This document shows, piece by piece, positions 1 through 39,355 of a DNA stretch of 39,355 nt. The stretch lies in IMG/VR virus record IMGVR_UViG_3300038435_000035, positions 1 to 39,355 of that record; one strand, 5' to 3'. Source of the stretch: a virus. The notes beneath the pieces were generated by a model, which worked only from the letters and a program-made list of their open reading frames with translations, did not search any database and had not been told where the DNA came from. Positions within the stretch are counted from its first letter, which is position 1; each line of letters opens with the position of its first letter. The translations under genes were made by a program, and so were the position numbers.

Positions 1-265
1 ATTGTGATTGATTAGCCGACCGGATGTCAATCAGAATTGCGGGCATAGCCTTGAAGGCTTTTCTAACCTGTTTGCTCGTATCATCAATCATTTCTCTAGC
101 GTTCAGCCTTGTTCCTGGCTGTAGTCCGTCCCACCATTCCTCTAATTCTTTACGTTCCTCGCGCTCTTTCTCTCTTTCATTCTCAAGCCAATCCGGTTGT
201 TGGAGTGAAAGCAGGCGACAATAAGCTGCAATTACGCGCAGCATGATTTCTTCTTCTTCGTTCAT
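1..265 (-). CDS. 5' part of a small gene spanning the window ends
   Basis: Reading leftward from an ATG at 265 gives an open frame to the window edge (88 codons) with no stop. It begins with an acidic stretch (MNEEEEIML) and is rich in Glu, Arg and Trp, including EEWWDGLQPGTR, which looks like a soluble helical phage accessory protein. The ATG overlaps the stop of the upstream gene in an ATGA junction, so it belongs to the minus-strand operon. If the right edge of the window is joined to the left, the frame continues for 15 more residues to a TAA at 39306, giving about 104 aa. The function is not recognised. Confidence 0.7.
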   Translation of the reverse strand, partial: MNEEEEIMLRVIAAYCRLLSLQQPDWLENEREKEREERKELEEWWDGLQPGTRLNAREMIDDTSKQVRKAFKAMPAILIDIRSANQSQ

Positions 266-510
266 TTAGTTGTTTGCCTTTCAATTACTTGCCTATCGGT
301 TAGGCATTTATCCACTTCTATCAAATGCTTGCCAAGTCCGGCATTAATAAGTGCGTCTTCTAGCCGAAAGACCCTCTCTGCTAGTTTTTGCGTCTGGTCA
401 GCCAAGAGGCTGGTTGCCTGCACAAGCTCGGTGAGTATTGAAGCGGTAGTTCGCTGGGCATCCATATACGGCTCTCCGGGTCTTCCCCCTGGATGTACAT
501 TCTTGTTCAT
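262..510 (-). CDS. Small phage protein, unknown function
   Basis: 82 aa. The N-terminus is Gly/Pro/Arg-rich (HPGGRPGEP). The middle, about residues 20-60, is a heptad-like amphipathic helix (LTELVQATSLLADQTQKLAE) that suggests an oligomerising coiled coil. The start ATG overlaps the upstream stop (TAATG) and the stop overlaps the downstream start (ATGA), so translation is probably coupled in this minus-strand cluster. I do not recognise a family. Confidence 0.65.
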   Translation of the reverse strand: MNKNVHPGGRPGEPYMDAQRTTASILTELVQATSLLADQTQKLAERVFRLEDALINAGLGKHLIEVDKCLTDRQVIERQTTK

Positions 511-971
511 TAATACGGTTTATCCTCTGGCTGAATGAAAACCCTTTCGTTTGCTGGCAGAGTATTCTTGCCTAGACCTACAGCGTCAAGAGGGGTTGCT
601 TTTAGAATGAAGTTGGCTTTACCAATTTCTGGTAGCTCATCCATTTCTAGAAAATTTACCGATGGCTCTGGTCTAGCCGGATGAATCTTGATGTCTTCTT
701 CCGAAGGCTTACACTCTTCTGGAATATCTTCATAAGCCCCAAACTCTGGAATGCCTCTTTCTGTTACCCAAAACCAAGCAGGCACCGCTTTCTTTAACTG
801 ACGCCTTTGATTAAAACCAGGAACCTTATCGCTCGGAATAGTCATATCATTTTGATATGTAGCGATATTCGGACATACCTGCCAAGGATCATCGGCACTT
901 ACACGCTGTACACTTAGAGATACCAGTACACCTAACAATACACTAACTTGTTTGACATTCATCTGCAACAT
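510..971 (-). CDS. Predicted exported protein, unknown function
   Basis: 153 aa from ATG 971, chosen because AGGAAGG lies 5-6 bases upstream. The longer open frame up to 1160 would lie inside the zinc-ribbon gene. Residues 1-26 form a Sec-type signal peptide: Lys at 7, a hydrophobic VSVLLGVLVSLSV core, and a VSA/DDPW cleavage site. The mature part is acidic and proline-rich, with two Cys (WQVCPN and EECKP) that could form a disulfide in the periplasm. It overlaps the end of the upstream gene by 29 bases. The role is unknown; a cell-surface or superinfection function would be speculation. Confidence 0.65.
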   Translation of the reverse strand: MLQMNVKQVSVLLGVLVSLSVQRVSADDPWQVCPNIATYQNDMTIPSDKVPGFNQRRQLKKAVPAWFWVTERGIPEFGAYEDIPEECKPSEEDIKIHPARPEPSVNFLEMDELPEIGKANFILKATPLDAVGLGKNTLPANERVFIQPEDKPY

Positions 972-1239
972 TGAAACCTTCCTTTCTGAGTTTCTTTGCC
1001 ATAAAATTCCATGACCGCTGAGTACATTTATCACCGGGATAAAAGATTGCGTACTTGGCCTTAAGAACTTTTCTGCTGACGATTGGTTGCTTGTGGACAA
1101 GCCTTTCATCTCTTCGGCATTGGTAACACCAAGATTGTTCTCTCTTTCCTCTATACCCAAAGTCTTGCATGATTGATCCCGCTTGTTTGCAATTAGGGCA
1201 CCTTTTCCAGTTAACTGGTAATTTCTCTATTGTTTCCAT
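943..1239 (-). CDS. Small zinc-ribbon protein
   Basis: 98 aa. Two Cys pairs, CPNC (residues 14-17) and CYQC (about 38-41), spaced by 20 residues with basic and aromatic residues, form a classic four-Cys zinc ribbon at the N-terminus. The C-terminal half is basic (RSWNFMAKKLRKEGFN) and could contact nucleic acid. The ATG overlaps the upstream stop as TAATG. A role in DNA or RNA binding is inferred only from the ribbon and charge. Confidence 0.65.
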   Translation of the reverse strand: METIEKLPVNWKRCPNCKQAGSIMQDFGYRGKREQSWCYQCRRDERLVHKQPIVSRKVLKAKYAIFYPGDKCTQRSWNFMAKKLRKEGFNVADECQTS

Positions 1240-1424
1240 TAAATGTACCGTTCTCTTTCGTTCTCAAGTCTTTTCCAGTTCACGTCTGGTAATTTTTTAG
1301 CTGGGCATCTGTGCCCTTCTGAGGTTCCCGGTTTACAAGCGAGCCATCGACCGTCTATCTTCTTCCATGCAATATATTGTCGGCATAAGTTGCATGTGTT
1401 CCGGTGATTGTTCTTGCTGCTCAT
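1239..1424 (-). CDS. Small Cys/His-rich zinc-binding protein
   Basis: 61 aa from ATG 1424, which has GAGG seven bases upstream; a longer start at 1478 lacks this signal and would run into the upstream gene. CNLC at residues 10-13 and CKPGTSEGHRC further on supply four Cys and a His, a plausible zinc site, with a basic patch KKIDGRW between. It ends in a charged helix. An extended -10 promoter (1453-1461) lies just upstream, so this gene may head its own transcript with the genes below it. Confidence 0.6.
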   Translation of the reverse strand: MSSKNNHRNTCNLCRQYIAWKKIDGRWLACKPGTSEGHRCPAKKLPDVNWKRLENERERYI

Positions 1425-1452
1425 TTGATCCCTCGCTGATCTCAACTTTGGG

Positions 1453-1461
1453 ATTATATCA
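1453..1461 (-). promoter_or_regulatory. Predicted extended -10 promoter
   Basis: On the minus strand the sequence reads TGATATAAT, a perfect TGn plus TATAAT extended -10. No good -35 is seen 17 bases upstream, which extended -10 promoters tolerate. The predicted start at about 1446 lies just before the RBS of the 1239-1424 gene. The same TGATATA core recurs before other small-gene clusters in this genome. Confidence 0.5.
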
Positions 1462-2499
1462 TGTTGATGTATGAGCATCCGATAAGTATCGCGGTTTTTG
1501 AGGATATTTATCGGTTTGCTTTTTCCACTTAAATAAGCCTTGGAATTTGTCTTTGACCTCGTTCCAGCGGCCGGGGCACGTTTCTTTTTCTTTGTAAGCC
1601 AACCATTCCTCTGGCGTAAATTGAACCGAGATGCCGGATTCCTCTTGGCGTTGCTTTGTCAGCTTTTTCTCGGCCTCGATTTGTTTCTGAAACGCGAGAG
1701 TTCCCAAGCGCTCTTGCTCTTGTCTTTCTGATAAACCATTCTTGATAACCGGCTTTGGTTCCGGTGATTGTTCTTGTCCTCTTTTCTTCCAAATTTCTTC
1801 TATGTCTCGCGCGCTAAGCTTGCCCTGTTTCCTTGAACCGTCTATAAATAATGGCTCAGTCCTCTTTGGTTCCGGTTTTATCTGCCTTAATTCTGGCATC
1901 TGGTTCATGATTTCTTTAAAAGAGGATGCCATATGGTTGCTTTCTCCCTTTAACGCTGCGATGTTTGCCCGTCGATACTCAGCCGCGACCTCGTTATTTT
2001 GGTTAATCACCTCTTTTTTGCTTCGCATATTAAATACACTATGAACCGCTGACCGGAGTTGCAAAGTGATAGCCTTCAAGGCTGACAAGGCATCTCGCCC
2101 AAATTCCTTGAAAAACTTTCTGACACTGCGCTCACAACTCTTTGCGGCCTTGGCTATTGCCGCACAAGAGATATAGCCGTGTTGTTTTTGTTCTAATAGA
2201 AGTATCGTCCGACCAATTCTTTGCATGGTCTTCAAGTGCGAGTGCTTGTTTGCTTCGTCAAATTCGTACTTCGTTTTGCCAGTAATTGCCAAACGAGAAA
2301 CCAAAGACCTGGGATTCAATCTTGGGTCTTTCGTCTTAATTACTTTGAAGAGACGTTTGGTAAGTGGATCTGTTGTGGTATATTGTTTGTGCATGCTTGA
2401 ACCGTGTGTTTTCATAAGTGGCGTTCTCTTTAGTGGTATAGGGGGGGCGCCATTTATATTACCAGACAAATTGTAAAACTCTTCAAACTCACTTATCAT
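1459..2499 (-). CDS. Helix-turn-helix protein, possible replication or regulatory protein
   Basis: 346 aa. A probable helix-turn-helix lies around residues 103-130 (GYISCAAIAKAAKSCERSVR: helix, turn, recognition helix with SxRSVRKFF). The rest is basic and strongly charged, with a long Glu/Lys/Gln helix near residues 250-300. The architecture (N-terminal DNA-binding segment, disordered charged tail) resembles phage replication-initiation or regulatory proteins, but no specific family is recognised. Its start is 26 bases from the start of the divergent RuvC-like gene. A later ATG at 2415 (MKTHGSSMHK) is an alternative start; neither has a strong RBS. It is the first gene of the minus-strand left operon. 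Confidence 0.6.
   Translation of the reverse strand: MISEFEEFYNLSGNINGAPPIPLKRTPLMKTHGSSMHKQYTTTDPLTKRLFKVIKTKDPRLNPRSLVSRLAITGKTKYEFDEANKHSHLKTMQRIGRTILLLEQKQHGYISCAAIAKAAKSCERSVRKFFKEFGRDALSALKAITLQLRSAVHSVFNMRSKKEVINQNNEVAAEYRRANIAALKGESNHMASSFKEIMNQMPELRQIKPEPKRTEPLFIDGSRKQGKLSARDIEEIWKKRGQEQSPEPKPVIKNGLSERQEQERLGTLAFQKQIEAEKKLTKQRQEESGISVQFTPEEWLAYKEKETCPGRWNEVKDKFQGLFKWKKQTDKYPQKPRYLSDAHTST
2471..2499 (+). promoter_or_regulatory. Predicted sigma70-type promoter for the terminase-side operon
   Basis: TTGTAA (2471-2476), a 17-base spacer and TATCAT (2494-2499) give a plausible promoter starting near 2506, 20 bases ahead of the GTG start of the RuvC-like gene. It overlaps the first codons of the divergent gene. 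Pattern match only. Confidence 0.4.
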
Positions 2500-2525
2500 T
2501 GCCTTGTCTTACGAAAGGATTGATA

Positions 2526-3008
2526 GTGAAAATACTAGGCATCGACCCCGGCAAGAAAGGCGCATTGGTATTTCTGTCTGACAATGGGGATGTCGATATC
2601 TATGACATGCCTGACCTGGAAAAGTATGTCACAGGCGCCATCAGTCAGCCAGACCTTTGTAATATCCTCAAGACTCAACGGCCAGATGCCGCAATTGTTG
2701 AAGTTGCCGAGTGCTTTCTAAATGGAAGGAAAAGCGCCTTCACTATTGGCTTGGGTTACGGCATCCTGCTCGCGCTCTTAAAGGCAATGGATATCACGAT
2801 ATACACAATACGGGCCAGGACATGGAAAGCCAACATGAACTTGACTAGCGATAAAGACCTGTCAAGATATATGGCAAAGCGGCTATATCCTGATTACGCC
2901 CAGTATTTAGAGGCAAAGGGTGACGACGGAAGAGCAGAGGCTTTATTATTAGCTCGATATGGACTTGATAGAATAAAGGGAAATGAACAATGCAAGACCC
3001 TCGGATAA
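2526..3008 (+). CDS. RuvC-like Holliday-junction resolvase (RNase H fold)
   Basis: 160 aa from GTG 2526 (AAGGA seven bases upstream; the frame is open further to a TTG at 2499 but without an RBS). Residues 3-12 (ILGIDPGKKG) are the first strand of a RuvC/RNase H fold, with catalytic Asp7. Glu59 in AAIVEVAE matches the second acidic position, and KGDDGRAEALLLARYG (131-146) supplies the last Asp in the D-G-x-A-E-A motif seen in phage RuvC-like resolvases. Such enzymes resolve branched replication or recombination intermediates before packaging. Its place just upstream of the terminases fits debranching of concatemeric DNA. Length is normal for the family. The exact substrate is not shown by sequence. 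Confidence 0.8.
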   Translation: MKILGIDPGKKGALVFLSDNGDVDIYDMPDLEKYVTGAISQPDLCNILKTQRPDAAIVEVAECFLNGRKSAFTIGLGYGILLALLKAMDITIYTIRARTWKANMNLTSDKDLSRYMAKRLYPDYAQYLEAKGDDGRAEALLLARYGLDRIKGNEQCKTLG

Positions 3009-3784
3009 CCGGCGAGACAAGAGAAGAGTATGAACAAGACGCTAAGCGATATTTTAAAAATCTCGGTGATGCCAAACGACCCGGGCCATCTGCTGATGAT
3101 ACAGCCCTGGCAGAAAGCGCACTACCGCCAGATGAGCAAAAACATAGAATCCTCGACCGATTTGCCAAGGGTTTCAATAAGACGTCGCGCTCTGGAAGCT
3201 TTACGGACAAACCAAATTCATCGCCTGCAATCTTTCCTAACGGACTTAAATTTGCATCTGATTTCATTGATGAACACACGCCTGGGAAGTTCAAACCCGA
3301 CGCTCCTGCCAAGCCTCCTGAAACTCAAAAGAAGCCAACGGGCCACTTTCCGAAAGCAGTCGCCACGATAGATGATATTTGCTTGGATTGCATGGGTCCG
3401 GTGGACCCTAAAGAATATGTCGGGGCCATCTATATAATCACTGAACGCGATACCCAAAAGTGTTTTTCAATGGGTGTTAAATTCGGCGATATCGTTCTCA
3501 ATGCCGAGTGCAAAAAATGTTTTGATATAGCCACATCAGAAGCCAAGAACACAAGCCCTCTTGTCTTAGTCTTTGGTGGTCAACTGACAAGCGAAGAGGA
3601 TATCAAGCTGGCTCAACGGTTCCGGCAAGCCGTCTATCTTCATGACGGGCAAGAGAAGACCGCCGGCCAATGGCACGCTTTTAAGCGCCGCGATAGGTTA
3701 CAAAACAACCTTGAGCGGTATCTAATGGCTGCCGATAAATCATCCAAGATATTTGTAAAGAACAGGGAACTGATACTCAAATGA
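2990..3784 (+). CDS. Unknown protein with a two-pair Cys motif, upstream of terminase
   Basis: 264 aa, overlapping the RuvC-like gene by 19 bases, with AAAGGG before ATG 2990. Residues 1-125 are hydrophilic, proline- and lysine-rich and probably disordered. From about residue 125 a folded domain follows, with CLDC and CKKC about 42 residues apart, a likely zinc knuckle. The segment with TSPLVLVFGGQLTSEEDI looks like an alpha/beta strand-turn-helix. The C-terminus is basic. Position between resolvase and small terminase suggests a DNA-processing or packaging role, but I recognise no family. Confidence 0.6.
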   Translation: MQDPRITGETREEYEQDAKRYFKNLGDAKRPGPSADDTALAESALPPDEQKHRILDRFAKGFNKTSRSGSFTDKPNSSPAIFPNGLKFASDFIDEHTPGKFKPDAPAKPPETQKKPTGHFPKAVATIDDICLDCMGPVDPKEYVGAIYIITERDTQKCFSMGVKFGDIVLNAECKKCFDIATSEAKNTSPLVLVFGGQLTSEEDIKLAQRFRQAVYLHDGQEKTAGQWHAFKRRDRLQNNLERYLMAADKSSKIFVKNRELILK

Positions 3785-4275
3785 GCGATAGCCTTCATGT
3801 AGTTGATGGTCAAACCGGCCAAGTAATTTTGTTTGACGCTAAAGGCGAAAAGCCTGCCGACCTGCCCAGTTTTGTGGGTCTTTTTGAGCAGATGGGTGGC
3901 AACGTGCACAAATTCTGCCAATTTATGGGCTGGTCTGATATCCAACTTTCTTTGTTTAGGGTTGAAGAAATGCTGGCTCAGCCCGACAATGCCGAGTACC
4001 GTAGACGGTGGAAGCGAGCCTATGACCGGCATGTAATCACCCGCTTGCGAATTAACCAGTTAAAGGCGCTCGACAAGCTCGACAACATTAACGATGAAGA
4101 CAAGCAAACAGACGCCATCAACTTTGCAAAGCTCGTTCTTGGTGAATACTTCACTGCTCAAATTCAAACCGCCAAGACGCCCAAATCCGGCGAAGCGCCT
4201 GACGTTGTGCCCGGACAAGCCGAAGATGAAGACGCCGCGCTAGAGAGAGCAAGGCAGGACTTTGATGGCACTTAG
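3781..4275 (+). CDS. Probable terminase small subunit
   Basis: 164 aa. Assigned mainly by position directly before the large terminase (11-base overlap) and by composition. An N-terminal helical segment (GGNVHKFCQFMGWSDIQLSL, about residues 39-58) resembles the helix-turn-helix with which small terminases bind pac/cos DNA. A charged, mostly helical middle follows (RRRWKRAYDRHV), with an acidic tail (PGQAEDEDAALERARQDFDG) suited to contacting the large subunit. Similarity to known small terminases cannot be established by eye. Confidence 0.6.
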   Translation: MSDSLHVVDGQTGQVILFDAKGEKPADLPSFVGLFEQMGGNVHKFCQFMGWSDIQLSLFRVEEMLAQPDNAEYRRRWKRAYDRHVITRLRINQLKALDKLDNINDEDKQTDAINFAKLVLGEYFTAQIQTAKTPKSGEAPDVVPGQAEDEDAALERARQDFDGT

Positions 4276-6085
4276 TACCCGCGTTCAACAATGGCGAGAG
4301 GTTGCTAGGAACAATCCAGATGGCTTTGTTCAAGAGCGGCTACGCATACCGAACTTGATGGGGCAAGATGTCCCTTTTAAATACAAATGGGCGCAGCGCA
4401 AATATGCACATGCCATAAAAGAAGCGCACAAAACAGGCAAGCCGGTTCGTCTTCTTATCCTTAAATGGCGACGAGCAGGTATCACCTCAGCGGAATCTGC
4501 CAGAGACTATGCTTATTGTTATGGCACTGATAACGCCCGGCTCGGGATCATTGCCCACCAAGAAGAGCGCGCCAAGGAAATTCTTAACAACTACAAAATG
4601 TATGACCAGTCTCTTGGCGCTCATTATCCAGAGCTTTGGCTACCGAAGGCAAAAGATAATATCTTCGGTTTAAAGTTTGCTCAGACCAACGCCCAAGTGC
4701 TAATTGGAACCGCTGAAAATCCAATCAAGATTCGTGGTGATGGTATCCACTGGGCGCACCTTTCTGAATGGCCTCACTATTATGAAAAGTGGGTTGAGGT
4801 CATGAAAGAAGTATGTCCAGTTGTTCCACCTTTGGCCGGCTCGCAGATAATCGCCGAAGGGACGGGATCAATGCGCGGTTCCGCACCGTATGAAACTTGG
4901 CAAGAAAGCAAATTGGGACGTAATGAATTTACGCCACTCTTTTTGTGCTGGTTAGAAGACCCGGAATCAGCCATTCCCTTTAAGAGCATTAAAGAGCGCG
5001 ATGAACTATTTGAGAGAATCCGCGAAATTGAGCCGCGCCTAGCTGAGAAAAACAAGTTTTATAACCTATCGCCAGAGCAGATTCATATGTCCTGGCAGAT
5101 GTATCACTACCAATCGAAAAACGACTTTGATTATTTCTGCCGAGAGTTTCCTTACACCGAAGACGAAGCCTGGTCGTCCGGCTCAAGCTCCTATTTCGGC
5201 GCTTATGAACTTGGAAAAGCCAAGCCGGAAGTGCCTGAGTATATGTTCTCTTTTGAACAGCACATGATTAATCACGTCTTCAAGGATATGGGCGAACTAA
5301 AGCGTCTTGGCAATCTTGATGACTACATGGTTTTGCCTCAATTGCGCGTTTGGAACCTTCCGAGAAAGGGCGGCCGATATGTAATTGGCTCTGATAGCGC
5401 ATCCGGTGACTACGAAGGCGACTATAGCGCCGGATATGTCATTGATATGTACACACGAGAGATGATGGCCTCATATCATGGACGCTTGCGACCGGACGAA
5501 GCCGCTCATATTAACGTTTCCTTGGGTCGAATTTACAATAATGCGCTACTTGCCCCCGAAACTAACCCGGCTGGCGGCGGCATGGAGGCTTTGAACTGCA
5601 TCCAAAGGCTGAATTACCATAATATTTACAACTGGCGCATCAGAGATGGCAAGAAGGGCGTTGCCGGGTCCACAAAGCTGGGCTGGTGGACACATTCGCG
5701 CTCTCGACCCCTTCTTTTGGGCGAACTTCGTAAGATTTTCCTTGATGTAGTCAATGGGCGCATACCGGACCCGGGTATTTTCCGAGATTCTGCCGTTTTG
5801 CAGGAGATGAGAACCTTCGGAGTTGACCCCAAAACGGGTATTCCCCGAGCCAATGCCAATTGCAATGACGACCGGGTAATGGCGCTCGGAATCGCTCATC
5901 AAGTGGCGGCCGATGAGGTTTATTTGACTGACAAAGATATGATTTTCGCTTATCATAAGTTCGACGCGCAGAGAAAACCCGTCACCCAAGAGCAGTTAAT
6001 TAGTCGGCAAAAGACGCCTCAAGAAGTCCTTAAATCGTTAATGAGCCCCAATAGTAACTTCATGAAAAACAAGTTTGAGATATAA
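4265..6085 (+). CDS. terL: Terminase large subunit (packaging ATPase and nuclease)
   Basis: 606 aa from ATG 4265 (AGGA seven bases upstream). It drives ATP-dependent DNA packaging into the prohead and cuts the concatemer. A Walker A-type loop is seen at residues 67-75 (KWRRAGITS, the KxRRxG-x-S/T variant lacking the canonical Lys of GKT). Walker B with its catalytic acid is in GIHWAHLSEW at about 160-170. The C-terminal RNase H-like nuclease starts near residue 370 with VIGSDSASGDYEGDYSAGY; further acidic residues are at APETNP (about 430) and in NCNDDRVMALGIA (about 531-543). Length fits podoviral large terminases. The packaging mechanism (cos, pac or terminal repeats) cannot be told from this. 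Confidence 0.9.
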   Translation: MALSTRVQQWREVARNNPDGFVQERLRIPNLMGQDVPFKYKWAQRKYAHAIKEAHKTGKPVRLLILKWRRAGITSAESARDYAYCYGTDNARLGIIAHQEERAKEILNNYKMYDQSLGAHYPELWLPKAKDNIFGLKFAQTNAQVLIGTAENPIKIRGDGIHWAHLSEWPHYYEKWVEVMKEVCPVVPPLAGSQIIAEGTGSMRGSAPYETWQESKLGRNEFTPLFLCWLEDPESAIPFKSIKERDELFERIREIEPRLAEKNKFYNLSPEQIHMSWQMYHYQSKNDFDYFCREFPYTEDEAWSSGSSSYFGAYELGKAKPEVPEYMFSFEQHMINHVFKDMGELKRLGNLDDYMVLPQLRVWNLPRKGGRYVIGSDSASGDYEGDYSAGYVIDMYTREMMASYHGRLRPDEAAHINVSLGRIYNNALLAPETNPAGGGMEALNCIQRLNYHNIYNWRIRDGKKGVAGSTKLGWWTHSRSRPLLLGELRKIFLDVVNGRIPDPGIFRDSAVLQEMRTFGVDPKTGIPRANANCNDDRVMALGIAHQVAADEVYLTDKDMIFAYHKFDAQRKPVTQEQLISRQKTPQEVLKSLMSPNSNFMKNKFEI

Positions 6086-6102
6086 AGGAAGGAATTTGAA
6101 AC

Positions 6103-6897
6103 ATGGCCAAGAAACAGAGTTTGCGGAATGTATTGCCTGAGAATCTCGCAGTACAAACAAATGCAGTTAAGCAGTCCGACATTCAGAATTATTCGACGGT
6201 TCCCGTAGAAAACACGCCTCCATTTAACAGTCATGAATACAGCGATGCCGCCCGCGCAAAATCCGGTTTAGCCGAACACATTAACCTAACAACGCAAGTT
6301 GTTAAACAGCAAGATTTAGCCGAACTCAAGGATCAATTCACAAGCCACGCGCAACAACTGCGCGGCGTAAAGCTACCAGACATCCGAGTGAACGTGGGCA
6401 ATATCAAAATGGAATTAGCTCAAGAAGTAAATCAGTATGCCAACGATATGAATCAAGGCCGTTATATGCAAATTATCAAAGCACTCCTGGGTAGCGAACG
6501 TGTAGCCAGTCTCAAGAAGCATACGTTGCGCGCCAATCAAAATGATCAGCCAGCTTTGTGGCTTAATCAACAGTTGCACGTTGAAACCAAAAAGCCCTAT
6601 GTCTACACGGTGTCGCGCGACGTGTCGGAATCCGTCAAAGAAGAAGGCTATCTTGCCTTAGATAAAGATGTGGCCGAACAAGCAAAGCAATATTTACAGC
6701 ACGCACTCGGACCTCATTTGTTTGGTGCCATTCAGCAAATTGCAAACGTCAACACGCTGCCCGAGTACACAATATTTGTGATACTGGTTGATGCGATTAT
6801 CCAAGATCACACACGGTTGGCTGTGCCTGTCACGGCTGATAACATCTGGGATGATGACCAAGAGCTAAGCCTGCGTCCAATAGTTGAAAACGCTTAG
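6103..6897 (+). CDS. Unknown protein between terminase and portal
   Basis: 264 aa with an AAGGAAGG RBS. It is soluble and polar throughout; the middle (about 65-140) is helical and Gln/Lys/Asn-rich. No signal peptide or membrane segment is seen. Possible roles include a head or packaging accessory protein, inferred from position only. No family recognised. Confidence 0.55.
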   Translation: MAKKQSLRNVLPENLAVQTNAVKQSDIQNYSTVPVENTPPFNSHEYSDAARAKSGLAEHINLTTQVVKQQDLAELKDQFTSHAQQLRGVKLPDIRVNVGNIKMELAQEVNQYANDMNQGRYMQIIKALLGSERVASLKKHTLRANQNDQPALWLNQQLHVETKKPYVYTVSRDVSESVKEEGYLALDKDVAEQAKQYLQHALGPHLFGAIQQIANVNTLPEYTIFVILVDAIIQDHTRLAVPVTADNIWDDDQELSLRPIVENA

Positions 6898-6911
6898 GAA
6901 AGGGGTGTTTC

Positions 6912-7211
6912 ATGGAATACGTATTGTTTGTACTGTTCTTCGCGGTGGGCAATGCCGTAGCTAATGCCTGGTTCATGCGTGCCGCTTTGGAGAAATACCA
7001 TAAAGACAAATTACTTCCAGCGTTGCAACTTCAGGCATATCAAGATATTCCGGTAGAGGCTCATACGTTTTGGGATTATCAGGTTCCACCCAAACAAACA
7101 GCACCGGCTGAAAATATAATGTCCGTCGCGCCTAATCCAAAGGAGCCGAGACGGCCGCTTGAAGGCGAAGCGTTAGATAACCTATACGAGAGGGTGCGCA
7201 GTGGCTATTGA
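6912..7211 (+). CDS. Small protein with N-terminal membrane segment
   Basis: 99 aa, RBS AAAGGGG. Residues 1-25 (MEYVLFVLFFAVGNAVANAW) form one hydrophobic segment, followed by a charged helix and a proline-rich tail. The stop overlaps the GTG start of the portal gene by 11 bases. It is probably a single-pass inner-membrane or virion-associated protein; unknown family. Confidence 0.55.
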   Translation: MEYVLFVLFFAVGNAVANAWFMRAALEKYHKDKLLPALQLQAYQDIPVEAHTFWDYQVPPKQTAPAENIMSVAPNPKEPRRPLEGEALDNLYERVRSGY

Positions 7212-9129
7212 TTTCATGAGGATCAATTGGGACAACGTAAAGAAGTTTACGCCCCAAACATACTTGGAATATCAGATGGCCCCCATCTGGGAAATTGATT
7301 CGCCGAACTTCAATGGACCCGAAGATTATTCCGGCTACTATTGCCAGCTCTTACAGGGCTTTGCCGTAGCCTCAAAAGCCATCATTGGCAGATGGCAACA
7401 ACGCGGCAAGCAGTCTGCCCGGGCCTTGGAGCAATCCCAAAACCCAAGCACGCCAATATTTGATTTTGACGGTGCTCTGGCTGCCGAGCCGCTGCCTATC
7501 GCAAAGGCTCAAGTGGACGAGAAGGTGGCTCTTTTGGCATCTAATCCCCCTCAGCCGATGGTATTGCCTCAACAGGAAGAGCAAAAGGAATATTGCGCTG
7601 CACTCAACCAGCTCATGGATATGGTCTTAGAAGATAACGATTATGAGCTTCTGGTAGCAAAAGGCTATTACGATATCCAGTTTTGGAATACGGCCATCTA
7701 TAAATGGGTCGTTGATGACTTCGAGCCGGGCATTTTAAACAGCCAGGGCAGAATTATTCTTGAGCGAATTAGTCCCGAGGTTGTTTTCTTTGACCCTAAG
7801 TGCAAAGAACTCAACGCCAAGTACATGGATTACATTGTCCAAAAGCACGAGATGGAAAAGGGCGAGATTCAGCATATGTACCCGTTTGTCGGGGATATGG
7901 TGAGTGATGACGCTGACGAATTGATATCCGACACGTCTGTCAGTGCTCGCAATAATGAGGACTACATTCAATCGCCTCAGCCGAAGTTGGCACGGGATGC
8001 AGCCGGAAAGCGTCAAAAAATCACGGTTCTTGAGTGCTGGATACGAGATAGTCGCCTGAAATTTGAACCACTTATTAAAGATGGCAAGTCCGATAATTAC
8101 GAAGAGCGTTTTAAGTTAGACGAGGATGGCTACATTATCGGCAACTGGGTGCCCCGGTATCCCAATGGCCGCTTAATTATCTGTACTCGGGATGTCATAT
8201 TAAAGGATATGCCCAATCCGTTTGCACACGGACAATTCCCCTTTGTCTTTGCCCCTGGCGCACCGGCTAGTCAATGCGCTAGTGACGGTGACGCTAACCG
8301 GATTATGACGGTGACGCGGAAATATAATGACATCATTGCGGACATTCACCGATATTACCAATCTGAAATTAAGCGCCCTATGCACGCGGAAGCTGGCGCG
8401 ATTTTAGACCCAAATCTAGCCCAGCAAGTGCCAAATGACCCAAGCTATATCATTGAACTGGCACCAAATAAGGCGCTTGTTCGTCCTCCTGCTATGGATA
8501 TTCCACCTCTGGCTATCTCCTATCTGCAAGGTTTACAAGGTGTCTTGGATACCGTTTCGGGCTCATCAGGCGTAATGCGCGGCAATATTTCCGATGGCGC
8601 CCAATTGTCAGCCGAAGCGCTAGCGAACCTTCAAAATTACGCATCCTCCCGCTTGGCATTGTCGGCAAAGATGTTTAATGGCGCTATGAAACAACTCTTT
8701 TATCAGCTTATGTGGCTTTTGAGACAGTATGTCAAGCAGAATATCAAGGTTAATGTGGTGCTTCCAGATGGCACAACGAAGCCGATTGACTGGGCTTCTG
8801 ACCGAAAAACATTTGAATTAGGAGATCCAACCGAGATTCAAAACCTTCGCAAGAACGAGGATTACTTGATAACCCTTAAGGCTGGTACGGGCAATCCTGG
8901 CGCTCAACAACAACAACAGGCGCAGTCGTTAGCTCTCTTTAGGGAGGGGGCGATAGACCAAAAGGCTCTTCTAGACGGGCTCCAATATCCAGGCAGGCAA
9001 GACATTATCACTCGCATGAGAGCCGAGAAGCTTCAAGACATCGAAAGCCGAGCTATTGGCAAGGAGCTTGGTATCGCCTTAGAAGAGACTGCCAAGCAAA
9101 AACGGCCAGGTCGTCGCACTAAGGACTAA
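7201..9129 (+). CDS. Portal protein
   Basis: 642 aa. The dodecameric portal forms the DNA channel at the head vertex and docks the terminase. Start GTG 7201 is preceded by GAGGG; ATG 7216 is an alternative. Supporting features: an early SGYYCQLLQGF segment, the FDGALAAEPLP and KAQVDEKVALL helices, the ISPEVVFFDPKC segment, and a helical stretch with SGVMRGNISDGAQLSAEAL (from about residue 456), where portals typically carry a conserved 'selected/unselected pool' helix. It ends in a Gln-rich, charged C-terminal helix region. Size and location after terminase agree with podoviral portals. Confidence 0.85.
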   Translation: MAIDFMRINWDNVKKFTPQTYLEYQMAPIWEIDSPNFNGPEDYSGYYCQLLQGFAVASKAIIGRWQQRGKQSARALEQSQNPSTPIFDFDGALAAEPLPIAKAQVDEKVALLASNPPQPMVLPQQEEQKEYCAALNQLMDMVLEDNDYELLVAKGYYDIQFWNTAIYKWVVDDFEPGILNSQGRIILERISPEVVFFDPKCKELNAKYMDYIVQKHEMEKGEIQHMYPFVGDMVSDDADELISDTSVSARNNEDYIQSPQPKLARDAAGKRQKITVLECWIRDSRLKFEPLIKDGKSDNYEERFKLDEDGYIIGNWVPRYPNGRLIICTRDVILKDMPNPFAHGQFPFVFAPGAPASQCASDGDANRIMTVTRKYNDIIADIHRYYQSEIKRPMHAEAGAILDPNLAQQVPNDPSYIIELAPNKALVRPPAMDIPPLAISYLQGLQGVLDTVSGSSGVMRGNISDGAQLSAEALANLQNYASSRLALSAKMFNGAMKQLFYQLMWLLRQYVKQNIKVNVVLPDGTTKPIDWASDRKTFELGDPTEIQNLRKNEDYLITLKAGTGNPGAQQQQQAQSLALFREGAIDQKALLDGLQYPGRQDIITRMRAEKLQDIESRAIGKELGIALEETAKQKRPGRRTKD

Positions 9130-9692
9130 TGTCTGCCGTAATGTTCTAAAGCATGACAATTGGGGCAAAGTATTTCTAAATTTTCTAATTCGTTGTTCTT
9201 TCTGTTCCTATCCTTATGATGAATGACCAGAATATCGGTATTTGTGCTGTAAGTGCAGCGATTGCAGTGGGTTAATAAGCCGTGCGTTTTAAACCATTTT
9301 CGAGCAAAATCGGCATTTCCCGGCCTAGCCGAACGCCGAACTTGATTTCGGCAACTCTTGCTACAGCATTGAATAGGTGAGGTTTTTAAATGAGACGGGG
9401 ATCTCAGAAAGCGTGTTTCACAAAAAGCGCATTTGACCAAGATGCTTCCAACATTTGCTTTGTAATAGCATTGTTTTGAGCAATATTTGGCCGTTTTGAT
9501 TCTGCACGGGATAACACTAAACTCTTTGTTGCATATAGCACAATTAATAATGCGGCTAGGATGGGATTGGTGCCACCGAAAACCGCATTTTCGGGAACAG
9601 AATCGGAAAGTTGCTTGCCGATAGTGCGGAATCTTGACTGCTATGTTACATTGTTCACAGTTTAAGAATTTTGGAGAGTATACTCTTGCCAT
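9126..9692 (-). CDS. HNH homing endonuclease with three N-terminal zinc-finger repeats
   Basis: 188 aa on the strand opposite to the structural genes. Three consecutive Cys4 modules are seen: CEQC with FCSRKC (12-36), CAIC with YCSKQC (51-75), CAFC with CCSKSC (88-114). The C-terminal HNH domain has CNRC (143-146), VIHHKDRNRKNNELENLEIL (157-175) and CPNCHALEHYG, with the HH pair and the LENLEILCPNCH helix of the betabetaalpha-metal fold. Selfish nicking or cutting endonucleases of this type spread into intergenic sites. Start ATG 9692 is used; it overlaps the TTG start of the plus-strand gene at 9686 by 7 bases, and its stop overlaps the portal stop. Confidence 0.88.
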   Translation of the reverse strand: MARVYSPKFLNCEQCNIAVKIPHYRQATFRFCSRKCGFRWHQSHPSRIINCAICNKEFSVIPCRIKTAKYCSKQCYYKANVGSILVKCAFCETRFLRSPSHLKTSPIQCCSKSCRNQVRRSARPGNADFARKWFKTHGLLTHCNRCTYSTNTDILVIHHKDRNRKNNELENLEILCPNCHALEHYGRH

Positions 9693-9844
9693 TGAATAAA
9701 TCAACCTCTAAGAAAGCCTTTAGCGATAACGTGAGCGAGTTACGCCATTCAGATTATCCGCAAAAGCAGGCTTTGGCAATTGCCTACTCGGTTCAACGGA
9801 AAGCAAAACCAGACAGTTCTAGCCGACAGGAGAAACGAAAGTAA
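9686..9844 (+). CDS. Small basic phage protein ('KKAFSxNV...PQKQALAIAYSV' type)
   Basis: 52 aa. It is supported by GGAGAG seven bases before a TTG start at 9686 and by a TAATG overlap with the next gene. It contains KSTSKKAFSDNVSELRHSDY followed by PQKQALAIAYSVQRKAK, a pattern I recall as a widespread short phage and bacterial protein of unknown function, often near head genes. Strongly basic tail (SSRQEKRK). It would otherwise lie directly after the portal but is separated from it by the minus-strand HNH gene. Confidence 0.75.
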   Translation: MPLNKSTSKKAFSDNVSELRHSDYPQKQALAIAYSVQRKAKPDSSSRQEKRK

Positions 9845-10407
9845 TGGCAAGTTTAAATCCCAATAAATTGGCGAACGTATTACCGGGGGCGGGCACATCA
9901 TTTGCCGTGAACGGGAGCACTGAAATATTTACAGGTAGCGTTGACTCCGCGTGTTTGGCGGCTGGCGCCGTTGGAACGGACGCAATCGCTGCCAATTCGA
10001 TAACATCTGCCAAGTTAGATACCGGACTGCTTCAATACGTCGCCGTTCCTTTGACTTCGGCTCAAATCAAAACAATGTTCACTACTCCGGTAGTGTTGAT
10101 TGCTGCGCCTATTGCTGGTAAAGCCGTCATTTTAGAGAGTCTTGATTTTGAAATGACCCGAACCGCAACCGCATATACATCTGGTGGCACTGTCTCAATC
10201 CAATATACTACCGGTCCCGTGGCTGCAACAAATACGATTGCCTCAACCGTTGTCACCACTGCTGGTGCAGCCGTAACAGATACTTTCAGAGATGCTATTG
10301 ATGCTGATGTTCCTTCTGCTAGCGGCATTGAAATTACAAATGCGACTGGTGTATTCGCTACAGGAACAGGGACGGCCATTGTGCATCTCTGGTACAGAAC
10401 CATATGA
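9844..10407 (+). CDS. Probable minor head/decoration or fibre-like structural protein
   Basis: 187 aa. The N-terminal part carries repeats of the sort AIAANSITSAKLDTG (about 50-64), typical of phage head-fibre or tail-fibre stalk segments. The C-terminal part is Thr/Val/Ala-rich and beta-stranded (GTVSIQYTTGPVAATNTIAS), consistent with a jelly-roll or Ig-like surface domain. It lies between portal and scaffold, so a head-associated role is likely. Its stop overlaps the HNH start (ATGA). Confidence 0.6.
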   Translation: MASLNPNKLANVLPGAGTSFAVNGSTEIFTGSVDSACLAAGAVGTDAIAANSITSAKLDTGLLQYVAVPLTSAQIKTMFTTPVVLIAAPIAGKAVILESLDFEMTRTATAYTSGGTVSIQYTTGPVAATNTIASTVVTTAGAAVTDTFRDAIDADVPSASGIEITNATGVFATGTGTAIVHLWYRTI

Positions 10408-10860
10408 CAATTGATTGTTATGATGATTTGCTAAAGAGAACAAAAGCCAGTAACGGTTGTCTAGAGTGGCAGGGTGCCCGCAACCCATACGGGTTTGTTC
10501 ATTTCAAAGGTATTATGAAGCTCACTCATAGAGTGACTTGGGAATTGCACAACGGCCCAATTCCGAAAGGGTTGGTGATTCGTCATGAATGTCACAACCC
10601 TCCCTGTGTAAATATCGAACATTTGAAGCTAGGAACGTACAAAGAAAATACTCAAGACGGTATAAAAGCCAATCGTATAACTCCGCGTGGTGAATCCAAC
10701 GCGGGAGCAAAATTGACAGAGAAAGAAATGCTGTTTATTTATCGTCGGCTCAAGGGGTTGATACCGCAACGTCGAATAGCGGAAATATTTGGCGTTAGCC
10801 GCGAAGCCGTATCAGCCATCATGACCCGACGCAATTGGAGATTTGTCGAGATATGACAAT
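10402..10860. repeat. 10-bp direct repeat flanking the HNH cassette
   Basis: ATATGACAAT occurs at 10402-10411 and again at 10851-10860, exactly at the upstream and downstream gene junctions of the HNH gene. One copy contains the stop of 9844-10407 and the HNH start; the other contains the HNH stop and the start of 10853-11272. Removing one copy plus the DNA between leaves a perfect ATGA overlap between the two structural genes. Confidence 0.8.
10404..10856 (+). CDS. HNH endonuclease (HNH_3 type) with C-terminal HTH
   Basis: 150 aa. The N-terminal HNH_3 domain has NGCLEWQGARNPYGFVHF (17-34), the HRVTWELHNGPIPKGLVI helix-strand, and the active-site block RHECHNPPCVNIEHLKLGT (60-78) with His and Asn ligands. 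After a linker (TPRGESNAGAKLT) the C-terminus (about 105-150) is a small helix-turn-helix with RRIAEIFGVSREAVSAIMTR, a common DNA-targeting module in such genes. It interrupts two structural genes and is bounded by a 10-bp direct repeat, so it is probably a mobile freestanding endonuclease. Confidence 0.88.
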   Translation: MTIDCYDDLLKRTKASNGCLEWQGARNPYGFVHFKGIMKLTHRVTWELHNGPIPKGLVIRHECHNPPCVNIEHLKLGTYKENTQDGIKANRITPRGESNAGAKLTEKEMLFIYRRLKGLIPQRRIAEIFGVSREAVSAIMTRRNWRFVEI

Positions 10861-11272
10861 ATCCACTACCGATAGTCAGGCTTTTATTAGTTTGCGTAGC
10901 TTCCTTAATCCGCAAGGTCCGACGCAACAGACGATACTGAACTATCAGTCAGAGGATTCTTTGACCGCTGCCGCTGGCGCTCAGACAATAATTACAGTGG
11001 CTCCAACCACGACCGGGCATTTGATTGATTTTGCTGTGTTGTTTCCGGCTTTAACTGCTGGTGTTTTCATATCAATTGCGGATATCACCAATCCAGGGCT
11101 AGGGTTTAAGTTCTATTTTACAAGCGGGGCTGCCGCAGGCGCCAAGCAAACCGTTGGCGAAAACAGTTGGTTCGCTTTTGTATCCGATGGTGCGGCCGCT
11201 CCAAATCCGGTGTATATTGATAACGCCTCCACTGACACACTGGTACTCGCTATAGGTCTAATGTCAAACTGA
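10853..11272 (+). CDS. Probable beta-rich structural protein
   Basis: 139 aa from ATG 10853 (ATGA overlap with the HNH stop). It is Thr/Ala/Gly-rich with alternating hydrophobic strands (AGAQTIITVAPTTTGHLIDF, VYIDNASTDTLVLAIGL), as in small head-decoration or adaptor proteins. No family recognised. Without the HNH insertion it would directly follow 9844-10407. Confidence 0.55.
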   Translation: MTISTTDSQAFISLRSFLNPQGPTQQTILNYQSEDSLTAAAGAQTIITVAPTTTGHLIDFAVLFPALTAGVFISIADITNPGLGFKFYFTSGAAAGAKQTVGENSWFAFVSDGAAAPNPVYIDNASTDTLVLAIGLMSN

Positions 11273-11577
11273 TGCTTCCACCTTCTGCAATGGCAATGAT
11301 GAATGGCTTATCTCAGGGAAACTCTGAGGCCCAAAGCTCTTTGCCGAGTGTTTATCAACCTCAAGGCGTGTCGCAACCAGTCAACCCATTTCAAGGCACA
11401 ATTGACCAAGTTGTTGACCAAATAATGAGTTTAGGGCAAAGTATAAATGAGCAAGGCCAAGCCTATCGAGAAATAGGGGTTACATTTTTCAAGTGTGCAT
11501 ACGAGTTAGCTAAAGCAAACGAACGGCTCAATCAAACAGCCGAGAAAGGAACGGAAAAAGCAAATGAAGGATATTGA
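11272..11577 (+). CDS. Small protein before the scaffold gene
   Basis: 101 aa, TGATG overlap with the upstream gene. The N-terminus is Pro/Gln/Ser-rich; the C-terminal half (about 45-95) is an amphipathic helix (VDQIMSLGQSINEQGQAYRE) ending in a Lys/Glu tail. It may be a head assembly accessory protein. Unknown family. Confidence 0.5.
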   Translation: MLPPSAMAMMNGLSQGNSEAQSSLPSVYQPQGVSQPVNPFQGTIDQVVDQIMSLGQSINEQGQAYREIGVTFFKCAYELAKANERLNQTAEKGTEKANEGY

Positions 11578-12388
11578 GAATCAAGGCAATGACATTCAGG
11601 AGCGGTTGGCTGCCCTCGGGCAGGAGTTCAACCCTAATAAGTCATTTGGCTTGATGGGTATGCTTGAAGCTCAAAACGAGCAACAGTCGGGACAATTGCA
11701 GACATCAGAGCCAGCCGAATCATTGGCGCAGCCTGCCTCTGCCGAGCCCGAAGTACCTCAATGGATAGAGCCTTTTCAGTCGTCATTGAGGCAAATGCGC
11801 AATGAGACAAAAGAACAAATTAGCCGCCTCGAAAGCCGCATAACTCAAGCCTCTCCCTCGGGTGGGAAGTCCGAAGAAGAAGAGCCCTTAGACCCCGTAA
11901 GTAAAGAAATTTACGGGCTCAAGCAAGAACAACAAAGATTACGCCTCAATACGGCATACGAACGCGCCAAGAACGCTCTTGTTTCCAAAAAGCTTGCCAG
12001 CCCAGACTTTGATTACACCGAAGACGAACTTCGTGATGTTTGGACAAGCCAAGTCGGCAACAACGCGGATTACGCTGATTCAATTAACTGGGGTATCTAT
12101 TTTGACCAGCAAGCATTGAGTCGCCGCACTCCTAAATTGGAAGGCCGCATCAAAGAATTGGAAAGCCAATTGGCAAAGACGCAATCGACGCGTAATAGTG
12201 CCAATGACTTAACTAGCGTTCCTCGCTCGTCGCGCACCACACCTGCCCCTCAAGCTGAGAGTGGCAGTGACTTCGACGAGGAAGTTTATAGACGTGCCAC
12301 TGCTCGTATGGGCAAAGGGCGCTTTCAGGGTTTTAACAGACTTCTTTTGGAAGAGCAGAATAGAAAGCTCTTTACTCGCGCTTCATAA
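11564..12388 (+). CDS. Probable capsid scaffolding protein
   Basis: 274 aa immediately upstream of the major capsid gene, overlapping the previous gene by 14 bases. It is highly charged and helical with an acidic Pro/Glu/Ser-rich N-terminal region, coiled-coil-like segments (about 75-95 and 195-215: EGRIKELESQLAKTQS) and a basic C-terminal helix (ARMGKGRFQGFNRLLLEEQN), the usual capsid-binding feature of scaffolding proteins. The call rests on composition and location. Confidence 0.75.
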   Translation: MKDIENQGNDIQERLAALGQEFNPNKSFGLMGMLEAQNEQQSGQLQTSEPAESLAQPASAEPEVPQWIEPFQSSLRQMRNETKEQISRLESRITQASPSGGKSEEEEPLDPVSKEIYGLKQEQQRLRLNTAYERAKNALVSKKLASPDFDYTEDELRDVWTSQVGNNADYADSINWGIYFDQQALSRRTPKLEGRIKELESQLAKTQSTRNSANDLTSVPRSSRTTPAPQAESGSDFDEEVYRRATARMGKGRFQGFNRLLLEEQNRKLFTRAS

Positions 12389-12400
12389 TAGGGGGAAGAC

Positions 12401-13435
12401 ATGGCAGTATTACTTGCACCAGATACAGTTAATTCCAGTACGTTAGGTTACTACAATCGACGTGCAAGGGACCAATTCTTCACTTCGACATCAGGCTTTC
12501 AGTTTTTGCTGAATAGCGGGATCAAGCCAGTCGATGGCGGTATCACGTATAACCAGCCAATCATCTATAACACCTCGCCTCAAGCTGGTGTCTGGGGTGG
12601 TGGCGTTCAGCAAATCCAAGCCAACTTTATTCCAAACACAACTTTGGCCACATGGTCGCCAGCCTACTACTACGGTGCTATCGGTATTCCCGATACCGTA
12701 GCCATTCAAAACCAAGGCCAATCTCAGATTGTCGATATCGTCGAAGCTCAATACGAGCAGATGGTAATGGCTTTGATTGAACGTCTGGGTATCGACTTCT
12801 ATGGAAATGGGGCGGCTCAAGGTGGTTTTTATCCTATTCAAGGTCTTGGTGCGCTGGGTACTTCTGGCAGTGACCCTGCTGTGCCTTACGGCAATATTTC
12901 TCGTGTCGGCTCTTCGGGCTCATGGTCTGCTCCGGTAGGTCAAGCCCCTTGGTGGAACGCAGCGGTTATTTCAATTAACGGCGGCGCTCAATCAGTATGG
13001 TCGAAGCCTTCTGTCAATCCTGGCACTAGCACACTCATGTCTTACAATGCTTTGTTTGCATGGCTGTTAGCTGGTTCGGTCGGCATGTACCGCCCGATGT
13101 GTGGCTTCACTGACGCAATTGGCTATCAGGCAATTGGCAATCTGTTTGTAGCCATTGCTCGTGAGTCTTCCGTTGAAAAAGTCTTTGCAAACGGGCCGCA
13201 AGGCTTAGATTTTGCAGGCATCCCAATCTTCCAAGATGACAAATGCACATCTGGAACACTGTACGGTCTGAACGACATGCTTGAATTGCGTGTCTGGAAG
13301 AACGCGCTATTTGTTGAGACTCCTTGGAGACAACCAAGTAACGCAATGGTTAACGTGAAGTTCCTCTTGCTCATCGCAGCAATGGTACATTCACGCCCAA
13401 ATACCGTGCCAATTCTCACTGGAATTACTGGTTAA
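12401..13435 (+). CDS. Major capsid protein (probable HK97 fold)
   Basis: 344 aa, with a strong GGGGGAAG RBS. It sits directly after the scaffold and before a decoration-like gene. The sequence is uncharged, Gly/Ala/aromatic-rich, with a long helix around QSQIVDIVEAQYEQMVMALI (about 107-126; the spine-helix position) followed by GIDFYGNGAAQGG, then a domain with an IARESSVEKVFAN segment and a C-terminal strand region. This arrangement fits an HK97-type coat protein. Fold assignment is by inference. Confidence 0.8.
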   Translation: MAVLLAPDTVNSSTLGYYNRRARDQFFTSTSGFQFLLNSGIKPVDGGITYNQPIIYNTSPQAGVWGGGVQQIQANFIPNTTLATWSPAYYYGAIGIPDTVAIQNQGQSQIVDIVEAQYEQMVMALIERLGIDFYGNGAAQGGFYPIQGLGALGTSGSDPAVPYGNISRVGSSGSWSAPVGQAPWWNAAVISINGGAQSVWSKPSVNPGTSTLMSYNALFAWLLAGSVGMYRPMCGFTDAIGYQAIGNLFVAIARESSVEKVFANGPQGLDFAGIPIFQDDKCTSGTLYGLNDMLELRVWKNALFVETPWRQPSNAMVNVKFLLLIAAMVHSRPNTVPILTGITG

Positions 13436-13455
13436 GCAAAAGAGGTAAAACAAAA

Positions 13456-13980
13456 ATGCCATTTCCAACAGCACAATGGGGCAATCAAGGCACATTAGGA
13501 AGCCTAGGAGCAGACGTTTACAGTTCGCTTCCGGGGCCTTCTGCATCTACTCCTGGCTCTGCTGACGGACCAGTATTAGGTAATTTCAGCTTGCTTGCCG
13601 ACGGTTCGGCGGTCCAATTCCTGCAGGCTTACGCCAGCACTCCACTTAATTCGGCTATGTACATTCAGACATGGCAAACCAACTATCAAGTACGCCCGAC
13701 TACGGCGGCCAATCAAATGGTTGTCGCAGTAAATGACTTGTCGCTTGTGGCTATGACCACTGCCTATTCAACCAACTTCTATGGTTGCACATGGTTTAAG
13801 GTCAAAGGCTTGGCGTTCCCGTTGGTCAATGCAACCGTTGCTGCCAATATCTTCGTTGCCTCAAGCACAGAAGTTGGAACGCTCGCGGCTGTAGTTGTCG
13901 GTACGGACATTCAGGCCAATATCGTAAATACTGTTTTGGTTGGAGCCTCAGACGCTGCAAGTCCTTGCTTCATTCAATAA
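13456..13980 (+). CDS. Probable head decoration protein
   Basis: 174 aa right after the coat gene, RBS AGAGG. Uncharged, beta-rich and Thr/Ala/Val-rich (VRPTTAANQMVVAVNDLSLV), with a C-terminal Ala-Val barrel-like stretch (EVGTLAAVVVGTDIQANIV). No signal peptide. Location and composition match capsid cement or minor coat proteins. Family not recognised. Confidence 0.55.
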   Translation: MPFPTAQWGNQGTLGSLGADVYSSLPGPSASTPGSADGPVLGNFSLLADGSAVQFLQAYASTPLNSAMYIQTWQTNYQVRPTTAANQMVVAVNDLSLVAMTTAYSTNFYGCTWFKVKGLAFPLVNATVAANIFVASSTEVGTLAAVVVGTDIQANIVNTVLVGASDAASPCFIQ

Positions 13981-14000
13981 TTTGGGGGCGGTGATGATAG

Positions 14001-14783
14001 ATGCCTTTATGTCTAAAAGATGGCTTCTATTATGTGCGCTCAGAAATTGGCGAACTAGAGCAGTTTAATTGGTCTGACGACCAAATTATTTTTGACTTGA
14101 ATAACGTGGCCCAGGAAATGTGCTCGATTGCTGGCGAGCTGACCAAGTATCAAAATCTTGAGCTTGTCGTTAATGGCGACGAGGGTACTCAAGAAGCCGC
14201 GCTTGATGTTGAAATTGACCAAGTAAAGGCGTGCAAATACTTTTCGGGGCAGTTATTCGACCTTGAGCCGCATGATTGGCAGTCGCTCCAAATTGGTGCT
14301 GCGACTGGCTCTATTCCGCGCTGGTATTACCTCAAAACAGGCACGCGAGAACTGACCCCGCAATCGACGGCCACGAGCGACATTGTTGAAATTCCGCTTG
14401 GCCCTAATATGCCTGGCGGTGAGACTTTCCGCACGGTTCTTGGCGTCTGGCCAATCCCTCCTGAGCCTGCCGAAATACACATCTGGTATAGCTACTTTCA
14501 TCCTTGGATGCAGTCGCCGACTGACGTGTGTTTGATTGCCCGCAAGTATTTGCCGACATGGGCTTACGGTGTCATTGCTCGGTGTATGCGCATTGAAAAA
14601 GCCTACGAAGAGGCAGAATATTACAACGCCAAATACGAGAAGGGCAAAGAAGAATATCGCATCTGGGCATCTAAGCAACGGCAAGGACAAAAGCCTGCTC
14701 GTTATGGTGTAATCGTCGAGCCTTGGAGACAAAACGCAAGCTCAAGTGTTATCTTGGTTGACCCGTATCCATTGGGTCCATAG
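14001..14783 (+). CDS. Probable head-tail adaptor (tail completion) protein
   Basis: 260 aa. In podoviruses, an adaptor of about this size follows the coat gene and binds the portal. The protein begins with a helical region rich in Asp/Glu (SDDQIIFDLNNVAQEM), followed by a beta segment with ASPTDVCL-like loops, a helix-rich YEEAEYYNAKYEKGKEEYRI stretch (about 200-219) typical of adaptor helices, and a basic C-terminus. Assigned by order (coat, decoration, adaptor, gp10-like) more than by motif. Confidence 0.6.
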   Translation: MPLCLKDGFYYVRSEIGELEQFNWSDDQIIFDLNNVAQEMCSIAGELTKYQNLELVVNGDEGTQEAALDVEIDQVKACKYFSGQLFDLEPHDWQSLQIGAATGSIPRWYYLKTGTRELTPQSTATSDIVEIPLGPNMPGGETFRTVLGVWPIPPEPAEIHIWYSYFHPWMQSPTDVCLIARKYLPTWAYGVIARCMRIEKAYEEAEYYNAKYEKGKEEYRIWASKQRQGQKPARYGVIVEPWRQNASSSVILVDPYPLGP

Positions 14784-14785
14784 CC

Positions 14786-16549
14786 ATGACAGAAACCCCG
14801 AAAACAACGATAGAAGATGCGCGGAAATATATTAATCTACTCAACTTAGACGGTGGGTTAGTTACGTCTATTGGCGCTTTGTCGCTCGGTCCAAATCAAA
14901 CGCCGGACGCTCTCAACGTATTTGCTTACGAGGCAGATGTTAGATATCGGGGCGGTTATTCACAATTTTCCACGCTGGCCGGTTCGGCTGATGCTGACGA
15001 AACTTATTATGACAACGCGCAAATTAAACACATGCTTGTCTGGGCTCTTGGCGATATATATGACGTGGCGAGCGGCGCACCCGTCTTGATTGCTTCCGGC
15101 GTCTATACGCCCGGCGAACAAATTGCAAAAGCAGAATTAAATGGTGTTTTGTATTGGGCAACGCTGACAGTTCCTTTGCGTCAATACGACGGCATCACAG
15201 AAATGGCAGTAGTGGGAAGCGCTGGCGTTGGCGTAGTTGCGCCTCCCGCTTGTAATTTCTTGGTGGCTTATGCCGGTTCTTTGGTGGCTGTCTTCCCTGT
15301 GGTTGGCGGCGTTCCGTTTCCAAGCGCCTTCATGTGGTCTAACGTAAATGATCCCTCGACTTGGCTGGGGGCCAACATTCAAACGGTCGGCTCTAATGAT
15401 GGCAGTGCGTGCACCTTTGCCTTATTGATGGGCATCTCGCCCGGCTCGGTTGCAAATCCCGGCATACCCGCCACAAGACAATTGCTCATCGGCAAAACGA
15501 CTAAAAATCTCTTTTTATACCAAGGCGCTTTAGGCTCTTTGACAGAAAACGCCGTGCCTTGCCCGGTTGGAACTCTAGACGCTAACAGCGCCGTTTACAT
15601 TCCCACGAAGAAAGGAATGGGGGCGGTGATGTTTCTAGGGAGTGATGCTCAATTCTGGATAACCAACGGTGTTGAAGCTCAACCCGCAGGCGATAATGTT
15701 CAAAATACAGTTTATGCGCTTGTGCAAAATGCCCTGATTCTTAACGCTGACCAGAAATTCCACGCTACTTATAATGATCGCTTTCAATACTACCAATGCG
15801 ATTTAGGCAGTGGCTACCAGTTTGTTTACCGCTGGGAAAGTGAGGCTTGGTGGCTGTTCCAGGGTTGGCCGTCTGGTCCTTACATGATATCGCCAGGCAA
15901 TGACGGACTGCCCGCCATCTTCGTGGCATCCCAGCAACCGGGAATTACCGGGGTTTATCAAATAGCCTTAGACCAAGCGACCGACAACGGGGCAATGCCT
16001 CCCACTTATTACTACACTCCATATATTCATGGGGCTAAGCCGGAACGTCAAAAATGGTTCCAAACCTTCACGCTCTTTACTTATAACGTCGGCGTTCAAT
16101 ATAAAGTGACCGGCTTCTCGATGCCGCGCAGTGACAACACGACCCAAGTTAGTACCGAATTGATATTTAACGACCCGGCGGTGGGAGCCGTTACGCCTTT
16201 AGGTGCTGGTGGAATTTGGGATGTCTCCGAATGGGACGATGCTTTATGGGGCGGCGGCTTCAATAGCTTGGCTCAACCATATCAACCGGCCGCTATGCAC
16301 GGGCGTTTAAAAGTGCCATCACAGGGAACTATCTGGGTGCCTGCCGGACAGCCGGAGCCATTGAAAAGTAGTGCTTGCCAATTTAAGATAGAGTGGAGCG
16401 ACGGGGTTGCCGACTTTAGAATGATTGGGATAAGTATTGGATTTGTCTTTAGAGGAACAGGATTCGTTGGCTCATTGCCATTCCAGACAACCGGAAACGT
16501 GGTGCCTGGCGGCCCAAGTCCATACACCAATTTAGGAGGTTCGCAGTAA
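14786..16549 (+). CDS. P22 gp10-like tail stabilisation/nozzle protein
   Basis: 587 aa. The start LLNLDGGLVTSIGALSLGPN is the typical opening of phage stabilisation (gp10/nozzle) proteins, followed by DALNVFAYEADVRYRGGYSQ (Asn-Val ... Arg-Gly-Gly) and repeated blades (LVAYAGSLVAVFPVVGG, MWSNVNDPSTW, ITNGVEAQPAG) as in a beta-propeller. The C-terminal half is beta-rich (FSMPRSDNTTQVSTELIF). It forms the lower tail below the adaptor and supports podovirus morphology. Its stop overlaps the fibre start (TAATG). Confidence 0.75.
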   Translation: MTETPKTTIEDARKYINLLNLDGGLVTSIGALSLGPNQTPDALNVFAYEADVRYRGGYSQFSTLAGSADADETYYDNAQIKHMLVWALGDIYDVASGAPVLIASGVYTPGEQIAKAELNGVLYWATLTVPLRQYDGITEMAVVGSAGVGVVAPPACNFLVAYAGSLVAVFPVVGGVPFPSAFMWSNVNDPSTWLGANIQTVGSNDGSACTFALLMGISPGSVANPGIPATRQLLIGKTTKNLFLYQGALGSLTENAVPCPVGTLDANSAVYIPTKKGMGAVMFLGSDAQFWITNGVEAQPAGDNVQNTVYALVQNALILNADQKFHATYNDRFQYYQCDLGSGYQFVYRWESEAWWLFQGWPSGPYMISPGNDGLPAIFVASQQPGITGVYQIALDQATDNGAMPPTYYYTPYIHGAKPERQKWFQTFTLFTYNVGVQYKVTGFSMPRSDNTTQVSTELIFNDPAVGAVTPLGAGGIWDVSEWDDALWGGGFNSLAQPYQPAAMHGRLKVPSQGTIWVPAGQPEPLKSSACQFKIEWSDGVADFRMIGISIGFVFRGTGFVGSLPFQTTGNVVPGGPSPYTNLGGSQ

Positions 16550-18513
16550 TGGCTATTATTGTTTTGCCCTACACATTTGTCCCGCTGACAACAATTGTTG
16601 CCGGACAAGTCAACGCGAACAATACCGCCATTCTGACTCAAGTTAACGGCAACATCGACAATACAAATATCGCGGCTGCTGCAAATATCTCTCTAACAAA
16701 ACTCGGCTTGTCTCCTGGTGGCGCGGCCTTCAATAAAACAACCACGGGCGCCCAGACTTGGGGAAGCGGCCTAACGACGGATACTCAGCCCCGTGTGGTT
16801 ATGTTTTCTGACCAAGGCTTACAATTTGGCCCTGGTGGTGCCACCGCTCCTGACGTTAAACTTCAACGCACGGCCACCAACACATTACGTCTCGCGCCGC
16901 CATCAACCGGAACCCTGATAACGGACTCGTTTGCTGGTGCTGCCTCAACAAACTTAACTGCTCATACCGCTGATACCGGCAACACATGGACGGCCACTCT
17001 CGGCACCATTCAACTGGATGGCGGCGGCGGTGTCTTCTGCCAGGCTGGTACGCCTGCGATTTATCTTGCTAGTGGAACTTTCAATAACATTCTTCGCCTA
17101 ACTTGGACGCTAGATTGTATGACTGACGTGCAGTTTGCTGGTGCTGGTTTTATTGACGGCTCCGGCAATATGTATTATTTGCAGTCTCTTAATTCAGGAA
17201 CGAGCGGCGGCGGCTGGCGTGTGAGCCGGTTACCTAGTGGTGGCGCTCCGACAACGCTATCAGAGTTACTCTCAACACCACTGTCAGCCGGACAACAATA
17301 TAGTGTGACCTTCACTTATAACAGCGATAGCATAACCGTTACTCTGACTTGGTCGGTGTACCAAGGTACTACCTTGATATGGTCAAGTACGACAACTGAT
17401 ACCACCTATCCGACCGCTACACAATGCGGCTTGTGGGCTTCGGGTGCGGTAACAACCACCACTGGACACCACGTTGGAGATTTTAACGGCGTCTATGGTG
17501 GTGCTGGCGTTCTCGATATGTTTGGTGGAGACGTAGATAATCCGACCAACATCACAATGAATGATTCGACATCCGTGTTGAACATGAATAACGGCTCTAT
17601 CACAAACGTGGGATCTCTGACATTCTTCGGTGGCGCAGTTGGTTTGCCCGGCGTTTTAAATTCCCAAATTAACGGGTTTAGAGTTAGCATTTCCAGCACA
17701 CCAGGGATACCAAACGATGGGAATACCTCGGCAAACACCTTGTATGTTACACCGTACACTAGCGGTTTAATGGGTTTGTACACCGGCACGCTCTGGAATC
17801 TTTATGAATCTACGGTAGCATTGTCGGTAACAATTCCAGGCACCACAAATACGGTCTATGATGTCTATGCTTACGTGAGTAGTGGTGCGATTACAATCGG
17901 ACTGCTTGCATGGAGTGGTATCAACACACCTCCTACGCGTGGATTGCAGGACGGGGTAATTTATACCAACGGTAGTGCGTTGTATCGGTTCCTTGGCTCT
18001 GTCATGACTGGCGCTGTCTCGGCACAGATCCCTGATACTGCCGCACAGCGATTTGTATGGAACTGGTATAACCCGATTAAGCGTCGTTGCTTTGCTCAAG
18101 ACCCAACTAACAGTTGGACTTATGGAAGTAGCACCATTAGAGCATCGAACGCCAATACCACAGACGGACAAGGAAGATTGGGTATCCTCATTGGGGTCGT
18201 TAACCAAACGGTTCAGGCTACTTTCTTCCAAGGCTCCGACCCAAGCTTGAATAACCTTGCTGCCTTTGCGGGCATCGGGGTTAACAGTACGACGGTCGCT
18301 ACTGCTCAATCTGCTGTCAATGGTGACACCACTTTTGGTGGTAATAACACATGCAGCCTGATAACAACGCTTGCCACCGCTGGGTATAACGCTTTGCAGA
18401 TGTTAGAGTGGGTTGGTCCTACTGGCAACAATATAGATTTTGCTGGGGATACGGCAATTGCCTCGAACTCAGCCGCCGGACCTTCGTTTATAATTGCAGA
18501 GGTAATTCAATAG
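16549..18513 (+). CDS. Tail fibre protein
   Basis: 654 aa without a signal peptide. The N-terminal region has a VNANNTAILTQVNGNIDNTN pattern plus ANISLTKLGLSPGG, typical of the attachment and stalk segment of phage tail fibres. A central Ig/lectin-like region follows (about 120-330: DSFAGAASTNLTAHTADTGN, SGNMYYLQSLNSG). The C-terminal domain (from about residue 375: TLYVTPYTSGLMGLY, YDVYAYVSSGAITI, LQDGVIYTNGSALYRFLGS, QRFVWNWYNPIKRR) is a tip domain also found at the end of the 1501-aa protein at 27993-32498. It probably binds the host surface. It is located next to the gp10-like tail gene. Confidence 0.8.
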   Translation: MAIIVLPYTFVPLTTIVAGQVNANNTAILTQVNGNIDNTNIAAAANISLTKLGLSPGGAAFNKTTTGAQTWGSGLTTDTQPRVVMFSDQGLQFGPGGATAPDVKLQRTATNTLRLAPPSTGTLITDSFAGAASTNLTAHTADTGNTWTATLGTIQLDGGGGVFCQAGTPAIYLASGTFNNILRLTWTLDCMTDVQFAGAGFIDGSGNMYYLQSLNSGTSGGGWRVSRLPSGGAPTTLSELLSTPLSAGQQYSVTFTYNSDSITVTLTWSVYQGTTLIWSSTTTDTTYPTATQCGLWASGAVTTTTGHHVGDFNGVYGGAGVLDMFGGDVDNPTNITMNDSTSVLNMNNGSITNVGSLTFFGGAVGLPGVLNSQINGFRVSISSTPGIPNDGNTSANTLYVTPYTSGLMGLYTGTLWNLYESTVALSVTIPGTTNTVYDVYAYVSSGAITIGLLAWSGINTPPTRGLQDGVIYTNGSALYRFLGSVMTGAVSAQIPDTAAQRFVWNWYNPIKRRCFAQDPTNSWTYGSSTIRASNANTTDGQGRLGILIGVVNQTVQATFFQGSDPSLNNLAAFAGIGVNSTTVATAQSAVNGDTTFGGNNTCSLITTLATAGYNALQMLEWVGPTGNNIDFAGDTAIASNSAAGPSFIIAEVIQ

Positions 18514-18530
18514 TTCAGAAAGGAGCAACC

Positions 18531-18743
18531 ATGAACTACACACAATTGGCTGTCTTAATCGAAAAATGCTATGAGCATGTGCAAAGGCTCAAGGCAGACG
18601 GCACGCATGACAAGCTAGTGGAATCGGACCGCCTCGGCAATGAGCTAAGCCAAAATCCAGACGTGCACGCCTTCCAGATGTTATTTATGTCGCAGCCACA
18701 ACAAATGAGCGCCCCTGAACCGCGCCACTTACAGGCGGTGTAA
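18531..18743 (+). CDS. Small protein between fibre and ejection genes
   Basis: 70 aa with a strong AAAGGAG RBS. Mostly helical (IEKCYEHVQRLKADGTHDKL), ending in a Gln/Pro-rich tail. No family recognised; possibly a small virion or assembly protein by location. Confidence 0.55.
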   Translation: MNYTQLAVLIEKCYEHVQRLKADGTHDKLVESDRLGNELSQNPDVHAFQMLFMSQPQQMSAPEPRHLQAV

Positions 18744-18745
18744 TT

Positions 18746-19336
18746 ATGGCAACGCCACAGTTAGGCATTGGAAATATTCAAACCCAATCGGGTGGTCAAA
18801 CTCAGCTTGCCAATATCGCACAAGCTAGTAGCGGTTCAAGCCGGTCGCAAAGCACTGGTCAGGCCGTTGGCACTCAGGCTGGTGAAACTGCTAATGTTTA
18901 TCAACCGTGGCAATCTGGATTACAGGAACAAGCCGGGCAAGCTGCCGGAAACTTTTTACAGTCTGGTAACTTGCCTGGCTCGTTTGCTATGCCACCTCAA
19001 GTGGCAGAAGCTTATGCAAGTAATTTTAATCGGTTTGTTGCACCCGGCATTGCTGCCCAAGGGGGTGCCGGTTCTCCTGCTATCGCGTCTCAGATGGCGC
19101 TAGGGTTAGAACAATTAACCGCTGATATGTATCGTACCCAATCTGGGAATTTTGGAAACGCTTTAGGTCAAGCTCAGAGCCTTGGCTTTACTCCGGTTGG
19201 TGCCACTCAAAGTGGGCGCAGCCAGGAAGATACCAACGCACAAAGCGCCGGAAGCTGGCAACAGGTACAAGATACTGTACAATCGCTAGCTGCTTCGGCT
19301 TCTGGTTTAAGTACGACTATCCCCCGTTATTTCTGA
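18746..19336 (+). CDS. Putative internal virion/ejection protein (small)
   Basis: 196 aa. It is rich in Gln, Ala, Gly and Ser, with few charges (SGSSRSQSTGQAVGTQAGET), and is the first of three long low-complexity proteins in a row. In P22/T7-like phages this position encodes DNA-ejection proteins. Helical Ala/Gln stretches (AYASNFNRFVAPGIAAQGGA) fit such proteins. The call is by context. Confidence 0.5.
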   Translation: MATPQLGIGNIQTQSGGQTQLANIAQASSGSSRSQSTGQAVGTQAGETANVYQPWQSGLQEQAGQAAGNFLQSGNLPGSFAMPPQVAEAYASNFNRFVAPGIAAQGGAGSPAIASQMALGLEQLTADMYRTQSGNFGNALGQAQSLGFTPVGATQSGRSQEDTNAQSAGSWQQVQDTVQSLAASASGLSTTIPRYF

Positions 19337-19344
19337 GGTAAAAC

Positions 19345-21066
19345 ATGGCATCACCGCTGTTATTGGCTCATGCCGCAAAAAATGTATTATTGCCTACTGC
19401 CGCTAAAGGCGGCGCGGAATTAGCTGGCGGTGTTTCTAAAGGTGCGGCTGCATTAAGTGGGAATATTGGACTAGATTTTTTATTTGGACAGAAGAAGCAA
19501 CCACAACAACCAGTGGCATTGCCTGGTGCACCTCCGATTGACTGGGCGCAAATGCCGAGCGCAACCCCAATCAACCCGCCACAACTGCCAACTGCACAAG
19601 CACCCCAATTGGCTCCAATGTCTTTTGCTTCGCCGACAATGCCCCAAACGGCTCAGTTTATGCCGGTAACTCAAGCCCCGATGGCGGCGAATATTGCAAT
19701 GCCTCAGTTTGCTGGCGGCGCTCAACCCTCTGGATTATCAGCGCCACAACAGGCAGGCGCAACCGCTGGTCAGCAAGTGGCAGAATCTCCGGCTCAAGCT
19801 CCGGCGTGGCATCAACAATTACAAGATATGATGGCTCCGGTTCAAGCACAACCGCAAGCAATGACGCCTGGTCAGCAATACATGCAGTCACCGTTTGTTC
19901 AGCACATGGCGGCATCCGGCATTGATCCATCAACGATTAGTGCCTCTGCTGAAGGAATGGCGGCCACTCCGCAAACCATGCAATCAACTCAACCGGGTGC
20001 GCCTCAATATGGCAATTTACTTGGTGGCGGCGCTGCAATTAATACGCCTGCCCAACAGGCGGCCACGCATCAAGATTTACAAAGAACAGCCGCCGACATC
20101 GCTAAGGGGATCATCAAGCCTCAATACGGGAATGTTAGCCAGGTTATAAATGATGTTAAGGCTGGTGGAGCATTGTTAGGTAAACGCATAGACACTGTTA
20201 GTCAGGCTAGGCGACAAGAACTTGCAACGCAAAAATTCAACGATTTGAATATGCCGCATACCCAATTGGGTGGCTTGTCTATTGCGGAATACGGAACAGT
20301 GCTAAGGGGGAAATTAAAAGATCTTCGCGCTAATAATGAGGACTTAGCTCTCCACCAAGGAATAGAAGAAAGGGTAGCAAAGCGACTGCCTATTTTGGAA
20401 GCTGAAAGCAGAGTTAATGCGCAGTTCCTATCGGCAACAGGCGGCCGTGCGGCCAACAAAATGGCCAGTATAATGTCTAACACAAAAACACCTGATGCGC
20501 ATATTGGGTTAATTCAGACTGCCACCATACAAGAACAACAAATAGATTTAGCCAAGATGGCTGTAAATGACAAACTCATCGCAGACACCGAAAAGGCGCT
20601 TGAGCCCATTTACAAGCTAGAAGCTGAGTATGCGAAACGCGGGGATGCTTTAGAAAAAGAGCTAACTGAAATGGGATTATCCACTTATCAGGCGTATCTA
20701 AAAGAAATTGATACGCTGCTTGCGCCATTGGCGGCGGCTCAAAATTTTGCAGTGCAGGAAACACGCCTTTTGATAGCAAAAGAAGCGGCCGATACACAAC
20801 AGGCACAAATGGCCGCGCAAACGTCTCTTACTGCTCAGCATTATCAGGCAGAAGCCGAACAAGCTCGCTTGAAGTATGCCGCCGAGACTGCCAAGAGTGG
20901 TGCTGAACTAGATCTTAGTGCTGGAAAGTTACAAGTTCAGAGAACAGAAACCGTAGCAAAGGCAACCGCTGAATACATGAAGGCTGGAATGGATTACGAC
21001 GAGGCGCAAAAAGCCGCCATACAGCTTTTCAATGATTCTGCCGTTAAGCCAGCGGAGAAAAAATAA
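19345..21066 (+). CDS. Putative internal virion/ejection protein (573 aa)
   Basis: 573 aa. The N-terminus is hydrophobic Ala/Gly-rich (AKGGAELAGGVSKGAAALSG), residues 55-240 are Pro/Gln/Ala/Met low complexity, and residues 250-573 are long alpha-helical coiled-coil-like stretches (LIADTEKALEPIYKLEAEYA, QYHQAEAEQARLKYAAET type). This matches the helical, pore-forming internal proteins of short-tailed phages. A few shared Ala/Gln-rich segments recur in the next gene. Assigned from order and composition. Confidence 0.55.
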   Translation: MASPLLLAHAAKNVLLPTAAKGGAELAGGVSKGAAALSGNIGLDFLFGQKKQPQQPVALPGAPPIDWAQMPSATPINPPQLPTAQAPQLAPMSFASPTMPQTAQFMPVTQAPMAANIAMPQFAGGAQPSGLSAPQQAGATAGQQVAESPAQAPAWHQQLQDMMAPVQAQPQAMTPGQQYMQSPFVQHMAASGIDPSTISASAEGMAATPQTMQSTQPGAPQYGNLLGGGAAINTPAQQAATHQDLQRTAADIAKGIIKPQYGNVSQVINDVKAGGALLGKRIDTVSQARRQELATQKFNDLNMPHTQLGGLSIAEYGTVLRGKLKDLRANNEDLALHQGIEERVAKRLPILEAESRVNAQFLSATGGRAANKMASIMSNTKTPDAHIGLIQTATIQEQQIDLAKMAVNDKLIADTEKALEPIYKLEAEYAKRGDALEKELTEMGLSTYQAYLKEIDTLLAPLAAAQNFAVQETRLLIAKEAADTQQAQMAAQTSLTAQHYQAEAEQARLKYAAETAKSGAELDLSAGKLQVQRTETVAKATAEYMKAGMDYDEAQKAAIQLFNDSAVKPAEKK

Positions 21067-24000
21067 ATGGGTGAGCTATTAGACGGCTTTTTGAATACGC
21101 TAACGCCAGCCGCAGCCGCAGCAACTCCGAATAAACCAATGCCTGCACAGGTGACCAAAACACATGGCGGCGGAGAGGTTGGCGTAGGAGCGCCACCGGC
21201 CGTGCAATCGCAGCCAGAAACTAGCGCACCAGAAGCGTTACCAGCCGCGCCTGTATCCTATCCAGCCGTGGCACCCGTACACGCACCCGCATTTCCAGCT
21301 ATGCCCACGCCCGTTCAACTGCCTCATAGGTATCAAGGTTCGGCTACGCTTCCAACTCCACCAGCACCACCAGCACCACCACCTGAACCGTCAATGATAG
21401 ACAGGTTAGTAACGCCACTTTCTCAATTTGGGCAAGGGATACTTGGTGGTGGTATCAATGTCGCCGACCAAGCTAAAGCCTTAGTGCAAGCGCCCTTTGC
21501 ATTGAATGGCAAACAAGATTATCAAAACTGGCAAGAAGAATATGCTAAGCAGTTGCCACCAGGAACGGCTCAAGCTCTACCTTATCAAGCCGGAAAGATG
21601 GCGGGCGAGATTGGAGCTTATGGACTAGGTGCTTTAGGCGCTGGAATGGCACTCCCTGAATTGGGTGCTGGTGCGGCTACGTTGGGAACTGCTGCATTGG
21701 GAAGTGCTGCCCAATCGGCTCAAACGCAGCTTGGCCGCGAGGGGAAAGTTAATCCAGCCGAGTTAGCGGGTGAAACCGCATTAGGAACAGGCTTGGCGTT
21801 TGCTGGTGGCAAACTTGCACAAGGCGCCGGTAAACTTTTTGGGCAAGTAATGAAAAGCCGAGAAGTCGAAAACGCCATCAAACAAATGGCAGAGAAGGAT
21901 GCCAAACGAGCCATCATGCTTGAGAATATTCAAGACCAATTGGATGCCGAACACGCAGAAAATTTAGGACGGCTTACAGGCGCCTTGCAGAAACCCGCCG
22001 CTGAAAGCATGTTGCAAAATGCCCAACAACAGGCACTTGCCGCCGAAGATGCAATTAAAGGACCGTTTCGTTTGCGTCGTCGCGCCACGGGTTTTGGTGT
22101 CATTGATTACGCAACACCATTGAAGGATATCCAAGATAAAGTCAGCAAAGAAACTTACAAAGAATTAAAAGGCGCGGTTAATGCGCTTGGAGAATCTTTG
22201 TCGTTGTCTAAGCATCTCAAGAATGATTTAGAAGCTTATGCACAAAATGCTTTAAGTTTAGCGAAGACTGCAACTCAAAAAGCCAAGGTTGTTGTAGAAG
22301 AAACCGAACGTCTAGCGTCCGGGGCTGCCGATGTTTTAGCAGAAAAGAAAAGTGAATTATACTTACAACAACAACAGGCGACCAAAGAAGCAACACAAGC
22401 ATTGCGGGATCAATTGGCATCCCGAGCTGCTACTGCAACCAAGAAGCTAAAAGCAGAATTGCGCGAGCAAATTTCACAGCTTGACGAGGCATTGCAGAAG
22501 CTTAACTTGCCGTCGGAAATATTCAACATTCCACAGGGTAAACACCTGTACGGGATTGCTAATCGTGCGGCGCTAGAATCGCCACTGGTGCCGCGTGATT
22601 TAGCAAAGACATTCAAACCTGCTTATGAGCAATTCGTCAAAGCAACAAATGATTTTAAAGCCGCCGAGAAACAATGGAAGACGCTGGAAAAACATTACAT
22701 ACCGTTATTTGAAAAAGCACAAAAGGAATTTCAGGCGCTTGTAGGAGACGATGAATCTCGTTTATGGATTAAGCACCCGATTACCAATCCATTCTCGCGC
22801 AAAGTAACCACAGACATGGCAATTGGATTGCAGCATGATCCACACATCGTGCGCTTAAATGCAGTATTCCAAGAAGAATACAAAGCCGTAGAAGCCGAGC
22901 TAAGAGCGCAAGAGAACAATGTAGTCAAAGAGATTGCTTACAAGGTCGGCGGCTTAGAAAAGCTCATCAATCAAACTGGCAAACAAGCCACTGAGACACT
23001 CAAGCAAATGGGGGCCTTGCATCCGGTTGCCGAAAAGATTGGATTAGCAACGGCATTAGGATTAGCTAGTCTAGATTTGCCCTCTCAAGCCTCTAGCGGA
23101 AGAGAGAAAGAAACACATTTCTTTGGAATGGTCGGCGCCACAATGCTTGGCGCAATAGTCGCGGCTAAATATGGTCCGGCGGCCGCACGAAGATTGTTTA
23201 ATAGCCCGTCTTATTACACAAGCAGACTTTATGGAAATACTCTTGACTTAGCCAAGATGGCAGACAATGCTTTAGGTATCAATCGCGTTGCGATGCCAGG
23301 CGCATCTCTAGCTGAAAATATAGAGAAACTTGGCGGTAAGGTTATCGAGGCTATACAGTTGTCGCCTGATGACCCTGAATATTTTATGCGCTCTTTAACC
23401 AAGGATGTGCAAGGTGCCTTATTATCGCCTCAAGGCGCTCAATACGCCAAAGAAATAAGAGACATGTCTAAGGCGTTCCGTCTTCATGCAACTGCTTATG
23501 GTAAAGCTTGGAAATCCCATTATCAAAGCTTGAGCCAAGCCGACCAAGATCACTTAGCGCCCGTCAATGATGCCATCTCCTTTGTAAAAGATGCTTTTGG
23601 AAAAGCCCCGCCACAAAACATGGTTAACCGCTTTGTTGGACAGTTATTTGGTAATGCCGCTTCCGCATGGTTTAGCGCCCACCCCAAACACATGATGGCT
23701 AATTTCTTTGATGTCGCCTTGGCTGGGCCACAACAGGTTGGACCTGCTGCCACTGCTCGCGCTTATGGGAAATATGCCTCTAATCCGGTATTGCGTGGGT
23801 TGGTAGACAAGCTCATAGTCGGTGGTGCGCGCTCGCAAGCCGCTAGTCAAATAACGGGACAAACAAAAAATATCCCAATGGAAAGTCTTAGCTCTCGGCT
23901 GATGGCTTTGGCGTCTTCTTTCCATTACTTCCATACTAATCCGCGCCAAATGCAGGCATTAGGAGTGGCAACGGAAAATGAATTTACCGAACGCCTCTTG

Positions 24001-24918
24001 TCTGGTAAGCTTCCCGCCGAAACGTTGGCAGATGCTTACAGTAAAATGTATGTTGATTTAGCGGAAACTTTAGGCGCTGATCCTACTCATTTAGTACGTG
24101 GCCCCATGGGGCGCTCGCTCGCTGGTAACTGGTTACAGTTTGTAAGCCAGCCTGAACGATTCGCCAGATTGATGGCGACCAATGCAGCCAAGGGCAATAT
24201 CGGAAGGATAGCGGCAAGCCTGGGCATGTTGCATCAGTTAGGCGGCAAAGCCGTATTGCCCGCTGGCGCGGTAGCTCTTGGTTATGCGGTTGATCCTGTA
24301 GATACTGCTAAGCTTATCGGATTTATAAACATGGCAAGCGTTGGTCAAAGAACACTCGGAGACATGAGCCGAAATGTAGACTGGGATCCTTTTTTGTATC
24401 CAGCTATGGGCGTTCAAGCTCCTGGTTTTGAGCAACTCCTTGACCTGGTTCGCGACACTCCCAAATATGTGGAACAAATAGGACAAGTGATTGATGCAGC
24501 CGTAAATCAACCTTCTTTGTTTACCGCGAGTAAGTTGAACGAAAAGGCTGATAAGGTGCAAACGGCCACAAGGAATCTGCTCAATTTGTTGTCTATGAAA
24601 TACCCAACAGTAGGCCCCATTCCGCTACAAGCTGTATCGGCTTTCTTATATAACTTATCCGGCGTAATGCACAAAGAGCACAAAATGAGTATTCCGCGCC
24701 CTGGGATTGGGGGCGGCGCTTTTCCGCTGGAAGCCGCCGCAGTTATGCACGGGAAAGGTGCCCAAGAAGCCGCTCTGCGTGCTATGTTCAGGCTTCCAGA
24801 GCCAGCCGAGAGCGTGGGTCTTTACAAAACCACTGAGCAAGGCATAAAGTTAGGGGAGAAAGCCGGGCAGAAAGTCGGCGACTTGAGAAAGATACAGAAT
24901 AAAACCGGAATACGATAA
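21067..24918 (+). CDS. Large internal virion/ejection protein (1283 aa)
   Basis: 1283 aa, the longest of the ejection-type genes, starting one base after the previous stop. Domains by eye: a Pro/Ala-rich N-terminus with a tandem PAPPAPPPEPS (about 98-110); a Gly/Ala hydrophobic segment (about 178-260: GAYGLGALGAGMALPELGAG) that could insert in membranes; a long helical region (270-680: EAYAQNALSLAKTATQKAKV); a hydrophobic stretch ETHFFGMVGATMLGAIVAAK (about 683-702); and a C-terminal helical and more globular part. No transglycosylase catalytic motif was found by eye. It is likely part of the periplasm-spanning ejection tunnel. Confidence 0.65.
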   Translation: MGELLDGFLNTLTPAAAAATPNKPMPAQVTKTHGGGEVGVGAPPAVQSQPETSAPEALPAAPVSYPAVAPVHAPAFPAMPTPVQLPHRYQGSATLPTPPAPPAPPPEPSMIDRLVTPLSQFGQGILGGGINVADQAKALVQAPFALNGKQDYQNWQEEYAKQLPPGTAQALPYQAGKMAGEIGAYGLGALGAGMALPELGAGAATLGTAALGSAAQSAQTQLGREGKVNPAELAGETALGTGLAFAGGKLAQGAGKLFGQVMKSREVENAIKQMAEKDAKRAIMLENIQDQLDAEHAENLGRLTGALQKPAAESMLQNAQQQALAAEDAIKGPFRLRRRATGFGVIDYATPLKDIQDKVSKETYKELKGAVNALGESLSLSKHLKNDLEAYAQNALSLAKTATQKAKVVVEETERLASGAADVLAEKKSELYLQQQQATKEATQALRDQLASRAATATKKLKAELREQISQLDEALQKLNLPSEIFNIPQGKHLYGIANRAALESPLVPRDLAKTFKPAYEQFVKATNDFKAAEKQWKTLEKHYIPLFEKAQKEFQALVGDDESRLWIKHPITNPFSRKVTTDMAIGLQHDPHIVRLNAVFQEEYKAVEAELRAQENNVVKEIAYKVGGLEKLINQTGKQATETLKQMGALHPVAEKIGLATALGLASLDLPSQASSGREKETHFFGMVGATMLGAIVAAKYGPAAARRLFNSPSYYTSRLYGNTLDLAKMADNALGINRVAMPGASLAENIEKLGGKVIEAIQLSPDDPEYFMRSLTKDVQGALLSPQGAQYAKEIRDMSKAFRLHATAYGKAWKSHYQSLSQADQDHLAPVNDAISFVKDAFGKAPPQNMVNRFVGQLFGNAASAWFSAHPKHMMANFFDVALAGPQQVGPAATARAYGKYASNPVLRGLVDKLIVGGARSQAASQITGQTKNIPMESLSSRLMALASSFHYFHTNPRQMQALGVATENEFTERLLSGKLPAETLADAYSKMYVDLAETLGADPTHLVRGPMGRSLAGNWLQFVSQPERFARLMATNAAKGNIGRIAASLGMLHQLGGKAVLPAGAVALGYAVDPVDTAKLIGFINMASVGQRTLGDMSRNVDWDPFLYPAMGVQAPGFEQLLDLVRDTPKYVEQIGQVIDAAVNQPSLFTASKLNEKADKVQTATRNLLNLLSMKYPTVGPIPLQAVSAFLYNLSGVMHKEHKMSIPRPGIGGGAFPLEAAAVMHGKGAQEAALRAMFRLPEPAESVGLYKTTEQGIKLGEKAGQKVGDLRKIQNKTGIR

Positions 24919-25034
24919 TGGCACAAAAACAAGACAAAAAAATCATGTCAATCATCGCCCCTAAAGCCTCAGTAGGTAAGCGGGGAGCCGGTGACACAAG
25001 AAAGTCTAAAGTTAGATACGGAGATAGAAAATAA
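24918..25034 (+). CDS. Very small basic protein
   Basis: 38 aa, TAATG overlaps on both sides (start with the 1283-aa gene's stop, stop with the next start). Strongly basic, with IAPKASVGKRGAGDTRKSKV followed by RYGDRK. Coupled translation with the ejection genes suggests a small virion or DNA-binding peptide. No family recognised. Confidence 0.6.
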   Translation: MAQKQDKKIMSIIAPKASVGKRGAGDTRKSKVRYGDRK

Positions 25035-25261
25035 TGAGCGAATTTGGAAGTTTAAATTCAGTGGGTGAGCCAGGCTCTCCGCGTATGAGTGCATACGGCG
25101 GTAATGATGGACGCGGCCCAGTAGACAATGTACTACCAACCGGCATTGTTGCTCGCGGTAATGAAGTTCGTGCCGGAGATGTCTATGACAAGGGTGAACG
25201 CCGGGGTATGTCAACCGCGCGCAATGCGTCAAAAGCGCGTGGCATGTCGGAACGAAAATAA
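25034..25261 (+). CDS. Small Gly/Arg-rich protein
   Basis: 75 aa, GGAGA eight bases before ATG 25034. Gly-, Arg- and Ser-rich and probably disordered (AYGGNDGRGPVDNV, RGNEVRAGDVYDKGERRGMS). Basic C-terminus (NASKARGMSERK). Likely a small virion-associated or DNA-interacting protein by context; function unknown. Confidence 0.55.
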   Translation: MSEFGSLNSVGEPGSPRMSAYGGNDGRGPVDNVLPTGIVARGNEVRAGDVYDKGERRGMSTARNASKARGMSERK

Positions 25262-25365
25262 TGGATGAATGGATAACGATGTTACCCCATTGGAGCCCCT
25301 TGATTCTGCCGATGATTGCGGCGGGACTTCTGGCTTTTGGATTAATGCTAGAGATCCGGCCATAG
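25261..25365 (+). CDS. Candidate small one-segment membrane peptide (antiholin/holin-like)
   Basis: 34 aa from ATG 25261, which overlaps the stop of the upstream gene (TAATG). It has a short hydrophilic start (MDEWITMLPHW) and one long hydrophobic segment (PLILPMIAAGLLAFGLML), then a basic end (EIRP). It lies in a different frame within the first third of the next ORF. A tiny membrane peptide before the endolysin region is compatible with lysis control. Only the frame, coupling and hydrophobicity support it. Confidence 0.4.
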   Translation: MDEWITMLPHWSPLILPMIAAGLLAFGLMLEIRP

Positions 25366-25580
25366 CTAAAATATTAGCGATAGGATATGCCAGCGTCATG
25401 GTTGTACTTGCCGCTGGCTTTGTCCTTTTGTGTATTGTTATGGCGGTCCTATCATTCTTTCATCCCGATAAAGCAGGAGAGTTCCTGACGGTATTCGGCA
25501 TACCCGCAGCAACTCTCTTTGGTGCTTATATTGTCAAGGCGAAGAATAACGCCAAGGCTTACATTAAGAAGAAGGACTAA
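25269..25580 (+). CDS. Candidate holin
   Basis: 103 aa open frame overlapping the previous small ORF out of frame for 97 bases. Two hydrophobic segments are visible, about residues 38-64 (IGYASVMVVLAAGFVLLCIV) and 72-88 (FLTVFGIPAATLFGAYIV), and a basic tail (KAKNNAKAYIKKKD), the usual small two-pass holin plan. An ATG inside the first segment (VMVVLAAG) could be a later start. The stop overlaps the stop of the convergent recT-like gene. The endolysin is 1.5 kb downstream. Holin role inferred from topology and location. Confidence 0.55.
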   Translation: MDNDVTPLEPLDSADDCGGTSGFWINARDPAIAKILAIGYASVMVVLAAGFVLLCIVMAVLSFFHPDKAGEFLTVFGIPAATLFGAYIVKAKNNAKAYIKKKD

Positions 25581-26371
25581 TCCTTATAAGCTGGTTCATC
25601 TATGTTTTGCGCATCTTCGTGCGGAGCCGCATTATAACGAGAGAATCTGATAATCCCCTCGTCGTAAACAGCCTTTTCGCTGCTTGATTTAAGGGCGTTT
25701 TTTAGCCACATCTCGACATAGCCCACAGGCCAGCGATTTTGCTTGGCCATTTCGTGCAGATATTGCCAGTCTAATGGTTGGTCGGGCTTAGTAACTTCGC
25801 CCGTCTCAACGTCAGTGACCAAATCCTCATCCTTTACAAAGGTCGCTTTTGTTTCTGGAATAGCAACCGTTTGAGCCTTGGGGATAGTTTCTATTTCTGT
25901 TTCGTCCAACATGCCAAGACCAAGTAATCTAAGCGTGGCGCGTCTCATTGCTTTAGTCTCGGCTTTCATCAGGCTATTACAAAGAGAATCACCGCTTTGT
26001 CCTTGAACCGTGACGATGCCAGTAGCATCAGCGTGCCGACCATGCGGCATTGAGGCGCGAGCGGTGACAGAGGCCAGTCCTGATTGAATCTTCTTGTCCA
26101 TAATACTGATGCTGACATCGTGGATTCGACAAAGTTGCTCGGCGGCGGCCTTGGTGGCGTAAAGTGATTGCTTGCCGCCGGTCTTGAGAATCATAAACGG
26201 CTGAGTAAACGGGTCTAATCCTAGCCTGGTTGTAAATTCGCCGACATATTTAATTTTGTCTTGGTCGCTCAAGCTAGAAATGTCGCCTTTCAAAAAGACA
26301 TCATTTAAAAGCTTCTGGGCTTCGGCTGTAACCGGCAATTGTTTACTTTCGACACTTAATTGATTGGACAT
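25577..26371 (-). CDS. RecT/Redβ-like single-strand annealing protein
   Basis: 264 aa from ATG 26371 (AGGAG five bases upstream). A longer frame to 26413 would encode only the tandem 15-bp repeats. The core is LGLDPFTQPFMILKTGG (about 50-66), then a KQSLYATKAAAEQLCRIHDV strand-helix and an LMKAETKAMRRATLRLLGLG helix (about 138-157) followed by MLDETE. This layout and the 'GL-PFT...YATK...TKA-RR.T...GLGMLDETE' spacing match phage RecT/Redβ-family annealing proteins as I recall them. It promotes pairing of complementary ssDNA during recombination and replication. The partner exonuclease is not seen in the window. Family assignment is moderate. Confidence 0.7.
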   Translation of the reverse strand: MSNQLSVESKQLPVTAEAQKLLNDVFLKGDISSLSDQDKIKYVGEFTTRLGLDPFTQPFMILKTGGKQSLYATKAAAEQLCRIHDVSISIMDKKIQSGLASVTARASMPHGRHADATGIVTVQGQSGDSLCNSLMKAETKAMRRATLRLLGLGMLDETEIETIPKAQTVAIPETKATFVKDEDLVTDVETGEVTKPDQPLDWQYLHEMAKQNRWPVGYVEMWLKNALKSSSEKAVYDEGIIRFSRYNAAPHEDAQNIDEPAYKD

Positions 26372-26383
26372 AAGCTCTCCTTG

Positions 26384-26428
26384 GTGTACTGATATCAAGT
26401 GTACTGATATCAAGTTTACTGTATAATG
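26384..26428. repeat. Tandem 15-bp direct repeats (operator-like)
   Basis: GTGTACTGATATCAA is repeated exactly at 26384-26398 and 26399-26413, followed by a degenerate third unit GTTTACTGTATAATG at 26414-26428. Each full unit contains the palindrome TGATATCA. The array lies between divergent recT-like and RHH genes and overlaps a predicted plus-strand TATAAT. Confidence 0.85.
26422..26427 (+). promoter_or_regulatory. Predicted -10 element of the RHH gene promoter
   Basis: TATAAT at 26422-26427 lies inside the third repeat unit. The region at a -35 distance is occupied by the second repeat unit and has no good hexamer, so the promoter may need an activator or be repressed by a repeat-binding protein. 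Confidence 0.45.
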
Positions 26429-26436
26429 CTATCAAG

Positions 26437-26445
26437 ATTATATCA
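26437..26445 (-). promoter_or_regulatory. Predicted extended -10 promoter of the recT-like gene
   Basis: On the minus strand this reads TGATATAAT, a full extended -10. Transcription would start near 26430, pass through the tandem repeats and reach the recT-like ATG at 26371. It faces the plus-strand TATAAT only ten bases away, so both promoters cannot be occupied at once. Confidence 0.5.
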
Positions 26446-26456
26446 TCGAGGTTACC

Positions 26457-26660
26457 ATGACTGATAGAAATTTGCCAAAGAAACCGCTGCTAATTTATGT
26501 ACCGGAAACCTTGGCCGACAAGATAGACGAACTTGCCAAGAAACTCGATTATCCCTCTCGTTCCGAGTTGATAAGAGATGTTTTGCGGAACTGGGTGGGC
26601 AATCAAAACCGGAGAGCAAATGAAGCTGCCAGAGCAGAATCTATTGGATGCGCTAAATAG
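26457..26660 (+). CDS. Ribbon-helix-helix (CopG/MetJ-type) DNA-binding regulator
   Basis: 67 aa, GAGG five bases before ATG. An N-terminal strand (PKKPLLIYVPETLADKIDEL; the IYVP strand contacts DNA), then helices at about 18-30 and 34-47 (SRSELIRDVLRNWV), is the whole RHH core. RHH dimers bind short tandem operators, and a 15-bp tandem repeat array lies just upstream in the recT promoter region, so autoregulation or recT control is plausible. Its end overlaps the start of the next gene by 41 bases. Confidence 0.8.
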   Translation: MTDRNLPKKPLLIYVPETLADKIDELAKKLDYPSRSELIRDVLRNWVGNQNRRANEAARAESIGCAK

Positions 26661-27039
26661 CGTCGAATATGTATTGTTTAAACACGTCAATGGCATCATG
26701 GAAAGCTATTTCCGGCTATGCAATTCTCAATCCTTGAAAGATGCGGCCGACTCTTTGCGTGACATCAACCTCAAGGCTATTGACCTAGAAGCTCAAGTCA
26801 AGCAGATACTCAACGCATGGGGCTGCCCGCCTGCCAAGATACTCAATGTGGGCGCTCGGACTTATGACACGCTTGACAGCAAGCTTTTAAATATGAGCCA
26901 CTTCTATAATAGGTACGCTTATTCCAAGCCGGAAGGAAAGGCGAAGGAATTGACAGCCTTCTATTACCTTATTAAAGATGCGCTTGATATCTCGGTGGAG
27001 ACAAAGCCCGAACATTATTACAAGGACCATTTGGCGTGA
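26620..27039 (+). CDS. Unknown helical protein in the RHH-endolysin operon
   Basis: 139 aa from ATG 26620 (GGAGAG five bases upstream). Largely helical with a central charged segment (RDINLKAIDLEAQVKQILNA) and one Cys-Pro-Pro motif (WGCPPAK). It ends with HYYKDHLA, and its TGA overlaps the GTG start of the endolysin. No family recognised; operon context suggests regulation or lysis support. Confidence 0.55.
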   Translation: MKLPEQNLLDALNSVEYVLFKHVNGIMESYFRLCNSQSLKDAADSLRDINLKAIDLEAQVKQILNAWGCPPAKILNVGARTYDTLDSKLLNMSHFYNRYAYSKPEGKAKELTAFYYLIKDALDISVETKPEHYYKDHLA

Positions 27040-27509
27040 AGAATAAAGAACTTGACTTGTTCCCTGATGATATCGTGTTGGCGGCGCAGAAGTCCGAGAA
27101 GGCGACCGGCTGCCCGGCTTGTATCACGCTTGCTCAGTGGGCGCTTGAATCCGGTTACGGAAAGCACTTGTCTGGCCGTAATAACCCTTTTGGTATCAAG
27201 TGGACGACTACCTGGAAAGATGGCTATACGCTTTGCAAGACACGGGAATTTATACGCGGCGAATGGGTAACTGTTAACGCCAAGTTTGCCAACTTTCCGA
27301 CGCTTGAGGCTGCATTTTCTCGACATGGTAACTTGTTGATGAATCCCAAAGGCCCATACAAACAAGGTGTCAAAGCTTGGGAAGCTTCCAAGGATTGGCA
27401 TATCTTTCTAAAGCTGATAGCTCCTGTTTATGCCACTGACCCGAAATATTTTGACAAAGTATTTGGCATCATCAAGCAATGGCAATTGGATAAGCTCAAC
27501 CTTAAATAG
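27036..27509 (+). CDS. Endolysin, glucosaminidase domain (endo-beta-N-acetylglucosaminidase)
   Basis: 157 aa, GTG start overlapping the previous stop. The whole protein is one glucosaminidase domain: CITLAQWALESGYGKH (residues 29-44) with the probable catalytic Glu38, then GRNNPFGIKW and a late FSRHGNLLMNP segment, the N...F.IK and S..D/H-rich motifs of the FlgJ/GH73-type family. It cuts the peptidoglycan glycan chain to lyse the cell. There is no signal peptide or cell-wall-binding domain, so release probably needs a holin. Single-domain form is typical for Gram-negative hosts. Confidence 0.85.
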   Translation: MKNKELDLFPDDIVLAAQKSEKATGCPACITLAQWALESGYGKHLSGRNNPFGIKWTTTWKDGYTLCKTREFIRGEWVTVNAKFANFPTLEAAFSRHGNLLMNPKGPYKQGVKAWEASKDWHIFLKLIAPVYATDPKYFDKVFGIIKQWQLDKLNLK

Positions 27510-27574
27510 GTTCCGCTCCTTGCCTCTCTGCCTAATTACGGTTAAATTTAGCTTGTAATATGGAGAGGTTTAAA

Positions 27575-27964
27575 ATGTCGAAACGCTTATTCGTTGCTAT
27601 TGCCGTTGCTCTAGTGGCTCTCTTGTCTAGTCCTGTGGATGCGCAAGCCCCGTCTGGGCAGTTAGTGCGTCCGTTCTCTCCGATTGGTGTTGACGGCAAT
27701 CAAATCTATCAAGAGACAATTGCCTTCACTGGTGCCGACCAAGAAATAACTTTTACACAGCCTTCTAGCATCATCACTATTTTTGTTCAGCCAAGTTCGT
27801 CTACGGCTTACATTCACTTCACGCAGGACGGCTTGGATGCCACAACCTCTGATTTTGCATTACCCCCTGGTTTTGGCTTCACTTTTCAAAGTCTTCCGCA
27901 ATTGGCCTCTATCCATATAATTGGGAGCGGTGCCGTCGGTTCGTTCTCAATAGTGGCTCACTAA
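27575..27964 (+). CDS. Predicted exported beta-rich protein
   Basis: 129 aa from ATG 27575 (GGAGAGG six bases upstream). It starts with a clear Sec signal peptide (KRLFVAIAVALVALLSSPVD, cleavage near residue 23-25, DAQA/PSG). The mature region is Thr/Ser/Phe/Pro-rich and beta-like (ITFTQPSSIITIFVQPSSST, LPPGFGFTFQSLPQ), possibly a small surface or fibre-related domain. It is the first of three consecutive signal-peptide genes after the endolysin. Function unknown. Confidence 0.65.
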   Translation: MSKRLFVAIAVALVALLSSPVDAQAPSGQLVRPFSPIGVDGNQIYQETIAFTGADQEITFTQPSSIITIFVQPSSSTAYIHFTQDGLDATTSDFALPPGFGFTFQSLPQLASIHIIGSGAVGSFSIVAH

Positions 27965-27992
27965 TCACATAACCAGCACATAAGGAAAACCA

Positions 27993-30900
27993 ATGCAGTT
28001 GTTACTTTCAAGACTTTTAGCGTTTTTTCTGTGCGTACTTTGCACATTGCCTGCCTTCGCTGACGGCATTTCTGGTGGCGGCTCTGGTGGTGGTGGTTCG
28101 GGTACTGTTACTAGTGTTGGTTTGCAGGTCAATACCTTTCCCTTGGGTGTCACCTTTAGCCCTGTCACGACTGCCGGTACTATCCAACTTACTCCAACGT
28201 CAAAGACCATTGGCTCCATTATGTATTGGACGGCGGCCACTACCGTTGGAACGCTTGCGCCAGGAGCAGATGGCACCGTTCTCACTCTTGCCGGTGGTGT
28301 GCCTACCTGGGCCGCCGGTGGTTTGGGCACCGTCACAAGTTTCAGCGCCACGCCATCTGGTATCTTCGATGTGGCAACGGCAACGACAACCCCGGCGCTT
28401 AGTCTGGATAACCAGGCCGCTAATATTGTTCTCGCCGGTCCGACATCTGGCGGCGCTGCCACTCCATCATTTAGAGCGCTGGTTAGCGATGACATACCTA
28501 ACTTGGATGCTGCAAAAATCACTACAGGTACGTTTAGTAGCGCCTTAATACCGGCAATTAATTTAGCCGCTGGTGGTGCTGGTGGTGTAACCGGACTGCT
28601 ACCCATAGCCAACGGCGGCACCGCAAATGCTTCTTTGTCCGTCGTACAGGGTACTGTTTATTATGGTGATGGTTCTAAACTCGTGGGCTTAGCCCCTGGT
28701 ACATCAGGGCAGTTTCTAAAGACACAAGGAGCCGCTGCTGACCCGGTTTGGGATACTGTTAGCGGAACTGGCACGGTAACCAGCTTTAGTGCGACCCCAT
28801 CCGGCATATTTGATGTAGCTGACCCTACCACCACTCCTGCATTAAGCTTAGACAATCAGGCGGCCAACATCGTTTTAGCTGGCCCAACTACCGGCGGCGC
28901 CGCTACTCCTGCCTTTCGCTCTTTGGTTGCTGCCGACATTCCGACGATATCGTTAACCTCTGGGGTTAGCGGTGTCCTACCGATAGCCAACGGCGGCACT
29001 AACAATGGCTCGCTTTCTGTTACTCAAGGAAGCGTTTATTACGGTGACGGCTCCAAGCTTGTCGCGCTCGCTCCTGGTACGCTCGGCGAAGTTCTCACAA
29101 CTCAGGGTGCCGGCGCTAATCCAATTTGGTCGCCTGCCGTTGGAACTGGGACGGTAACATCAGTTGCTATGACTGGTGACGGTGTAATTTTCAATAGCAC
29201 CGTAGCTGGTTCCCCAATCACCACTACTGGAACATTAATTCCAGCCTTGTTGTCTCAAACCCAAAACACTGCATTGATGGCACCAGACGGAAGCGCTGGA
29301 ACGCCAACGTTTAGAGCCATTCTCAATGCTGACCTTCCGCTTATCTCAATTGCTAAAGGCGGTACGAATAACGCCTCTTTGTCGGTTGTTCAAGGTACTG
29401 TTTATTATGGCGACGGATCTAAATTGGTTGGACTGGCGCCTGGTACAACAGGACAAGTATTAACCACGCAAGGAGCCGCTGCTGACCCGGTTTGGTCTTC
29501 GGCTGGTGCCGGTACTGTTACCAGTTTTAGTGCAACTCCAAGTGGTATCTTTGATGTTGCCACTGCCACCACTACACCAGCTCTCAGTTTGGACAATCAA
29601 AATGCAAACATTGTTTTAGCTGGCCCTGCATCCGGTGGAGCGGCAACTCCAAGCTTTAGAGCCTTGGTGGAAGCGGATTTTCCTTCGACTACCAACTTTC
29701 ACCAAATGGCCAGTCAATCAAGTTCGCCTTTAACGTTGGCCAATACTGATGTCACTGTTCAGAATGTTACGACTGGCGCAAGTGCTTTTACTGTCAATTT
29801 ACCGGCTGGCAATGGAACGGGAATCAATAACAAAATCTTCTTGATAAAGAAGGCTGATAGCGGCGCCGGTGCAATTACTGTTACGCCGAACGCTGGCAAT
29901 TCTGACTTGATAGACGGTGCGGCAACTTACACGCTATCCAATCAATATGACTTTGTGGCTGTTCAATCTGATGGTGCCAATCCAGCCAACTGGCGCATTA
30001 TCGGTTACTTTAAGAGAGCCATCCAACCTTCTAATCAGTTTGTAACTGGTGCAACCGTTACTGGCTTCACTTATACTCAGCCTTCTGTAAGCAACCTGTC
30101 CGGCTTGCCTGTGACCGTTGGACAAGGCGGTACTGGTACGACTACCCTAACTAATCACGGGGTTGTTCTCGGGCAAGGAACCAGCCCGGTTGCAATTACA
30201 AGCGCGGGCACTACTGACTTTCCTTTAGTATCAAATGGAGCTTCGGCTGACCCGGCGTTCGAGCAATTGAGTTTAACGAGTGCTGTAACCGGCATTTTGC
30301 CTGTAGCAAATGGTGGCACAGGCGCATCAAGTTTAACTGATACCGCCTTAGTAATTGGTAACGGCACTGGTGCAGTTACTTTGGTATCACCAAGCGCGAC
30401 CGTAGGGGTTGCGGTAGTATCTCAGGGTGTTGGCGTTGATCCTGCTTACGGCACAGTGGTAGTCGCTGGCGGTGGAACAGGCAGAGCAAGCTTAACAGCA
30501 AACAATTTAGTTATTGGCGCTGGTACAACTCAAGTGACTTTACTCGCTCCAAGTGCCACTTCTGGTGTTGCTTTGATATCGCAAGGCACAGGCGTTGATC
30601 CGGCATACGGCGCTATTAATCTTGCCAGCACTTCAATTGTGACTGGTACGCTTCCGGTGGGCAATGGCGGCACAGGCGCAACTACGCTCACAAATCATGG
30701 CGTCTTGCTTGGTCAAGCAACTAGCGCAATTGTTGCTACTACTGCTGGTACAACGGACTACCCGCTTGTGTCCAATGGCGCAAGTGCTGATCCTGCTTTT
30801 GAACAACTTAGTTTAACTGCCGGTGTGCAAGGTGTATTGCCGATAGCAAATGGTGGCACTAACAATGGTTCTCTCGATGTCACGCAAGGGAACGTCTACT

Positions 30901-32498
30901 ATGGTGACGGAAGTAAATTAGTTGCTTTAACGCCCGGCACCAGTGGGTACGTATTAACGACGCAAGGCGCAGCCGCTAATCCTATCTGGGCTGCCGCAAG
31001 CGGTAATCCCACGGCAGGAACAAACGTAACCGTATCTGGTTCTACCGTTAATGCGATTGCTAATCTAGCTACTCAAAGCTCGTCGCCCGTAACATTAACC
31101 GGAACGTCAGAGACGTTTCAACTCGTTACCACCAGCACGACTTCAAACTTCACCATTAACTTACCGGCTGCTACTAATACTGGCAAAGTGTTTTGCATCA
31201 AGAAAGTTGATAGCAGTACCGGCAACATTCAAATCGTAAGAAATGGAACCGACACTATTGAGGGTGCTACTACTTATACAATGACCAGTGACGCTAATGG
31301 CGGGGAAAATACCGCCGTTTGGTTAGTTGCTGACGGTGTTAATAAATGGTATGCGATAGCTGACCATGTCACGGGCCTTACAACTTCGGCATTGCCTACT
31401 ACGTCGCTCTTAACGGGTGCAGGCGCAACTGGTGGCGTTCAACCTCTAACTATTGGGGCTGCTAATCAAGTATTGCGCGTTTCGGGGGGTGCCATAGGCT
31501 GGGGAAGTATTACGCTGAGCAGTACCAATGCAGTTAATGGGGTTCTTGCTACGTCAAACGGTGGTACTGGCTCGGCATCATGGGGACAGCAATATTGCCA
31601 AGGACGGCTAACGCTTACAACGGCCGTGCCTGTTACGACTGCTGATGTGACGGGCGCAACAACTGTGTACTTTACGCCGTACAACGGTAATCTGTTTGGT
31701 TATTTTGATGGCACTAATTGGACGGTAAAAACATTTACTCAAGCAAGTGTGAGCTTGTCCGGTTTAACTGCTAATTCTAACTATGATGTATTTGGTTATC
31801 TAAACGGTTCGGCGCTGAACATAGAAACTCTTGTTTGGGCGAGTGCAACGGCTCGGGCGACTGCTCTTGTGTTGCAAGATGGCGTCTGGGTTAAGGATGG
31901 TGCTACTGATCGTAGATATCTGGGCACGATTCGCATAACAGGAACTACTGGTCAATGCGAAGATAGTGTGACTCGTCGATATGTATGGAATCAATACAAT
32001 CGCGTTGATCGTACCGTGGTTGCAGATAGCACGCTCACCAGCTGGACGACTACTGTAAACGGAAGCTTTGAACGCGTTACCGCGACTGGTAGTGTCAACA
32101 CAGAAGTTGCTGGGGAAAATGCTGTATATATGGTAATTGGCTTAGTGGATAGTCCTGTATATGCGACAAGTGCCGCGTTTATTACGGGGGGTAATGCTAC
32201 TCGTAATGCGTATTTAGGTATGAATATTGGCTCAACCTCTGGAACAACTGATAGCGGGGTTACGCCAGCGACTACCACAACTGACTTTATGCGCGTTAGC
32301 GCAATCGGCGGCACCACCGGGACGGGCGCCAATTATGGTTTTAATTACGAAGGCTTTACAGCCATTGGATACAATGTTTTCACGTTCCTGCAACAATGGG
32401 GACACACTACAAGTTCGATGACTGTGTACGGACGTTCGGGCAATACACCGCCGAGCGCTCCGGGTAATTGCTACATGAAAGTAAGGACGTTAATGTAA
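27993..32498 (+). CDS. Exported fibre-like repeat protein with tail-fibre-type C-terminal domain
   Basis: 1501 aa, AAGGAAAACC RBS. It opens with a Sec-like signal peptide (LLLSRLLAFFLCVLCTLPAF, AFA/DG), then a Gly/Ser linker. The bulk is repeats. A YYGDGSKLV module (with GGTNNGSLSV... before and APGT-GQVLTTQGAAADP after) occurs about at 28610, 28985, 29350 and 30830. An SFSATPSGIFDVA module occurs at about 28340, 28785 and 29520. Related GGTG..LT modules run from 30115 to 30800. Two SSSPLTL/SSSPVTL beta domains lie at about 29710 and 31080. The C-terminal domain (from about residue 1200) is homologous to the tip of the tail fibre at 16549-18513 (VYFTPYNGN, YDVFGYLNGSALNI, LQDGVWVKDGATDRRYLGT, RRYVWNQYNR). 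A fibre with a signal peptide is unexpected for a virion protein. Confidence 0.75.
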   Translation: MQLLLSRLLAFFLCVLCTLPAFADGISGGGSGGGGSGTVTSVGLQVNTFPLGVTFSPVTTAGTIQLTPTSKTIGSIMYWTAATTVGTLAPGADGTVLTLAGGVPTWAAGGLGTVTSFSATPSGIFDVATATTTPALSLDNQAANIVLAGPTSGGAATPSFRALVSDDIPNLDAAKITTGTFSSALIPAINLAAGGAGGVTGLLPIANGGTANASLSVVQGTVYYGDGSKLVGLAPGTSGQFLKTQGAAADPVWDTVSGTGTVTSFSATPSGIFDVADPTTTPALSLDNQAANIVLAGPTTGGAATPAFRSLVAADIPTISLTSGVSGVLPIANGGTNNGSLSVTQGSVYYGDGSKLVALAPGTLGEVLTTQGAGANPIWSPAVGTGTVTSVAMTGDGVIFNSTVAGSPITTTGTLIPALLSQTQNTALMAPDGSAGTPTFRAILNADLPLISIAKGGTNNASLSVVQGTVYYGDGSKLVGLAPGTTGQVLTTQGAAADPVWSSAGAGTVTSFSATPSGIFDVATATTTPALSLDNQNANIVLAGPASGGAATPSFRALVEADFPSTTNFHQMASQSSSPLTLANTDVTVQNVTTGASAFTVNLPAGNGTGINNKIFLIKKADSGAGAITVTPNAGNSDLIDGAATYTLSNQYDFVAVQSDGANPANWRIIGYFKRAIQPSNQFVTGATVTGFTYTQPSVSNLSGLPVTVGQGGTGTTTLTNHGVVLGQGTSPVAITSAGTTDFPLVSNGASADPAFEQLSLTSAVTGILPVANGGTGASSLTDTALVIGNGTGAVTLVSPSATVGVAVVSQGVGVDPAYGTVVVAGGGTGRASLTANNLVIGAGTTQVTLLAPSATSGVALISQGTGVDPAYGAINLASTSIVTGTLPVGNGGTGATTLTNHGVLLGQATSAIVATTAGTTDYPLVSNGASADPAFEQLSLTAGVQGVLPIANGGTNNGSLDVTQGNVYYGDGSKLVALTPGTSGYVLTTQGAAANPIWAAASGNPTAGTNVTVSGSTVNAIANLATQSSSPVTLTGTSETFQLVTTSTTSNFTINLPAATNTGKVFCIKKVDSSTGNIQIVRNGTDTIEGATTYTMTSDANGGENTAVWLVADGVNKWYAIADHVTGLTTSALPTTSLLTGAGATGGVQPLTIGAANQVLRVSGGAIGWGSITLSSTNAVNGVLATSNGGTGSASWGQQYCQGRLTLTTAVPVTTADVTGATTVYFTPYNGNLFGYFDGTNWTVKTFTQASVSLSGLTANSNYDVFGYLNGSALNIETLVWASATARATALVLQDGVWVKDGATDRRYLGTIRITGTTGQCEDSVTRRYVWNQYNRVDRTVVADSTLTSWTTTVNGSFERVTATGSVNTEVAGENAVYMVIGLVDSPVYATSAAFITGGNATRNAYLGMNIGSTSGTTDSGVTPATTTTDFMRVSAIGGTTGTGANYGFNYEGFTAIGYNVFTFLQQWGHTTSSMTVYGRSGNTPPSAPGNCYMKVRTLM

Positions 32499-32950
32499 TG
32501 AATCAGAAATTGTTATTAGCTCTGTTATTGGGATTGCTATTCATGCAAGGCGTTCAAGCCCGCGAAGAAATTGGACGTGCCACGGATGCGTTACAGGCGG
32601 CGGGACTGCCAGTAAAGGGAGTTGGTTTGGCTGATAATGTCTTTACGATTATTTGGAAAGATGAAGCCACCGACGAACAGAAGACGCAAGGCGAGGATAT
32701 TCTCAAGGCCTTTAATCCACTTCGGCCGCCACCGAACACAGAAAAATTTGTAGACGCTGTGATTAAAGACGCCGCAATTCCGGCTGATATCTATCCCTAC
32801 ATTCCAGTCCTAAAAGACGCTTCAGGCGACCCACGAACCCTCAAGGACGCATGGGCTAAGATAGAGCAGACGCTAGGGCTCTCGCTTAACGCTCAAGCAA
32901 GGGCTGCTATCAAGGCCCACGCCGCCGCCGCTGATATGCCCGTTAAATAG
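32498..32950 (+). CDS. Predicted exported protein downstream of the fibre-like gene
   Basis: 150 aa from ATG 32498 (TAATG overlap with the fibre-like gene). A signal peptide of 21 residues is visible (KLLLALLLGLLFMQGVQA/REE). The middle contains WKDEATDEQKTQGEDILKAF, resembling small phage proteins encoded beside tail fibres (assembly or chaperone-like). The C-terminus is helical and Ala-rich (LSLNAQARAAIKAHAAAADM). Export together with the fibre-like protein suggests a partner role, inferred from context only. Confidence 0.6.
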   Translation: MNQKLLLALLLGLLFMQGVQAREEIGRATDALQAAGLPVKGVGLADNVFTIIWKDEATDEQKTQGEDILKAFNPLRPPPNTEKFVDAVIKDAAIPADIYPYIPVLKDASGDPRTLKDAWAKIEQTLGLSLNAQARAAIKAHAAAADMPVK

Positions 32951-32961
32951 GAGAATCGCCA

Positions 32962-33189
32962 ATGTTTGGATTAGAATTTGTCGGACAAGCAAAGCAATAC
33001 CTCGAGTTATTCGCCTATATTCAGGCGCTAGACACCAATAAGGATGGCGTGCCGGACTTACCGCAAGAATTATTATTGAAGCTTGCCAAACTAAAGGATC
33101 AAATGGGCGCAGTCCATACGACCTGTATCGAGCTTGGTGACTTAGTAGGCGACGATATTGAAGCAATTAAAACCAAGCTTGGCATCTAA
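32962..33189 (+). CDS. Small protein with EF-hand-like calcium loop
   Basis: 75 aa, RBS AGGAG. Residues 24-35 read DTNKDGVPDLPQE, an EF-hand-type Dx(D/N)xDGxxDLxxE loop, which would bind Ca2+. The rest is helical (LLLKLAKLKDQMGAVHTTCI). No signal peptide or membrane segment. It follows the three exported genes. Function unknown. Confidence 0.6.
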   Translation: MFGLEFVGQAKQYLELFAYIQALDTNKDGVPDLPQELLLKLAKLKDQMGAVHTTCIELGDLVGDDIEAIKTKLGI

Positions 33190-33192
33190 GTT

Positions 33193-33227
33193 GGCGACGA
33201 TATCTTATATCAAGATTTAATGTCGCC
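33193..33227 (+). terminator. Weak hairpin after the EF-hand-like gene
   Basis: GGCGAC (33193-33198) pairs with GTCGCC (33222-33227), and inside it ATCTT pairs with AAGAT. No run of T follows, so it is at best a poor intrinsic terminator, or an RNA structure. It lies between the previous stop and the promoter of the next block. Confidence 0.3.
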
Positions 33228-33239
33228 CTTATAAAGACA

Positions 33240-33248
33240 TGATATAGT
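33240..33248 (+). promoter_or_regulatory. Predicted extended -10 promoter of the right accessory operon
   Basis: TGATATAGT is close to the extended -10 consensus and to the TGATATAAT elements elsewhere. Predicted start is near 33254, followed by AAGAGGAACTT and the ATG at 33277. No convincing -35. Confidence 0.4.
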
Positions 33249-33276
33249 TCCTTTTGTGGTTAGACAAGAGGAACTT

Positions 33277-33576
33277 ATGGGTTATTTTGATACGACGTTT
33301 GTGACTGCTGAGGATAAAGTCAAATATCGCAATTGTGCTGAGACGCAAGAAAAGATAATTGGCGAATTGTTCAGCGAAATTCCTGACGGTTCAGCGTCAG
33401 CATCCCAAGTATTGAGCGAATTGATTAGGCGTGGAGAGTTGGCGTCGAATACGCCAATCACAAGTATTAGGCGGGCTATCAATTGCCTAGCGAAAGAAGG
33501 TGTCTTGCGAAAGACGGGCGAGAATCGAACAGGGTTGTTCGGACGGCCTGAATTATTGTGGAAGCTAAACAAATAA
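33277..33576 (+). CDS. Winged-helix-type small DNA-binding protein
   Basis: 99 aa from ATG 33277 (GAGGAAC six bases upstream). Core (about 20-90): EKIIGELFSEIP, then SQVLSELIRRGELASNTPIT and SIRRAINCLAKEGVLRKTGE, a helix-turn-helix with wing, ending in GLFGRPELLWKLNK. The layout resembles small winged-helix regulators or FaeA/replication-type domains. It is the first gene of the right accessory block behind a predicted promoter, so it may control that block. Confidence 0.6.
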   Translation: MGYFDTTFVTAEDKVKYRNCAETQEKIIGELFSEIPDGSASASQVLSELIRRGELASNTPITSIRRAINCLAKEGVLRKTGENRTGLFGRPELLWKLNK

Positions 33577-33590
33577 AGGAGTGTTTTACT

Positions 33591-33749
33591 ATGGTTTACG
33601 AAAGTGGGAAAATCTTTTGGGTGCGTGACGGCGTGGCAAAGAATGTTTCTAGTGTGCCGTTGGATTTAGTCATGATGACTATCAAGATTAATGGTGGCAT
33701 TGTGGTGGTGGCACGTAACGAGCAGGAGGCATTAGTAAAGGCGGCATGA
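33591..33749 (+). CDS. Small protein, unknown function
   Basis: 52 aa from ATG 33591 (AAAGGAG nine bases upstream). Beta-rich (SGKIFWVRDGVAKNVSSVPL, INGGIVVVARNEQEALVK). The stop overlaps the next start in ATGA. Unrecognised. Confidence 0.5.
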   Translation: MVYESGKIFWVRDGVAKNVSSVPLDLVMMTIKINGGIVVVARNEQEALVKAA

Positions 33750-34015
33750 GAAATTTATTTTGGGGCTTTGGTCTTGCGCTTGTCATTCTGAGTGCGGGGT
33801 ATATTCTACAAGTTGGCCAGCAATACGTAGATACTGCACGCCTGGAAAGGGTGAATAAGTTTGCTGATGAGCGTCGATTACCACACGCCACGATTGCTGA
33901 TGTTCAAATGGAACCTAATGATGAGGTAATCAAACAGGCAATGATCGAGGCTGATGAGATAAGGCACAGCCCGATACTCAGAGAGGTGTTGTCTAACAAT
34001 GACAAAGAAAAATAA
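33746..34015 (+). CDS. Small membrane-anchored protein
   Basis: 89 aa. Residues 4-22 (LFWGFGLALVILSAGYIL) form one hydrophobic segment, then a charged region with many Glu/Asp/Arg (ARLERVNKFADERRLPHATI). No obvious cleavage site, so it is probably an inner-membrane anchor. Overlaps the next gene by 17 bases. Confidence 0.5.
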   Translation: MRNLFWGFGLALVILSAGYILQVGQQYVDTARLERVNKFADERRLPHATIADVQMEPNDEVIKQAMIEADEIRHSPILREVLSNNDKEK

Positions 34016-34217
34016 GTGCAAGCACTGTGAATCAGTGACGCCGGAAACCGCTGGGATGTGTTATGGATGCTTGAAAACGAGAGACGGTTTTGCTCAAGCG
34101 GCTCTGACAGGATTATTGGCGGGTCCTTATTCTCAGCCTAACATGCCGTCGGCTAGTGCTTATGCAAAAGAAGTGTTTTATATAGCAGACGCTATGATGG
34201 AATGGAGAAAGCAATGA
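33999..34217 (+). CDS. Small CxxC zinc-binding protein
   Basis: 72 aa. CKHC (residues 7-10) and CYGC (about 21-24) form a compact zinc ribbon at the N-terminus; a helical hydrophobic middle (DGFAQAALTGLLAGPYSQ) and a helical end follow. A common plan for small phage proteins of unknown role. Confidence 0.55.
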   Translation: MTKKNKCKHCESVTPETAGMCYGCLKTRDGFAQAALTGLLAGPYSQPNMPSASAYAKEVFYIADAMMEWRKQ

Positions 34218-34429
34218 CAGACGAAGATCGATTTTATAAGTCAGTAATTCCTCTTCCTGGTGCTACTTTTGAGTTCGTGGCGCAAATGCGGGACCAACAA
34301 CAAGCCACGGCTAAGGAATTGCTAGCAGAGCAACAGCATATGGTTTTCTGTGACCCTAATACAATGTGTCAACACTGGACAGAAGACGTTGAAGAGTTTG
34401 ACAAAGAGAATCAGTGGTCAGGAGTTTGA
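34214..34429 (+). CDS. Small acidic protein, unknown function
   Basis: 71 aa from ATG 34214 (ATGA overlap, GGAGAAAG upstream). Contains LPGATFEFVAQMRDQQQATA and an acidic tail with His/Cys (CDPNTMCQHWTEDVEEFDKE), a possible metal site. No family recognised. Confidence 0.5.
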   Translation: MTDEDRFYKSVIPLPGATFEFVAQMRDQQQATAKELLAEQQHMVFCDPNTMCQHWTEDVEEFDKENQWSGV

Positions 34430-34430
34430 A

Positions 34431-34655
34431 ATGACATCGGAAGAATTGGGAAATGTGCTTAATTATGCGAAGCTTGTTTTGGAATATCCAGACCACGGCA
34501 AACAAGAGCAAGACTTGGCTCGCGCTCTCTGTGAGCTAAGTGCACGATTGGACAAAGCCCGTTTTTATGCCGCGCTTAAATCTCGGTGTGCTCATTGTTC
34601 CGATTGTAGCCATACCAACGATTTACGATTTGCCTTGGAGGATGAAAATGAGTGA
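34431..34655 (+). CDS. Small helical protein with CxxC end
   Basis: 74 aa from ATG 34431 (AGGAG seven bases upstream). Helical start (SEELGNVLNYAKLVLEYPDH), ending with CAHCSDCSHTN, which may bind zinc. The stop overlaps the next gene's start region. Unrecognised. Confidence 0.5.
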   Translation: MTSEELGNVLNYAKLVLEYPDHGKQEQDLARALCELSARLDKARFYAALKSRCAHCSDCSHTNDLRFALEDENE

Positions 34656-34809
34656 CGTTAATCGTGCTGCTTATTGGCAGATGCAAGCTAAGGTGCTAAA
34701 AGAAGAAAATGAGAAACTCAGATGGTTTTTGATTCGTGAAGGATATGTGCGCTGTGACTCTCCTGCGTGTAACTGCGAGAGTTGGCACAAGAGCAGAGGC
34801 AACAAATGA
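34648..34809 (+). CDS. Small coiled-coil protein, unknown function
   Basis: 53 aa from ATG 34648, chosen over ATG 34642 because GGAGG is six bases before it. The start is amphipathic (QMQAKVLKEENEKLRWFLI) and it ends with two Cys pairs (RCDSPACNCESWH). ATGA overlap with the next gene. Confidence 0.5.
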   Translation: MSDVNRAAYWQMQAKVLKEENEKLRWFLIREGYVRCDSPACNCESWHKSRGNK

Positions 34810-35279
34810 CTAACAGAATAGACGAGATAAGAAAGAGAGTTGAGGCTGCAACGCCTGGACCGTGGTTGGCAGAACATGCAAATTCAGGCGTATTTACCAA
34901 TCCAAAACCTTATTTCTATGAAGATGTAACGCTAACGCAAGAGAATAGAGACTTCATCGCTCATTCTCGAGAAGATATACCATACTTGCTTAATGAGATT
35001 CACCGGCTACAAGTAGAAGTTCGCTATCCTCTTCTTTTGCCCACGAAAGAAATTCTCGACAAGATAGTTTCTCCTGCTAATTGTGCCTCAACAGAGGACC
35101 ACGCTAGCAAGGCGTTGGCAGCGTACGATGAATTAAAGAGCGAGCTTGAGCTATACAAGCGAGCTTTAGCAAACAGAGCTTCTTTTATGGTTCCCGCGCT
35201 CTGTGAGATGCACACGCATTTGGTGAAGACTTGGTTAGAGGAAGCTAGCGAAGAAATCGAGAAGGAGAAGCAATCGTGA
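34806..35279 (+). CDS. Phage 'ATPGPW' family protein, unknown function
   Basis: 157 aa from ATG 34806 (overlapping the previous stop). It has the IDEIRKRVEAATPGPWLAE opening and later ENRDFIAHSREDIPYLLNEI (about 45-64), a pattern widely seen in phage accessory proteins of unknown function, as I recall. The remainder is helical (AYDELKSELELYKRALANR). No catalytic motif. Confidence 0.6.
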   Translation: MTNRIDEIRKRVEAATPGPWLAEHANSGVFTNPKPYFYEDVTLTQENRDFIAHSREDIPYLLNEIHRLQVEVRYPLLLPTKEILDKIVSPANCASTEDHASKALAAYDELKSELELYKRALANRASFMVPALCEMHTHLVKTWLEEASEEIEKEKQS

Positions 35280-35602
35280 TGAAAACAAGCGACGCTGTGC
35301 GAGAACGATTTAAAGTGTATCGAACCGAGATTGATCGTATCTCACAAGATGACCGCAATTACGATGAAATGTGTATTGCAGAGATAGAACAACTAGAAGC
35401 AGATGCAGAGTTAGGGCGAAAGTTGAAAGAGTTGTTACCCGATCTGAGAGAGCAAGCGAAAGAAAAATGTTGGTCAGATAATAAAGGGTGGGAAATAAAC
35501 GATTGTGCTGGTGGAAATATCGACGATGCTTATTGGGGTGGTGACCATGATGGAGATATATGCAGAGTTAGATCTATTTTGAAAGCATTGGGGGAAGTAT
35601 GA
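35279..35602 (+). CDS. Small acidic protein, unknown function
   Basis: 107 aa from ATG 35279 (TGATG overlap). Charged helical N-terminus and a Trp/Gly-rich middle (NKGWEINDCAGGNIDDAYWG), ending with the sequence KALGEV. Its last 16 bases (35582-35597) match the end of the next gene. No family recognised. Confidence 0.5.
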   Translation: MKTSDAVRERFKVYRTEIDRISQDDRNYDEMCIAEIEQLEADAELGRKLKELLPDLREQAKEKCWSDNKGWEINDCAGGNIDDAYWGGDHDGDICRVRSILKALGEV

Positions 35603-35782
35603 ATCTACGCGGAAGCAATACTGATAATTGGTTCGCTCGCTTGTGTGACATGTGGCGACTTATAGAATACGAAGATGTTAGCCGCATGTTAGCCAACATT
35701 CCGAAAGCACCAAATGCACCAACAATGATTATTGAATCGACACCAGGCGGGGCAAACAAGTTTTACAAAGCATTGGGGGAAG
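35582..35782. repeat. 16-bp direct repeat flanking a 62-aa gene
   Basis: AAAGCATTGGGGGAAG occurs at 35582-35597 and 35767-35782. Each copy encodes the C-terminal KALGE of one gene and carries the RBS (GGGGGAAG) of the next. Deleting one copy plus the interval would join gene 35279 directly to gene 35787 with an intact TGATG overlap. Confidence 0.8.
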
Positions 35783-35787
35783 AGTGA
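35599..35787 (+). CDS. Small ORF with a terminase-like STPxGxNxFY motif
   Basis: 62 aa, GGGGGAAG directly upstream, ATGA overlap with the previous gene. The C-terminal half (ANIPKAPNAPTMIIESTPGG then ANKFYKALGEE) resembles the strand-turn that follows Walker B in phage terminases (…iiESTpnG..n.Fy.l). No Walker A or other ATPase motif is present, so it cannot be a working terminase. It may be a relic or a fragment reused for another role. Bounded by a 16-bp direct repeat. Confidence 0.5.
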   Translation: MNLRGSNTDNWFARLCDMWRLIEYEDVSRMLANIPKAPNAPTMIIESTPGGANKFYKALGEE

Positions 35788-35996
35788 TGAATAATTGTCC
35801 AACTTGTTCCTATTGTAATTGCGTGGCAGCCCTGGAAAGCGAGAATGAAAAGCTCAAGGTTCGTCTCGCTCTCGCAGAAGCTGTTTGCGAGGCAGTAGCA
35901 ACTAGGCTCCATCAAGAATCTGGTCCTCTTCATTATTTATCACTGGCTACTATAGACAGGTTGCGGGAACGGCAAGCAAATAGAAAGGGAAAGTAA
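35787..35996 (+). CDS. Small coiled-coil protein with N-terminal Cys cluster
   Basis: 69 aa from ATG 35787 (TGATG overlap; a GTG at 35784 is also possible). N-terminus CPTCSYCNC is a dense cysteine cluster that could bind zinc, followed by a coiled coil (ALESENEKLKVRLALAEAV) and a basic end. Unrecognised. Confidence 0.5.
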   Translation: MNNCPTCSYCNCVAALESENEKLKVRLALAEAVCEAVATRLHQESGPLHYLSLATIDRLRERQANRKGK

Positions 35997-36223
35997 TGTT
36001 AAACGATAACGATGCAAATAAAATCCTTGAGCATTTGCTTGATGTCTTATCGGTGTATGGACTTGAGGTTAAATGTCCTACGTGTCGCAAATGGACGGCA
36101 AGTTATTTTACATACGATGGGCTGCTAGGCTTTAGATGTGGCGGATGCCGCAAATTAATTAGTCATTGTCATTGTCGTCAACCGGATTTGAGATTTGACG
36201 AAAGCAGACAGGGGAAGGAATAA
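35996..36223 (+). CDS. Small zinc-ribbon protein
   Basis: 75 aa, TAATG overlap with the previous gene. Helical N-terminus (ANKILEHLLDVLSVYGLEVK), then CPTC and CGGC about 20 residues apart (zinc ribbon), and HCHC near the end, a second possible metal site. Nucleic-acid binding is possible but unproven. Confidence 0.6.
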   Translation: MLNDNDANKILEHLLDVLSVYGLEVKCPTCRKWTASYFTYDGLLGFRCGGCRKLISHCHCRQPDLRFDESRQGKE

Positions 36224-36230
36224 CTAATGT

Positions 36231-36312
36231 GCGGTTGTGGGTGAATGGTGAAACCGCCAGACTGTAAATCTGGAACTTAACGGCCTTGTAAGTTCGAGTC
36301 TTACCAACCGCA
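36231..36312 (+). tRNA. tRNA-Tyr (GTA)
   Basis: 82 nt. The acceptor stem GCGGTTG (36231-36237) pairs with CAACCGC (36305-36311), discriminator A 36312. The anticodon stem CCAGA/TCTGG encloses CTGTAAA with anticodon GTA at 36264-36266. The 14-nt variable region is the long class II type, as in bacterial tRNA-Tyr. The T-arm GTAAG TTCGAGT CTTAC is complete. The D-arm GGTG/AACC has a 13-22 mismatch. No CCA is encoded, so the tail must be added by a host enzyme. It lies alone in the accessory block. Confidence 0.9.
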
Positions 36313-36339
36313 ATATTTTTAAGAGAAGGAGGGAATAGA

Positions 36340-36558
36340 GTGACTGACGACTTAGAACCACCAACCGCCAGAGAAGTTCTTGCATGGCTAATTAATGCCA
36401 AGGCGGTTTCAATGCCTGAGCCGTCAGATTTCACAATAACCATTCATCACTATGAGCAGTATTATAAAAAGAACAATCAAAAGCTGACTATTGAGTGGTT
36501 GCGTGATGACACCAATAAGATTGACGGATTAAGCATAAGGATGACAACAAATAAATGA
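36340..36558 (+). CDS. Small acidic protein, unknown function
   Basis: 72 aa, GTG start with GGAGGG eight bases upstream. Contains PTAREVLAWLINAKAVSM and FTITIHHYEQYYKK. No motif recognised. ATGA overlap with the next gene. Confidence 0.5.
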   Translation: MTDDLEPPTAREVLAWLINAKAVSMPEPSDFTITIHHYEQYYKKNNQKLTIEWLRDDTNKIDGLSIRMTTNK

Positions 36559-36743
36559 ATAACGATGATTTTAAAAGAGACTTGGCAGAAGTAATTAACA
36601 GACATTGTGTTGAAGCGTTATCAGATACGCCAGATTTTATTTTGGCTGATTATCTAGCGGGGTGCCTTGAAGCATTCGCGTACACTACGCGGGCGCGTGA
36701 TAAGTGGTACGAACCCGGGATTGCTTGTCCGAATAATGACTAA
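36555..36743 (+). CDS. Conserved phage 'INRHxxExxSxTPDFILAxYLxxCLEAF' family protein
   Basis: 62 aa. The core DLAEVINRHCVEALSDTPDF followed by ILADYLAGCLEAF matches a short family I recall in many phages, with unknown function. It ends in a basic/aromatic helix (TTRARDKWYEPG). Its end faces a bidirectional terminator. Confidence 0.65.
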   Translation: MNNDDFKRDLAEVINRHCVEALSDTPDFILADYLAGCLEAFAYTTRARDKWYEPGIACPNND

Positions 36744-36745
36744 CA

Positions 36746-36776
36746 AAAAGAGACCGGCTATTAACCAGTCTCTTTT
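36746..36776. terminator. Bidirectional intrinsic terminator between converging operons
   Basis: AAAAGAGAC (36746-36754) pairs with GTCTCTTTT (36768-36776) around a 13-base loop that itself contains a GG/CC pair. T-runs flank both sides, so it can stop the plus-strand genes ending at 36743 and the minus-strand genes ending at 36825. Confidence 0.8.
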
Positions 36777-36824
36777 GCTCTCTCAAAGCCTAGGAAGCCC
36801 CTCTCGTAAAGTACGGATATTATA

Positions 36825-37220
36825 CTATTTATCCAAGCTCCTGACGTATGCTTCATCGGCTTCTATCGCTTTACGATTGGCTTCTTCTTCGTTTGTAATG
36901 CAATCATCACAGGCATGAGTTGCGTTGCTGTGGAACTCATCATCGTAAGTACGGCCTACCCATTCACACAATTGGCAATTCCCTGTGATTCTCAAAGTGT
37001 TGGAGCCGCGTGGTAAATATAAATATGTACCAGTGTAATCATTCAGACACATCCACTGATTGCCTTTGATAAATTGCCAGTCATTGGATGGCTGAGAATA
37101 ATCAGTTAGGTCGGCCCGTTCAATTGCCGTCATTAAGCGTGCAAGCTCTGGTAAATCTTCTTGAGTAAAGAATCCGGTCTTGTCCCATTCGACCCAAAAT
37201 TGTGGTTGTTTAATTGTCAT
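36825..37220 (-). CDS. Zinc-binding small protein, unknown function
   Basis: 131 aa from ATG 37220 (AAAGGA upstream; the upstream gene ends at 37210). N-terminus KQPQFWVEWDKTGFFTQEDL. Near the end CQLC (about 92-95) and HACDDC with a His form a probable zinc site, followed by an acidic helix (EEEANRKAIEADEAYV). The upstream gene also has Cys clusters, so the pair may be a module. Confidence 0.6.
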   Translation of the reverse strand: MTIKQPQFWVEWDKTGFFTQEDLPELARLMTAIERADLTDYSQPSNDWQFIKGNQWMCLNDYTGTYLYLPRGSNTLRITGNCQLCEWVGRTYDDEFHSNATHACDDCITNEEEANRKAIEADEAYVRSLDK

Positions 37221-37437
37221 CTTTAATCCTTTGTGCTTTGCACCAGCAACATTTGTAATTACGTCCATAATGGTCATAGTGTGTGCAATGGTTTTTCGGT
37301 GCATGTTGGGAGTCCATATCCTTATCGCATCGCATGTGTCCACACATATCTAGTTCGCCCCACCTGCATTCATAAATGCCGCAATCAAGAAGCCGCGCTT
37401 CATGACCACACATCATATATGTAGGCTTCACTTCCAT
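37210..37437 (-). CDS. Cys/His-rich small protein
   Basis: 75 aa from ATG 37437 (AGGAG five bases upstream; the frame extends to a TTG at 37461 with no RBS). Cys and His fill the sequence: MMCGHEA, DCGIYEC, MCGHMRC, HCTHYDHY, KCCWC. These would make one or two zinc sites. The first gene of the minus-strand island behind the promoter at 37466-37494. Confidence 0.6.
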   Translation of the reverse strand: MEVKPTYMMCGHEARLLDCGIYECRWGELDMCGHMRCDKDMDSQHAPKNHCTHYDHYGRNYKCCWCKAQRIKDDN

Positions 37438-37465
37438 AAGAACTCCTGTTTGATCCAACAATCTA

Positions 37466-37494
37466 GTTATATCAAGCCTATATCATTCCGTCAA
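37466..37494 (-). promoter_or_regulatory. Predicted sigma70-type promoter of the minus-strand island
   Basis: On the minus strand: TTGACG (37494-37489), 17-base spacer, TATAAC (37471-37466), preceded by TGA (extended -10, TTGATATAAC). Predicted start near 37459; the next ATG is at 37437. The best promoter-like sequence in the window. Confidence 0.65.
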
Positions 37495-37527
37495 GGATTT
37501 ATGCTAATATTTCTTTTGTACAACCAA

Positions 37528-37553
37528 GCGCTCCTGGTGTGTGCCAGGGGCGC
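37528..37553 (-). terminator. Strong hairpin, probable terminator of the 37560-37748 gene
   Basis: A ten-base stem, GCGCTCCTGG (37528-37537) with CCAGGGGCGC (37544-37553), has one G-T wobble and a six-base loop. On the minus strand it follows the stop at 37560 and is trailed by TTGGTTGT, a weak T-tract. Confidence 0.55.
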
Positions 37554-37559
37554 ACCTTA

Positions 37560-37748
37560 TTAAGGATCAATTGCCAGCTTGAAAGCCTGCTCTATTGCTT
37601 GCTTAGCCGTCCACTGGGCGCAGATTATCTTAGATTCGCCCTTTGTCAAGGTGATGACATACCGTTGTCGGCGATGGTTTGACTGGTTGTGTAGGTCTAC
37701 TGACCATCCTAGGGTTTTAAGTCTTTCAATCATCAAATTCATTGACAT
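37560..37748 (-). CDS. Small protein, unknown function
   Basis: 62 aa from ATG 37748 (a second ATG at 37742 has better spacing to AAGGA). Basic, mixed alpha/beta: LGWSVDLHNQSNHRRQRYVI, then CAQWTAKQAIEQAFKLAIDP. A small alone-standing minus-strand gene between a promoter and a hairpin. Confidence 0.5.
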   Translation of the reverse strand: MSMNLMIERLKTLGWSVDLHNQSNHRRQRYVITLTKGESKIICAQWTAKQAIEQAFKLAIDP

Positions 37749-37770
37749 AATCCTTTCGGTTTACTACCAT
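37742..37770 (+). promoter_or_regulatory. Predicted promoter of the rightmost accessory operon
   Basis: TTGACA (37742-37747), 17-base spacer, TACCAT (37765-37770). A perfect -35 with a weak -10. Start would be near 37777, ahead of the ATG at 37809. Confidence 0.4.
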
Positions 37771-37774
37771 ACTC

Positions 37775-37783
37775 ATTATATCA
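37775..37783 (-). promoter_or_regulatory. Predicted extended -10 promoter of the 37560-37748 gene
   Basis: Minus-strand TGATATAAT (full extended -10, within TTGATATAAT), with the start near 37768 and the ATG at 37748. No convincing -35. Overlaps the divergent promoter region. Confidence 0.5.
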
Positions 37784-37808
37784 ACCCTTAATAAGGACTT
37801 TTATACAA

Positions 37809-38123
37809 ATGAATACGGATGAAATCGATGCCGACAAGAGACGGTACATTTCTTTGAGTGTGCACAGTGCGGTGGTGGACGCATTGCGGAAGACGCCTGA
37901 CACCACTGTTAAATCAATCTGGACTGCAGTTAGGAGTGTTAAAAGTGAGAGCTTGGACGAGAATGACAGCATCTTAACTTTGATGCCTATTTATGGTGCC
38001 GTTTGGTTAATGTCGTATGCGATTAATTACAATACCGATTTACGCAATGCCCGGCTAGCCCTGGCGCAATTGATTAATGCGTCTGTTGGGGTAATTGACG
38101 AAGTGATGAGGGAGAAACTCTAA
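37809..38123 (+). CDS. Small protein, unknown function
   Basis: 104 aa. Contains KRRYISLSVHSAVVDALRKT and a hydrophobic helix near the centre (LTLMPIYGAVWLMSYAINYN), with a charged end. TAATG overlap to the next gene. Possibly membrane-associated, but the hydrophobic run is short. Confidence 0.5.
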   Translation: MNTDEIDADKRRYISLSVHSAVVDALRKTPDTTVKSIWTAVRSVKSESLDENDSILTLMPIYGAVWLMSYAINYNTDLRNARLALAQLINASVGVIDEVMREKL

Positions 38124-38344
38124 TGGAACAATCGCCACTAATGGAAGCAATGCTACGTTTAAGAAAGTATTGTCGGACAAAGAAAGCTCTTGAGGCGTGG
38201 CTTGATGTTGAGTTTATTTCTTCTGAAATAGAATTAGCGTACATGAAGTTACTGGATGAGAAGGTAAAACGGGACGAGTATTTGGCATTAGCCAAGCGAT
38301 TTAACTTAGAGGTAAAAAAACCAAATGTCGAAGCCTTGTTATAA
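38123..38344 (+). CDS. Small helical protein, unknown function
   Basis: 73 aa. Almost entirely helical and charged (LRLRKYCRTKKALEAWLDVE, YMKLLDEKVKRDEYLALAKR). Overlaps the next gene by 20 bases. Unrecognised. Confidence 0.5.
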   Translation: MEQSPLMEAMLRLRKYCRTKKALEAWLDVEFISSEIELAYMKLLDEKVKRDEYLALAKRFNLEVKKPNVEALL

Positions 38345-38546
38345 ATGTTATTGTCCGGTGCATATACAAGCTTGCAGTTGTTGTCGGTGTAATCAACGCG
38401 GTGAATCATTTGCAGTGGTTCTAACGTTGCTCATTACGCTTGTAACGGCTGTTCTTGGTACTGGTGGTGTGATGGCATGGCACAAGTTGCACAAGTCTCA
38501 CTCGGCGCAATCTGCGCAGCCAGCAACACCGGCCAATGTACCGTAG
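38325..38546 (+). CDS. Cys-rich membrane-anchored small protein
   Basis: 73 aa. The N-terminal 25 residues hold seven Cys and a His (KPCYKCYCPVHIQACSCCRC), a plausible zinc or disulfide cluster, followed by one membrane segment (FAVVLTLLITLVTAVLGTGG) and a short Ser/Ala/Pro-rich tail (SAQSAQPATPANVP). Unusual combination for a phage protein. Function unknown. Confidence 0.5.
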   Translation: MSKPCYKCYCPVHIQACSCCRCNQRGESFAVVLTLLITLVTAVLGTGGVMAWHKLHKSHSAQSAQPATPANVP

Positions 38547-38775
38547 TGATGAGCATAGTAAGAGTTCAGACTTTCTGGCTTGTTTGCGCAAGCGGAAGTA
38601 TCGAACGCAATCGGAAGCAGACAGGAAAGCTTTTCGTGTAAACAAGAAAGGCAGTGATGGTTATGCGTGCAATGCCTATCATTGTAGTTTCTGTCTTTAC
38701 TGGCACATTGGGCACGCGAAGAAATATGGTCAATTGATACCATTGAAAGGAATGGATATGGACTCATCACAGTGA
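38536..38775 (+). CDS. Small zinc-finger-like protein
   Basis: 79 aa, overlapping the previous gene by 11 bases. The RKRKYRTQSEADRKAFRVNK segment and then ACNAYHCSFCLYWHIGHAKK resemble a 'conserved phage Cys/His recognition' domain (C..YHC..C..WH.GH) I recall in phages. A zinc-binding role is likely. Its TGA overlaps the HNH start. Confidence 0.55.
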   Translation: MYRSDEHSKSSDFLACLRKRKYRTQSEADRKAFRVNKKGSDGYACNAYHCSFCLYWHIGHAKKYGQLIPLKGMDMDSSQ

Positions 38776-39098
38776 ATGGTAAAAGTATTAACACGCACCG
38801 CTTGATGGGAAAGTGGATACATGGCCCGCTTGACCGCACAACCGTTGTTGATCATTTGGTATGCAATCAACCCCTGTGTGTTAATCCTACTCACTTACTC
38901 CCTTGCACAATGCGAACAAACACACTGAGACGAGGCACTAAAACACTGGCTCGTATCAACATGCTAAAGACTCACTGCTATAAAGGACATGAGCTTACGT
39001 CTGATAATGTATATGCTTGCAAGTCACTTGATGGTGTTCGTAGATGTAAACAATGCCATAGAGAGTATAAGCAAAAGCTATATTGGAAAGAAAAATAA
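38772..39098 (+). CDS. HNH endonuclease (HNH_3 type), N-terminus possibly shortened
   Basis: 108 aa from GTG 38772. VNGKSINTHRLMGKW is followed by the active-site block VVDHLVCNQPLCVNPTHLLP (about 25-44), the HNH_3 signature (vDH.C.n..CvNP.HL), then KTHCYKGHELTSDNVYACKS and RRCKQCHREYKQ. It is shorter at the N-terminus than usual. In the same frame upstream, back to a TAG at 38685, there is an open stretch with HNH-like residues (ERNGYGLITVNGK) but no normal start codon. The upstream gene may therefore have replaced its front part. Confidence 0.8.
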   Translation: MNGKSINTHRLMGKWIHGPLDRTTVVDHLVCNQPLCVNPTHLLPCTMRTNTLRRGTKTLARINMLKTHCYKGHELTSDNVYACKSLDGVRRCKQCHREYKQKLYWKEK

Positions 39099-39137
39099 GT
39101 GAGAGAGGTTGACCGTTTCGACTCAAGGTAAGAGGTA

Positions 39138-39245
39138 GTGCAAATACACACCCAGACTGTGAAAGACCCGTGTTGCAATTCCTGTTGGGAGAGGTGGAAG
39201 GGTAGGGCATGGTGGGAGGCCGTACAGGAACCGAAGGCAGCTTAG
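39138..39245 (+). CDS. Possible small Trp/Cys-rich protein
   Basis: 35 aa from a GTG 39138. Frame opens just after a TAA and contains DPCCNSCWERWKGRAWWEAV, rich in Trp, Cys and Arg, which is unusual for non-coding DNA. The SD-like AGAGG is only two bases before the GTG, so the start is doubtful. Nothing else is seen between 39099 and 39305. Confidence 0.3.
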   Translation: MQIHTQTVKDPCCNSCWERWKGRAWWEAVQEPKAA

Positions 39246-39305
39246 ATTGTCTTAGCATCTGAAACTTACACCAACCTTACAAGACATACAATACTAAGTA
39301 AGTCT

Positions 39306-39355
39306 TTACATGCCTGTCAGCTCATCCACTTCGTCTTGCGTGACACTGAATAAAC
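39306..39355 (-). CDS. 3' part of the gene spanning the window ends
   Basis: Read in minus direction from 39355, the frame that continues from the gene at 1-265 gives CLFSVTQDEVDELTGM and a TAA at 39306. The acidic residues match the style of the first part. If the window is not circular, this piece is only the end of an unrelated frame. Confidence 0.5.
   Translation of the reverse strand, partial: LFSVTQDEVDELTGM

Follow-up and report, generated by a model that had tools for sequence, protein, structure and literature searches.

A phage fibre protein with a predicted Sec signal peptide that may reach virions through the host periplasm

Background

Textbook accounts of phage assembly have fibres fitted to particles in the cytoplasm. 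The window analyzed here, which is the whole 39,355-nucleotide virus record IMGVR_UViG_3300038435_000035, contains a long fibre-like gene whose product, P0001, begins with what looks like a signal peptide (SP). This raises the question of where such a fibre goes and what it does there. An earlier note on this DNA proposed that it may be exported and that its copy of the receptor-binding tip of the virion fibre could occupy host receptors and so block superinfection.

Results

Export signal of P0001

SPs were called with a rule-based caller and not with SignalP, and each score was compared to those of shuffles of the first 45 residues that kept their composition; as a background for the caller, 28 of 4340 random N-terminal shuffles were above threshold. 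Residues 1-23 of P0001 (MQLLLSRLLAFFLCVLCTLPAFA, followed by DG) were called as a Sec/SPI signal, with a basic n-region, a hydrophobic core, an AXA-type cleavage site and a supported start codon all present, and its score was reached by 11 of 20000 shuffles. The start codon ATG has AAGGA 7 nt upstream and an in-frame stop four codons 5' of it. Alternative in-frame starts lie inside the SP (TTG codons 3 and 19) and past it at codons 44 (TTG), 51 (TTG), and 77 (ATG), and none of those past the SP has a convincing ribosome-binding site (RBS). The SP is therefore not an artefact of start-site choice. Host contamination was also ruled out, since the window spans an entire virus record and includes head, portal, and lysis genes of a phage. 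Thus, the SP that the earlier note saw at residues 1-23, ending in AFA before DG, holds up, and export of P0001, as predicted from its sequence, is well supported. The predicted mature part has 1478 residues (146 kDa), no lipobox cysteine was found before the predicted cut, and no outer-membrane anchor was seen.

Table 1. Features of the window relevant to P0001
Feature	Position	Strand	Basis
SP-bearing fibre protein P0001, 1501 aa	27993..32498	+	ORF limits exact; RBS; tip homology
Sec-type SP, residues 1-23, predicted cut between AFA and DG	27993..28061	+	rule-based caller and shuffles
Gly/Ser-rich linker, residues 24-36	28062..28100	+	sequence
Fibre body with divergent repeats	28101..31520	+	repeat motifs; matches in Achromobacter phage Motura and MW202475 fibres
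C-terminal fibre-tip domain, residues about 1195-1501, family A2	31575..32495	+	33% to virion fibre
SP (MSKRLFVAIAVALVALLSSPVDA, then QAP) and small beta-sandwich, 129 aa	27575..27964	+	caller; mean pLDDT 59
SP (MNQKLLLALLLGLLFMQGVQA, then REEIG) protein, 150 aa	32498..32950	+	caller; start codon overlaps P0001 stop
SP-less fibre P0002, presumed virion fibre	16549..18513	+	N-terminal stretch like other tail proteins; related tip
Endolysin (glucosaminidase), no SP	27036..27509	+	PF01832 E 1.6e-21; phrog_3513
Small hydrophobic (holin-like) protein	25269..25580	+	sequence only

Body and tip of P0001

The Gly/Ser linker and fibre repeats described earlier were found again, the body carrying GTVTS five times, YYGDGSKL and ANGGT four times each, and DNQxANIVLAGP three times. 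The match of the C-terminal domain to the tip of the SP-less fibre P0002 was likewise borne out, as residues 1203-1492 align to window positions 17674-18483 with 33% identity (E 8.7e-21). P0001 thus has the repeat-rich beta body and the tip homologous to known fibre tips that are expected of a tail fibre or receptor-binding protein, whereas in place of an N-terminal virion-attachment domain it has the SP and the linker. The whole protein had no match in Pfam and one weak match in PHROG, which was not N-terminal, and for the tip no solved structure, Pfam match, or convincing PHROG match was found. An AlphaFold model of the tip, built from two sequences, had a mean pLDDT of 30 and was not used. 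Judged by homology, the body and the tip are ordinary phage fibre domains, and the tip belongs to a widespread C-terminal fibre domain.

The earlier note regarded the tip as a copy of that of the virion fibre. Against the P0001 tip, nearly all of 34 relatives sampled from IMG/VR, which include some duplicate loci, score above P0002, and this ranking speaks against a recent copy, although a sister clade of the two tips, itself unsupported, is not rejected (p-AU 0.37). None of these 34 relatives has an SP. Cysteine enrichment, tried as a sign of periplasmic folding, failed for P0001, which has 4 cysteines in its mature part. Scans of the locus DNA for tandem repeats and promoters gave nothing above chance, and a GTVTSVG pattern search in GTDB genome contigs mostly matched other proteins and was uninformative.

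Neighbouring genes and relatives

The P0001 gene is flanked by two other SP genes, and this run of three begins right behind the endolysin gene. Both neighbours carry good SPs, which the earlier note overlooked; the scores of the upstream and downstream SPs were reached by 4 and 36 of 20000 shuffles, respectively. The mature part of the upstream protein resembles uncharacterized tailed-phage proteins of about 100 aa, no family match was found for the downstream protein, and PADLOC defence models did not match any of the three. At the sensitivity used, scans of IMG/VR (fibre, terminase, and the 27560 protein), GTDB (fibre), and INPHARED (fibre, terminase, portal, and capsid) gave no close relatives of P0001, terminase, portal, or capsid, and only distant terminase matches.

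Fibres with signal peptides in other phages

Isolated Cellulophaga phages contradict the premise that SPs are absent from tail fibres. In phi10:1 and phi19:1, nine fibre or tailspike genes with SPs (five and four, respectively) lie in consecutive blocks, and eight of them (4/5 in phi10:1 and 4/4 in phi19:1) are annotated as virion proteins by the GenBank note 'experimental MS/MS proteomics analysis', in which contamination of virions by lysate is possible. None of the other phi10:1 virion proteins tested (portal, head, tail, and tape measure) has an SP. In most cases the residue after the cut is glutamine, as in the signal-peptidase rule of Bacteroidota (PMC10367356). Phage phi13:2 has the same SP fibre genes with near-identical N-termini, and therefore these genes pass between phages that are unrelated but infect one host species. 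They are not universal in Bacteroidota phages because the fibres checked in phi38:1, phi12:1, 11b, and B40-8 have no SP.

In L257 and L051, metagenomic phages independent of these isolates, the SP fibre comes after a holin-like gene and the gene of a 129-aa protein. It ends in a Peptidase_S74 chaperone (E 2e-10), and a separate SP-less fibre lies upstream. From L051 to L257 there is almost no change in the SP and the first 45 residues of the mature part, after which the body begins to diverge, and this resembles fibres with a constant N-terminal module. A third phage, L010, has three consecutive SP genes, one of them tailspike-like. The L010 spike is rich in cysteine.

Discussion

Starting from what is established, namely the gene and its RBS, the SP features, the homology of body and tip, the three-gene arrangement, and the MS/MS-annotated SP fibres of two isolated phages, the best explanation, to which we give about an even chance, is that P0001 is a receptor-binding fibre that passes through the periplasm and is added to virions at lysis or later. 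In P0001 the usual virion-attachment N-terminus would have been replaced by a cleavable Sec SP. The protein would be a late product, made along with the two small exported partners whose genes flank its own. Sec would carry it into the periplasm, the signal would be cut after AFA, and the mature protein would take up its fibre fold there. Once the endolysin has opened the cell, P0001 would meet the released particles and attach to them as an extra host-recognition fibre. The annotated SP fibres of the marine isolates suggest that some tailed phages send fibres across the cell envelope and attach them to particles when the cell lyses or later, and do not use them only as receptor blockers. The phi10:1 and phi19:1 blocks, their sharing with phi13:2, the arrangements in L257, L051, and L010, and the ordinary fibre domains of P0001 support this explanation. 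Counting against it are the SP-less fibre P0002 already present in the structural block, the position of the P0001 gene after the endolysin and outside that block, the lack of a recognizable virion-binding domain, the SP-less tip relatives and absence of a close phage relative in the collections scanned, and the fact that the MS/MS notes concern other phages and that export was judged by rule.

An exported receptor-blocker, close to what the earlier note proposed, would mask receptors in the periplasm or on the surface and so block superinfection or keep progeny from sticking to the producer or to debris, with no part in the virion. An SP joined to a receptor-binding-type tip fits this, as do the separate SP-less fibre in the structural block of both the window phage and L257, the adjoining lysis genes, the two other SP proteins of the cassette, and the known phage proteins exported to the host envelope such as lambda Lom and T5 Llp. 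We nevertheless consider it unlikely: the SP fibres of phi10:1 and phi19:1 have a virion annotation, the P0001 tip is closer to fibres of other phages than to P0002, a fibre of 1478 residues is large for a blocker, and, as neither a lipobox nor an outer-membrane anchor was seen, it has no evident route to the outer face of the cell ahead of lysis. Of the earlier proposal, then, export keeps its sequence support, the premise about SPs is contradicted, and the copied tip and the parallel with Llp are weak.

Virion presence in phi10:1 and phi19:1 could also be accounted for if the hydrophobic N-terminus were merely SP-like and, left uncleaved, docked the fibre into the particle with no export at all. 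This seems quite unlikely, since the N-termini are full tripartite SPs with cleavage motifs whose scores shuffles rarely match, most Cellulophaga phage cases obey the glutamine rule of Bacteroidota (PMC10367356), and SPs are also found on the small non-fibre proteins at 27575 and 32498. The three SP genes, which lie compactly past the endolysin and include one whose product lacks a family match, might instead be a lysogenic-conversion or moron cassette whose surface fibre serves adhesion of the infected or lysogenic cell and is unrelated to phage entry. This is improbable, as the body and tip of P0001 consist of phage fibre domains, no partner for secretion across the outer membrane or for anchoring in it was seen, and no integrase or repressor was recognized among those window ORFs that were read.

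It is conceivable, though we put it somewhat below an even chance, that a recurrent class of tailed phages sends receptor-binding fibres or tailspikes through the host Sec pathway, to wait in the periplasm or be released and to bind particles at or after lysis, and that this class has members among Bacteroidota phages and in two or more metagenomic podovirus-like lineages, that of the window being one. The open-access papers that were searched do not describe such a class. If this is true, part of virion assembly would be extracytoplasmic, with consequences for fibre folding in the oxidizing periplasm and for how mixed infections share free fibres. For annotation, it would mean that a long phage protein with an SP may be a receptor-binding protein and not a secreted effector. 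The idea is directly testable in cultured Cellulophaga phages.

Comparison with known systems

Like P0001, the fibres and tailspikes of phi10:1 and phi19:1 (Assiduviridae) and phi13:2 (Pachyviridae), including pectate-lyase genes, join a phage-encoded SP to a fibre body, and there too several SP genes occur in a row. Unlike P0001, they have Bacteroidota-type SPs (mostly Q at +1), lie directly after tail genes, and are apparently the sole fibre-like genes there. The likeness is one of architecture, with no sequence relation shown, and the virion MS/MS evidence belongs to phi10:1 and phi19:1, to which P0001, read from sequence, is likened by analogy. Signal peptides may also occur on fibres of rhizobial prophages.

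The podovirus-like L257 and L051 share with the window an SP fibre after a holin-like gene, a 129-aa protein upstream, a separate SP-less fibre, and the PHROG of the major capsid protein, phrog_9953. They differ in their Peptidase_S74 tip and in a 129-aa protein that has no SP, and blastp gave no pairwise similarity to the window proteins. The tail spike of Pseudanabaena phage Pam5 (ON014757 gp18) has a C-terminal tip related to those of P0001 and P0002 (26-31% identity; E 5.8e-16 to the P0001 tip in a small local search, and E 3e-7 to P0002) and no SP.

T5 Llp and T1-type Cor are, like P0001 with its predicted export, exported phage-encoded proteins. These superinfection-exclusion proteins are, however, small lipoproteins with a lipobox cysteine, whereas P0001 is a long fibre without a lipobox. 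Llp, which is encoded beside the receptor-binding protein gene, acts allosterically on FhuA from the periplasmic face (PMC9586334), and therefore it is not a mimic of a receptor-binding tip even in logic, as the earlier note would have had it. Lambda Lom, encoded between tail genes (PMC12309495), shares with P0001 an SP but is an outer-membrane beta-barrel and no fibre. Finally, Nixviridae of Porphyromonas gingivalis resemble the window phage in having genes with SPs; their products obey the glutamine rule, have been suggested to alter the outer membrane of the host, and, unlike P0001, are not described as fibres (PMC10367356).

Gene order and signal peptides

The window, which spans an entire IMG/VR virus record, has a podovirus-like order of genes, and no close relatives were found with its fibre in IMG/VR, GTDB and INPHARED, its terminase in IMG/VR and INPHARED, or its portal and capsid in INPHARED. 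Two HNH/homing-endonuclease-like ORFs, 9126-9704 (-) and 10404-10856 (+), lie within the structural block. A short direct repeat at 26371-26413, two copies of GTGTACTGATATCAA, is immediately upstream of the RecT-like gene 25577-26371 (-) and is a possible regulatory site.

Main features of the window (SP, signal peptide; RBS, ribosome-binding site)
Feature	Position	Strand	Remarks
Terminase	4265-6085		distant matches
Portal	7201-9129		phrog_156
Major capsid	12401-13435		phrog_9953
Fibre P0002	16549-18513
Large internal virion proteins, presumed	up to 24918
Holin-like ORF	between presumed internal virion proteins and endolysin
Endolysin, glucosaminidase	27036-27509
SP gene 1	27575-27964	+	RBS and SP; directly 3' of endolysin
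SP gene 2, fibre P0001	27993-32498	+	RBS and SP
SP gene 3	32498-32950	+	RBS and SP

All SPs were called by a rule-based caller, whose false-pass rate on random N-terminal shuffles was 0.65%. When the first 45 residues of P0001 were shuffled 20000 times, 11 shuffles reached the P0001 score. Its start cannot be moved upstream, as an in-frame stop lies within four codons, and no convincing RBS precedes the following in-frame starts beyond the SP. The SP that the earlier note assigned to P0001 thus holds up as a prediction, as shuffles, RBS and start position bear out, but the gene is the middle one of three and its two SP neighbours had been overlooked (scores equalled in 4/20000 shuffles for 27575-27964 and 36/20000 for 32498-32950). 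The mature part of the 27575 product resembles small uncharacterised tailed-phage proteins (about 100 residues; AlphaFold mean pLDDT 59), and therefore an SP appears to be joined to a phage-type fold there too. At the opposite end of the record, 510-962 (-) encodes a fourth SP-like protein (150 aa; MNVKQVSVLLGVLVSLSVQRVSA/DDPWQ; 4/20000 shuffles).

Fibre identity of P0001

The P0001 body repeats GTVTS, YYGDGSKL and ANGGT motifs and has matches in Achromobacter phage Motura and in a Manatee Spring phage, whose matching fibres lack SPs. Its C-terminal 300 residues are a fibre tip of a widespread family; Pfam and PDB gave no match to it, and PHROG no convincing one. An IMG/VR tip scan gave 35 loci, 34 with usable tips (some duplicates), on fibres with many different kinds of N-termini, and none of the 34 ORFs carried an SP. 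Nearly all 34 outscored P0002, the SP-less fibre of the same phage, against the P0001 tip, in a scan that took P0001/P0002 columns as its seed and P0001 for confirmation and is therefore biased to P0001-like sequences. The tip tree did not join P0001 and P0002, the joined topology not being rejected (p-AU 0.37). The tip had been taken for a copy of the P0002 tip; this ranking does not bear that out, and the view of P0001 as a dedicated decoy, copied from the tip of the virion fibre, is disfavoured. Because of the widespread tip, the varied N-termini, the ranking and the tree, P0001 reads, from its sequence, as a modular fibre with an export signal in place of a virion anchor.

Signal peptides on fibres of other phages

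In IMG/VR at least about 106 ORFs whose 5' end is defined carry the GTVTSVG pattern, a set containing some short spurious ORFs, and 10 had rule-called SPs among the matches listed. With stricter start choice and ORFs of at least 250 aa, SPs occurred, among the matches listed, in 6/91 motif ORFs vs 6/290 others (p 0.04). By sequence, four of the six SP ORFs without the motif look like spikes or fibres, and for two of these four there is weak Pfam support (Beta_helix in L019, Laminin_G_3 in L055). SP genes also cluster: among the matches listed, large SP ORFs have 21 neighbours on the same strand, of which 7 are SP genes, locus L010 has three consecutively, and L019:234-10409 (-), from a Bacteroidota-type phage, has five in a run of six, including a right-handed beta-helix protein. 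The fibre ORF L058:6980-8515 (-) contains an internal SP-like stretch, LLRTTLATLILSALMLCGARAQ, and resembles a fusion of an adaptor gene with an SP fibre.

A parallel arrangement is seen in phage locus L051 and its relative L257, a 45 kb contig, whose capsid shares a PHROG with the window capsid. An SP-less fibre in their structural block is followed by internal proteins, a holin-like gene, a 129-aa protein and an SP fibre with a terminal Peptidase_S74 chaperone domain. Pairwise comparison with the window proteins showed no similarity, and therefore convergence or an ancient relationship is the likely origin of the common arrangement. When L051 is compared with L257, the SP and first mature residues are almost constant before the body begins diverging; the SP-less fibres are 45% identical and most structural proteins 85-99%.

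Possible role of the exported fibre

The best-supported explanation is that P0001 is routed via Sec and that the exported fibre would attach to particles at or after lysis, export and attachment being what we infer for this phage. SP fibres are annotated in virions of two isolates, according to GenBank notes. Cellulophaga phage phi10:1 has canonical SPs on five consecutive genes (345, 401, 777, 317 and 496 aa), four noted as 'annotation based on experimental MS/MS proteomics analysis', and all four consecutive SP genes of phi19:1 bear the MS/MS note; no SP was seen on those portal, capsid, tail and tape-measure proteins of these phages that were tested. Judged by N-termini that are near-identical, phi13:2 (Pachyviridae) has the SP fibre genes of phi10:1, a phage of another family, which points to recent exchange. 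Fibres checked in phi38:1, phi12:1, 11b and B40-8 had no SP, so the feature is patchy.

The main rival is a receptor blocker that stays off the virion, as the earlier note proposed, and both the separate SP-less fibre P0002 and the place of the P0001 gene beside lysis genes fit it. Its premise that tail fibres carry no SP is contradicted by the MS/MS-noted fibres of phi10:1 and phi19:1. Phage SP genes have been listed as unknowns (PMC10367356, PMC5723332), and the open-access papers searched, which probably do not include the source of the MS notes, did not describe fibres with SPs as components of the virion. As for the likeness drawn to T5 Llp, it is a poor analogy for P0001 because Llp is a small periplasmic lipoprotein with allosteric action (PMC9586334).
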